NCBI GenBank assembly: GCA_015499995.1
Contig: JADNRV010000096.1
Coordinates: 147,782 to 211,781 of the forward strand
Length of the DNA stretch: 64,000 nucleotides
Direction of reading: 5' to 3'
Origin: Flammula alnicola
Lineage: Eukaryota > Basidiomycota > Agaricomycetes > Agaricales > Strophariaceae
Shown: in pieces, positions 1 through 64,000 of the stretch
How the letters are laid out: each line of letters opens with the position of its first letter
Numbering within the stretch: the first letter of the stretch is position 1
The notes under the pieces: generated by a model
Told to the model about the DNA's origin: nothing
The model's database searches: none
The model's input: only the letters and a program-made list of their open reading frames with translations
Made by a program: the position numbers and the translations under genes

Positions 1-929
1 AGAGAAGAAGTCGCCTGCTGGCTTAACCAAGAGCATGCACCCACCGTACCCTTGATTGTAAAATCCCGTGCGGATCGTGGTTTGCCCAATGACATCACTG
101 GATGCTTGTTGTGCCCCATTGAATTTAACTGGGAACACCTGCAGTAAGTCTTTTTGGATCTTATTTGCTCTTTCTGATACTACCGATTCTTTCAACAGAG
201 TTCGTGCAGACATTCGCGCCTCAAAGCCCGGGTTTGATATATCTGATAACTATTTTCTCACATGCTTGTACCCGAAAGGGTATGGGATCCCAGATGACAT
301 GGAGAGGTTCTTCTTATGCAGCAGCTTGCTTGTCAAGGTATGTAACATTCTCATGACTTCTCAGCCTTCTTCCTGATTTCATTTCGAGACCTACTGTGCA
401 ATATTTACCTCACCATCATCATCTAATGCATTCGAGGACGAATCTGAAGAAGGTCCAGCTCGCAAAAAACAAAAGACGGCCTCTCAGAAAAAGGCTACCA
501 AGAGCAATGTTGCTGCCTTGTTACATATGGAAGGCAAAGTCACTCCGAGGTCCATTGCTTATGCCGCTGTTTTAGTACGTTGGCTGTTATTTCTTTCTCG
601 AACATCCACGCTTATTCATTATCTATAGCTGGTTTTCAATCTCACTGATGCAACTCAGTGGGTTGAAGCTTATAACGGCTTCAACTTCATAGCCTTTTAT
701 AACTTCATTGTTGATTTTTTCGAAGATGTATCCGGGTCGCTGGCTGAAAGACGGGTTGAAGCACTCTTGGCTTGGTGGAATAAGTTTGTTGCCTGCCTTT
801 TCATTATTGCTCATGACTGACCTTTCTATCAGACAAGTGTTCCCTCATCACATTGCCGCTGTGTCCAATTCTCACAAGTCTCACAACAAGCTCTCGGAAC
901 AGCGGGCCCGCCGTGAAGCAAATGCGTGA
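1..929 (+). CDS. Hypothetical protein, multi-exon fungal family (DUF6698-like), copy A, 5' partial
   Basis: Function unknown. The gene enters the window already in frame (REEVACWLN at base 1). Exons fitting GT-AG junctions are 1-143, 199-337, 389-574, 629-783 and 833-929. The segments run in the same order as in the neighbouring paralogue: a GLPNDITGCLLCP block, a charged block ending in SLLVK, an IFTSPSSS segment with basic KKQKTASQKKATK (possible nuclear signal), KVTPRSIAYAAV, and a terminal YNFIVDFFEDV motif followed by an Arg-rich tail. This layout matches proteins I recall being annotated as DUF6698 in Agaricomycetes; the name was not checked. All junctions keep phase, so this copy may be functional. 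Its N terminus lies outside the window. It is a tandem duplicate of the gene at 1,500-2,660. Confidence 0.72.
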
Positions 930-1499
930 GCGCATCGACAACATTCGTGATTCGTCTGGCTATCAATTTCATATCTATTTTCCATTGGCTGAGCTGGTAG
1001 TAAGTACATTATTAATACCTGAATGACATTCTTATTTTCTATTATCTCTTCGTGAAACTTGATCATCATAATGGTTAATAATTATCACACCAAATATGTC
1101 TGACTGCTTCGCATCATGACCAGTAATGCAGACATTTGGTGATAACCAACCAGAATAGTTGCAGCTGAATCATACAAGCAGATGACTTGCCGACAGGCTG
1201 GTAGATGAAGACCATGTTGTCGAAATATTCTGTTAAAACTACACCAACGTGTGACAATCAACCAGAATTTCAGAAGATGACCATGTGAAGCAACAATTAT
1301 ACTAAAATGACGGCAGGTTTTATTAAGGAGGGACATGGTATAAGATTTATATAACGGTTGCTGTAATCTTATTCCAAGTTATAGTGGCGACGGATTTCAG
1401 CACCCTTATAAGACGTTACCGGTTTCTCCACAATTTAGTGATAGTTTCATTTCTGTCAGTGTTTATTTCATTTGGCTAACATGTGACTATGTGACAAGT

Positions 1500-2660
1500 T
1501 GGGAATGGAGTCACAAGGCTCTTGCAGAACTCTGCCGTCTCATGCCCAACTTTCAGAAGAAGATTGACAAAGGCCTTCCGCAGGAGCTCACTGAGTTCTA
1601 TGGACATGTATGTAATATTCATCTCTAATAGTCTAAATCTCTCTCTCAATCCGAACTAGCTCCAGACTGGTGCAAACAATGCCTGCAGTGACGACCTCAA
1701 CTGCATTCACGAGTGCCTTGCTGAATGGTTGAATCACGCTCACTTAGCACCCTCTCCTTTGTTGGAAAAAGATAAACGTGACAATCGTGGACTGGAACAT
1801 GATGTTACTGGGCATCTTTTATGTCCCGCTGAGTTTGAGTGGGATGATCCCCAGTAAGACATCAGTCTTGATTTCTCCACTGCTGGATCTCACTCCTAAT
1901 GCCCTATTATCTTGCAGAGTTCGTGCCAAGCTATGGGCTGGTGGTGAAGAGGGGTATGACTGGTTGAGTAGCTACCATGCGAGGTGTTTCTATGCTAATC
2001 ACAAAGCCGATCAGAGACGCCTCGAGGATGGTTTCCTGAAGAGTACCCTGCTTCTCAAAGTGAGGTGCCTTATCTCTCATTTCCTTTTCATTCTCATCGG
2101 GGTATTTTAAGGTTTACAAGAGTATCTTCACAGTGCCCTCTTCCGCAAAGGATGTCTCTGAGGACGACGGGGACCGCGAGAATGTGCCACCAGCAAAGGC
2201 TCGCAAAATATCAAATTCTCGAAAGCAGACAGTGAAATGCAATGTGGCATCCAAGCTCCACATGAACGATAAGGTCACCCCACGGTCAATAGCCTATGCA
2301 GCAGTCCAGGTTTGTTAACTGATTATTATATGATTCAATGCTGATGCCCATCTATCTAGCTCCACTTCAACTTGCAGACCGCTGACCGATGGTTGGAAAT
2401 ATATGGAGGATTCGATTATCGCGGTCTCTATAACTACATCATCAACTTTTTCGAAGATGTTCATGAGCCTGCTACGAAGAAGCATGCCCAAGACCTACTC
2501 AACTGGTGGTCCATGTAAGTCTCCTCTTCGTTGTTGAAACAAACTATTGACTCATGAATGTCATTATAGGAAAGTCTTCCCAGCTGCTGCTGTTCGTCGT
2601 CAGTCAAACACCTCAGCGTCTCGCAATGCAATGAAGGAACAGCGCGCCGCTCGCACCTGA
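1500..2660 (+). CDS. Hypothetical protein, multi-exon fungal family (DUF6698-like), copy B
   Basis: Tandem paralogue of copy A, function unknown. Phase-consistent exons: about 1,500-1,607, 1,660-1,853, 1,918-2,059, 2,112-2,309, 2,360-2,514 and 2,570-2,660 (TGA). The blocks parallel copy A: EWSHKALAELCRLM, GLEHDVTGHLLCP, EDGFLKSTLLLK, YKSIFTVPSSA, a KARKISNSRKQ basic patch, KVTPRSIAYAAVQ, YNYIINFFEDV and an Arg-rich C terminus. The exact start is unresolved: the first clear exon is open upstream of Met 1,542, and an earlier exon may exist. Separate exon sets and stops argue for two genes rather than one. The conserved C-terminal YNxIxxFFEDV motif in both copies suggests selection on the protein; its role is not known. 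Confidence 0.72.
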
Positions 2661-4259
2661 GACAGCGGCCTCACCTGGACCCATATGTAATATATCTCAG
2701 AATCAATACCTCTCCTCTTTCGCCATTGTTAATACTTATTCCCAGCTTATTCCTTTTAATATATTCTGTGCTTTTTTTTATTCCTCCTGGTTGTGTGATT
2801 TGCAAGAAAGTGAAAGTTGACAAATCGTCATACAGATCCTAAATAATGCTATGCTTGATTATGAACCTATTGAAAGCTGATTGCCTTCTTGTATTCGGTC
2901 CTAAGCATTTTATCTGGCTCATAGTTGGCTAGATAGCTTGTCATACCCAGTGAGAACCAGTTCCGTGTCCTCCTGCGTTCAACCGTGGCAGTCTGTGATC
3001 ACGGGAGATCTCAGACCTAATCAGCTAAACTCCCCCCTTGCAGGAACTTTCTGCGTGGTACTGTGTAGATTATAGCCTTAGATAGGTCGCTTTTCTGCAA
3101 ATAAATCTGTATTTCTCTGCAGCGCTCTGCTTTGCTCTGATCCTATCTGAACTTTCTGAATGATCTGAAATCCGTGTATTGCTGTGCTAATCTGTCTACC
3201 CCTGATGTAATCTACGCCCTACCATTGACTCGACCATTGCCTGTAGCATCTATCCGAAGTCCCTGAGCTGTCAGATGAAGGTAACAAAAAAACATCCAAA
3301 CTGACCTGCAAGTTGAGGCTCGTATGACTTGGGATCCTCCCCCTCGAGTGTTCCTTGTCATTTTTCCATTCCTCTCGATCCCAAATGCCGCTTCTTCATA
3401 ACTGCCATGCAGAGGTCCATGCTGGAAACTTTCCGAATCGGATGGTGAAGGAGAGATGTCTAGGGTGGCCGATCGTAGGTTCTGGGGGCTTGCGAGAGTA
3501 CAATTATGGGTACGGTGGAGTCTCTGAATGTAATTAGTAGGTGTATATATGGGCATATATTCAACATGAACTCACTTTCTAGCATCCAGCTCGCCCTTGA
3601 AATGGATACCCACCTCAAACTCACCTAGAAATAGTGCGTAAAAATTCATTTTCCGAAGTAAGGAGCCTCTCTCTTGAAAGTTGAGGCAAACCCAATGAGA
3701 GCCTGAGCGTTGGCTAAGCAAGATGACTGCGAGTCGTGAGAACTTGAACATACCTGGTTAGGCTGATGCTGCATTTGAGTTGACTCTTGAGGCTGATCAA
3801 CCGAAATATGCCAGTGGTAAGTTTTCTATGTGGGAGTATAAGACGTGAATATAACAGAGAGGAATTCTTACCATTCTCAATGAGCCCATGCTATCTCGAG
3901 ATGGTTATACATCTGGCCAGACATATTGTACATTGAGTAGTCCATATAATGATAAGGTCTTTTTGACATATTTCAGTGCAGAGATTCGGAAGAGGGAGGA
4001 AAGAGGGAGGAAAGAGACGAATGAGCGATAAATGACTCCGATGCGCCCAAACTTCAAAGAAACTTGGAAAGCGCATCCAGGTCATGGTCACATGGTTACA
4101 GCTATTATTAGTGCGGCCGCTGGCGCAACGAACTTGAACCTAAGTTAAAGTATTAGTTAGCAATTTGAATACAAGAAATAAAATTTCATGTAACTACCTT
4201 TTGTTGAGCCTTTGTGCGACGGGGTGGATGAGGGAGATGTGAAGGAGGGTGGTGGTGGT
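2661..4259. other. Intergenic, no gene recognised
   Basis: About 1.6 kb between copy B and the truncated foldback element. Open frames are short and low in content (the longest is 114 codons on minus at 3,212-3,556, with no family resemblance). No RNA gene, tandem array or transposon end was recognised. Confidence 0.5.
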
Positions 4260-4266
4260 GGTTGGA

Positions 4267-4306
4267 GATAACCATCAACGACGATTCAACGTCGTTGATG
4301 GTTATC
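4267..4306. repeat. Perfect 17-bp inverted repeat (hairpin)
   Basis: GATAACCATCAACGACG at 4,267-4,283 is followed by a 6-nt loop and its exact complement at 4,290-4,306. A related but imperfect palindrome (around CAACCATGGTTGA) sits at the matching place in copy 3, near 53,772-53,795. Confidence 0.85.
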
Positions 4307-5162
4307 CGGCACTTTCCGAGAGTGATGTGATTGGCTGGTAAATTCGGACCGGTCAGACTCCGATCCGTCGATTGCGGCGCGAGGTGATTAACGGACATTA
4401 CAAGTTCTCTATCTTGCCTTTAGGACCACGAGAACTGTCTTGAAACACTTGCAGAGTGTTTAATTCAATAGAAATAGTAAATAGAATGATAATCCTAAAA
4501 TTTATTTGGACATGGTAAAGATATATCTAACGGTACACACTTCGCAGTCAAGTTATGCATGAAATGATAAGAAATCTTAAAGCAATCCAACCTTCTCCAT
4601 GTCATTTCAAGTTTCCGTCTCTCCACATGTTTTTGGAGCTTCTCAAAGTATCTAGAACACTTTAAACAGACCCATATACAATATTTCAGGTGTTATTTTA
4701 AATTTATGAGGCCTCGAGGAGGCTACCCGTAGCGTTTTCGATTTTAAGCGCCCGAAATCACCACCCTTTCGTATATGCGAATGTATTTCATCCGTGTAGG
4801 CCAGCATCTTTACAGATTCAAAATATTTTATGGTTAATTTGATTTAAATACATAATTTCTAATGATATAATGAGCTCCCAAAGCTCCTAGAACTACGTGA
4901 CTGCGTTGACGCCTGTCCTCGACGACGAGAAAGCGCCGGAAATCGAGCGGTCCGGGATTTCAAGGTCCGCTTGAACCACGATCAACGTGGTTTGACGGCC
5001 AACGCCTTCCACTTTCCTCTGCGCGCGCTGAACCATCCGGCCACGCCATGCTCTCCTTCTCCTCCCACTGCCACTACTTAGGTGTCCAAGCAAATCGGAA
5101 GGTGGTGAGGGGTGAGAAGACGCGAGGGGAGACCCTGGTAGAGGGAGACCCACCCGGTGCGC

Positions 5163-5192
5163 AACGAATCGAGTCATACGACTCGATTCGTT
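5163..5192. repeat. 13-bp perfect palindrome in foldback copy 1
   Basis: AACGAATCGAGTC and its complement flank ATAC. The same palindrome occurs in copy 3 near 53,458-53,487 but is missing from the second arm of copy 3 near 54,830, where CACCCGGTTCGTTTTC runs straight through. Confidence 0.85.
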
Positions 5193-5319
5193 TTCTGTTC
5201 CTATTCTCTCCATCCCATCACTTACCCAATCCATAGGCATAACGACGAGACGACGACCTTGAAAGGTCGTCGTCTCCTCCCTTATTCCGCGCCTGCTGGG
5301 ACACGACGATACGGCGACG

Positions 5320-6180
5320 GCGACGAGGTGGCAGCAGCAGCAGCATGCCCAGTGCTGCTGCTCGGATACGGCGACGGCGACGGCGACGAGATGGAAGCAG
5401 CAGCAGCAGCAGCAGCACGACTGCTGCTGCTGCTCACATACGACAACGACGGCGAGGTGACAGCAGCGGCAGCATTACAACCGCAGCTGCTGCTCGTATA
5501 CGCGAGGACGACAAAGTGGGCGCAGCGCCGGCGGCTAGAACCGTTTCTGCTGCTGGGATACGGCGCAGCAACGAGATGGGAGCAGCAGCAGTACATGACT
5601 GCTGCTGCTGCTGCTGCTCGGCTATGGCGACGACAAGGGGGGCGCAGCAGCAGCACGTTCGCTGCCGCTGCTCGGATATGGTGACGACGACGACGAGCAG
5701 CAGCAGCAGCGCCCACTGCAGCTGCTCGGATACGGCGACGACAAGGGGAAGCTCAGCGGCAGCACGCTCGCTGCCGCTGCTCGGATACGGTGACGACGAC
5801 GACCAGCAGCAGCAGCGCCCATTGCTGCTGCTCAGATACGGCAACGACGGCAAGGTGGGAGGAGCACCAGCAGCACGACGGCTGCTGCTGGGATACGACG
5901 ACGACGGCGACGAGGTGGGAGGAGCGGCAGCGACGGCGGCTGCCGCTCAGATACGGCGACAACGTCGAGCTGGGAGGAGCACCAGCACGACGGCAAGCTG
6001 GGAGCAGCGGCAGCAGCACGATGGCTGCTGCTGCCGCTGCTCAGTACGACGACGGCGACGAGGTGGGCGGAGCGCCAGCAGCGCGACCGCTGTTGCTGCT
6101 CCGTCATGGCGCCGACAACGAGGTGGGAGGGCGGCAGCCGCGATACGACGACAAGGAGGAGAGCGGGGATGAACAGCAGC
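5320..6180. repeat. CAG/CTG-rich tandem array with self-complementary units
   Basis: Degenerate units of roughly 55-65 bp. Each has a GATACGRCGACGACGAGGTG spacer followed by a run of AGCAGCAGC, CACGACGG, then GCTGCTGCT, so every unit can fold on itself. The array is open in many frames on both strands, encoding only Ala/Ser/Gln/Arg-rich nonsense, and is not a gene. Closely related arrays occur in copies 2 and 3. Confidence 0.85.
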
Positions 6181-7539
6181 AGGCGAGGTGACGACGTGCG
6201 TTACTCACGTCGACATGCGCCCTCCTTGCTCGCTTACCCTCGTTTCTCCGCGGTATCGTATTTTATTTGTTGTATACCTTAATAGCATAATTCAAATATA
6301 TTCAATTTTGTCTATTTAATCATTTTTACCTGAGATTTTCGACCAGAGGCACAGGAGGCCAAAAATGAACTGCGTCTATTTTTAAATATGCAGTGCCGTG
6401 GGATTAATTGGAAGTATCTAATCTATAGATAACAGACACAGGCGCCGAGGCACGAGCGTCTGCATCTAAAAATATCAAAGATGCGGCGCTTTTCGGGCTA
6501 TCTAATCTATAGATAATAAAACCAGGCACAAGGGCTAACATCTAAAAATAACAGTGCTCTTTCCGTCTAATTTTAGAATGTCATCCAATGCCATCCTCGT
6601 CAATCCACCCATCCCGCCCCCCGTGAGGCGCGCAAACGGTGGCAATGGGTAGCAATATATTATTAGACCCCACTGCATTTTTTTCCCGGGTCAAAACCGT
6701 CCCAAACGACGAGCACAAGCCAAAATACAACCCCAAGCATCATTTCCTGCATTGTTGATAGGTGTTTACTATCAGCCCCGCCCCAAATGGGACCGTCATC
6801 CAAAGCCAAGCGCCCCAATCCACCCATTCTCGCCCGCCCGCAGGCGCGGAAACACCCAGGATAGGTCAGAATATATTTATAGACTGCAAAAGATTTTTTT
6901 CCACGCCCAAAAGTGGCCCCGATAATGAGCAGCAGCCAAAATACAACCCCGGACATCATTTCCTGCATTATTGACGGCTATTTAGCATGAGCCCCGCCCC
7001 AAACCGCATCGGAACATGCATGGACTAAAAATAGAGTAAAAGTGCCCAAATTTAAAAATAGATTTCCAGGAACAATGATGTCACAGAAATGATGCTCTCC
7101 CGGAAATACCAGTTATTTTTAGAACATCATCCAAAGTCATCCTTTCAAATCCACCCCGTCCCGCCCCCTATAGGGCGCGCATATGACGAATTTGGATAGA
7201 GAAAAATCAGGGCTACGCAATGGTATTTTTTCCCCACTGAAAACCGCCCCCGACAATGAGCAGCACCCAAAATACAGCCCCGGACATCAATTCCTGCATT
7301 GTTGACATGTATTTACTATTACCCGCCCCCAGCAGCAGCTGTATATGCTGCCCCGGCACCACGGCAGCCATTTACAAGTGTCTTGCATGGCCTTAGGCCA
7401 CAGCCTAAGCGGCCCAAACCCGCTATAGATGTATAAGGTAGTTAGCCCACAGCCTAGGAATCATACATGATACCAGCAACTACAGGTGTGGCCTACTCCA
7501 CCCGTAGGATGTCATCCTTGTCGTCGTCGGCTCCAGAAG

Positions 7540-9120
7540 AAGGCGTTGTCAGCCATATCCAGGAGAGAGTCCAGCGTGTTTCACCAGTGCCATCGCGTCG
7601 CATTCGAATCTCATTGAACAAAAACTCCGGGTCCTCTGGTGCCATCTCATTGGCCTCGGACATTCTTGTTCTTGAAGTGAATCATTCGGGCCTTCAATTT
7701 GAGAACGCAGCAGACCTTGTTGATCGAATCGGTGCACTGCGCATCACGCAGCCTTTCCTCCATCCCAGCCACCCCAAGGCAACAGATACACTCACAATTT
7801 GCACTAGGTAGTCGAGACGGCAGCCAAATATCGGCATCTTCAGGTTTTTCTGACTTTGGAAGAGCCTGTGCAGAAGAAGCGTGGGTGCTTTGATCCATCT
7901 GGTATTGAAGAAGACCGGGCATGTAGATAGGAACGAGCTGCTCCCATGCTCGAAGGCGTATGCAGAGAGTGTTTTGTTCCTCCGTCAAGCTTCGCTCCTG
8001 CCCAATCGCACCGCTCGATTTGGATGCCATAGCCTTCGAGAGGCGCTGCAGGCGACGCCTAAATCAAAAATAGTCAGCCAAACTATCCGACGATTAGCTG
8101 GCTTTAGTTACTTACTGAGTATCTTCCAAATCCAAGCCCATTTGAACAAAAGATGCTGCCGACGTGGCATGCAGAGATATCCCACCGTCTGCTAGTCGGC
8201 GTTCCTCCTCCTCTGCGAGCTGCTTCTTGCCCTCCAGCTCCAATAAATCTGCCGCTTGGGTTGAGAAAACAACAGGAGCAGTGCGTGAACCACAACTTAC
8301 ATGTGCTGTCCAAGTGATACGGGTTTTTCTTCTTCTTAGGGAACTCGTCCTGCTTCCATTCGACGGATATTGTCTCCCATGACTTCAACGAGTTCCGGAT
8401 CCAACGACTCGGTAAGTCCACGATGTGCCTCCTTGTGTAGATTTTGCTGCGCCATGGCCGCCTTGTACCTCCAAAGCAGAGTAAGGCCCAGCCCGATGTA
8501 TTTCAGCCAGTTCCAAAAGCTGAAGTGATCGTCGAAGACGTCGTGTCGAGTCCCAGGCCCTTGAGTTTTTGTCGAATTCGCCAATGGGTTGTGAGGCCCC
8601 CAAACATGCTTGGGGCATTCGCAATCCGAATGGCCACAGCCTTTGATGTAGTTGAGTGAGTAGACCTGGTGCCCAGTCGGCTGATGCATCAGCTCATGAA
8701 GTTTGGGAATTGCGGGGATCAGCTTGGTATTGGGACGCAGCTTGATCTCTTCGGGCCAATGCTCCTCCATCTGCTTGTGGAGGTTGATGAACCATTGGCA
8801 GCAGATATCGTAGCTAATAAGAATCAGACCGACCATGAAGAACTGGAGACTTGAGCCGAATACGTAGTCCATGTTTGCATACCTGTCAATGCGATTAGAT
8901 TTTGTAGACCGAGCTTCAAAAAGCAAATGGCATACCTTTCACCCTTGTGCAGATTTCCTACGCCCAAGGAGAGTATCATCTCGGAACGGCCACACACCGT
9001 TAAGGAGAGGCCGGTATACCTTAGGCCCAAGGAGAATTTCATGTTCGCTTTAGCCAGCGCTTGAAGGCCGACACAGGTGCTTATCTGCCCATGTTTGTTG
9101 GTTGGAGGGTAGAAGCCCAA
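7540..9120 (-). pseudogene. KDZ-family transposase, degenerate fragment
   Basis: Minus-strand reading gives the core of a KDZ (Kyakuja-Dileera-Zisupton) DNA transposase: RYTGLSLTVCG, then GVGNLHKGER, YANMDYVFGSSLQ, LISYDICCQWFINLHKQME, HQVYSLNYIKGCGHSDCE, and a C-terminal helical region with LEGKKQLAEEEERRLADG and KPEDADIWLPSRLP. The SYDICCQW and KGERYANMDY motifs identify the family. Frame changes are needed near 8,340 and 8,250 and again near 7,660, and the N-terminal cysteine cluster is absent, so it cannot make a full enzyme. The foldback end at 7,487 borders its C-terminal side. Confidence 0.85.
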
Positions 9121-9278
9121 GCAGTAGGAGAGAGGCTCACATCTTCATCACCTGCCCTGCTCAGAACGTATGACTCATAAGGTAGATGTGAGTTTCGCCT
9201 CTTTTTTTGCATAAAACCTGATCAACTTTATGAATTCTTCCTCAGACAACTCAACAAATTCCTTCTTTCTCAATCAAC

Positions 9279-11380
9279 ATGCAAGATAAACTACCTGTGC
9301 CCCAAGCCACCCAGCAAGCCGCTGCCCCACCAGGAAGGCGACAAGTCCCGGCCGCTGCCGTCGCCGATGATCCCTTCCTTACAGGTAAGTACTTCTCACA
9401 ATTTCAAGACAGAGTCCTAACATATTTCTTTAGACAACGGCGTAATGGGGATGCGCGAGGATGCTATCAACCCTAACTTCTCCAGCATTCGTGCCCCACA
9501 TCCCTCGGAGTTAGTGCAGCCAGCTGCGCCAACGAACTCCTTCTACAGCGTCACCATGGGCCAACCCGTTGGAGTTTTGACGGACCCAAGGTTAGCATTG
9601 GGATCTTCAATTTTTATTCTTTCGCAGAAACTTATTTGCCGCTTTTGATAGCTTGATCGATCTCAACCACCAGACCCGCTTCGCAATGGCCCAGTTCGAT
9701 GACTGGTACCAGTCTGTGGGCTGGTATACTGTCCACTACCACGCCGGACGTGTCCGCTTGGTCCCGGGTCAAGATCAACCTCGCCAGCAGCCGCCTCCAG
9801 CCCAGCAGCCCCGCCCCCAAGCCCTGCAGCCAACCCCTGCTCAGATGGGGGTTTCAGGAAACGCAATCTACGTTCCATCTACTTTCCCAACGCCTGTTTC
9901 TGGTTCCACTGTCAACCCCATCCGTCTTGATTCCCCTTACTTTGGACCCGCTCCTGCTACTACTTCGGCTACTGCAGTTGCAGATACCACTCCCACTCCG
10001 ACGTCTCGCATTCTTCGTATGTTGGACGCTGGTGAGAAAGCAAAGGCCGCTGACCCTGTACCATCAACGCAGGCTATGTTGTTGGCTGCAGCGGCCAAAA
10101 TTGATCGACGATCCAATCGCAAGCAAACCATCCCTGCCAAGCGATCCGCGGCTGCCACCAATCCGCCTCTCAGTCCGCCTCCCCGACGCGTTGTTGTTGT
10201 CGGTAGCAATTCTGAAATGGAAGACATTTCCCTCCAGTCTTACCCCAAGGTTCGGAAGCTTGCCCAACCCCTCCCTTCGGCTGTTGAGCCCATGGTTGAG
10301 AAAGGAAAGGCTGCTGGCCCTGTACTCTCAGCGCAGGATAAGCTGTTGGCTGCGTTGGCCAAAATCCCCCGACGATCCAAGCGAACCATCCCTGCTAAGC
10401 GATCCGCAGCTGCCACCAATCCGCCTCTCAGTCCACCTCCCCAGCGCGTTGTTGTCGTTAGCGATTCCGAAATGGAAGACGTCCCCTTGCAGTCTTACCC
10501 AGAGGCTCGGAACCCTGCCCAACCTCTTCCTTCGGCTACTGCGTGAACCATCCCTGCTAAGTGATCCGCAGCTGCCACCAATCCGCCTCTCAGTCCAACT
10601 CCCCGGCGCATTGTTGTTGTCGTTAGCGATTCCGAAATGGAAGACGTACCCTCACAGTCTTACCCAGAGGCTCGGAACCCTGCCCAACCTCTCTGTTCGG
10701 CTGCTGCTTCTGATACCCCTGTTGAGCCTGTGGTTTCAGCCCCTGCCCTATGTCTTCCTTCGGCTGTTGCCCAACCTTCTGGTAATTCGGCTGCTGCCCA
10801 ACCTTCTGATAATTCGGCTGCTTTCCCTACGCTTGTTTCTTCGGCTGTTTACCCAACCACTCAACTGTCTCTGCTTCAATCCAACATTTCGTCAGACCCT
10901 CAACCCACTCAAACCAACATTTCGGCCACCGTCCCACCTTCTTTATGTCAATCACCAATTCCTCAACTCACCATTTCGGCTGCTATCCCACCCCCATTCC
11001 CTCACGCCACCGCCACCGGCGAAATCGCTCCTACGGCCCCCTCGACCCCTGCACCTAACAAGAAACACTTCATAGCCCTGTTTCCGGACCTTGACGATAG
11101 TGACGAAGAGGTCAACTGGGCACGTCTCATTGGGTCGGCCTCCAGAACTCGCATCAAACTCACACCGGCTGGCCGCGAGCTTGCTTGATCGATAGCGGAG
11201 TCCCGGAGTGCCTCTGTTTTCTCTGTGATGCCTGTTGCTGGTCCTTCTACTCTTCGCAACCCCGCTGGACCATCCGACACAACCCCCAATAATGGCGAAA
11301 TGGACTATGATCTTTCGGATATGGATGCCGAGTACCTTGAGGAAGTGGGGAAATTGCTCGATCACGCTCGTTCTGACTAG
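9279..11380 (+). pseudogene. Unknown repeat-containing protein, interrupted only by three TGA codons
   Basis: Exons 9,279-9,384, 9,434-9,590 and 9,628-11,380 join in phase (introns of 49 and 37 nt). The N terminus is Gln/Ala/Pro-rich, followed by NLFAAFDSLIDLNHQTRFAMAQ-type sequence. Then come about three imperfect repeats containing TIPAKRSAAATNPPLSPPP and SDSEMEDVPLQSYPEARNPA, and finally a Ser/Thr/Pro-rich tail ending in an acidic EYLEEVGKLLDHARSD. The single frame runs to TAG 11,380 except for TGA at 10,544, 10,562 and 11,186. The first two fall in repeat 3 exactly where repeats 1-2 have CGA (Arg). No known domain recognised. It could be a recently decayed gene or a host gene whose product is now truncated after the second repeat. 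Confidence 0.65.
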
Positions 11381-11693
11381 ACGCCATTAGTTTTTTTCCT
11401 GTCGCTTATGCCCTATCCCCTTGCCTACATGGACTTGTCGTTACCTTGTTTATCCAGTCGTAGATAGATCCAGCCCTCATTTTGCATTCGTTGTATCAAG
11501 TCAATTTAACAACGTCTACCCTGCCGGGTCTATTACTGAAAAGTTCGAATGAGTTAGATGTCAATATTAACAAGCTCTATTCTGAAGGTCTGAGCCAGTT
11601 CAATAAATTCAAAATGAGGGGTTTAATTTATCTCTATATATCCTGTTGAAACTCTACCTATGTGATCCAAATTACGATCCGGCGTGTAAGAGA

Positions 11694-12179
11694 TTACTCG
11701 CAGTCTTCTAACTCCAGTGCCATCAGGCGTTGGTACTCCTCTTCGTCTTTCGCTATTTCGTTAGCTCTTTTCTGTTTTATTCTTGTAATAGCATTAATAT
11801 AGAGTTGATATGGATAGAATTAATAAGACATACCGATACTGCCACACCTTCAACCTAAGTTTTGCGCAATTAGCCTCCCTGTAACGCGCTTGTGCTTCAC
11901 GATGGCGTTCTTTTTGTGTAGTGAGCTCTTCAGTTGAACAATTCTTCCTTCTCCTGCATCGAAATTAACATGGGAATGATGTATTAACAGAGAATATTTG
12001 AAATTAATACATACCTTTGCATCCGCCCCCTAGCTTTTTCTCGCTCAGCATCCCGATTTCTACCCAAAATGTTCAGCAAGCGTCAGTCGTTAAATAGGGT
12101 AGCCGAAATACCTGTGGTAGTACTCACGCTTTCGAATTCTCTTGCGTGAATCAGGTGAGGAGGGAAATACATCTGGCAT
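11694..12179 (-). CDS. Small basic, helix-rich hypothetical protein (four exons)
   Basis: The start ATG is at 12,179 and the stop TAA at 11,694. Splicing on minus gives MPDVFPSSPDSRKRIRKR, then a segment rich in R, E and K (RNRDAEREKARGRMQRRRK), then KERHREAQARYREANCAKLR, KVWQYR and an acidic end KDEEEYQRLMALELEDCE. Every junction is GT-AG in phase if the donors after CCACAG and TATCG and the acceptor at AAAAG are used. Regular charged heptad-like spacing suggests a coiled coil. Similar short REAxARYREAN proteins occur in basidiomycetes, but I cannot name a function. It lies between the decayed gene and the KDZ transposon. Confidence 0.5.
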
Positions 12180-12309
12180 AGTACAAGCCCGACAGGTGGA
12201 GGACGAGATGAGATGAAGAGGACGAGAAGCAAAGACAACTTGCTGCTCATGATCTTAAACGGGAAGGAGATATCCTAATTTGGGAGGTCTTTACCCTCCC
12301 CCCCAGATT

Positions 12310-12640
12310 CCTGGTGGACTCCGGATGGACTCCGGCGGAGTGGAACAGTCCATATGGAGTCCAGGTGGACTATTTTTTGGCTGAGACTCCAGCCAAATTT
12401 TATTCCGGACTCCTGGTGGAGTCCAGATGGAGTCCGGACAAACTCCGGAGACTCCATGCGGAGTCCCTGGAGTCCACTGGTTTTATATTACCACAGAAGT
12501 CACAGGAGTCCAGATGGAGTCCACCCGGAGTCCACCCGGAGTCCGCTTTCCCAATTTTATTAGCTAGAATCAATATAATATAATTGATTTCAAACCAATT
12601 CCGGTTGGTCCAGCCGGAGTCCAGGTGGAGTCCAGTCATG
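12310..12640. repeat. Left subterminal TGGAGTCCA array
   Basis: Many copies of GGAGTCC and its complement GGACTCC in both orientations, spaced by a few bases (for example GGTGGAGTCCAGATGGAGTCC). The motif is nearly palindromic. It mirrors the array at 18,345-18,615. Confidence 0.85.
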
Positions 12641-12695
12641 TTTATTTTTATTTTTATTCTTTTAATTTATTATTAATATACCTAATTAAAAAAAA

Positions 12696-12778
12696 GTGCA
12701 ACAAGCGAGAATTGAACGCAGGACTATAAGCAATATGTAGCTTGACGCGTTTGACCAGTACACCACGACGGCTTGGAA
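12696..12778 (-). tRNA. tRNA-like / Pol III unit, probably a degenerate tRNA or SINE head
   Basis: On minus, an A-box-like TGGTGTACTGG (12,765-12,755) is followed about 36 nt later by a B-box-like CGTTCAATTCT (12,718-12,708) and then a run of eight T (12,695-12,688), which is a Pol III terminator. A small AAGC...GCTT stem could be the anticodon arm, but acceptor and T stems pair poorly and the anticodon cannot be fixed. Best read as a tRNA pseudogene or tRNA-derived repeat inside the KDZ element. Confidence 0.4.
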
Positions 12779-12970
12779 GTTGGACACCCATCAACTCATG
12801 ATGTACCCGCGTCGCTCGGCACGCTCGGCACGCCCGCAACCGCAGCAAATCGTGTCAAACGGTTGCCACGTCACCCGTTCTTTCTTCCCTCCCACCACCA
12901 CCCTCCCCACCGTCTGCCATCGTCCGCTATCTGCCGCCGTCCACCGTCCGCCATCGTCGACCACGTCACG

Positions 12971-15627
12971 ATGCGCGCAACCCGCTTGAAAGCACCGCCC
13001 TCGACGCTCCGCTCTGGCACCGTGCGACAAGAGCAGCCCGCGCCGCCGCCGTCGAAGGATCAACGCAAGCGCCAAGGGTCGACCGCCGACCAGAAGCAGC
13101 CCACGAAGCGACCCCGCCGTGGCACGAACAACGCCGACAACGCCGAAAACGAGGAGGAGGAACAGCAGGAGGTCGAGGAGGCTGAGGAAGAGGCTGAGGA
13201 GGCTGAGGACGAGGCTGAGGACGAGCCCGAGGCTGCTCAATGGGCAGATCTCGAGGATCGCGCGTCGGGTGGAAGGAAACGAGGAGGGAAAAGCGGCGGG
13301 GGGATCAAGGTTGGTCCCCCCAAGAATCTGTAAGTACTATCTACCCACCCCCCTCCGTCACGCACTCACGATGCCACAGCCGGAAGACCGCCCAGGACCG
13401 TGCGCGCGAGGACGCCGCCACCAAATCCCCCCCTAAATCCAAGCTGACCCCGTACGTTCCCCCGCCCCCCCTTTTTTTATGCATGACATTCTATTTTACT
13501 AACAAAATACCTCGATTTAGGGCCGAACGCACGCTCGAAAAGAGCGGGATCGCAGTTGCCCCGCCCCCTCGTCCGTCGCACGCCCCTAGCGCCCCCAAAC
13601 CCGCTGACACCCACCTCACCGCTCCCTCTAGGCGTCGCCGTGACGCCACCCCGACCCCTGACGACTCAGGCGACAAGAACGATGCCCCTGCACCCCGACC
13701 GCCCGCCACGTCATCGAAGGCGCCCGCCGCCAGCAGCCAGCCAGCCAACCCAGCGCCTGCCACCTCGTCGACACGGCGCCGAGAACTCAGCAGCGACCGC
13801 ACGCGCCACGCGTCTGTCACGCCAGCAGCACAGCGCCGACGACGACCGTGGCAGTGCCAGCGACGACGCCACCCATGCGCCCACCACGCCATCAAGCAGG
13901 CGCCCTGGTGTCGCAAAGGAGGACGATGACAGCGGTAACGACGACGACCGCGGCAACGTCGACCGCGGTAGCGACGACGACCACGGTAACGACAACAGTG
14001 GTAGTGATGACCGCACCACAGCCGCAACTCGCGGGAAGCGCCGTTTGGGTGAGGAACACCACCCACACCACGAGAAAGGCAAGACCAGCCGCTCAGCTGG
14101 CCGTGGAGTGGCGCGCGACCCCTTCATGGATGTGGGTCATCCCGATAACACCGACGAGGATCGTGGGAGGCCCGCCAAACGCAGGCATGACACCACGAAG
14201 GGTCGACGAGAACCCGGCGCTGAGCAGCACCGGGTTCAAGTTATCACCACCCCTTCTCGTGGTCGTCGTTCGAGCCGTTCTCTGACTGTTTCCCGTCAAC
14301 GTCATTCCGCACAGGATGATGGTATATTTTATTTTTATTTATTATCTGTTAAACTTTTTAATGTAAATGTAATAGATATTAAGATGGCTAGTCCTCCGAA
14401 GGAGAAAATCCCTGCCCATGGTTCATCGCGGTCGACTGGTGGAGTTTTTCGAGGTCGTGCAATGGGTAATAACTTTAACATGGCTGATGCCTCGGAAGTC
14501 TGGCGAGACATGGACGTACCGGTGCACACTGCTGAATCTGGTAGAATCTTTGTCTACCTTTCACAAGATAACCCTGCCAACATCAGCATTGCGAATACCA
14601 ATCCGTCATTTACGGTTTCGGTCCGCGATATCTACAACTTTCCAACATTCCAAACTGTGGTGGAACGTGCTACGCGAGACTATTCTCCTGTTCGTGGTGT
14701 GTAATTTACTTTCTTCTTTTTTTTTGATATTAATAAGTTTTAAATTAGACAACTCCTATCGCTTTTTTATGCTTGAGGATGACAACTGGAGTATCAAAGG
14801 CCGTTACGAGGCTATCAGCAAGCGTGAACCTACGGACGAGGATTATATTCAGTGGACGAAGAATGATCAAGACAAATACATTGTCCATGTCTTGGGTGTA
14901 AGTTATATAATTCATTTAATCTTTTCTCTCTAACTTTAGTTTTTTTTGTATCTAGTCTAACTATGAACAAAATCCGTTATTTTTGCCTGGATTTGCTGGT
15001 CGTCTTGGGTCTAGTTTCGGATCTCGCTCTGGTTCTGGTTCTGCTTCTGGTTCTCGTCTTCCGTCACATTCTCGTCTTCCATCTCGTCATCCTGCCAACA
15101 TGCCTATATTCCAAGAAGGCTCTTCCAAGTCTACGCAGGAAGCAGAACCTGCAACTTATCAGGCTCGACTAATGGAAGAGCTGGCTATTTCTGAATACTT
15201 CACCGATCGCAAGAAGAGTGGCTTGCGTTTTGCTTGGTCGAAATACGTGGAGTGTAACAAGGCTATCAAACTCGGTAAAAGCCTTGTTGAGAGTGGCAAG
15301 TGGGCGGAAGATCTTCCTCGCTTCAATGAAAACCTTATCATCGAAGTTTTCATCGGCAAATCAGCTTGGCACGCAAACTATACGAAGAACTTCTCTGCTG
15401 TTCAGACCAAGTATCCTGACATGGTGGATTGGTTGGAGAGTGAGACCAGTACCAAAGAAGAAGATGTGAAGGTCTGGGGCGTTTACAAGAAAGATTACGT
15501 GTTTTCCGACTTGAAGGAATTAGTGGACAATGGGGGAAAGTTGAAGGTCAAGAAGAAGAAAAAGAAGCACTCGTCTTCGGAAGACGAAGGTACAGGCAAA
15601 GGAAAGCAGCCTCAACGGAGGAGGTAG
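12971..15627 (+). CDS. KDZ-element passenger gene, unknown function
   Basis: Starts at ATG 12,971. The N-terminal third is basic then acidic (EEEEQQEVEEAEEEAEE), followed by low-complexity Ser/Pro/Arg and Asp/Gly regions. Introns near 13,331, 13,450, 14,321, 14,700 and 14,900 have clear GT-AG ends. The C-terminal half is ordered: IFVYLSQDNPANISIANTNP, VRDIYNFPTFQTVVERATRD, YRFFMLEDDNWSIKGRYEAI, a Ser/Gly/Arg stretch, then YQARLMEELAISEYFTDRKK and a Lys-rich tail. The frame must change once around 13,770-13,850 inside low-complexity DNA, by an unseen intron, a frameshift or a sequencing error. No catalytic motif recognised. It lies 57 bp upstream of the transposase on the same strand and inside the same ends, which suggests an accessory transposition protein; that is inference. 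Confidence 0.55.
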
Positions 15628-15684
15628 GTATAGCTGAATTTCTTTTGTGTTACTTGGTTTTTTTTGCTTTGATTGATTTGAAAT

Positions 15685-18123
15685 ATGCTAATTTTCTTTT
15701 TATGTACTTGTAGTTTGCTTTTGATTTGTCTTGGACTTGTATCGCTTCTTGAATATCTTGGTCTTAGCTTGCTCTGGTCCCTGCTTTGTCTTATGAGTGC
15801 TGTGCTACCTGTGTCTGCTACATTGCCACTGTATATGAAACTGCTGGTCTTTGCGATTTTTCTTCCACTTGCTGCTGCAGTTCCACAAACCCAAGCATTT
15901 CCTGATATACCATTCAAAGTCTTTAGTGCTTTTGTGGAAAATACATTCAGTTCTGAAGTATCTTTGGCTACTGTGCTACTTGTGTTGTTTTCAATGACGG
16001 AAAACACAGAGCTATTGAATCTACATGCTCGGCAACAAATTCCAGAGTTTGATGGTGAAAATCGTACCTTGGCAACTGGATGGATTAGAGCTTTCTCACG
16101 TGCAATAATGCATAAAATGAAACGTGATGTACAAGCTCTTTTTCTTGAAAGAGAATTTCCTCCAACTCGGTATCATCAAGTCACAAAACTGTCAACTAAA
16201 CTTGATGCTTTTGCCAAGTTGCTGAATCTTACGCCATATGATGACGAGAACAATTTTAAAACAAAATTGTTACCAGTATCTTATGATGCAATTCAGGCAG
16301 TTCAAACACTTTGCCCTGATAGCATGTTCTGCATGAATGCACAGTGTGATCCTCGAGCTCTCTTGCAAGCAACAAAAACTACAGACATTCCATTGGTTAC
16401 TCTGATCAAAGACAATACTGTTTATCAAGATGTTCCTGTTTTAACAGGGAAATGCAATACTTGTGATACAACTTATCATGCTGATCATGAAAGATTTAAA
16501 GATGAGCATGGACTGTGGAACAAATGTTATCTGAATTCTGCACGATACCTCAAAGTTGGACAATCAACATGGGTTGATCGCAAATTTTCACATACAGTTC
16601 TCAGTGGAATGTACGATTTCCATGCATCTGCTGCAGCATATACACAGTTTTGGAATGATAGTACTTCTGTCAACAGCTCAGATTTCCAAATTACAAGACG
16701 GCAGATTTGGCAGACATTTATTCAAGAATCTGTTCGAATGGTTGCAAGTACAAGAAAGACCAATTTAGAGTTAAGAGAAAATCTTAACATCAATGAAGTC
16801 ACAAAGGAAGCATATTCTATACTGGGGAATACTGGAATACTGGAAGATGCAAAAGACCATGCCTGTTCTCAATGCAGTCAGCCATATAAAGCGAATGCTG
16901 ATTCTATTGTGAATAGTGATCCTGCAGCAGTAATGGGAGCAGATGAAAATAGCAATGTACCTGTACTAGTTGGTGAATTTGCAGCTCAATCTGCACGAGA
17001 GACTGCAGAAGCAAGACGACAAGCACAAAGGAGAGCCAACGTTGCTCATGCTGATCCAAATGCAATGGACGTGGATTATGCACCTGTCAAAATGGTTGTG
17101 TTAGATGGAATTGTAATGGGTCCAGTGGTAAATAATTATTTCTTTTTGGATAAACTGTTGCTAATTATTTTCTAGCATTGTGCTTATGAAAAATGTACTG
17201 CTGATTTGAAAAATGCGAGAGGAGGAGCATTCTGCAATGAACATGAAATCCTCTTTGGGAATAACTGTCGTGTTGGTACTTGCCAAAACACTAAAGTTGA
17301 TGGCACTCAGGCATGTCGTCAACACCAAAGCCAATGGAGAAAATATAAACTTGAACATAGTCGGTCAAGTATGGCAGGTGTTAGAAGAATGCTACAACGA
17401 CCTACTGAGAATCTACCATGGCAACCTAATGTTCCAAGACCTGCACAACCTCATGATAATGATGATGAGGAAGACGAAACTCCAAGAACTCATTACTTTG
17501 GTCCTTCAAGGTTTTACTGTGTTGAAACAATCTGCGCACCATGTGGTGTAGTAATCGCATGGACAAAGTTTGATAAATCTGAATCACCTACCAAGATTCT
17601 GAATTTCTTGGGTTCTGTATATCCTACAGCAGACTCTCGCCCAAATTATATTTGCATTGACAAAGCTTGTAAAGTTCTTCGCACAAGCATTGCAAATAAA
17701 AGCTGGGATACTTGGCAGAAAACTAGTCGCTTCATTGTTGATTCATATCATTATATCAATCATCGAACAACAGACTACCTATGCCGTAAATGGTGTAATC
17801 CTGCTCCTTTGAATGGCTCAGCTCCAAATCTTGTCAAAGTAGCAAAAGACAAAAATGGAAAACTATATTTGCAAAGAGCATTCAATACTCAAGCATGCGA
17901 GCAGTTAAATGCATGGCTAGGAGGATTTGAATCTATCCTCAAAAGGATGACATCAGGAAACTTTGATTGGTTTTTGCATGCTATGCTTGTATATCATACT
18001 CAGCAAGTCATTCGCAAACAAGAACAAAAGAAAAAACCTGTGCAGATTCAAGAAATTGGTAATGAAGAAGAGGATGAAGAAGAAGAAAATGGTGTAGTGA
18101 GACATTGGGATGATGACAACTAA
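15685..18123 (+). CDS. KDZ transposase with CxC5/CxC6-type cysteine clusters, apparently intact
   Basis: Two exons, 15,685-17,127 and 17,176-18,123, join in phase. The start is uncertain: 15,685 or an internal Met such as 15,994. The first exon has a hydrophobic N terminus, then cysteine pairs (CPDSMFCMNAQC; CNTCDTTYHADH) like the CxC5 cluster. The second begins with a CxC6-like Cys/His array (HCAYEKC...FCNEHE...CRVGTC...CRQH), then the RNase-H-like core: YFGPSRFYCVETICAPCG, YICIDKACK (Asp), RFIVDSYHYINH (Asp), NTQACEQLNAWLGGFE (Glu), ending in an acidic tail. The acidic residues at these three places are the likely catalytic triad. No stop or frameshift interrupts either exon, so this is the best candidate for an active enzyme in the window. 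A 47-bp repeat follows its stop. Confidence 0.85.
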
Positions 18124-18127
18124 TGGG

Positions 18128-18250
18128 ATTAAAATGAAAGAAGTGTATAGTAGTGTATAAATACTTGATGGAATTTAAACAAAAGAAGTGTACAGTAGTG
18201 TATAGAAATTAAAACAGAAGAAGTGTATAGTAGTGTACAAATATCTGAAA
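18128..18250. repeat. Three imperfect direct repeats downstream of the KDZ gene
   Basis: The block AGAAGTGTATAGTAGTGTA(T/C)A recurs three times at roughly 47-bp spacing just after the transposase stop. Confidence 0.75.
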
Positions 18251-18344
18251 GTCAATATACATGATATCATTTAATGTATTTTTATTACTAACAATTTGAA
18301 AGGTCAACTTAAATTTATATACACAAGTCCTTTTATAAATTTTG

Positions 18345-18632
18345 TAGACTCCATATGGAGTCCATGTGGAGTCCACACGGAGTCCACGTGGAGACTCCAT
18401 ATGGACTCCACCGGAGTCCAGCTAAGTCCATGTGGAGTCCAACAAAGTCTAGAAGGACTCCACATGGACTCCACATGGACTCCACATGGACTCCACATGG
18501 ACTCCACATGGACTAAGTGGAGTTGTACTATTTTTTTTGGATTTTATATGGAGTCCATCTGGAGTCCATCTGGACTCCACCAATTTTATGCGGAGTCCAT
18601 GGAGTCCACCAGGAATAGGTGGAGGAGGGTAA
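18345..18632. repeat. Right subterminal TGGAGTCCA array and end of KDZ element
   Basis: More than a dozen GGAGTCC/GGACTCC motifs, including five consecutive ACATGGACTCC units, ending in GGAGTCCACCAGGAAT and GGAGGGTAAAG. This is the inverted counterpart of the left end. Confidence 0.85.
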
Positions 18633-18952
18633 AGTACTGTGACCACTGCTTGACACGACACGAAGACCAAAACGACCGCCACGACAACCGATGCGACCAT
18701 GCCACGATGACCAACGCAGCAACCGACCCGACCTGACATGACGGCCGACAGCGGCGGACGCGACGGTGCCACGTCATGCGCCGCGACCACCGACCTGACC
18801 ATGACCCGACGACGCCCGTAGACAACCCCCCCACACACGAGCGTGGCGAGGGCTTCCAACGACGGCCCCGCCGCCAGCACAACCCCGCACCTGTACCTGG
18901 ACCTCGGCTCACTGGTGGATGTGGCTGTGCCATGTCCATGACACCTAGCCGC

Positions 18953-18960
18953 GCCATTGT
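18953..18960. repeat. Target-site duplication, left copy (foldback copy 2)
   Basis: GCCATTGT immediately before the element, repeated exactly at 21,630-21,637 immediately after it. Confidence 0.85.
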
Positions 18961-21629
18961 CAGCCATGTAAGCTAGAATTATATATGATACCTGGGCTGC
19001 CTGCTAATAAGGAGTGTACATCCACAAGGCTAACAACCCCCTTGGGCAGTTGCCCAACACCATGCAACATAATATCTACAGGTTGCCGGGGTGCCAGGGA
19101 TGGCTTTGGCGCTTGTTGTTGGGGCGGATGATGGTAAATAGGTATCAACAATGCAAGATATGACGTCCAGCACTGTATTTTGGGTGCTGCTCATTGTCGG
19201 GGGCGCTTTTGGGCGCGGAAAAAAATCTAATAGGATCTATTAATATATTCTGGCCTGCCCCCACTGTTTGCGCACCTCGGAGAGGGCGGGGGCGGGTGGA
19301 TTGACAAGAATGGCTTTGGATGACGTTCCTATTTGGGGCGGGGCTGCTGTCAAACAACTGTCAACAATGTGGGAAATGATGCCCGGGGTTGTATTTGGGC
19401 TCTTGCTCATCGTCGGAGGCGATTTTGGGCACGGAAAAAGCGGGGATGGGTTGCTGTAATTTTTTTCACCCCATATTAGGGGTTTGCCCCACTGTCGGGG
19501 GGGCGGGATGGGATGGATTAAAAAGGATGGCTCTGGATAAACCTGCAATATTTTCGCGTTGCCGCTGCACTATTTTTAGATACATCAAATCAATGACATC
19601 ATTGAATCAGTCTCCTTTCCGGGGTGCGGCTTTTATTTCCGGGTGCCTGGAAATCGTTACCCCCGCCTCGGGCGCACTAGAGAGATGGTAATTTAAAAAT
19701 AGATTCACATCTTTTCATAGCTTTTCATGTGCCGCTTGCCCTTCCCACTTGTTATGTATTAAATAAATGACATATCTGTACTCTACAAGTAATTCTGAAT
19801 ACAATTATACTTACGTTATGGTCAGGAAAGGACGGGAGCGGCGCCCGCTGCTGCTGCTGCTCGGATACGCGATGACAAGGGGAGTAGCAGCAGTACCCCA
19901 CTGCTGCTGCTCGGACACGGCGACGACGTCGAGGTGGGAAGAGCAGCAGCACGACGGCTGCCCCTCGGATACAACGACGACGGCAAGTTGGGAGCGACAG
20001 CAGCAGTACACCACTGCTGCTGCTCGTATATGACGCCGGTGATGAGGTGGGGAACAGCGGCAGCAGCACGACCGCTGCTGCCGCTCGTATACGGATCCGA
20101 CGACGAGGAGGAGGAGGGCGGAGCAGCGGCAGCACGACCGCCGCTGCTGCTCGTATACGGATGCGGCGACGAGGAGGAGGAGGTGGTGGGAGCAGCTGCA
20201 GCAGTACGACCGCTGCTGCTGCTCCTATACGGATACGGCGACGGACGACGAAGTGGACACAGCAGCAGCAGCACGACAGTGGCTGCTGCTCATATGCGGC
20301 GACGGCGATAAGGCGGAAGCAGCAGCAGCGCCCAGTGCTGTTGCTCGTATACGGCGACGACACGGGGGATCAGCAGCACGACTGCTGCTGCTGCTCGGAT
20401 ATGGTGACGACGAGCACGAGCAGTGCCCAGATACGGCGACGAGGAGGAGGTGGGAGGAGCACCAGCACGATCGATGGCTGCCGCTGGGATATGACGACGA
20501 TGGAAAGGTGGCAGCAGTGGCAGCAGCACGATGGCTGCTGCTCGGATACAGCGACGACGAGATGGAAGCACCACCAGCAGCGCGAGCGCTGTTGCTGCTG
20601 CTCCATTATGACAGCGACAACAAGGTGGGAGCAGCGGCGGCAGCGATACGACGACAAAGAGGAGAACGAGGATGAGCAGCAGCAGGAGAGGTGACGACGT
20701 GTATTACTCACGTCGACATATGCCCTCCTTGTTCTCTTGTCCTAGTTTCACTCCTGTATTGTATTTTTTTTTTGTTGTATACCATAGCACAGTTAAAATA
20801 TATTTAATCTTTTTACCTGAGATTTTCGAGCAGAGAAAATGAACCAAGTCTATTTATAAACATGTTGCATGGGACTAATAAAAACATATCTAATCTATAG
20901 ATAACAGACAGACGCCTAGGCATGTCTGCATCTAAAAATATCATGCTGGGCGCTTTCTTGCAATCTAATCTATAGATAAGGAACCGACACAAGGCACAAG
21001 CGCCGGCATCTAAAAATATCATACGGGGCGCTTTCCGTCTAATTTTAGAATGTCATCCAAAGACATCCTCGTCAATCCACCCATCCCCGCCCCCATGAGG
21101 CGCGCAAAGGGCGGCAATGGGTAACAATATATTACTGGACCCTATTGGATTTTTTTCCGTGCTCAGAACCGCCCCCGACGATGAGCAAGAGCCCAAATAC
21201 AACCCCGGGCATCATTTCCCACATTGTTGACAGTTGTTTGACAGCAGCCCCGCCCCAAATAGGAACATCATACAAAGCCATTCTCGTCAATCCACCCGTC
21301 CCCGCCCTCCCCGAGGCGCGCAAATGGTGGGGGCAGGTCAGAATATATTAATAGATCCTATTAGATTTTTTTCCACGCCCAAAAGCGCCCCCGACAATGA
21401 GCAGCACCCAAAATACAGTGCTGGACGTCATATCTTGCATTGTTGATACCTATTTACCATCATCCGCCCCAACAACAAGCGCCAAAGCCGTCTCTGGCAC
21501 CCCGGCAGCCTGTAGGTATTATGTTGCATAGTGTTGGGCAACTGCCCAAGGGGGTTGTTAGCCTTGTGGATGTACACTCCTTATTGGCAGGCAGCCCAGG
21601 TATCATACATGATACTGGCACATACAGGT
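18961..21629 (+). mobile_element. Foldback element copy 2, complete, 2,669 bp
   Basis: Flanked by a perfect 8-bp duplication. The left end starts CAGCCATGTAAGC and the right end finishes CACATACAGGT. Just inside are long inverted arms: the 18,981-19,690 segment (TGATACCTGGGCTGCCTGC ... CAACAATG ... AAAAATCTAATAGGATC) is matched in inverted orientation by 21,050-21,612. The interior holds the CAG/CTG array at 19,840-20,690. No transposase-like frame is present, so it must depend on an enzyme made elsewhere. The 8-bp duplication fits hAT- or KDZ-type cleavage, but the enzyme family is unknown. The terminal bases of the two ends are not exact complements. Confidence 0.85.
19840..20690. repeat. 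CAG/CTG tandem array of foldback copy 2
   Basis: Same unit type as at 5,320-6,180: GAGCAGCAGC, CACGACSG, GCTGCTGCTC, GGATACGRCGACGACG spacers. It ends in the same sequence (GAGCAGCAGCAGG, then TACTCACGTCGACAT) as the other copies. Confidence 0.85.
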
Positions 21630-21637
21630 GCCATTGT
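21630..21637. repeat. Target-site duplication, right copy (foldback copy 2)
   Basis: GCCATTGT, identical to 18,953-18,960. Confidence 0.85.
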
Positions 21638-21762
21638 TTGTCCCCCATCTGTAAGTTGACCACTACCCATTGTGTACCTCAGTAGTATACTTTGTGTATT
21701 TTAATAGTTTTAAAACAAATATCATCCATTTGTTAAATTGTAATGTTTGATTATAATGCCTA

Positions 21763-22085
21763 GTCCATGGAGTCCACAGAGAGTCCGTGGACTTCAGTAT
21801 TTCCACTTGAAGGTAACTCTAAGTTGCCTCTAAGTGCAAAGTCCACAAAAAGTCCACAGAAGTCCACAAATATGATATTCACTGCTAATTTCATGCTCTG
21901 GACTGGGCGTGGACTTTGTGTGGACTTTGTGTGGACTGTCCATGGACTTCCATGGACTAATTTTGTCAAAAATGAGAAAAATGTCATTAAGTTAAAAGTC
22001 CGCGGATTGTCCATGGAATTCCATGGAGTCCATGGAGTCCATGTGGACAGGTGGGGCACTGTAAAGTACAGTGCCACCGGGCCGT
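21763..22085. repeat. Partial TGGAGTCCA-type end, related to the KDZ element
   Basis: A sparser array of AGTCCA/TGGACT motifs ends in GTCCATGTGGACAGGTGGGG and GGCACTGTA AAG TACAGTGCC, a 9-bp palindrome. The shared GTAAAGTAC resembles the outside of the KDZ right end (GGGTAAAGTACTGTGACC). Probably a remnant end or short non-autonomous relative. Confidence 0.6.
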
Positions 22086-22318
22086 ATTTCTGGGAGATTT
22101 CTGACATTATCAATCACTTCCTGTTCTGTCGGGTTGCCGAGGTAAACCTCAGGCTCCATCGGTTGCCATGGCTTCTGCACTTCGGGTACTGCTCTAGCGT
22201 TGCTTCCTCTTTTCCCTTTCCTTTGTGGTCTCCCCTTGTTCTCTTTCCACCATCCCATCTCCTGTGGTTCATCATCACTGGACTCACCGGAATCAAGGGT
22301 TTGGACACGAGTGCTCAT
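22086..22318 (-). CDS. Short hypothetical reading frame
   Basis: Starts at 22,318 with MSTRVQTLDSGESSDDEPQE, followed by a basic patch (KENKGRPQRKGKR) and YLGNPTEQEVIDNVRNLPEI, then runs into the repeat end. Codon pattern and hydrophilic composition look protein-like, but I recognise no family and see no second exon. It may be the 5' exon of a gene cut by the adjacent repeat. Confidence 0.25.
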
Positions 22319-22439
22319 GAGATGAAACAGAAGCAGGGAGGGAAAGAATGGTGGAGGAAGGAGAATTTGTCCTTGCCTCTTCTTTTGAGTGTTTCCCCCT
22401 CCTTGTTATCTATTTCCCTGTCATTATTGAATCATCATT

Positions 22440-23520
22440 AAGACATCTCAAAAATAAATTTGTACTAGGAGAACATGAGGTGGAACATGAGCAACTAACA
22501 TGAGGAAGACATGAGGGATGGCCGGTCACATGCCAGACACATGTGGTGTTCTTTTTTTGAGATCCCCATCTCACTTTCTGTATTTCACTGCTTTAATAAA
22601 ATATATTCAGAGTCTCAATACAAAGAAAATAGATGTATCCGGAAGGAAATCTGAGCAGACATCGGGAAGATATGAAAAAAGACTCACCATCACAGCTTGG
22701 GAGCATGATCAAAACACAAAACTACAGAAGAAATCAAAATCCTCGTGCAGATCTCAACTTTTCTGAAGAGAAAAAGCAATATCTCATGAACAACTGCTGG
22801 GAATCCTTTCCGGAGTATCTCATTCTGTTAATATTTTACAGACATACATGCTTCCACTTTCTTTTATATTAAACTTCCCCCGAGTAGCTCTGTGAGGGAG
22901 GAAATATGACGGCTGTCATAAGACACCGAGGACATTTTCTACCGCATGCAAAACTTTAAGCTGGGACTAGCCCATTGGACAATTTCGACCAGGAGGGTCA
23001 GAGAACATATTCCTCGAGCAGGGAAGTATGGGGTGGCATTCAGCACTTCCCATGTTTACATTGTCTGATGTCAGTAAAACCTCGTCCCAGGGTGTAGATA
23101 TTTGGTAAAAATTGAAATAACCATGGGCCCCCGAGGGTGGCAGGTACATAACCTCATCCACCAAGTTTTGACCTCAGGAGAGCAAAACAGGTGGAGATAT
23201 TCATGTATCGTTTCCTCTACATCGGCCACAGTGAAGGATGATGTCACCTCAAAACACAGATCTTGGCAATAAAAACTGTCATTTAGAGAATAGGCTTGGC
23301 AGGCACCGTCAATTACCATGCTTAAATTCATAAATTGTGATCTTGATCAGGCACAATGACATCATATGACATCAATGCAGGATCGGCCACCAGTGATCTA
23401 CCCTCGGCAAGATCAGGGCACAAACATGTGGGTTATCTTTATCAACCTCAAGGCGCATAGCCTCCATTGATAATCAGGATTAGCTGAGATCATAATCACC
23501 TTATAAGAGTCTCAGCTGCA
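22440..23520. other. Intergenic, no gene recognised
   Basis: About 1.1 kb upstream of the interrupted host gene. Only short frames (the longest is about 86 codons on minus). No repeat or RNA gene seen. Confidence 0.4.
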
Positions 23521-23658
23521 GATTTTCTTAACTAAGATGACTGAACCTGCCCCCAATGAATCCTCTGGCAATCTGAACGACGATGGACTTGCCTTCGAGT
23601 TCGACAATGACACCCCGGACTCCCAGATCTGGACTGCTAAGGAAAAGATGATACTGAC

Positions 23659-23730
23659 ACAAGGGGCAAACCTAAGGGCAGTTGAAAATCAACTGCCCTT
23701 AAGGCAGTTGGCTGGCAGTCAGCCGGCAGT
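23659..23730 (+). repeat. Left terminal inverted repeat of CACTA element
   Basis: CACAAGGGGCAAACC followed by internal palindromic GGGCAGTTGAAAATCAACTG and repeats of GGCAGT; the inverse is at 33,150-33,221. Confidence 0.85.
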
Positions 23731-23896
23731 TGAAATTGCGTACCGCGTGACAACCGCTTGATGACAAGTTGCCAACTCTGTTTTGGGTAGCAAATTGATA
23801 GCAAATTAACAGAATTAATTAATTATCTATAAAATACAATGGACACTGATGAGAATTGATAACGTCTGATAAGCAACCGTTTCTCTTCCTCTTCCA

Positions 23897-26800
23897 ATGC
23901 CACTCGTCATATGTACCTGTACCCTTTGCAAGAAGAAATTGGTTAGCATTCATGGGGTTGAACAACCAGGTCAACAAGTTGATGCATCAACTCATTTGCT
24001 TCATGAGAAACGTGACAAGCGCCCAGCATCACCTAAACCAAAGCATCAACCATCTCTCAGTACATCATCACGACGCTCCAGCAACTCAAACTTGCCAAAG
24101 GGTATACAATTCTATTTGCCCTCTTGTATATTTGATATCTAACTTCTAATCATAAAGAAATCCCCCTTTCTACTGGATCACTTGTGAAATTGATTTGTAT
24201 TTTTGTTGTCTGGCTGCACATTAGGGCCGGTGTTAGCCGCTCAGTGGCCAACAAAATTCTGCAGGGAATCCAGCTCATCCTGTCTATAACTCTGTCTCTG
24301 GTGGAGGTCGCTCTTGTATCATCTGGGATTTATATCCAGTTTCCTCGCATCAAACTTCCTCATGATGTCCGAACCGCATACCAGCTCTATTCTATTGGAC
24401 CAGACCTTATTCGGACCGCCTGCTGCCCCAAGTGCTTTTCCCTATACCCCCAGCCTGTACCTTGGAAATGCCAATGGAAGCCATCACCTAAGTCTCGTCC
24501 ATGCAATACCAAGCTATGGAAGAGTCAGAACACGCGCAAAGGACCTAAATGGGTCCCTCGAAGTTTATACACCACGCAATCCTTTGATTCATGGCTTCGT
24601 TTTTTCTTATCACATCAAGTAATCGAGGACGCTCTTCAAGGCACATTTCGCCAACATATTGACCATCCGGTCGCATTTGGATCTGACATGAATGATATCC
24701 AAGATAGTCCTCCATGGAAGGACTTACATGGGTTTTTTCAGTCTCCTCGCCATCTGATTTTTGGGATATATATTGATTGGTTCAATCCATTTACCAATAA
24801 AATTGCTGGTAAGTCACTATCATATTTAAATATCTCTCTATTAATATTTTATATCTAATTGATAGGCAAGCATGCATCTTGCAGTGCCATCGTTCTCTAC
24901 TGCTTAAACCTACCCCCACATCTCCGCTACAGGCCAGAGAATACCTTCATCATTGGTCTTACTCCTCCTCCTCATGTACCTACCGCGACCACCATCTGTC
25001 ATCTTCTTGACCCCATCATTGCATCTGCTGCCAAATACGGTATCACTTCCGGCCAAAATGTACCAACATTTTACCATCCTGCTGGCGCATCGGTAGAGGT
25101 GAAAATTGCACCTCTGATTGCCGATCTTGAGGCAAGCCGAAAAGTTGCTGGATTCCTGACCCACACTGCTACTATGTTTTGCTCCTTCTGTCTCTGCACC
25201 CAGAATCAGATAGAGGATCTTAATTTCAATCTTGGCAGCTACGTGACAGTGCCAAAGTATGAGAGCAGGCAGAGGCATGGCGTAACAAATCGACAAAAGC
25301 TACACGAGAGGCTTTAGAAACTGCTTCTGGTGTATGGTGGTCTCCATTTCATCATCTACCATACTGGGATCCAGTCAAGCATGTTGTGCTAGGATTTATG
25401 CATAACTGGCTCGAAGGAATTCTGCAGCATCATCTTCGTACACTTTGGGGTATTGGTCGGGATGAAAACGAAAGCCAGAAAGTGAAAGAGGTAGAGAAGG
25501 ATGAGCAGTGGACTGAGGAGGATGTATCTGACTCTGCCGATGAACTGGATGATCTCATTCAAGAGGCAGCTGAACACGACATCGCGACTTCCATGGCTAT
25601 GCAACAAGATCAACCTCCATCGCCATCTATGACCCCTCCCTTATCTCCATCTCTCTCTTCGAACTCAGCTTCTGGTTCCAATGCAACTGGATCATCTTCA
25701 TCCAATACACCTACTCCTTCACAGCATCCCACCACTCCTTATCTATATAGCTTCCTCGACGAGGATAGTGACGATGATCCAGACTTTATTCCTGCCAACA
25801 CTTTGCCCTTTAGTTTCAGCAATGCTGAGCTACAGGCTATTCGCGATTGTATCTGGGATGTCAGCCTTCCAACATGGGTACAGCGTCCACCAACCAATCT
25901 TGGAGAGCCTGGCCATGGAAAACTCAAAGCTCGCGAATATCTCACTCTGTTCTCGAATATTTTCCCACTCATTATTCCCGAGTTCTGGCATACTACAACA
26001 GCCACAGATGACCATCACCAACATTTTCTATGCTTTTATCACTTAGTTGCTGCAACCAACATTATCTCCTCCTTCAAAACTTCCAATGCTGCAGCAGATG
26101 CATATACGCAGCACTACATCCAGTATCGGATGACTAGCCAACATTTATTTCCTTATTATTCCTCCAAACCCAACCATCATTATGCTATGCACAATGGTCC
26201 TTTACTCAAGTACTGGGGACCTCTTGCTTCTTTCAGTGAGTTTCCGGGCAAGCGAATGAATGGAATGCTCCAGCGCATCAACACAAACCACCATCTTAGT
26301 ATGTTTTCATTTTTATCTGGCATATATACTTGATACTAACACAGAAATAGGGGATTTGGATCTTACTATGCTCCGTCAAATGAGCCGAAGGGCCCGCTTA
26401 GATGCTCTGCTGCACGATAGCAAGGACATCAAAGATCTCGCCAATATTCTTGACCCAGCAACTCCATCCGTGGAAAATGATCCAGTATCTCCTGCAGATC
26501 AGGCCAACAGTTTAGCCAAGCCACCTAAACTCCCAGCAGCAGATTATAATGCTCTACTTCACTATTTGCATCAAACTGGATGGCCTTACCGAGCATTTAA
26601 TGCCTTTCCACACCCCGAAAATTCCATTATTCTTCCTCCACAGGCTCAGTATCCTCTTCAGATCCACCGTGATGAGTGCACTGTCAGCTGTCAAAAATCA
26701 CACAAAGGAAACAGTGCTATTCAATTTTATAACCCATTTACACACAGGAATGACACAGGATTTATTGAAGCTATTTGGAGGCTTCCTCTCGAGGCTATGA

Positions 26801-27048
26801 TGCGCTCCTTTATTGTTGTCCGTCAACACCGATCACTTCCAGTTTCTGAAGAGGCAAAGGCACCATTTATCCACTATTATGGGTTTCAAACAAGGATTGT
26901 TGATGCCCGGCCATCCGACGACTTGGTCATTATCGAGCCTACATACATTATCACACACCTCACAACTTTTCAACGACCGGCAGGGACTTATGGTATTGGT
27001 ATGGAGACATTGGTAGTCTGTTGGGCTTCAAATAGAGGAAGGAAATAA
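23897..27048 (+). CDS. CACTA transposase, Tnp2 / Transposase_21 type
   Basis: Starts at Met 23,897. Exon 1 carries a zinc-ribbon-like ICTCTLCKKKL and GVEQPGQQVDASTHLLHEKR, typical of the N terminus of fungal Tnp2-like proteins. After an intron (about 24,102-24,150) comes a helical region with CCPKCFSLYP (second Cys pair), then YIDWFNPFTNK, which contains the core Asp. An intron near 24,810 leads to NLPPHLRYRPENTFIIGLTP, then CSFCLCTQ and a break before MLGFMHNWLEGILQHHLRTL. Next are a Ser/Thr-rich acidic linker, a conserved C-terminal block (ALHYLHQTGWPYRAFNAF-like) and a terminal domain to 27,048. The stop near 25,317 falls between conserved blocks and may be an unrecognised intron. It is probably the enzyme that moved the surrounding element; whether it is still active is uncertain. 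Confidence 0.8.
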
Positions 27049-27159
27049 TATTTGGTATTTTACTACATGAAATGTTACCTGTATTCCGTTGCACGTTTAT
27101 TGGGCGCCTAATATTTGGGTAGCTGCCGCACATTTCGGCATTTTTGTGAACTGTGATCA

Positions 27160-28950
27160 ACCGAGTTGATGCTCCTGTTCCCACCCCCACCATCCTCTTC
27201 AGTACGATCCTGCACTGCCCTCTGCCTCACGTCGCCTCTACCCAAGCAATAAGGATGGAATTGGGTTACTCCCAAATTCCCTCACAGCGCGTCGGCGCAA
27301 ACTCTCTGCGCCATTGCAAAATGAGAATGGCGATAGTCGTCAACGAAATCGAGTGGGCACTCTGCTGACCATGCTCAAACCTGGTTGCGCAATGCAAGTG
27401 CTAGCTCAGCTCGTCTGAACCACTCACCATGCCCGATCCGCTGCCCACAGGCCCGCCCAGCACCCCCTCCTGTCCCAGGGGAAAAGGTGAAGCCCGCGAT
27501 GCACCTGCCTCCACTCTCGACGCACCACCTTCCAATCCGCAATGAGCACCTGCGACTCAGTGTGCCAGCACCACCCACCCACTGCTGTGACACTGCGACG
27601 CCCAACGACCGTGCACCGTGACGAGCCACCGCTCTTCACCCTGCATCCCCATGCCCAACGCTCTGCCCACAGGCCCGACCAGCACACCCTTCTCTCTGTC
27701 ACTGTGCCATCGCCAGCCAGCCACTGCAACACCTCCCTCGCTATCCCCCAACAACTATGCACCACGCTGACGACAGCGACAACGAGCACGTACGTGGACC
27801 GTGACAGCGCCAGCAGCCGCCTCTGCCTTCTCAGCCCTCTCAGCTGCGCATGTCGCCTGTACCCCACACATGCCGTATGTATTTTTTCTCGTCATCTTTT
27901 ATCATCGAGGTTGCAGTTGCGGTTGCTGACATTTTGGGGGTTTTTTGCTGTAGACATTTGGTCTGCTAGGGCTTGCTCTCGCCCCCGCCGTCTCTCCACT
28001 CTCAATCTATCTCATCGATCATCAGCATCCTCCATCACAACCAACGGCACAGCAGCCTCTCGCCGCCCACACTCTCTTGTCCGCTCGTACAGCTCCGGCA
28101 CGCTCCGGCACGCTCCTTCGACGGGTACGACCTTAAGGAGTCGGGCGAGGGCCCAGCCTGGCAGATCCTCGTTGCCGCCAGTGTCACGGCACAGCCGTGC
28201 CAGCACGACGACGATGCCGAACAGGAGCAGCATTGGCACGCGGACGAGCACGAGCAGTGTTGACTCGAGTTTCTCGTTGGAGGTTGCACCTGCCTCCACC
28301 CTCGACGCACCGCCCACCAATCCGCAATGAGCACCTGCGACTCAGTGTGCTAGCGCCACCCACCCGCTGCTGCAACAATGCGACGCTGCAAGCTCTCTAT
28401 CCCCCAACGACCGCGCACCGTGCTGAGCTCCGTCGCTCTTTGCCTCACGTCGCCATGCCCAACCCTCCGCCCACAGGCCCGACAGGCAAGCTTTCTCTCC
28501 GCCCTCGCAGCTGCATATTTGCGGCTCTCGCGACGCACCTCTCTGACACCCTCAATGCACCGACCACCCGACTCACTATGCCATCGCCAGCCAGCCACTT
28601 TTGCAACACTATCCCCCAACAGCCATGCACCACGCCGACGACAGCGACAACGAGCACGTACGCGGACTGTGACAGCGCCAGCAGCCGCCTCTGCCCTCTC
28701 AGCCCTCTCAGCTGTGCGTCGGCAGTTCTTCCGCGATGCACATGCCTCCACCCTCGACCCACCACCCACCAATCCCCAACGAACAACTCGCTGTGCCAGC
28801 ATCAGCCACGCACTGCTACGACATCGCGATGCCGCACCCTCTCTATCCCCCCAATGACCACACACCACGCCGACACTTCAACCGCCCACAGGCCTGCCCA
28901 GCACTCTTCCAGGTCAACCCAAATATTGCGACCTCCAAGGGTCTCTTTTG
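27160..28950 (+). repeat. GC-rich internal DNA of the CACTA element, three imperfect copies of one block
   Basis: A block containing CACCTGCCTCCACYCTCGACG, CCAATCCGCAATGAGCACC, GCGACTCAGTGTG and CCCAACGACCG begins near 27,500, again near 28,285 and in shorter form near 28,738. A second shared block (ACGACAGCGACAACGAGCACG) recurs near 27,770 and 28,638. Open frames exist in all directions because of base composition; I see no credible gene. It may be amplified captured sequence. Confidence 0.6.
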
Positions 28951-30010
28951 GCAGATAGATTGCTCTGAGCGTCGATATCGGCTTGAAGGACGAGTTTGAG
29001 GAACTCGGTGTCAAGGTGCTGGGCACGCCGATCCAGACGATCATCACCACCGAGGGTCGCCAGCTCTTTGCATCAGCGATGGAGGAAATCGGGGAGAAGT
29101 GCGCAGAGAGTCATACCGTGACTACGCCAGACGAGGCCATCGCTGCTGCTGAGACTATAGGGTACCCTGTTATAGTTCGTGCTGCCTACGCTCTTGGAGG
29201 TCTTGGATCGGGCTTCGCGCAGAACGAGGCTCAGCTGCGCGCATTGTGCAGCAAGGCCTTTGCCACTACTCCTTAGGTCCTCGTCGAAAAGAGTATGAAG
29301 GGTTGGAAGGAGATGGAGTACAAGGTCGTGGGTGATTGCAGAGACAACTGTATCACTGTTTGTGATATGGAGGTCAGTCTTTCTCTCTCTTTTTCTGTCT
29401 GTGAAATGAAGCCCTGATGTCTTCTGTAGAACTTCGATCCTCTCGGCATTCACACTGGTGATTCTATTGTCATAGCTCCTTCGCAAATGCTGGACGACTC
29501 CGACTATAATATGCTGCGAACGACCGCTATCAACGTCATTCGCCATCTTGGCGTCGTTGGTGAGTGCAACATCCAGGATGCGCTCAACCCTATCTCGTGG
29601 AATATTGTACCATCGAGGCTAGTCTTTTTCTTTCTCTAGCTGTATATGCCTTTACTCACTCCAAATGATTTTTTTTAGATAAACGCATGTCTGTCTCGTT
29701 CATCTGCTCTGGCCTCCAAAGCCACCAGCTACCCTCTCGCTTTCATTGCGGCCAAATTTGGTCTCAGAATTCCGTTGAACGAGATCGAAACTCCGTCACA
29801 AAAGTCACCTCTGCCTGCTTCGAACCCAGGTTGGACTACGTCGTCATGAAGATTCCACGATGGGATCTGAAAAAATTCAACTGCGTTAGCAGGCTGGCTT
29901 CGCCAGAAAGCCAGTATCTCGCCATTCATCAAGCAGATCAATACCATAGCCGCAAAGTTCCCTGCTTACACCAACTAACTACCTCTACATGACCTACAAC
30001 ACTGTCGACC
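28940..30010 (+). pseudogene. Captured fragment of carbamoyl-phosphate synthase (large-subunit domain, pyrimidine pathway)
   Basis: Reads [32 protein letters not shown], then the ATP-grasp signature [76 protein letters not shown] and [19 protein letters not shown]. Then, after a frame change, [19 protein letters not shown] and PRWDLKKFN, and finally [15 protein letters not shown] with YLYMTYN. Together these cover most of the first ATP-grasp half of a eukaryotic CPSase and the start of the second half. A TAG near 29,274 (where CAG is expected), several frameshifts (near 29,600, 29,830 and 29,985) and an internal gap make it dead. It has no start, lacks the glutaminase and transcarbamylase parts and lies wholly inside the CACTA element, so it is a capture, not the cellular gene. 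Confidence 0.85.
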
Positions 30011-31165
30011 GAGCTGCTACGATGTGAGCTCGAGGTGCAACTGCACCCCCCACACCACCACGAGCGACACGAGAAGCATGAGCACGAGGAGGACTGTGTC
30101 CTGGAGGGAGAGAGGGAACAAGATGAAGAAGATTTGGAGAGGATGGACGAGAGCACACTGCTGAATGGGGTTGGAGAAGACGGAGGCCGAGGTCGATGTG
30201 GAGGCGGAGGCGGAGGAGCAGGAGAGGAGGCAGGCGGAGGCGGAGGAGCAGGAGAGGAGGCGGGTGGAGGATCTGGGTGTGGGCAGACCGCGAATGCCTG
30301 ACCCTACGTGGATGGATCTGCGTGATCCTGCCCGAGCATCACTCCTCGGCAGTGGACCACGACGGTCGTCCATGACATCTCCGTTATCGCATGTATCTTC
30401 GTCTGAGCTGTGAGGGATGGACAATGTCTATGAGCAGGTGCGGAATCTTTCGAAGCAATGGAAAGGAGTCGCTGGTGGAGATGATGGCCAAGTGGAAAAA
30501 GTCCGTCGAGGGCCAATGGGGCACCGTGCAGGAAGAATGGACCCAAGAGGAGTGGGAAGCAGAGTCATGCCTGGTCGATACAGGGCTCGAGAAGATGGCC
30601 ACGCTGCAGATGACACTTGCCAGCCAGCTGCAGCAGCATATACAGCAACACTCGATGCTGATACATGGGATGGGCAATGGGGATGCGATCAAGCCCAATG
30701 GCGGGCTGGTGACGCCCCCCAGTTCGATGTCGCAGTCAAGCGATAGTGGAAGGTATCGAGGAGGTCTGGGGCCAGCTCGAGGGCTCGGGCAGCATCGAGA
30801 GTGAGCAGTGGGTCAAAGGAGGAGGGCGAAGGCGACGACGTGGACACGGACGCTACACTCATGTCGTTTACGGAGGACGATGTCGTGGGCGGCTCGAAGC
30901 ATGGCATCGTGTGTGCACTGGACTTCGTAGCTGCTACCGCTGCAGCCTCCGCCGGCGGGGTGCATCAGGCTCAAGCCGCCGCCCGCATGCTGGCCACGCC
31001 TGAGCCATCGATGTACAAGCTCTCTGCATCCGTGGACTCACTTGATACCTCTACGGCAGGATCACCACAAGGCAAAGGCCTCGTCACGGCCCCTGCGACA
31101 TGCATGAATTCCCAAGATGTGGCAGGTCTCTTCGGGCTCTTCAGTTATTGTAGTTTACAATGATA
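30010..31165 (+). pseudogene. Captured or decayed coding-like DNA of unknown origin inside the CACTA element
   Basis: Several broken frames look like former protein: an acidic HEHEEDCVLEGEREQDEEDL, a Glu/Ala-rich AEVDVEAEAEEQERRQAEAE stretch, a helical EWTQEEWEAESCLVDTGLEK with MATLQMTLASQLQQ, and MSFTEDDVVGGSKHGIVCAL leading to ATPEPSMYKLSASVDSLDT. Frame changes separate them and no start or splice pattern joins them. They follow directly on the CPSase fragment but are not part of CPSase as I know it, so this may be a second captured host gene. Identity unknown. Confidence 0.4.
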
Positions 31166-31268
31166 AATATGTATATATTTATGTTTTTATAATCTGTGTG
31201 ATAAGACCCAATGCTCAACAGTCTATGTTGATTGAAGAGAAGAAAAGAATAGGAAAAACCAAAAAAAA

Positions 31269-32908
31269 TCATTCATCCTCCTCATCCTCTTCGTCCTCGT
31301 CCTCGTCCTCATCTGAGTCTTCGTCATCCGAGTCATCACCATCTCCATTCTCCCACTTCGCGAGCTCCTGCAATTCTTCCTCGGTGGGCAGATTGTACAT
31401 CTTCAGGACTTTCTTGCCAAAAGTCGATGCAAATTCGACATCTGACAGGTTCTTCCACTTTGCACAATCTGCCCATGTCTTACAGTGCTCCGCCAAAGGC
31501 AGTGCAACCTTGACACCATTCTTGGCAATGATATGGGCATGCTCGCGGAGCGTCAAGTCATTATTCCAGTACGTGGGGCTAAACCAGTCGATAGGTACCT
31601 CGGATGGCAGAGCTTGGAACTTGGACTCCCTTGGAACCTGGGGCTCTTCACGACGTCGTTCAGCCCTAGATTATATGGTAAGTTAAAGAACAATGGAGAG
31701 CATACAAGAAATTCACCAGTGAGGACTACCTCTCTTGCTTCTAGCCATGCGCTGATGCTGGAGATCTGCCATTCTAAAAAAATTCTTGACTTTTGTTGAT
31801 CGGCCATGCTTCTGCGTGATGAGGTAACTTCCGCTCTCGGAGTCGAATTCCTCGTCAGAATGTGCCTCGGTTTCATTAGCAAGAGCAACAACAAGGGCAT
31901 TGAACCCCTGTGCTTTCAGGACGTCAACTCGGCTGTGGGCGAGCTATGAAAATTTGTTACTCCAATTTCCTAACTGATGAGATAAACACGGTGGCATACG
32001 TACCTTGCTCCGGTGTTTATACGCATTCATATTACTCTTGAGTTTGGCAACACTCTGAGGTTTCTTCTGCTCCAGCCTGGCAATGTCGTGCATATATGCA
32101 TGGACAAAATTCCGGTAGAGTTTCCGTATAAAGCGGTTGTCCTTAGCGAATGATAGATTATTTCCGACGTGAGTGTACCCAAAGTTTGTCGAGACCTGTC
32201 TGAATGTTTTGAGAGCAATCTCCTCATGGAGCCCATTGTACAATGACGTCGGATTGCGGCTCAGAACATCAGGCGCCCAACGACCAAGTTCAGCACATGC
32301 CACAGTGCCGAACATGAAGAGAAGATCAGATTCTTCCATGCGTCGAATGTTATTTGAGATGGTGCCATTTTCTGGTAGAGAGCATAGCAGACGCTCCACT
32401 CTGGCATGAGCATCATCGACATTGTTGGCATGCTCATCCAGGGAAGTAGTGACCGTACACTTCACTTGTGCGTGGGAGGAGAAATGTCTTCTGAACGACA
32501 ACTTCATGTCATCGTTGACCACCGGCGGGATCATATTCTGGTCTGGCAGACCCCAGAGAATACAGACATGGAGCTCAAGTGCCAGCTAGACAAAAAATTG
32601 TTGATGTAAACTTAATATCGAAAAAGCTGAGACGTGCACGGCACCTTGGTCTCCTTTGCCTCTTTCGGTATTTCATCTTTACTCAAATGCCAATCACTTG
32701 GCCGTTTGGGCTTCTTGTGTTTCTTTGAGCAGCCAGTGTGAGATTTCTTTGCGCGCGATGAGCGATTGGAGGTGTCGCTGTTTGCTCTCTTGTGTTTAGG
32801 CCTAGAGCCTGAGGCGGCAAGCTGTGGCTGTGTAGCGCTGAGCGTCTGCTGAGAGGGGCCATCCATTTGAACATCTGGGCCATCCGAGCTGGTAGGGATG
32901 TCTGCCAT
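31269..32908 (-). CDS. Second CACTA-element gene, unknown function
   Basis: On minus from Met 32,908 to the stop at 31,269. Exon 1 is Ser/Lys-rich with nuclear-signal-like KKSHTGCSKKHKKPKRPSDW. Exon 2 (about 32,590-31,990) reads MIPPVVNDDMKLSFRRHF, FMFGTVACAELGRWAPDVL, NNLSFAKDNRFIRKLYRNFV and ends with KLKSNMNAYKHRSK. Exon 3 gives LAHSRVDVLKAQGFNALVVA and acidic HSDEEFDSESGSY. The last exon has PSEVPIDWFSPTYWNN, then CAKWKNLSDVEFASTFGKKV and a C-terminal Asp/Glu run. Its position, opposite in orientation to the transposase and close to the other end, is that of an accessory element protein. DNA binding at the ends is a guess from the basic N terminus. Confidence 0.6.
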
Positions 32909-33149
32909 AGCAGAACAGCAAAGGATGTGGTACAAGTCAAAGGATAATCGTCCTTGATTTTCGCAAGGCAAGACTCATGTTGTGCGTGGCCTCGTTGCAT
33001 GGCCAACATGTCCCTTGGCACGTCATGTCGCGCTCGCCCTTTGTCTTTTGCAAAATGAGAGTCAAGCATGTGACCGAGAAAATGTCACGCGCATGTTATC
33101 GGAACTCAATCGATATTATCATTGACATTTGTCATACATCCGAAATCAA

Positions 33150-33221
33150 CCGCCAGCCCACTGCCAGCCAACTGCCTTAAGGGCAGTTGATTTTCGACTG
33201 CCCTATGGTTTGCCCCTTGTG
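33150..33221 (-). repeat. Right terminal inverted repeat of CACTA element
   Basis: Inverse of 23,659-23,730, ending GGTTTGCCCCTTGTG at 33,221. Confidence 0.85.
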
Positions 33222-35579
33222 TGAAAGCGCACCTTGAAGGTTACTGAGGGGCCCCGCGGAAAACAAAGTCCTCCTATGTTGCAACTACAGTCGTTCCCGC
33301 AATCAAAGAGACTTGGAAGGGCCGATATGACAAAAAGAATATAAAAAAGGACCGCACGATAAAAAAGGAGTGGGAAAAAAAGAAATATGTGAGCGTCAGT
33401 CAGTGTCTGGGGAGCTACTCTGATTCGGGCCCGCAGCAAATATTTACCTGGTTTGGGAACCATGCAGCCACCAAGCGCGGATTGAAGATCCCAGGATTCA
33501 ACTTGAACGCCACATTTGATACCGTGGTTCAGGCAAAAAAGAAGATGGAGATCCAGGAGGAGGCTAGGTGACTGTCCGGTGGCAGCGAAGATACGAAGAA
33601 ATGGTTTCCCTACTACCAGACTGCCAAGAAGTCGATCAAGGAGACATTGTCGGAGGCCGAGCGAGAGGAGTATGAACGGGAGGTGGAAGAATGGAAGACC
33701 GCAGGCATTCCAAAGGAAGTCCAAGCTGAGTGAGTAAGCCGGTGCCCACACCTCGGTGGCCGAGACTAATCCATTCAGGACGGCGTCCCGCCATGGCAAG
33801 AAACTTATTCACAAAATGGACCAGCTGAAGTGGAAAAGCATGAGAATGAGAACATTTTCCTTTGAATGCCACTATAATACTGAGGGGAAGATGTCATATT
33901 CTGTGTAAGTCTATACCAATATTATTTTATCAACCAGGCTTAAACTTGTAGTCAGTTTTGATACACAGAGTTTAGTGGTCGACGGCACATTGTCGACTCC
34001 AGCGGACCCGAATTCCACCGGATACCGTGGGGTCAGACAAGTTCCTACATTTTCCCAATATGATCCCACGGCATACCAAGTGATGAAGAAGGCTTACCTG
34101 AAGTATATCAAGCACATAGCCTCAATTGAAAAAGAAACAGCACCCGCGGCGAATACAGTGACCAACTTCACCATGGCAGATCTCAAGTGCGAGCCCTCGG
34201 GCCTCCCGCGGCTGCCAGATCCAATTTGGAATTTGAACAGCATTGAAACAAATATCACACAGCAACAAATCATTTGCGCATATGTGGCCAAGCATTATAG
34301 TAAGTAGCACTAGCATGAAAGAACAACTGAAAGCTTACCCGGTGGTGTAGATCTGGCTACAGGAAAGAACAGGCCCATTCCATATAAAGCAATCCTTCCA
34401 ACATGGACTGAATTTGTACTGCCAATCTACCTGCCATGTAGCATTCCCTTGAAGGATCCCAGCAAATATATCAGTAACGAAATGCATCAGATTCTGAAAC
34501 TATGGAGGAATCGACAGGAACAGGGAGAAATTGCATTCAAATTTGATTGCATCGTGGGCGAAGATAAGCTGCCCGAGGACGTTGACTACCCCATGGGTCT
34601 GTTTCATAATATGGTATCCCCAGGGCCGTGATATTCAAGTGTTCCCAGGGAGAGTGTTGCAATAAACCAACCGCATAAATCGACCTTCACTTCGGCCACA
34701 CCCAGCGATTCTGAGGATGAGGAAGATCAAGATGAACTACCATTCAAGAAACATAGGGCTGCATGCTCAGATGATGACAGCGATGAAGGGGCGCAGCCCG
34801 AAGTCATGTCAGTGGATAATGACAAGAGTACTGGACAAGATAAGGATAATAGCCAAGATGAGCAGAGTGAAGATACAGAGACTCATCAGGCCGAGGGCAC
34901 AGGACTGTCCAAATCAAGGCATCCAATGGCAGCAAAGCCTCCTCAGGGCCATCTACTTGTTACGCCTCGGGGTGCCCAAGGTGACCACTCTCAGGACTTT
35001 GGTTTCAGTCCAACTCTTCAAGGGTCATCTCCAGTGGCTCCGAACAACAGGTCTCGGCCACCAGTTAGACGAGCGCCAGTGCACCGCCGGATTTTATTGA
35101 TCCCAGAACCCAGTAATGCATCAACACCGGCACCCGAAGAGCAGCCGCGTGCACTTCGATCAAAGACGAAAGCCGAGGCAGCAGCCCAAAACGCACAGTC
35201 CAAGACTAATGCACATACCGGCACTGAGGGGGCTATGAAAACATGCTCCAAGGCCAGGGGGAGCCCATCAAAAACACGGGCCAAAAAGACTTAGTCAAAC
35301 TATTCATATTTTGTAGTCACAATTCAATCTTGAATTATCTCTTAGATCACACTTTGGGGGAGGCAAGATCTCAAATTAAACATTATAAAAAACATATAAA
35401 GCAGTCAAAAAAAAATGGGGCCCACAGCAAGTGCATATGTGGTCGAAGGGCCACGGGCCCCGAGGGCAGCAAGGTCAATACATCTACAAAAAAGAGGCCA
35501 ACATCGAAGGTGCAAGGTCACCGAGGGGAGTACACCAAGGGGACAAGGGAGGCAAGAAGACTACCTAAAACTACCCACT

Positions 35580-37813
35580 CTAAACCTTCTTGGCAGCAGG
35601 CTTTGGCTTCCGAATAGTTCCCTTCACCTTCGAGGGACCTGCTTTCACAGGCGAGTGTTGTGGTTTGGCCTTCTTCGGGGCCGCTTGCTCCACATTCTCC
35701 TCGCCGTCCCCTCGGCCCTTGCGCTTCTTCGACTTCACCTCCTCCTCTGGTTCGGACTCCTCACTCGAATCGACCCCTGGTGGAAGGGCATTCACCTTCG
35801 TGCAGTTCCGTGTACGGTCAGCCACCACCGAATGGATGACTGCCTCTTTGTCAGCTTCTTCGATGTGTGGTGCTCTCAATGTGCTCGACGCTGGGCCACC
35901 GACGGGCTTTTGAGAGGTGATGGGCCAAGGAGAGGGGGAGTGGCCTGTGGCCGCAGGGATGGGTGTGACTGGTGGTGTCGATCCAGCAGGAATATCACCC
36001 TCTTCTTCACTGTCACTGACTGGGGGGCCCTTTCAACGGGGTTCGGTGAGGAGCCGTGGAGTTGACTCCTTCGGTGCAGGCAAAGGTGTTGTGGGGGCTC
36101 AGTGGCCATGGTGGGTCAAGGGGGTGTTTAGGGCTGTGGAGTAGCCTTAGGGGGTGGGGGCGTATTGGAGGGTGGGGGTGTATGATGCTGAGGTGTCACC
36201 TTTTTGCTGGAGGGAGGGGGGCGGGAGAGGCATTTGAGCCTGAGGTGTCACCTTTCTTGGTGGTGTTTGAGGCCGCGCGGGGGACAGCGCTGGGGCTGAC
36301 CCAACAGCTGTGAGGCCCAGGATGAGCTCCTTGAGCTCACCCTGCCCCTTGGCATCGTAAGCCGTCCTCAAGTGGAGGGTGGTGCAGATCCCTTCGCAAC
36401 TTCCTGTGCTCCTCCTGTGTTGCTTGAACAGTCTGAAGGAGCTCAACGAGGAGCTCTCCCAGGGTTGTTGGCCCTTTGGGGTTCTCACCAGAAGTCCCTA
36501 CCCTTGGAACACCATCGGCACGAGAGGGGGCAGGGCTGAGCAAGTCAGCGAGGTGATCGAGAGTGGTCGCGAGGTCGACGATGATGGGGCCCGAGGAATG
36601 CCCATTGGGGAGACACCCAATCTTGCGCACCTTGCACTGCCAGCAAGCCTTCAGACCTGCTTTCTTGATGGCCTCGGGCATCCAGAGGCACCGCTGGCTG
36701 TTCTTCATGCAGTGGATGCACTTTTCCTCCAGCTCAAGGCAGTCAGAAGGAGGGGCCTCGGGGCGGGTCTGTGCCGCTTTTTTTGCCTCTGCATGTGCCT
36801 GTGCATGCTCCAGTGGGCGTGTCTCATTGTCTGACCCCTCGGCCTCGTCAGTGTCCACCATGCTATTTGCCTTCGACTTCGGCTTGGCCTTGGCCTTGGC
36901 TTTACCCTTGCTCTTCTTCTCGTCTTCGTTGGCCAAGCTCTCCACCGTCGGCTTCGAGGTGATCCTCTGCTTGGTCACCTTCGGCGCCTTCTGCTTGTCA
37001 ACCTTTGGCGGCTTTCCCTCCTTGCTCCCTCTACTCAGTGCCGGCATCCGCTCAGTATCCTCCCCACAACTCTTCTTTGTCCCCTGGGCCTTCGGCCCAT
37101 CCTTCACCTGCGGGTGTTTGCTACTCTCCTCTTCTTCTTCACTCAACTCTGACTCCTCAGCCTCCACCGCCTTCGCTTTCCCCTTCACCTTTCCCCTCGC
37201 CTTCACCTCGGCGTCCTTCTCCTGTCTTTTCTTGCTCTCTTTCTCCTTCTGCGCATGCCCTTTGGCTCCCTTTTGCTTCGCCTTCTTATCCTCTGGCCCC
37301 TTGGTCCTCTCCTTTCATCTCTGCACACTCTCCTTCTCCTCCTCACCCTTGGCCTCTCTCATCTTGTCCTCCCGGTGGTCGATGCCCGCGGCACCTCAGT
37401 ACTTCGCCCTGACACCTTGTTCCCCTTCACAGCCTTCCAGTCCTCAAACTTCTCCCTGTACCTCTTCATCTTCTTGAACTCCGCGCATAGCCTGATGGTG
37501 CCGTTGGGCAGTTGTGCCTGGCCCTTGATAAATACCTGGACAAGGAAGTCCAGGAGGCGAAACTCGTCCGCAGGGCACTTGTGAACCACCAGCGCTTTGT
37601 TTGCTTCATCCTAGGGGATACACTGTTACTATCAAATGGAATATAATGAAACCTCAGACTTACCAGGGCAAGGTACAACCCCTTCTGGTTCCTGTCAAAC
37701 CCCTCCTTGTCGTCCGTGTCGAGGTAGCGCGTAACGCGCGCCTCAAATCCGTCAGCCAAATGGTGTGTGTCCACCTCAGACACGTTGGGTTGTGGGATTG
37801 TGGTGGACAGCAT
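35580..37813 (-). pseudogene. Degenerate Lys/Glu-rich protein with a Cys-cluster motif
   Basis: Met 37,813 starts MLSTTIPQPNVSEVDTHHLA; after a short intron (about 37,612-37,663) it continues DEANKALVVHKCPADEFRLL and QAQLPNGTIRLCAEFKKM. Then comes a long Lys/Ala/Glu-rich stretch (KARGKVKGKAKAVEAEE) and a cysteine cluster CIHCMKNSQRC plus CWQCKVRKIGC, spaced like a fungal zinc-binding motif. Next are ELLVELLQTVQATQEEH, a Pro/Thr-rich region and a C-terminal KKRKGRGDGEENVEQAAPKK. Frame changes near 37,370 and 36,365, another near 36,050, and a TGA near 37,317 break it. The cysteine pattern recalls that of the gene split at 51.5 kb (CIACGLKGL, CIPCQRSRRGIC), so both may belong to one lineage-specific DNA-binding-like group; that link is inference. 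Confidence 0.55.
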
Positions 37814-38024
37814 GGTGTATAATGGAGGGGTGGGGATCAAATTGGGAGTGGATGGGATGTCAGTGGAGGACGTTGGATGGAGATGGTAGTGGTAATGAAG
37901 AGAGCGCTCAAAATGAACTTGTCCAATTTCAACCATGTACAAACAAACACAACATGTGTCATGTGACCTGCCCAGGCTCTGATAAAGGCTACTGATCGAT
38001 AATGAGATCAGTCAACTTGCCTTT
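37814..38024. promoter_or_regulatory. Shared intergenic region of a divergent gene pair
   Basis: About 210 bp separate the start codons of the minus gene (37,813) and the plus gene (38,025), so it must hold both promoters. No clear TATA box was seen. The palindromic CTGATCGATAATGAGATCAG lies near 37,990. Confidence 0.35.
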
Positions 38025-39410
38025 ATGCTCCACTCATCCATGTCTAAGAATTTCTCCAGACGTTCAGCAGCAGCACGCGAGGTGTCTCCAGCTGTGGAGA
38101 GAGCCAGTATGTTGCTCTCAATTGCTGGCAATCAAGCAGGCAATCAACAGTCACACCCCACAAACACTATGCATCGCAGGATTATCAACACCGGTGAAGG
38201 CTCACCCTTGTTGACTTTATCCAATGCTTTGGACAAGTTAAGCATACCACCACTGAAGAAGCCCGTCAAGCCCACCGGGGCTGAGGGACGTGTAGCCAGC
38301 CAGCCATTCAAGCTCAACCCGTGCTCCACACTCCCTCTCTCTTCCGACTCAGACTCCGATTCTGGGCCCGAGTCGACAGCAGGCCGTGAACCTACTGGGG
38401 CCGAGGAATATCATACCGAGGGCCCCGAAACTGTACCCAACTTAGCCAGCCAACCCTTTACACTAATCCCACGGTCAGAGATTATAGTGTCATCTGGCTC
38501 GGAGGCTGAAATCGGCCCCGAGGGAATACTATGCAGCCAGCCTTTTGCATTGATCCCTCGGGGCGGGCATGCTATTAATATGTCCGACTCTGATTCAAAT
38601 CAGCAGCCCGAGGCCAGCCAGCCATTCACACTAGTTGACCGAGTTTAGGTCTCATCTGGTAACGATGTCTCCTCACTTGGTCTTTCACAAACTCACAGAC
38701 AACAATCAGATGAATCATCACATGATGCCCCTTCTGTTATCGATGTTCGTAAATCATCGGATGCATTGCTTGGTAAGTCAGACTTTGCAATTTGCACCCA
38801 CACCTGACATTGGACCAGGCGACAATGCCTCAGTTGCTGACCCACAGTCGCCCTTGGGCTCCACCCCCCAGCTACATTTACTGCACTCAATGAAGACCGA
38901 GCAGCTCGAGGCAATATTAGGTATGTCGTCTGCAGGTGTCAGCATACCGAGGCTGACTGACAACTCCATTAGGCAGCGACTCTGACTCTGAGGTGGGATC
39001 GAAGGGCAAGAATGTAGTGGTTAACAAGGGCTTTCAGGAGCTTGAGAACATGTCAGGCAGTAAGTGTCATATTGTACATTGTGGAGTCTAAGCTGATCAC
39101 ATTCTCAAGACACAGCTATGTTTGGAGTAGGAAATATCCAACAGAGCTTCAGTGAGTCTTCCATTGTCCCAGTACCTGTCACTAGCTTACCTTTGATGAT
39201 CAAGATTCCGAGGCTGGACTGGCAGGGCCATCGGACCCTCCGGCATCTCTCACATGCCCACCCAAACCCTCTTGGGTTGAGGTGGTTGATGCCGTTATTG
39301 ATGATGCCCATAGGCCAAATACTTTTTTCAGACCACCCCCGGTGATAGGGCGCGGTGCGGTCCACCTGTGGAATTTTGCAATTTCCCAATCATTAGAACT
39401 ATTACACTAG
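38025..39410 (+). pseudogene. Unknown acidic protein with SQPF repeats
   Basis: Starts MLHSSMSKNFSRRSAAAREV. After LSNALDKLSIPPLKKPVKP come four spaced copies of a short motif: ASQPFKLNP, ASQPFTLIP, CSQPFALIP and ASQPFTLVD, each separated by Ser/Asp/Glu-rich linkers (SSDSDSDSGPES; SSGSEAEIGPEG). TAG at 38,646 interrupts the frame where VSSGNDVSS follows, most simply from CAG. Later exons read GDNASVADPQSPLGSTPQL, SDSDSEVGSKGKN and WVEVVDAVIDDAHRP, ending at TAG 39,410. No known domain. The repeat spacing of about 40-45 residues suggests a linear peptide-binding motif; function unknown. Confidence 0.5.
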
Positions 39411-39616
39411 GGTATCAAGGGTAGGCAGTATACCTCGTACTGGCCAACTAAGCAGATTGCACATGGGAAACCACATAATCCAGTACAACAGAAGTAACTA
39501 GCTACGGTCCAGAGGATCTAGCTAGTAAGCTCAGAAGTACATATAAAACAAGGTTAATGTTAAAGAAGCATGACCTCTGTGTGTAACTGCGAATCCAACA
39601 AGAGGCTTCAACTGGA

Positions 39617-40110
39617 GAAACCCGCGTAGAATGAGAATCCCGAAGTCTTGTGGTGCACATAGTCTAAATATAGACTGGCCATTAGATGCGTCAATCTGGA
39701 CATGCATGTCATGTGACCAGGAAAGCGGACATAGTCCAGATGCACCCACCTATGCATTACACACGTAGAATGACCCATTGCTAGGCTTAGTCCAGTGACA
39801 CCAGAAACCCGCGTGGAATGGGAGTCCAAAAGCGCTGTGGCGCACATAGGCTAAATATAGACCTGTCATTAAGTGCGCCTATCTGAACATGTATGACATG
39901 TGGCCAGAAAAGCGGACACAGTGAAATGTGTGCACCTATGCATTATGCGCGTAAAACGCACCTATGCATTACATGCATAAAACGGCTCATTGCTAGGCTT
40001 AGTCCAGTTGCCGCCTAGACTCCAGAAACACGCGGAAAAGCAATTTCTGCGGAAACCATTCTGTGGCTGTGTCAAGCCGAGATGGCAGAAACCCGCACCA
40101 AATGTTAGCC
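39617..40110. repeat. Imperfect direct repeats of about 180-220 bp
   Basis: Blocks beginning AGAAACCCGCGTRGAATG and containing CACATAGNCTAAATATAGAC, ACATGTGNCCAGRAAAGCGG and CCTATGCATTA, then TTGCTAGGCTTAGTCCAGT, start near 39,617 and 39,801; related shorter starts occur near 40,021 and 40,088. Confidence 0.8.
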
Positions 40111-40439
40111 ACTATGGTGTCCCGCAGCCGGCGTCGGTCTCTCAGTTTCCCGCGTAGACTCATAATCATGACACCGTGGACCAGTAACAGCAGAGCTATT
40201 ATACGCGTAGAATCATATGCAACATGTAGAGGCTTGGCACACAGTAGGTATAAATATGCTTGTAACCCATGTAGTACAGTAGGAAATCCACCCCGCATCG
40301 ATCCACTATAGTGGAGGCAAAGGAGATTAAACCTCGTCGTAACTGACTAAAGTTAATAGAGACCCAAGTTTGACGCTTCAAAATAACTTTGTGATCAGTG
40401 CAAGTTTGAGGAGTTGGCTAAGCAAAGTTTGACGTGGGT

Positions 40440-40750
40440 TCTGTAAAGTTGTAGCGTGAGTCCGTCGTGTCCATGTGAGAGTTGTAGTGCATACCCGTCG
40501 CGGTCCCTGCATGAAAGTTGTAGCGCATACTCGTCGAGGTCCCTGCGTGAAAGTTGTAGCGTGTGTCCGTCGCGGCAGCGTGAAAGTTGTAGCGCATACT
40601 CGTCGCGGTCACTGCATGAAAGTCATAGGTTGTTAAAGTCAAGTTAAAGTTGTAGCGCATACTCATCAAGGTCCCTGCATGAAAGTTGTAGCGTGATCCC
40701 GTCGTGGTAGCGTGAAAGTCAGAGTGCATACTCGTCGTGGTCACTGCACC
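40440..40750. repeat. Minisatellite, GAAAGTTGTAGCG units
   Basis: About nine units of 30-48 bp with consensus TGAAAGTTGTAGCGCATAC then TCGTCGCGGTCCCTGCA. On minus it is open and would encode repeated RYNFHAGT peptides (frame 40,418-40,828), but I see no flanking exons and do not call it a gene. Confidence 0.8.
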
Positions 40751-40829
40751 CAAAAACCCGCATAGACTTGTTTTCAGGTCGAAGCACTTATCCTTTTTTA
40801 TACATTGCCCCCGAGACTCGCAACACAAG

Positions 40830-41840
40830 ACTACGTCTAGTCAAGTTGTTGGTTTGGTGGTTGGTTGTTTTGAGTGTAGAGTTCTTTCTGCACCAATAAC
40901 CAGCTCATTTCCAACTCAGACGAAACCTAGCACTTTACCGGAAGCCAGGTTTGTTTCTAACAGGAATGTCCACACCCGCGGGGAGGGACCCATGACCCCG
41001 GTCGCCGCTTATGAATGTCCGTTGAAGCCATCGGACATTGAGTTTGATTCGACGAGATGTGTCTTGAACTTCGACCCACCCATAAAATTTGTGAGTCTAT
41101 ATTCAGATTGCATATCCATACCATTGAACACAGTCCATAGTCATACACCGAACAGCAACTGTACAATGTCCATATGGGAGTTTTAGACTCAGACTTCGAT
41201 GACAACACATATGAAAACAAGTTGCATGTCTTTAACAGTGCTCGGCGTAACCAGTTGCAGGCCGAAATTCTTTCTGTGAATATCCTTTCCAAGGTGGGAG
41301 ACAAACTTGAGAGTATCAAAGATCTTTTGCGCCCTTGGATGTAGTTACACAACTGAGTATGGCTGTAGTATATATTACCGTGACGAATAGCATGTAAATT
41401 TGGGTGAAATAAAAGACAGTTAAAATATGAAAACTTCAAAATTGTTCAGTGCAGAAAATCATGTACAAGGACTGGCCTGGAGGCCCTGCACCCGAGAGTC
41501 GACAAATGCTCTGTGGGGGTGCTCAATAGAATTACATGACATTAATAATAGTGGACCGTGATGCAAATATGGTTACATATTTCTGAAAATTGGGATGACC
41601 AGGGTAGGTTCTATCGGCCGAGGGTTGACATTTCACCATTATCACCTACCTGAGGTAGAAAAACATGATTCGCTGCATAGTTTAAATGTGTTTACATCCC
41701 CTGGAAGACAAGATGACAAAACTACAGATCCTGTTTTCTGGTGAATGTGGGACAAGATGCAGGGTATGCCGAGGGACAACCAATTTTTGTGGAATGGAAT
41801 GCTAGATAGAACCCGAGGGCCATTTATTACAGCTACCATC
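40830..41840. other. No confident gene
   Basis: A plus frame at 40,737-41,186 and an overlapping minus frame at 40,957-41,439 look hydrophilic, but neither shows a family motif or spliced continuation. Confidence 0.35.
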
Positions 41841-41847
41841 GGGACCA

Positions 41848-42020
41848 ATTACCGGGCCCCTATTATCCTGCCCTGGCCCCCCTGGGAAACAATTTCTGGG
41901 CCCCAGTGGGAACCACTTACCGGGCCCCCCTGGGAATCAATTACTGGGCGCCCCTGGGAATCAATTACCTAGACCCCCTGGGAAACAATTACCGGGCCCC
42001 CTGGGAACCCATTACGGCCA
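41848..42020. repeat. 24-25 bp tandem repeat
   Basis: Six or seven copies of CCGGGCCCCCTGGGAANCAA followed by TTA, with small length changes. Confidence 0.8.
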
Positions 42021-42234
42021 CCCTCGGGATGGAACCCCATATGCTAACCAGGCCCTGGGTGTGCCTATAGGACCCATTCACATGCAAATGAACCGTGTGA
42101 CACACGATTTCGTACCTGATCCGGCCGCACCATAAATCACATGACACCTGTTGTTTCTGAGCTGAGTCAGTGCGGCTAGCCCAGTGATCATTGTGATTTT
42201 GTTGATTACCGGACTTAGGTTACTAAGGTGATTT

Positions 42235-43405
42235 TTATACTGTCCTATGTGCCAAGACAGCCTGAACTATGAAGTGGAAGAATTTTGCAGCTGCGTAAGG
42301 ATCATTCGCAATGTTTCGGGCTCGCTGATCAATGTCTGGCCCCACATGTGCAAGAACCTCATCCAGGTCGATCTGCTCCCCTGAAAACACCTGCACAATG
42401 GGATCGTGCAAATCAGTCAGATTGATGGTGATCCTCAAGCTCGGTGGATTCTTCATGATGCAAGTTGACCAGATCTGGCTTCGAAGCTGTGTTCATGAGG
42501 GATTCGAGCCCTCAACAATCCCTTTACATGGCCATCATTCGCAATGTTTCAGGCTCGCTGATCAATGTCTGGCCCCACATGTGCAAGAACCTCATCCAGG
42601 TCGATCTGCTCCCCTGAAGGATCTGAAATTGGACGGCCTGCATCCTTTTCCTTGTAGGCATTCAATGCGGAGCTTTTCTGCTGTGATGGTCACCAGAACT
42701 CATGCATCCTTCTCGAAATTGGGTCTGCACATTTTGATATGGGCAGACAGGAGGGCCTGACATCGCTGAAGGATTCTGAAGACCACAAAAGGAAATGTTT
42801 CATGTTGACGGAAGTGTCGATCATGATACTGCAGCGACTACTGAATGTGCTCTGCGAAATCAATCGAAACCAGCTGGTCTGCCTCAATTCCTCCTTGTCC
42901 ATGTGGATAGAGACAAGGGAACACCTTCTTAACAAAATTGGGTCGATTTGCGATAGCAATTTCCCCATTGCGTGGTCTGCTGAAATCATTCACTGGTTTC
43001 CTTCCATGTCGGACGGCATATGCTCCTTCATTACCCTCATGCCATCAGTTCATTGGCTGATAGTTTGGTTAGATCAACATCAGCGGATCCATTGACCTGA
43101 AGTGGAATCACATCCGGTTCATCTAAGTCTATAAAGGTACGATTATTCCATCAGCACCAGAACATAACAGTCCAATTAACGTTGAACAAACCTGCAGCAT
43201 CCTCCAACATTTGTGAACCTTGCTCTGACTGTACCTCGTCTAACGCTAATGCCCCACAACCTTGTACCGCATAATGAGAATTATCGTCTGGAAGCGCATA
43301 AGCACTTTTATTATTTTAAAATACAAATCTGACTTACCAAGCACTTCTAACTCTGAATCACCACTTGCTTCTTCTACTGGTACGTAACCTGCACTTTCCT
43401 GTGCA
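42235..43405 (-). pseudogene. Helitron replicase/helicase, N-terminal region, proximal-to-middle part
   Basis: Minus reading from the insertion point at 43,405: AQESAGYVPVEEASGDSELE, then VIPLQVNGSADVDLTKLSA, EGAYAVRHGRKPVNDFSRPR, FPCLYPHGQGGIEADQLV, LQYHDRHFRQHETFPFVVF and RILQRCQALLSAHIKM. Near its end are PPSLRITINLTDLHDPIVQV, SGEQIDLDEVLAHVGPD and NDPYAAAKFFHFIVQAV. This is the Helitron_like_N order. Stops (for example near 42,838) and an internal duplication break it, and it stops at 42,235 before the Rep catalytic HxH/YxxK and helicase regions. It is the downstream continuation of 46,072-47,217. Confidence 0.85.
42303..42617. repeat. Duplicated ~80-bp segment inside the Helitron fragment
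   Basis: CGCAATGTTTC(G/A)GGCTCGCTG through GATCTGCTCCCCTGAA occurs at about 42,308-42,387 and again at about 42,540-42,619 with one or two differences. In the minus frame it encodes the EQIDLDEVLAHVGPD region. Confidence 0.85.
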
Positions 43406-44598
43406 ATCATCAGGGAAAAGGGAGAATGGAAATTGTAGGAAATAACTTGGAGATTACTTTCAATTGCCGGCAATAACCCTCAATAACCTCGATTATCCAA
43501 TTACCCGGAATTTCTGAAAATCGGAGAGGTTCTCAGTTTATGACAGGTAATTGTGGGTAATTGGATCACAATTAGTTGGGGTTACTTCGCAATTTACAGC
43601 ATTTCCACTCAGTCTGATCATTTTTCATACTATTATTTATTGGTATTCACATTCAAGAAGAGAAAATCAATGATATATTCAAACTACTACTGACAAACAT
43701 AGGTACAATCGGAGATAGACATATTCTGACCAACATCATCCTACATACTACCAATCTATCATACATATTATGCGCAAAATTCTTGTCGTAGTTATAAGCA
43801 GGGATTTTCGACCAAGATGAGCAATTACTTACCGCACATACGTCTTCCAAGATAGGTTTATCCTTAGTTGCTAGTGTTCTAAAATTCGGAACTGTGTAAG
43901 CGCTAGAGAAGTCGAATGAGATATTAAGCACTTACATTGATGCTATGATGGGCTCACTATACTGCACAGAGGTATGTAGTTGGGTACAGGTTGCTAGGGA
44001 GGCCCTGGCTGCTTGGCGTTGGCATTCCGGGGTTTGTGGCATTGTTGGCGGTCCTGGGTAGTGCTGTGTTGGAATGCTATTTCACCATGTTACCAACGTG
44101 AGATTGGTTTGGGGTCTGCTGTGACGTTAGAAACCCATGTTACTAACTGTTATTTTGTTATGTAATCATCCAAAATAAGAAAAAAATTCTAACTGTAAAT
44201 AATGTCAGACCAAAGTAAATAACGCGCTAATAACCTACGACACCTAAAAGAAACTGTCGACAACCACAACAAGTGAAGTTGTGTTGTTATTTTCAAGTTT
44301 TCGAGCAATACAGCAAAATTTCGCGTGCCGGAGTCATCCGGAGTTGCCTAATTTGGAGGCACATGACGTCCAAATGGACGGGCACACCCAAAAACTCAAG
44401 CTCTACTTAATGGTCAATTTAATGGGTATTGCTCCACAAAATTGCATATAATGAATTATTAGAATGATTTGGAAGCTCTGCTGATGCTTTGAGAGTTTCT
44501 CACAGTTTCTAACACGCAGTTTTTGACCCCCCCATGTTAGAAATGTTACTAACATGTTATTAACATGTGATATACTGGTCTGTTACTAACATAGAGCC

Positions 44599-44629
44599 AA
44601 TCAACACCCAGGACTCCTGGGTGTTGATT
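44599..44629. repeat. 15-bp perfect hairpin
   Basis: AATCAACACCCAGGA, one spacer base, then the exact complement. It lies within the 2.66-kb element. Confidence 0.85.
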
Positions 44630-45347
44630 TGTTAGTGGGGTCGTCAGTGCTGATGGGTTGGTGGTGGCCGCGGTTGCTCATGGATCTAACAAGGGACTAG
44701 GTGAGGCGACAGTCACTAGCCCTGTTATCTGCACAAAAAACAGTCATGCAGGGGTTAGTGTCATTGCATAGAATGGGCTGGGTGCCTGCTTACCAGTTGG
44801 TGTTATGTCTTGCTCGCATTCCGGCTGCTGAATGTTCACTGCCCTTGTTCGTGGCTTTTGTGCTTGCCTACGGGGTAGTGGATGATCTCACAATGGAACG
44901 AAGCAAGGCGGGGCTAGCGACAGCCTCCAGGCCAGGCATCTGCACAGAAAGAGCAGATGGACAGTCAGTGGCGTTGTACGGGGTAGCTTGCGACATACCT
45001 GAGGACCCTCATCCTCTTCCTCATCATCTGTGTGCCCTTTCTTGCTGGCGTTGCTAGGTATGCAGTTCGCTGGCAACTTGCAACACACGATATTGATGAC
45101 GAGCGGTTGTGCTTGTGTTTCTTGGGTCGTTGTTGTCTTCGTGGGGCTGTGGGTAAGGCAAGGTTGTGCACTCAGTTGTCAACGTCGATGGTGGATTGTG
45201 CAAACAGACAGGCTCAGCGTTCAGTGGTGGAGTGAATGACTGGAGTGGTGTTGATGGTAAGAGGACAAGTTCAAGTTGAACATTGAACATTTGAATGGAG
45301 TTCAACCATGATCAACAATGTCACGTGCATCGGAGTTTGAGTGCGCA

Positions 45348-45655
45348 CTAGGGTTGGGTAAAAAAAATTCCAGGGGGGGTAATTTACCAGTAATTTACCT
45401 CGAAATTTTTTCTGGGAGAGGGACAGGTAATTTACCAGTATTTTACCGGTAAATTTACCATCACGTGATTTGATTTTTCGTAAGGCTTTTATTAAATTTA
45501 TTAAAATAAATTCGCCACCTGCGCGGCTCATATATATCACATGGCCATGCGGTAAAAAACCTCACAGACCTGCCGCCATGGGGGGTAATTTACCTGGTAA
45601 TTTACCAGTAAAAAATGTTTTGGTAAAAAACCTAGGGTTTTTTACCCAACCCTAG
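45348..45655. mobile_element. 308-bp MITE
   Basis: Perfect inverted ends CTAGGGTTGGGTAAAAAA; the interior is built from GGTAATTTACC and TTTACCAGTAA motifs. The flanks TGCGCA and TGCACA match at 5 of 6 positions and may be a worn target duplication. It is non-coding. Confidence 0.8.
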
Positions 45656-46071
45656 TGCACACTGTGTCATGGTTGATAGCGACATGAGTCACTCAGTGCT
45701 GTTGTCTCCTCTGAGTATGCAAAAATTCTCATTCTATTCTACATTTTGTTACATACAGTTAGATGTATTGCATCCAGATAAATTCACTATTTCATATTGA
45801 ATCCCAGCATACATCCAAGAGTCTGGTTACTTAGTTTGTACCTCTGTAAAACCTCTGGATGTGCTTTAGGGAAAATCAAGTAATGGAAAGAAATTCAAGA
45901 GTTATTGCCTACCCAACAAAGTATTTGAGGGAAATCAAATCAAATTTCCTCATTATTACTCAAGCATTACCTCGGTTTCCCTAAATTACTCACGATTACC
46001 CATGACTACTTTGGTTCCAGGAAATGGACAGAAATAAACTTGAATTACCATTTCTCGTTTTCCCTGATGAT

Positions 46072-47217
46072 CACCCCTACGTCTGTGGACTGTCGCACAA
46101 TACTGAGCAACTCTACAGGAACATCATCATCTGGGAGTCGCAAAACACATTGTTCATCGATATAGATGTCACCATAGTATTTTTTGTTGTTCTCCTTCAA
46201 CCAGACCAATGCTTGAACCACTTTTTGACGACGCACATGGAAAAGCTGATGCAACTAATGTTTTGGCAACCGCCCAAGTCCAATAAATGTGATGGAAATA
46301 AGAGACACCAGCAATTCTGGGGGCCGTGGCATCAGGTTTCCCTTGACCATGGACACAACTCCTGGAAGATCCAGGTCAAATGTGCTGACTGTTCCACCCA
46401 TTCCCCGCTGCAATTTTGTAGGATCACCCGAGAAACCATTTTTTAGATATAGCTTGAAAACGTAGACACGAGGGTAGAGTTGCGCTATGAGCAATTGCTC
46501 TGGAAATGTCAACAATGACAGTATGTCTGGCACTGCTCCCACCCATAGACCGTTGGCCAAACTGAAAGCTGGAGGTGCGTCGGGTTGAGCTCTTGCCAAG
46601 CTGGACCGACACTGTCGACACACATTAATGCGATAATTTAAGCCCTCTGACTCTGCTGTAACACCAGCAGGCTCCATCAGCTTCCCATCGAATAAGGTGT
46701 GTGCAGGATGTGAAACAATTGATACAAGTCAATGCGAATTCGGAAGATTCTGCAATGACTGATTGACAACCTCATCTCTGCTCACACTCACTTCTCTCCC
46801 ACAAACTGCATATACGGCCATGTGAACTGCAGAATTGGAAGTAGCCTCGTAGAATAATCGGTAACATTGCTTGATTTCATCATTTGTTGGAACGTCAAGA
46901 AAATGACCACTTTCATACAAATCTCGTCCAATTGCACCTGTGAAAGTGCCATCCATGCTGTGTGTTTGGCCATGGTGCACAGACAGTGGCACAGTGGACG
47001 ACTTGCGCTTCCTTGAGTGGCCATTCTGTGCAGCCTCTTTCTCGTGCGCAGCATGAAGCAGTCGTGATTGAAGTTCTGTACCTGCATGCTGTTCCACAAA
47101 ATCGATTATGCCACGCTTGTGTGAATTCGCGATGTAAAATGGGACGACAAGTTCTGTGCGTGCAATATTAAGCACTTCCTTGGTTGAAAGCACAGCGATT
47201 TGTGTATAAATAGACAT
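46072..47217 (-). pseudogene. Helitron replicase/helicase, N-terminal end
   Basis: On minus from Met 47,217: MSIYTQIAVLSTKEVLNIAR, GRDLYESGHFLDVPTNDEI; then after an intron HPAHTLFDGKLMEPAGV, CRQCRSSLARAQPDAPP, ANGLWVGAVPDILSLLTFPE, LIAQLYPRVYVFKLY, LQRGMGGTVSTFDLDLP and MPRPPELLVSLISITFIGL. It ends with FHVRRQKVVQALVWLKENN, KYYGDIYIDE and DDDVPVELLSIVRQSTDVG. The CxxC plus LPRxLANGLW and LTFPEQLLIA pattern is the region preceding Helitron_like_N in basidiomycete Helitrons. A frame change separates KH (46,255) from MHQLFHVRRQ. It continues at 43,405 across the inserted element. Confidence 0.85.
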
Positions 47218-47339
47218 TGAGCATTGATTGTGAAAGATATATTGCGATAGTCGATGCCTCAGCAACCTGTATATATAGGTCAGATTATCTATATCCCGTG
47301 TTGAATAAGCGCTCGGCAAGATTGATAAGCGCACAGTAA

Positions 47340-50000
47340 CTTGGTTGTGCGGGCCGAGGCTGCGCCTGGCGTTACGAGTCCTTTTATTAATAATTATATC
47401 ACATGCACTCCCCTAATTCATGGTTCAATATTGTCTTCCTCCATACCCTCATATCATAACTTGTTGTTTTTTGACATTTCCATTCCTGTCCCACGTTTAA
47501 TTCACTTGAACTCGATACCCATTTTACACTGACTCAGAAGGAAAGCCTTAGTAGAAATTCATTCAAATTTTAGGAATAGTCAAATAGTTATATTGAAAGA
47601 TATCTAGTTACATCTGAGACATAAAGTAAATACTGAGCTGCAGGCACTCGTTGGAGGGATGCACAGGCTGTGGCATCAAGTAGAGCAATTGTGGCAGTCG
47701 AAATCATGGATCGGTGATCGTGGTGTCAAAATGATAGGCATGAGTGGGTGCTCACAGCTGCTTCACAGCGAGCGGGTTGGTGGGGGTTCAGCATCCGATG
47801 TCGGTAAAGATGCTTAGTGCGGGGTGTGTGTGAACTACTAGATAATCAAGTAGTCGCTTTCAACAGACTTTGTAATGTCTATTAGAGAGATACTATCAAA
47901 TCCGACTTGCTTCACTTTTAAATAACTACTTTACTACACTCAAACACCCAAATCAATGTTTAGTTGACTTAGTTCGTCCAAGGGGAGGATAATAGTTTTA
48001 TAATATCGATACCTGATAGTAGGTGTGCGATAAAAGAAGGTGTTTAACTATACAACGGCTCAGGCAAGGCCTTAGGCGCGTTTATAGCCAATGGGTCGTT
48101 TTAAGTCCAATAGACTTGTGTAAATTCTGGTCTGGTACTCGGAAACTAGTGCTCTATGCACAAACTGCTAACTGATCTCGCTTTGTCTTGTTCTCCAATT
48201 GAGAAGATGGCTCTATGCCCTTTAACTTGTCTTTACTTGTCTCAAAAACTATACTTGTGGAAAGAGGCGCGCAGATGTCTGATCCGCCGACACTACAGTC
48301 CCTTAACAATGGCCAGAGGCGCGTAGACGCTTTCGTCCACCGACACTACAGTCCAGGTCCCCAGATGTCCTTTGACAAAGGGTAGGTTTTGAACAAGTCA
48401 CTTAGACAGGTTCCTTGGCTTATAACTCTCTTTACTTGTCTTGGCGAATCACTTAGACACGCGTTCTCGTCTTAACAGTTCGTTTATATCGTTACTTGGT
48501 TTCTTTTTATATTATGGGACTCTCGCTTTGAAGCTACTTGGTACTTAGAGGTGAAACACTTAAGATATAATTCTTAAGCGCTTGTATCTCGTGGGTGGTA
48601 AATTGCTTGTCTTCTACGGTGTTACAGGGCTGCTTATATACTACTGAGACGATATATTATTACATAGACGCAATGACGAGAATATAGAGATTTCATGGGC
48701 ATTTGTGCGCGAGCGGCGGCCTTGTGGAGTACAGTTTCCGTGCTCATCCGCTCAATCATGCCTTTTTGGTTGGATCGGGAGCTCAGATCGTCGTCGGTTC
48801 GGCTAACTTAAGCACCTAAGACTTACTCCTCCTCGACCGCGTGGTATACAGGCTCATGACCTTTCGTTTTCATTGGTATCTTGTCCTGTCATTGGCTATA
48901 GACTGACCGGAGCATAGACGCGCCTACATCTCGTCGGAGACGCTCGGGCAATCCACGCACGTTCTGTCCGAGATAATGCTCGTGATTAGGGTTGTAACCC
49001 TTCGTCCTTTGTACCCGGTATCTTGGTACCTTCGGCGTGCATCTGGGATCTCGCTGTGTCGAGTTATGCACCCCGGAAATCTTCCTGTACCCAGTTATTA
49101 CCCGATATGGTATGTGTTCCCAATTTGGTATCCCTTTGATCCGAGCTTTGATCGGCGTTGCTACAGGCGCGTCTATGGGCGTCTGCTTTACCCCGGCTGC
49201 TCCACTGTCCTCGATGCCTTCGGCAATGTCACGCGACCTGTCCTGTAGTGTGCCTAGATGTCCGTTCTTTAATCTAGAGATCCGCGCCCTCGCTGTATAG
49301 GCCGGATGGTTAAGATATTACTGAAAGGCGCCTATTTCCGTACACTTCATTAGATGTATTGACTAGTATCTCAATAGTTACTAATGATAATGTCTTTATT
49401 AAACCGCGCATTCCTCGTTATCTTGCATAGTTTCCTCTAGTCCTTAGTAGTCTTGTCATTGTAATGTCCAGACTTGTAACATTTAGACTACATTATAAGC
49501 TTTACTAAGTGCTAAAAATAGCTCAGGTAAGAAGAATGGTAGTCCGTTCACAGCTAGCCGCTCGCGGTCTCTTCATCTCCCCCCAACTTAGATATTGACT
49601 GTCCCCAGTCAACCTTATTGCACACTATCAAGGGTCTCTCGTTCTTGTTTCTTGGTTCAACATTTGCCTATGCAATCCTTTTAGGAGCGCCTATGTTCTC
49701 ACGGCAAAGCTTGCCGTTGTAATGAGAAGCACGGTGAAGACTTCCTGCCTAGCAAACTTTCTTAAGTTGCCAACTCGTGTTCTAAGGTCTTTCCATCCTA
49801 GGAATAGTTTCCTTAATCGTTGCTGATCCTGATCATCGGTAAGCGCTTCTAATGAGTCCGCTTCCTTGAAAGGCTACACAACTGATTCTATCAGGTTTTA
49901 ACATATCCTGCTGCTTCTTTCTTGGTGAATACGAAGAATCGCACTCCGTCATAGTCATTCGGTTGCGATCGGTGACTCGGTGCGGTGTCTGTAGCTTGTC
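47340..50000. other. Long region without a recognisable gene
   Basis: Frames are under 90 codons. Short GGCGCG-containing phrases recur (for example AGAGGCGCGYAGA near 48,265 and 48,312 with CCGACACTACAGTCC following each), which may mark a decayed repeat. No terminal repeats, RNA gene or exon set was identified. Confidence 0.4.
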
Positions 50001-50010
50001 TTGGCCCGCG

Positions 50011-50018
50011 TATATAAA
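50011..50018 (+). promoter_or_regulatory. Possible TATA box of the gene split at 51.5 kb
   Basis: TATATAAA lies about 110 bp before ATG 50,122, with a pyrimidine-rich leader between. Confidence 0.35.
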
Positions 50019-51494
50019 CTGAGCTTTAGGCGCTCTTTTAGACCCCAACACTTTTCGCACTTCCCAACCACTACTGTCAACACTCCTCATCTTATATCCT
50101 CCTTCTGTTTATCATAGCATCATGTCTCTGCCATCTGTGCCTATTTGCAACCTATCTGGGACATTCTCCGCCGCAAACTCCTCATGTTTGTGCTTACACC
50201 GGATACTCGTCGCATTTCTGCGGCCTCGATGGCTCTAGTGGGCTAACCAACCAGATGGTAGCTGTGCCTCATTATTTCTTCTTGAAGTTCTCGTCTCATC
50301 CTCATCTGTGTAGGGTAATTACATGCGCGGGCTCGAGTCACTAGATCTCCAGAGCCTGTCGCTTGCGTGCGCGTACGACGCTGGCTGTGTTTCCTGGCGC
50401 ATGTCGCGGTGAAACCCCTCCGCCGTTCGCTTTCTTCGCTGATTTCGATCCCTCGTCCGTGGTAAGTTATTATATTCCTTACATTTCGTATCTTCACTTG
50501 ACAATCCCAACTGTTCTTTCATAGGCGGATTTTTATCCCTTGCATCCCGAGGAATCTCAGAGGCTGATATGGATAGTGAACCGCCTTCCAGACTGGTCGG
50601 GCTGGCTCAGCGACTGCTAGATGCGACTTGGGTCTTCACCCGTCGTAGGCCCCTCGTCGCATATTCTCCCTCGCCCCACCGGTGCTTGGTGCGTATATTT
50701 TATGTTTCTTCCTGTTATATCTTTTGATTTTAACAGTCTATTGCATAGCAGGCAATCCCAACCATGGATCTCGATGAACCGCGTTGTCACTGCCTCCAGC
50801 TACCCCCGGTGTGTATCGTTTTGTGTTTTCTTTGTTTTTCGTTCTACCTAACTCCTTGGTCTAGCGGCCATCCAGAGGTGAGGCGGGCGAGACTCAACCG
50901 TCTCCGACGCCTATCCTTGAGGTAGTTGGACGTCCCGAGGAGCGGCTTCGCTGTTTGTCGAGGTACCTCCTCGTCCTTCGAAGATCGCAAGGGAAAGGGC
51001 AAGGCTCGTGCGCGAACTCCGCCCCCGTCTCTCCCTCGTCCCCTCGTTACCCGTGCTGCCGCTGCTAAGCTAGCAGCTGTTTCTCGTCAAGAGGCTCGCC
51101 CTGGGGTTGCTTCTGGCTCACGGGTTACGCTGGATACTGACCAAACCCCCCCTCGGCCTCTCAAACGCAAGGTGGCTGCTCTGGGCGACGCTCGTAGCAA
51201 GCGCCCTCGACTAGAGGTGACCCCTGAGGCCCCCGAGCTGGTTTCTTCTCCTTCTAGCAAGTTGGCTGCTGCCCAACTCGCTCTGCTTTTGGGTGCGGTA
51301 CCCAAACCCTGGTGAGTTCTTTCATGTCTTATTATTCCATGCATTTATCTCCTCGTTTTGTATCTTTAGGCGCCCCCCGTGTGTATTGCGTGCGGTCTCA
51401 AAGGATTAAAACCTGAGGACTGCATCGTACCACAGGGTGAACAGGGCTGTATCCCATGCCAGAGGAGCCGCCGTGGCATCTGCTCTTTCAGAGC

Positions 51495-51502
51495 CAAGCT
51501 CC
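51495..51502. repeat. Target-site duplication, left copy (foldback copy 3)
   Basis: CAAGCTCC, matching CAAGCTCA at 56,785-56,792 in seven of eight bases. Confidence 0.75.
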
Positions 51503-52454
51503 ACCTGTAGTCGCTGGTATCATGTATGATTCCTAGGCTGTGGGCTAACTACCTTATACATCTATAGCAGGTTTGGGCCGCTTAGGCCACTGCCTAAGGC
51601 CATGTATATACTATATACAATGTGCCGGGGGTGCCGGGACAGGTTGTGTGGTCGTTGCTGGGGGCGGGCAGTAGTAAACATAGATCAACAATGCAGGAAA
51701 TGGTGTCCGGGACTGTATTTTGGGTGCTGCTCATCGTTGGGGGCGCTTTTGGGCGCGGAAAAAATTCCAATAGGGTCTATAAATATATTCTGACATAATG
51801 CAGGTATTTGCGGGCCTCTTGGGGCGGGAATGGGTGGATTGCGGCAGGTGGGTTTGGATGACGGTCCCATTTGGGGCGGGGCTGATGGTAAACACCTGTC
51901 AACAATGCAGGAAATGATGCTCGGGCTTATATTTTGGCTCGTGCTCATCGTTTGGGGCGGTTCCGACTGCGGAAAAAAATCCAATAGGGTCCAGTAATAT
52001 ATTGCGACCCATTGCCGCCCTGTGCGCGCCTCATGGGGGGCGGGGATGGGTGGATTGAGAAGGATGACTTCGGATGACGTTCTAAAATTAGATGGAAAGC
52101 GCCGGTGCGATATTTTTAGATGCCAGCGCTTGTGCCTGGTTTATTATCTATAGATTAGATAGCCAGAAAGCGCCCTAGTTAGATATTTTTAGATTCAGAC
52201 GCTCGTGCTTCGGCACCTGTCTCCGTTATCTATAGATTAGATACTTTCGATTAATCCCACGGCACTGCATATTTAAAAATAGATGCAGTTCATTTTGGCC
52301 TCCTGCATCGAAAACCTCAGGTAAAAAAGATTAAATAGACAAATTTGAATATATTTGAATTATGCTATTAAGGTATATACAATAAAATAAGATACAGCAG
52401 AGAAACGAGGATAAGCGAGCAAGGAGGGCGCATGTCGACGTGAGTAACGCGCGT

Positions 52455-53340
52455 CATCGCCTCGCCTGCTGCTGTTCATCCCCGCTCTCCCCCTTGTCGT
52501 CGTATCGCTGCTGCTGCCATCCAACCTCGTTGTCAGCGCCATGACGGAGCAGCAACAGCGGTCGTGCTGCTGGCGCTCCGCCCACCTCGTCGTCGTCGTC
52601 GTATGGCAGCGATAGCCGTCGTGCTGGTGCTCCTCCCAGCTCGACGTTGTCGCCGTATCTGAGCGGCAGCCGTCGTGCTGCCGCCGTCGCTGCCACCTCG
52701 TCGTCGTCGTCGTCGTATCCGAGCGGCAGCCGTCGTGCTGCTGCTCTTCCCACCTCGTCGCCGTCGTCGTCGTATCCCAGCGGCAGCCGTCGTGCTGGTG
52801 GTGCTCCTCCCACCTTCCCGTCGTCGCCGTATCTGAGCAGCAGCAATAGGCGCTGCTGCTGCTCGTCGTTGTCGTCACCGTATCCGAGCAGCGGCCGCGA
52901 TCGTGCGGCTATTGCTGCACCACCTTATCGTCGCCGTGTCCGAGCAGGAGCAGCAGCGGTCGTGCTGCCGCGGCTGCTCCCCCTGGTCGTCGCCGTATCC
53001 GAGCAGCAGCTGTGGACACTGCTGCTGCTGCTCCCACCTTGTCGCCGTCACCGTATGCGGGCAGCAGCCGCCGTCGTGCTGCTGCTGCTGCTGCTGCTGT
53101 GTCCACTTCGTCGCGTCGTGTACAAGCAGCAGCAGCGGTCGTGCTGCTGCCCGTGTTCCCCCGTCGTCGTCGCCGTATCCGAGCAGCAGCAGCGGTCGTG
53201 CTGCTGTTGCCGTTCCCCATCGTCGTCGTAGTCGTACCCATATACGAGCAGCAGCAGCGGGTGTGCTGCTGCTGCTGCGCCCTCGTCGTTAGGGCAGTTG
53301 TACCCGTATACGAGCAGCAGCAGCCCTCCTGCTTCCACCT
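52455..53340. repeat. CAG/CTG tandem array, left arm of copy 3
   Basis: Same hairpin-forming units as the other copies, here in inverted orientation. Many overlapping Ser/Ala/Cys-rich frames are artefacts of the repeat. Confidence 0.85.
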
Positions 53341-53457
53341 GAGCGCTGTCGCCGTCGCCGTGTCCGAAAGAGACGAAGACCACTCAACGGTCGCCATCAT
53401 CTCGTCATCCTGCCTGTGGATTGGGTGAGTGCGGGAGGGAGAGAGGAAGAGCAGAAA

Positions 53458-53487
53458 ACGAATCGAGTCATACGACTCGATTCGTTG
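53458..53487. repeat. 13-bp palindrome in copy 3
   Basis: AACGAATCGAGTC, a four-base centre, and its complement; identical to 5,163-5,192. Confidence 0.85.
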
Positions 53488-54929
53488 CGCACCGGGTGGG
53501 TCTCCCCTCGTGTTCCTCTGCCCCTAAACCCCCCACCCCAGATACTTCAAAGGCCGGCCCACATCCTCAAGGAGGGGGAAGGGCACGCGGTGTCGTTGGC
53601 GCTAGTGTGCTAGCCGTGTGTCGATGGGGTGGGCTTGGTGACTTGCTGGCCTGTTCATTCGTGGTGCGACGTAGGGCCGGCGGTGTTGACGTGGAACAGC
53701 GGCTGTGGGTTGGTATTGCGAAATGGCGCGGTGGCAGCGAGGCGATAGGTGAAGATGGGAGTCGAGAGCTGCAGCCTGCGTTCAACCATGGTTGATCGCA
53801 TTTCGGCATAAGCCGAAAACGATTTGATTGGCTAGGACAAGCGGTCCGCGTCTCCGCGTCTTCCGTCTTGCTCGTCGAGGATGTCTCGGACGACGTTAAA
53901 CTGACGGGTAACTACGTAGATTAGCGTCGGTAAATTTTTAGAATAGAATTATTTCATATTTTAGCAAGGTCCGAGTTGAGCTTTGATCCTCTGGTATAGT
54001 GCTACTTACATTTCCAGCCATGGGTGGTGATTTACGGTCTTCTGCAGTCGTCTATCTCACCTTTAGGACCTTAAGAATTTCCTTGAATACTCTGAAAGGT
54101 AGATAGTTCAGTAACAATAGTATACCAAATAAGAATTCCAAAATTTATTTAGGCCTAGTGAATGCTTGTTTAATGATACACCCTTTGCACTCAAGTTAGG
54201 CATGAAACAAATGGGAAATCTTGGATCAACTCGACATTCTTCATGTTATTTCAAATCCCTGTCCCTCGACATTTCGTTGAAGCTCCTTGAGGCATCTAGA
54301 ATACTTCTAACTAATCTAGAGATGATATCTGACATATTATTTTTAATTTCAGAAATCTCAAAGGGGGCCATCCGTAGAGTTTGCGATTTCGAGCGCCCGA
54401 AATCACCACTTTCACATGAGTATCATATATGAGCATAATATCATATCATATGTTGAGACTCCAAGGTAATTTTTAATCTCAGTAATTTCAATGGATATTT
54501 TAGGATATAAATTATGTTTCAAACGGTCCTAGAATTGGTTTACAGTGGCGTTGACGCTATCTTCGACGACGAGAAAGCTCCGGAAATTGAGCGGTCCGGT
54601 AATTTCAAGCTCCGCTTGAGCCGCGATCAACGATTTTCAACATCATTAGACGCTCATCCCCAACGCCTGCCACCTCCCTCTTCGCTCACGAACCGTCCGG
54701 CCGCACCTCCGCTTTCCATCTCCTCGAAGCCACTACATAGGTGTCCAACCAATTCGCAACCAATTCGCAAGGGGGTGACAGGTGAGAAGACGCGAGGGGA
54801 GACCCTGGTAGAGGGAGACCCACCCGGTTCGTTTTCTGTTCTTCATCTCTCCCTCCCCTCACTTACCCAATCCATTGGTTAGATGACGAGATGGTGACCT
54901 TGAAAGGTCGTCGTCTCTTTTCTTCTGCT

Positions 54930-55620
54930 CGGACACGACGATACGGCGACGGCGACGAGGTGGGAGCAGCAGCAGCAGCATTCCCACTGCTGCCGCTCGG
55001 ATACGACGACGACGAGGTAAGGGGAGCAGCAGCACGACGGCTGCCACTCCGATATGGCGGCGACGGCAAGGTAGGGAGCGGCAGCAGCACGACGGCTGCT
55101 GCTGCTCAGATACGGCGACGGCGACGAGGTAGGAGCGGCAGCGCGACACTGCTGCTCGGATATGACAACGGCGGCGAGGTGACAGCGGCAGCACGACCGC
55201 TGCTGCTGCTCGACAATGGCGGCGAGATGGCAGCAGCGGCAGCAGCATGACCGCTGCCGCTGCTCAGCTACAGGGACTACGTTGAGGTAGGAGGAGCAGC
55301 AGCGCGACGGCTGCCGCTCGGATATGACGACGACGACGAGGTGGCAGCAGCGGCAGCAGCACGACGGCTGCTGCCACTCGGATACGACAACGACGTCGAG
55401 GTGGGGGCAGCGGGGGCAGCACGACGGCTGCCGCTCGGACACGACGACGACGACGAGGTGGCAGAAGCAGCAGCAGCGGTCGCGCTGCTGCTGCTTGGAT
55501 ACGACGACGACGAGGTGGCAACGCGGCAGCAGCACGACCGCTGCTGCTGCTCGGATACGACAACGATGACGAGGTGCCGGCGGCAGCAGCAGCACAACAC
55601 GATCGCTGCTGCTGCGATGC
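54930..55620. repeat. CAG/CTG tandem array, right arm of copy 3
   Basis: Units of GATACGACGACGACGAGGTG plus AGCAGCAGC/GCTGCTGCT inverted runs, in opposite orientation to the left-arm array. Confidence 0.85.
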
Positions 55621-56784
55621 GATACGACGGCTACGGCTACGGCCCCACAACCCGGACGACGGCCTCCGCTCTCGTCCTTTCTCTCTCGTCCTGTAAATTT
55701 AGCCTAGTTGTTAGAATACATAGTAGTTTAATAATAATATATTCATTATTTTTGCCTAATTCATGCTTAAGTGCCCGAAAGGAAATCCTCGTCATTTGTT
55801 CGTATCTAATCTATAGATAACGCTGAGGCACGAATGTCGGCACCTAAAAATATCATGCCGGGACGCTCGGCGTCTAATTTTAGAACGTCATCCAAAGTCA
55901 TCCTCGTCAATCCACCCATTCCCGCCCCCGTGAGGCGCGCAAAGGGCGGCAATGGGTAGCAATATATTATTAGACCCTATTAGATTTTTTCCCCGCTGTC
56001 CAAACCCCCCCCCAACGATGAGCGCGAGCCAAATCACCACCCCAAGCATCAAATCCGACATTATTGACATCTGTTTACTATCAGCCCCGCCCCAATTGGA
56101 AGCGTCATCCAAAGCCAAGCGCCCAATCCACCCATTCCCGCCTGCTGGCAGGCGCGGAAACACCCAGGATAGGTCAAATTATATTTATAGACTGCAAAAT
56201 AATTTTTTCCAGGCCCCAAAGCGCCCCCAATAATGTGCAGCAACCAAAATACAGACCCGGACGTCATTTCGTGCATTATTGACAGCTATTTACCATGAGC
56301 CCTGCTCCAAGCCGATCGGAACTAAAGATAGATTACAAGTGCCTAAAATTAAAAATAGATTGCCAGGAACATGATGTCACAGAAATGATGCTCTCCCCGA
56401 AATACCAGTTATTTTTAGAACGTCATCCAAAGTCATCCTTTCAAATCCACCCCGTCCCGCCCCCCATAGGGTGCGCATATGACGGATTTGGATAGAGAAA
56501 AATCAGGGCTATGCAATGGTATTTTCCCCCCACCCAAAACCGCCCGCGACGATGAGCAGCACCCAAAATACATCCCCGGACATCAATTCCTGCATTGTTG
56601 ACATGTATTTACTATCACCCGCCCCCAGCAGCAGCTGTATATGCTGCCCCGGCACCCCGGCAGCCTTTTAAAAGTGTCTTGCATGGCCTTAGGCCACGGC
56701 CCAAGCGGCCCAAACCCGCTATAGATGTATAAGGTAGTTAGCCCACAGCCTAGGAATCATATATAATTCTAGCTTACAAGGCTG

Positions 56785-56792
56785 CAAGCTCA
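56785..56792. repeat. Target-site duplication, right copy (foldback copy 3)
   Basis: CAAGCTCA; see 51,495-51,502. Confidence 0.75.
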
Positions 56793-57444
56793 AGGACCAG
56801 ATGCCAGACTTTGAGTCTTTCCTCGAGTTTGGCCAGTCATTCCTGACCAGTAAGTTCCCCGTTTATTGGCATATTCTTTCCTGACTAACTTGTGGACCCC
56901 CCTAGATCTTCAAAATCTATTCGAACGGATCCAGCGCATTAGCGCCACCAACGTCCTTCAACGAGCGCTCGTGCGGCAGAGTGACCTCGAGATCTCCGTT
57001 TTGTCGCGTGAGGTCTTGGGTATCTTGTATCGGCTCGTTGCCTCGGATCCCGACAACTCATTCCGGGAGTTGTACCTTGCTGACGACGATGCTATGGAGA
57101 CGCTGATCGACGTTTTGTCGGCTTTGTCTCCTGGCGATCTGTCTTCCAACGATCGGTACCCTACTCACTCGACTTCCCTCTCTGAGCTGTCTCTTCTGCT
57201 GCAGGGGGTTGCTACTCCACCCTGGCTTCTTCACCCTAGCCACATCCTTCCTCCTCGCCCTCGTGTCGTTCCATATCAGGAGAGCGAGCCTGACGCCGAC
57301 GAGGCCTCTGCCTTCCTCGACACCGATTCGGAGCGTGCTACTTTAGACGCTCTTGATCGCGACGTGGGCGACTTGGACGATTTCGAGTGCTACCAGTAGT
57401 TTTGGACCTGGTAAGTCCCACCTTATCCTTTCTTCACATAGGTA

Positions 57445-57625
57445 AGCTACAATGTACTGTATCATACGGTGTAGCGAACGCATACAATGTACCGTAGCAT
57501 ACGGTGTAGCGAACGCATACAATGTACCGTAGCATACGGGGCCAGCGAATTCGCTGGACGGCCTACCATACCTACCAAGGTGCGCCTATATACATTGTAA
57601 CGTATCATACGGGCCCAGCGAATTC
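57445..57625. repeat. Minisatellite and paired palindromes
   Basis: Three units of about 36 bp (GCGAACGCATACAATGTACC then GTAGCATACGGTGTA) follow the host gene. Palindrome CCAGCGAATTCGCTGG occurs at 57,541 and again at about 57,614, each just after a GTANCATACGGG block. Confidence 0.8.
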
Positions 57626-57954
57626 GCTGGAGCAGCCCACGGCAGTTAAATTGGTCGGCAATACCACTCGGGAGGTGTTCGGCACTTGCTCGGGATCCAT
57701 CGCAGTGCCGACGTACGGGACCGGTACCGGCACTCTGCCAATCATTGGCAATGGTGTTGGGGTGCCGACAAGCTGTCGCAGGTCTGCGACTCACACAAAT
57801 ACAGTATAGCGAGAGTCTGATGACTGTATGGTTAGCATTGGTACTTCTAGGAGTAACTTCACTCTGGATGTTGTGGAATCAATAGTAAAAATGAGCAATA
57901 GCACCGAAATACATGTTATCGACAGTTTCAAGAATGTGACCGTGCTAAAAAAAG

Positions 57955-60516
57955 TCAGATATAGTAGTGCCCATGCTCGTCTACGCCCTCCTCATATTCC
58001 GTGTCCTCCTCATCTCCCTCATCAGATTCTTCCTCCTCATCGTCAGGATCAATATCCTCCTCCGGCTGCCCGGCCAGCCACTCAGCATCTACGAAGTCGA
58101 AATCTGCAGGGCCAAAAGGACCCTGGGGAAGTGTTATGCGGCTGGGGGTCAATGTCAGGGATGCACCAGGTTCATTGGAGGAGGAAGGCAGACGAGGCTG
58201 AGTACCGAAGTCGGCACCACCACTATCGGCACCGGACGTTTCGGCACCTGCGTCATCGGCACCCTCGTTATCTGTAGGAACATGTCAACCAACAAGGGAT
58301 GAAGGGAATACGCCATATTCACCGTCCTCAGCTGACCAGGCAGATGCTGCATCATCAGCAGTGGCGTGCATCTCAGCCTGACGTGTCTGGTTGCCATCGG
58401 CATCGGCCGTAGTGTCCTGCTCATCTGAGTCGAAAGCATTGGCAGCATCACTGGCTGTGATATCCTTGGATTGGTGCGTCAGAATCGATCTCGTAACACA
58501 AGGAGTCACCAATACTAACCACGCGATAGTGACCAGCCGGGGCATCGGCATCGGCATCATAAGTACTCGATCTGGGAGAACGCTCTGATTCATCGTCGGA
58601 CCAGAGATCTGCGGCATCTTCAAATGTAGGCATGACAGTTTGGCGTGCAGTGTACTGCCGTGCGTTCCGACGGGCAAATTGTTGTCGACGGTCAGTCGCG
58701 TCAGGAGCAGAGGGGCCCGACCCGGCCACGGCCGGTTCATCGGGAGTTGTGTCGCCAGGGGAATCGTCATCACTCCAGACAGCCACAGCATCATCAACTG
58801 ACAGATGAACAGGTAAATTCGGATGGTCCGCACGCCCGGCAGTTGAGTCGGGAGTTCCTCCGGCAGTGGGGGCGGCAGTTTCTCCAGTCGTTGGCCCGGC
58901 AGTGGGCTCGGCAGTGGTTGGGGCAGTTGAGGGGGCAGGTGGGTCGGCCTCAGACGCATCGTCACTCCATGCGATAGCAGCATCCTCAGCAGAGATGCCA
59001 GCAGACTTCTTGGCAGGGTAACTGCGAACACCATCCCGTGACGGTGTACTGGCATTGATGCCGACAACGGAGTCATTCCCGGAGGATGCGTCGCTCCAAA
59101 TGTCACCAGCATCGTCAGCAGTTACATACAGGGGAGTAGTGCGGCTGGTGGCGAGGGCCATGAGATTCGCTTCGGTGAGGGGATCCGTGCCAGATGTTGG
59201 AGGCAGAGTGTCCCCAGGCTCGGCCCTTCCAGCGAGACCGGCATCGGCATTTGTCGGGACTGGACGCGTCATTTCTTGCGGCAATGAGGCACGACCGTCA
59301 CTCGGGAGCGTTGTAAAATGAGGATCGTTGTGCCACGGTGGGTATGGCTGCGCATCTGGAACGGACATGAGGTCAGGTGCAAGTCCCGTGAACTGTGCAC
59401 TGCCGGTCCGTAGGGCAGACGGAACCGTATCTTTCCTTCTCATTGCCCCAAGAGGCAAGGACTCATTATATCCAGAATGCTGTTTTCCCTTACTGTTTGT
59501 CAGCATTAACACCTCTTCCTCCGTCAGATCGGCACCCCAAACCCACTTCAGGGAGCTCGGTGGCAAGCTTGTCAATCGTTGTAGCTCTGAACGAGCCTGG
59601 GCGGCAACGGCTTTCGATTTCCGATTAATCGAGACTGCAGGAGCATCGCCACGGGACCCCGATGCTGGTTGGCTCAACAACTTCAATAACGGTTCGACTG
59701 CCGGTCCCGGTCCCGCTGCCGATGCCGGTGCACTGCCGAGTTCCTTGAACAACGATTGTTCATGCAGCACGTGGAGCGACTGTGCTTTTCGCATGTCTTG
59801 TGCGAGTCGATTAGCTGTTTTGGCCTCCATGCCGTCTGCAAGCTGGTAGATCGATTGCAACTCGGTCATGAGGTCCCGGGTGAGATCTTCATTACCTCGG
59901 CACCTTTCACAATCGGCAGTGGAACGGAGGCCGAACTTAGCCTGCGGGGTGGGAATCGGCTGTCTGCCCTGTCGGACAGTAGGATGTTGCTTATGGTGTA
60001 CATCCAACGCTGTTTGTATTGTGGTAAAGGTGAGACGTTCTAGACGTTCCGGTGGGGCATCACCATTCCACCAGTCGAACGCATAGGTGGGAACGAGAGC
60101 TGCAGGACTATCGGCATCGATCCCTGCATCTAGTGCAGCCAGCAGGCTGCTGTGGAATGCCATTGGGAGCAACTGCCGGCGGGCGTGGGCAAGGTTATCG
60201 GCCAAAGATCGGATGAGGATCGGCACCTCGACAACTTGTCCCACAGCAGTTGCAGCACCGACAAATCCGAGCACGTAAAACTGGGGAATATGAGCAACCG
60301 GGAATGCTGCTACCATTGAAAACATACCAGCTCCTCTCGAAGACAATATTGCATCCATCGTTGCATTTCGGCATCGGCTTTGCTAATCACAATGAGGGCC
60401 TGCCGGAATCGAGATTCTCCGTACCAGATAATGTCTTGTGTCAGACGATGGCAGCTTTTTGTAGAACCATTTTGTAAAGAGAACGGGCTGAAGATAGCGA
60501 GTACATGGCGCGACAT
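57955..60516 (-). CDS. Unknown protein with repeated DA-WSDD motif, next to KDZ pseudogene
   Basis: On minus from Met 60,516 (MSRHVLAIFSPFSLQNGSTK). An intron near 60,334-60,288 joins to FYVLGFVGAATAVGQVVEVP. Next come LARAHARRQLLPMAFH-like sequence, AFDWWNGDAPPERLERLTF, a CERCRGN pair and a helical region, then KWVWGADLTEEEVLML. The C-terminal half has six spaced copies of an acidic motif: DDAGDIWSD, EDAAIAWSDD, DDAVAVWSDD, EDAADLWSDD, SDAANAFDSD and DDAASAWSAED, separated by Thr/Ala/Pro linkers. An intron (GTGAAT donor near 58,317) leads to an acidic tail ending EHGHYYI at 57,955. One frame change is needed near 58,470. No family recognised. It begins 70 bp after the KDZ pseudogene on the same strand, as in a two-gene KDZ element. 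Confidence 0.55.
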
Positions 60517-60585
60517 TGTTGAAAGAGATTGTGGTCGGAATCAGAGATAATCAAATTTGTAGATTTTCACAGGCGGATTACGTAA

Positions 60586-63500
60586 CTATGACAGGGGCGA
60601 TGCATAGTTAAGACACGACTGCTGGAATGCTTTGTCGGCCACCAGTGCCATTTTATACCAAAATAAATATTTGCGATGGGCGTAGGCTTTGGCGCCGGCA
60701 CTCGCACTGGGTATATCCAGGGCAGATCTCCACTTACTACTCTCACGCGTCCAATAGCGTACAGTCCACTGCATTTCATATGCGACAAGTGTGAGTTCCT
60801 CATGCCATCGTTGTCTTTGTGCCCGGGCGCGTAGCCAGTGAACGCGCTTGACTTGGTTTTAATCAGTAAATGGGGATGTGCTACTGTCATTGAGGGACTC
60901 ACATTCCAAAAGTGTGGCAGGGTCGGCATCATAGAAGTCGGCATCGGCATCGGCAGTAGCACCGGGACCAGCAGTGGCGGCGAGACCGGCACCGGGACCA
61001 CTCCCCAGTATTTGCCATCGTCGTATGTGCCACAGCCAGGATAAGCGTAGCGAGGTTGATCCAGCGATATTCGGATTTACGATAGCAGTACTCGCTCGTA
61101 GATCGGCCTTGGTCAAAACTCGGAATACCCGAAGGGTTTCTGGGTCACAACCCAATTGTACCAATCGCATTCGGCACCGCGAATATATCCTGGCGTGGAA
61201 GACAAGTTCATGCCCAATGCGCCGGACATTTTGATGACCGCGAGTTCGAACAGCCTTTCGGGGCGCTGCTCTGATCACATGTGAGTACTGAAATGAGATA
61301 TCGGCAACAAGCTCCCGAAGTCGATTGAGTTGTGCATGAGCCTGCTTTTTGCGGGCCGAAATTTCGACATGTTTAAGATCACCACCCACATTGCCATTCG
61401 ATGGGAGAGACAGTTGCTGCCGTTCGACAGGAATCATGTCGGTCGATGGAAGTGTCGGTGCCGGTGTCTCCTCGCCCGATATTTCTTCGGCAGCCTCATC
61501 AAATTCTGCCTCATCTTCATCGATCGATGGCATCTCGGGACGTTTGTCAGTGATTTCAGCTGCCTCCTTCAGCTGCTTTAATTTGACCAGAAGCGGCGCA
61601 AGTGCTTCACGAAGCTGTTCAATAATGTGGACTTCGTCCTCCCGAGGGACGGAGCTGAGCCGCCGAACCTTGTCCTGGATATCAATCCTTTGAATGGAAT
61701 TGGTGAATTATATCCAGGGAGCATCTTAGATTACTCACTGTTTCTCCTCAATCATGAGTGAGAACTCAATCCATTGCTGTACCGGTGAAGCCGAGGGTGC
61801 CGGTGCCGGTGCCGAGATTTGTTGCTGCCTATCCGGCACTCGGGCAGCATAGATGTCCATGGCTTTGACATTGGCAAGTCGCATTGCCTCAACTCCCAGT
61901 ACCTCATTTTCCCATGTATTCATCGTCTGCGAATCAACTGTGGCGGACAGTTCTGCATAGTATTTATCTGTTTGCGCCACCATTGCCTTTGCATCTAGGG
62001 AGCGGGAGCATAGTGTTGCGGTCATCGCGAGGGTTTTTTTGTGGTTGGAGTCACATGCATGATCGTCGAGCATCTCAGTCCGATGGGCCAAAGTGGCTGT
62101 TCTGGCTGTTGGGGAAATCTTATTCAAGATCGACCAATTAGACTCTAGGATTTGCCCCTTCACGATACCAGCGCCGGGGATGAACGTGGTTGCGTATCGG
62201 AAATAGCATTCATCCTTATGGGCGTGAACATGAAAATGGTCGATCGCCCGGTCGACTTGGAGGCCGACCGGCAGCAGGTGCCCGATTCGGTCACGGAGAT
62301 GGACAGAGTATTGGCAGCAATGTCGTAGATGAGCATAACCCCTTGCTGGGGGTCACTCTGTGGACTCTAAGGCTTTGAGAAATGCGAAATCAACATTCTT
62401 TTGTTGCTCTCCTTTGAACAAGTCAACGAGAGCGTTCGCACGTAAAACCCGTGTCGGGCGCAGACAAGGCGACCAAACCCGTGATATCACAGGCCTTGGA
62501 AGACAGGAGAGCATTCATGATCGCTCGAAATGTGTTTTCGCATGGGCTTCTGCACGGTTGGTTATATCGGCATCGGCATCGCAGCGGCAGCGGAGTGAAA
62601 GACATACCGTTAATCTCTCGATAGCTGTGCGCAAAAATTCTAGATACTCAGCACGATTGGTGCCATGCCCGCACCATCCAAGAGCCACACATCATCTTGA
62701 GCGCTCTTCTGACGAACGTGATCAGCCTTGAAATTCCCATCGGCAACAAAAATGCGCTGAAATGCAAAGCTTCACGACGTTATACAACCACGGGTGTCAT
62801 ATATGTCGGCACCCACCCGTTTTCATCATCTTTCCAATCATCGGGCAAATTTATTCCGGGCTGTGGACATGCTGGACAGAAATTGGCCAATGAGCCTGGT
62901 GGAGGCTGCATGGGATCCTGTGATTGTGACCATACCCGGCCCATTTGAGTTTCTTCATCCACCGCCATAGCCGCCCCATGCGCCTAAACTCATGGTAGAG
63001 GTTGGAATATCGGCAGTGCCGATCGGCAGTGTTAACCGCCGAAGCAACTGGTCGAACTGATATGCCGATGCTTTGAGCTCCAAATTACACAACCGAAGTA
63101 ATCCAGCAAGGCCAGCGAAAAGAGAGTTCGAATACGGTGAAGCTTGCTGGCATTAATCGAGAGGCCATCAGATCAAGGGAATGCAATCTGCCCCTCGACA
63201 CTGACAGGCGACCATGGCAAGATGATGGATGCCATTTGTATGCACAATACGCACATAAGTATTGTTAGGCATCGGCTGTGGCAATGTGCGATCCTCTTGA
63301 TTGGGGATGCCGGTGGAATGCCGGTGCCGGTGCCGTCATTGCCTGCAGTACCGGGAATATGCCGGTACTGGCACTATCGGATTGTGGTTGGTAGGTGCGG
63401 GCAGATACGGCTCGAATTCTAAGAACTCATCTGGGCTTCTTGCCCTTCAAAATCATCTCACCGTCGCCAAATATGGCAGGATCAGAAGGGTCGACACCAT

Positions 63501-64000
63501 CCCAAGTGCCTGCCTTTGCCTGCCGGAGATTATTCAGAACCTCGAGATATGCACATCTTCTTTGCTCCTGCTCCCAATTGGTTGGATGCATATCACCGGG
63601 CCATGTCATCCATGTTGAATGCAATGTGCTGTGTGATGACGACTCCGCTTCATGGTGTCGATGATCTGAGCGGTGCCGGTGCCGATGCGATGCCTTATCT
63701 CGGAGCTTCATTTGCGTCACTGTCTTTTTGAATTTGAAAAGTCTCCAGAAAGTCATGTTGAATCAAGTGAGTCGCAAATTGGTGTTGACAGTTGATGCGG
63801 CACCAACAGATAAGTGCGACTTCCCATAGTTCGGCCCTCCGAAAATGAGTGCCGGTCCAGCATTCAATTCTGTGCAATGGATTTTCCCTGTGGTCAAATC
63901 GCATACATTTGCGGCAAACGGGAGTTGAGAGAGTGCAGTCGATGCACCTCCAGATAGCCCTTTGGTCTGAGCAGTGTCGGCATATTTCGGCTCTCTGTCG
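60586..64000 (-). pseudogene. KDZ transposase with CxC2 cysteine cluster, frameshifted; N terminus beyond window
   Basis: Enters at 64,000 on minus with CRHCSDQRAIWRCIDC and CRKC, then HRENPLHRIECWTGTHF, the CxC2-like cluster associated with KDZ transposases. Downstream are CPACPQPGINLPDDWKDD, ADGNFKADHVRQ (first catalytic Asp region), SSKACDITGLVAL with CARHGFYV, VDLFKGEQQKNVDFAFL, VDRAIDHFHVHAHKDECYFR, GQILESNWSILNKISPTART and TATLAHRTEMLDDH. The C-terminal helical domain contains ISARKKQAHAQLNRLRELV and WLRARAQRQRWHEELTLVAY, ending at 60,586. Single-base frame changes are needed near 62,670, 62,480, 62,440 and 62,370, so this copy is probably dead although recognisable from end to end. Confidence 0.85.

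What the first reader, a model, noticed from the sequence alone, without database searches (positions are those of the whole stretch)
51503..56784. Foldback element family with ~2-kb inverted arms and hairpin-forming triplet arrays
Three related copies lie in this window (4,260-7,487 truncated; 18,961-21,629; 51,503-56,784). None encodes a recognisable transposase, yet two have clean 8-bp duplications. The arms contain CAG/CTG arrays in which each ~60-bp unit is itself an inverted repeat, so structure is nested at two scales. A transcript crossing copy 3 would fold into a hairpin of about 2 kb, a likely small-RNA source. I know of no named family with this combination; this is the best candidate here for something undescribed.
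Basis: partly seen in the sequence, partly recalled or inferred. Interest (0 to 1): 0.8.

Follow-up and report, generated by a model that had tools for sequence, protein, structure and literature searches.

The report
Foldback derivatives of a mushroom transposon
These are jumping DNA pieces in the mushroom Flammula alnicola that carry no recognisable genes, fold back on themselves into long hairpins, and share their ends with a larger gene-carrying transposon that encodes a cutting enzyme and a DNA-demethylase-like enzyme.

Summary
The three copies are real and belong to one mobile family with dozens of copies in this genome, a 74.4-Mb assembly identified as Flammula alnicola. The target-site duplication is 7 bp, not 8. 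The ends are CAGCC[A/T]T… and CACCTGTA…, so the element runs 5'-CA…TG-3'. The duplication was exact in 19 of 22 copies checked, and the empty site of copy 3 exists uninterrupted in 19 close relatives. No transposase was seen in the copies, but the genome holds a 15.2-kb element (C556) with the same ends, the same subterminal repeats, 98%-identical arm ends and a perfect 7-bp duplication. It encodes a KDZ transposase and a TET/JBP-like dioxygenase. A second element (C123) has the same ends, genes and gene order. 7-bp duplications with CA…TG ends are published for TET-carrying Kyakuja elements (KDZ superfamily). The finding is therefore a set of non-autonomous foldback derivatives of a Kyakuja-like transposon. 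New here, as far as I could search, are the kilobase inverted arms (the published TET+ Kyakuja are said to have no TIRs) and the hairpin CAG arrays. Copy 1 lies two bases from a remnant of a transposase gene of the same KDZ clade, inside the window. The small-RNA idea is untested.

The parts
51502..56784 (.). Copy 3, complete foldback element, 5283 bp (L-end CACCTGTA left, R-end CAGCCTTG right)
   Evidence: ends and 7-bp duplication; arms; 19 empty-site relatives at 90-97%
51495..51501 (.). 7-bp target-site duplication CAAGCTC, left of copy 3
56785..56791 (.). 7-bp target-site duplication CAAGCTC, right of copy 3
51502..52520 (.). L outer arm of copy 3: terminal repeat plus ~216-bp-spaced subterminal repeats, shared with gene-carrying element C556 (81-82% over about 800 bp)
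52521..53340 (.). L CAG/CTG array, ~57-60-bp hairpin-forming units
53345..54929 (.). Centre of copy 3, no ordinary ORF seen; of 40 genome matches listed to 53530-54700, 28 lie inside paired family elements and 7 beside a single family end
54930..55620 (.). R CAG/CTG array, inverted relative to the L array
55621..56784 (.). R outer arm of copy 3; subterminal boxes lie ~320 bp further in than in the L arm
18961..21630 (+). Copy 2, complete, 2670 bp, subfamily A (R-end left, L-end right)
18954..18960 (.). 7-bp target-site duplication CCATTGT, left of copy 2
21631..21637 (.). 7-bp target-site duplication CCATTGT, right of copy 2
4152..7488 (-). Copy 1, truncated foldback copy with L-end at 7488; no R-end found
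7491..9086 (-). KDZ transposase gene remnant, 69-73% identical to the C556 transposase; two bases from the L-end of copy 1
   Evidence: Pfam PF18758 E 2.2e-29 on 8336-8938; DNA alignment 71.7%

Best explanation
The elements are non-autonomous cut-and-paste DNA transposons of the KDZ superfamily, most likely the Kyakuja lineage. They are mobilised in trans by a KDZ transposase encoded by larger elements with the same ends. The gene-carrying type (C556, 15.2 kb; C123, 16 kb) has, in order, R-end, inverted arm (read in C556 only), a TET/JBP-like dioxygenase gene, a KDZ transposase gene, inverted arm and L-end. The foldback copies keep the CA…TG ends and the subterminal repeats in about 1 kb of arm. 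In place of the genes they have inverted CAG/CTG hairpin arrays and a non-coding centre. Insertion makes a 7-bp target duplication. Shown: shared ends, shared repeats, 7-bp duplications, empty sites, and linkage of one KDZ clade to these ends. Inferred: that this transposase moves them, that the repeats are its binding sites, and that the arrays grew by slippage or unequal exchange of a hairpin-prone unit. A transcript crossing a copy could form kilobase double-stranded RNA. Whether it feeds RNA silencing, while the partner's dioxygenase opposes methylation, is conjecture.
Against: Kojima states that the two Laccaria TET+ Kyakuja families have no TIRs, while this family has kilobase arms. C123 and the copy at C1:1548178 have unmatched 7-bp flanks, and C40 (L017) fits only with a shifted 8-bp repeat. 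Four of the 7 clade KDZ loci show no facing L-end: one contig ends 1.8 kb on (C49), one has stops (C421), one is cut off at copy 1 (window), and C108 is unexplained. No partner was found for subfamily A. Kyakuja versus Dileera or Zisupton was not tested by a transposase tree. The L-end of copy 3 fell in a separate cluster from the C556 R-end, and the L-ends of C556 and C123 were not in that clustering. Pfam finds nothing in the C556 dioxygenase or in P0121 and P0122; its 46%-identical relative P0203 hits Tet_JBP only below Pfam's cut-off (28.3 against 34.9 bits). The C556 KDZ gene was seen only as ORF pieces, and C123 only at its ends and by positions of matches; activity is unknown.
Confidence: 0.9

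Rival explanations
1. The KDZ and dioxygenase genes in C556 are a different KDZ element nested by chance in a foldback copy; the foldback family is moved by something else.
For: Such nesting does occur: C119 carries a 17.8-kb insert with 507-bp, 98.6% identical inverted ends that holds its own KDZ and Tet_JBP matches.
Against: C556 shows no match to the array or centre of copy 3, only to the arms. C346 and C123 show the same gene-to-end spacing at 96% and 74% identity, and C123 the same gene order. None of 64 other KDZ loci is placed so.
Confidence: 0.05
2. A P-superfamily (Galileo-like) foldback transposon: 7-bp duplications, CA-starting ends (recalled for P-type elements) and long internally repetitive arms work the same way.
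For: 7-bp flanks, long internally repetitive TIRs and gene-less long-arm copies are described for Galileo (PMC3573991 and PMC3688188, passages seen).
Against: PF21787 had no match in the genome, though that search rang in none of its 14 control genomes either, so it is weak. A KDZ gene with the same ends was found.
Confidence: 0.02
3. A categorically new transposase-free class.
For: No transposase-like ORF was seen inside the short fetched copies (ORFs of 180 aa or more, read by eye).
Against: Gene-carrying elements with the same ends and repeats exist.
Confidence: 0.02
4. Assembly artefacts (hairpin misassembly) give the inverted arms.
For: Some copies share flanks (C291 and C52; C858 and C429), so duplicate contigs or segmental duplications inflate counts.
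Against: Copies with different flanks and exact duplications, and own-arm identities that vary (0.50-0.98 in 16 copies, the low ones perhaps from insertions) rather than being 100%.
Confidence: 0.01

Closest known systems
Kyakuja (KDZ superfamily), TET+ families such as Kyakuja-1_LB and -2_LB of Laccaria bicolor (Kojima 2025, PMC12730594)
   Same: KDZ transposase plus TET/JBP dioxygenase, 7-bp duplications, 5'-CA..TG-3' termini, Agaricomycetes
   Different: those families are said to have no TIRs; here arms of about 1.2 kb in C556 and nearly 2 kb with CAG arrays in copy 3; the outermost ~20 bp of the two ends differ from each other
Galileo (P superfamily, Drosophila)
   Same: foldback-like long, internally repetitive arms; 7-bp duplications; longest arms in non-autonomous copies; chimeric copies with unmatched 7-bp flanks (passages)
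   Different: another transposase superfamily and kingdom; Galileo TIRs 0.5-1.2 kb; no dioxygenase cargo mentioned in the passages seen
KDZ1-KDZ3 of Cryptococcus neoformans (PMC12810828, passages)
   Same: KDZ transposase; 9-11-kb elements with TIRs, shown to be mobile
   Different: TIRs of 139-241 bp; 8-bp (KDZ1) or 4-8-bp (KDZ2, KDZ3) duplications; no foldback derivatives in the passages seen
KDZ elements of Marasmius oreades (PMC8290104, passages)
   Same: mushroom KDZ elements for which the authors report TIR motifs, and non-autonomous families assigned by TIR and duplication
   Different: non-autonomous elements there mostly under 1,000 bp; details are in a supplement not seen
Mutator/Foldback elements (Tm1, MuTAnT; FB recalled)
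   Same: foldback architecture (search listing and starts of abstracts only)
   Different: Mutator-type; duplications usually about 9 bp (recalled)

Membership tests
Kyakuja (KDZ) | 7-bp target-site duplication | tested here: met
   19 of 22 copies exact; 2 unmatched, 1 shifted 8-bp
Kyakuja (KDZ) | 5'-CA..TG-3' termini | tested here: met
   CAGCC… and CACCTG… ends
Kyakuja (KDZ) | KDZ transposase encoded by an element with the same ends | tested here: met
   C556 PF18758 E 4.5e-36; C346 and C123 linked
Kyakuja (KDZ) | Transposase falls in the Kyakuja branch rather than Dileera or Zisupton | not tested
   reference sequences of the published tree not at hand
Kyakuja (KDZ) | TET/JBP dioxygenase gene (TET+ subset) | tested here: met
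Kyakuja (KDZ) | No TIRs (stated for the two L. bicolor families in PMC12730594) | tested here: not met
   inverted arms in copy 3 and C556 and in the other complete copies compared; I take this as a description of those families, not a defining feature
Foldback elements (structural class) | long, internally repetitive inverted arms making up most of the element | tested here: met
   copy 3:
Galileo (P superfamily) | P-type transposase | tested here: inconclusive
   PF21787 no match, but controls also silent

The most novel reading that the evidence does not exclude
Foldback derivatives of a TET-carrying Kyakuja form a three-way conflict: the autonomous element brings a DNA-oxidising enzyme against methylation; its gene-less foldback parasites borrow its transposase through repeated binding sites in the arms; and their transcripts form kilobase hairpins that feed RNA silencing of the whole family. 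Inverted CAG/CTG arrays would then be maintained because they help transposition or silencing, not by drift.
Probability: 0.2. Interest if true: 0.75.

Novelty: new variant of a known kind. Interest (0 to 1): 0.5.

Why it matters
KDZ elements are common in mushroom genomes (119 matches to the KDZ domain here) but have been called understudied (PMC8290104, passage), so large gene-less repeats such as these may go unclassified. A defined family with a gene-carrying partner, exact ends and duplications gives a way to annotate them. It would add KDZ to the transposase groups with foldback arms, beside P (Galileo) and Mutator. It also makes questions testable: do long arms with repeated sites matter for transposase binding, and does a dioxygenase-carrying element coexist with hairpin parasites that could trigger its silencing?

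Tried and rejected
Galileo/P-element idea: from 7-bp duplications and CA ends I first suspected the P superfamily; PF21787 found nothing but rang in none of its controls, and the KDZ partner superseded it. C119 as the autonomous element: rejected, because its KDZ and Tet_JBP matches lie in a nested 17.8-kb insert with its own inverted ends. C745 (21.4 kb): rejected; a foldback copy with a nested element between 1447-bp direct repeats 99.86% identical, by its ORFs an LTR retroelement (by eye). C579 (40.7 kb, exact duplication): interior not read. The 90-kb pairing on C858 is taken as two unrelated ends; its flanks were not compared. Concerted evolution of the two arms: own-arm identity is high in several copies (up to 0.98), but arms of other copies are often as close, so I make no claim. 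A first version of that comparison found the ends of only three elements and was redone (then 59). Sequence-profile match of the dioxygenase to solved structures: nothing meaningful; the fold comparison gave the answer. Papers: I saw no paper in the held library on foldback Kyakuja/KDZ in searches (only the listed top of each was looked at), and none names Flammula alnicola together with transposable elements (0 papers). The library lacks most subscription journals; Iyer et al. 2014 on KDZ was not read (recalled, and cited by the papers seen). Papers seen only in part: PMC12730594 (abstract, passages, sections 11 and 18), PMC12810828, PMC7641404, PMC3573991, PMC8290104, PMC3688188 (passages).

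Full report
What was checked. Copy 3 was re-measured: it is 51502-56784, with L-end CACCTGTAGTCGCTGG and R-end CAGCCTTGTAAGCTAG, flanked by CAAGCTC on both sides. Copy 2 is 18961-21630 with CCATTGT. The 25 longest of 63 inverted pairs match at 70-90%, over nearly 2 kb on each side. CAG/CTG arrays with 57-60-bp units lie in both arms. Hairpin z-scores below -2 occur in 14 of 25 array windows and 7 of 81 others. The whole-element fold is -2909 kcal/mol, against -1868 and -1866 for two shuffles.

A family in the genome. The window lies on contig C858 of a 74.4-Mb assembly. Protein records on contigs of exactly the same lengths (135911, 807652 and 84431 bases, that is C49, C556 and C123) are named Flammula alnicola (lengths), a mushroom of the Agaricales. 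The R-end pattern has 86 places and the L-end pattern 75, with no hits for the reversed patterns. Of 63 pairings, 57 are 2.7-8.4 kb long; one R-end is used twice, and 12 L-ends and 24 R-ends stayed unpaired. At least three end subfamilies exist. Of 22 copies with both flanks read, 19 have an exact 7-bp duplication; C291 and C52 share one site, so they are not independent. C123 and C1:1548178 have none, and C40 shows a shifted 8-bp repeat. The joined flanks of copy 3 match 19 uninterrupted relatives at 90-97%, plus 9 at 70-73%; C429 carries the same insertion at the same site.

Gene-carrying partner. Four long pairings also have exact duplications. C745 and C119 are foldback copies with nested elements; C579 was not read. 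C556:6053-21252 is different. It matches copy 3 only in the arms. Its arms are 95.7-95.8% identical over 646 and 428 aligned bases and 98.1% over about the first 520. It carries subterminal boxes within 2 bases of the positions seen in 3 of 4 foldback arms; the R arm of copy 3 has them about 320 bp further in. It has a KDZ transposase ORF (PF18758, E 4.5e-36) and a second gene on the other strand. The KDZ sequence defines a clade of 7 loci (66-100%; all others at 43% or less, apart from short pieces of three of the seven and a 53-residue fragment at C382). Three of the 7 face an L-end at 2.6-2.9 kb, against 0 of the 64 other loci of that list within 6 kb. The first 1.6 kb after the KDZ ORF is shared with C346 (96%), C49 (95%) and C123 (74%), and in part with the window and C108. 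C123 repeats the order R-end, dioxygenase, KDZ, L-end. Its R-end clusters with the third subfamily, whereas the C556 R-end clusters with the R-end of copy 3 and the L-end of copy 1. So two subfamilies each seem to have a partner; subfamily A (copy 2) has none yet.

In the window. A KDZ gene remnant of the same clade (7491-9086, minus) ends two bases from the L-end of copy 1. Copy 1 has lost its other end near 4152, so whether it inserted into that gene or was joined to it later cannot be told.

What it works like and what it is. Kojima 2025 (PMC12730594) describes two TET+ Kyakuja families with 7-bp duplications and CA..TG termini, but without TIRs. The family meets the duplication, terminus, transposase and cargo criteria; the transposase branch was not tested. 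It differs by its inverted arms. TIRs as such are not new for KDZ: KDZ1-3 of Cryptococcus have 139-241-bp ones, and TIR motifs are reported for Marasmius KDZ or Plavaka elements (supplement not seen). It works like Galileo, in which long repetitive arms hold several transposase-binding sites and the longest arms occur in gene-less copies (PMC3573991, PMC3688188). That the arms here act the same way is inference. So is any link to small RNAs.

Noticed in passing
L012, L014, L015, L016, L028: Five R-ends share their outer flank and a common inner boundary about 2.2 kb in (…CATCCCTCCAAGT): half of a foldback element appears to have been captured in another dispersed repeat.
   Followed up: partly
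window 15682-18123: ORFs with CxC5 (PF18718, E 2e-29) and CxC6 (PF18721, E 5e-11) cysteine clusters, which Pfam names as associated with KDZ transposases, lie beside copy 2.
   Followed up: no
window 61735-62352: A second KDZ transposase fragment of a distant clade (24% identity to the C556 ORF).
   Followed up: no
window 51400-51501 and 56785-56900: Copy 3 interrupts the reading frame of a repeated gene with a CIPCQRSRRGICSFRAK motif; 19 close uninterrupted relatives exist.
   Followed up: partly
L051-L053 (C119): A foldback copy hosts an 896-residue ORF that looks like a reverse transcriptase (by eye) and a nested 17.8-kb insert with 507-bp, 98.6% identical inverted ends and its own KDZ and Tet_JBP matches.
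   Followed up: partly
L054-L056 (C745): A foldback copy hosts an element between 1447-bp direct repeats 99.86% identical, by its ORFs an LTR retroelement (by eye).
   Followed up: partly
window 18347-18512: Array of 11-base units (GGACTCCACAT and variants) just before copy 2.
   Followed up: no
window 24136-27048: ORFs with a motif resembling CACTA/Plavaka-type transposases (HLPYWDPVKHVVLGFMHN, resemblance recalled); Pfam gave no match over its cut-off.
   Followed up: no
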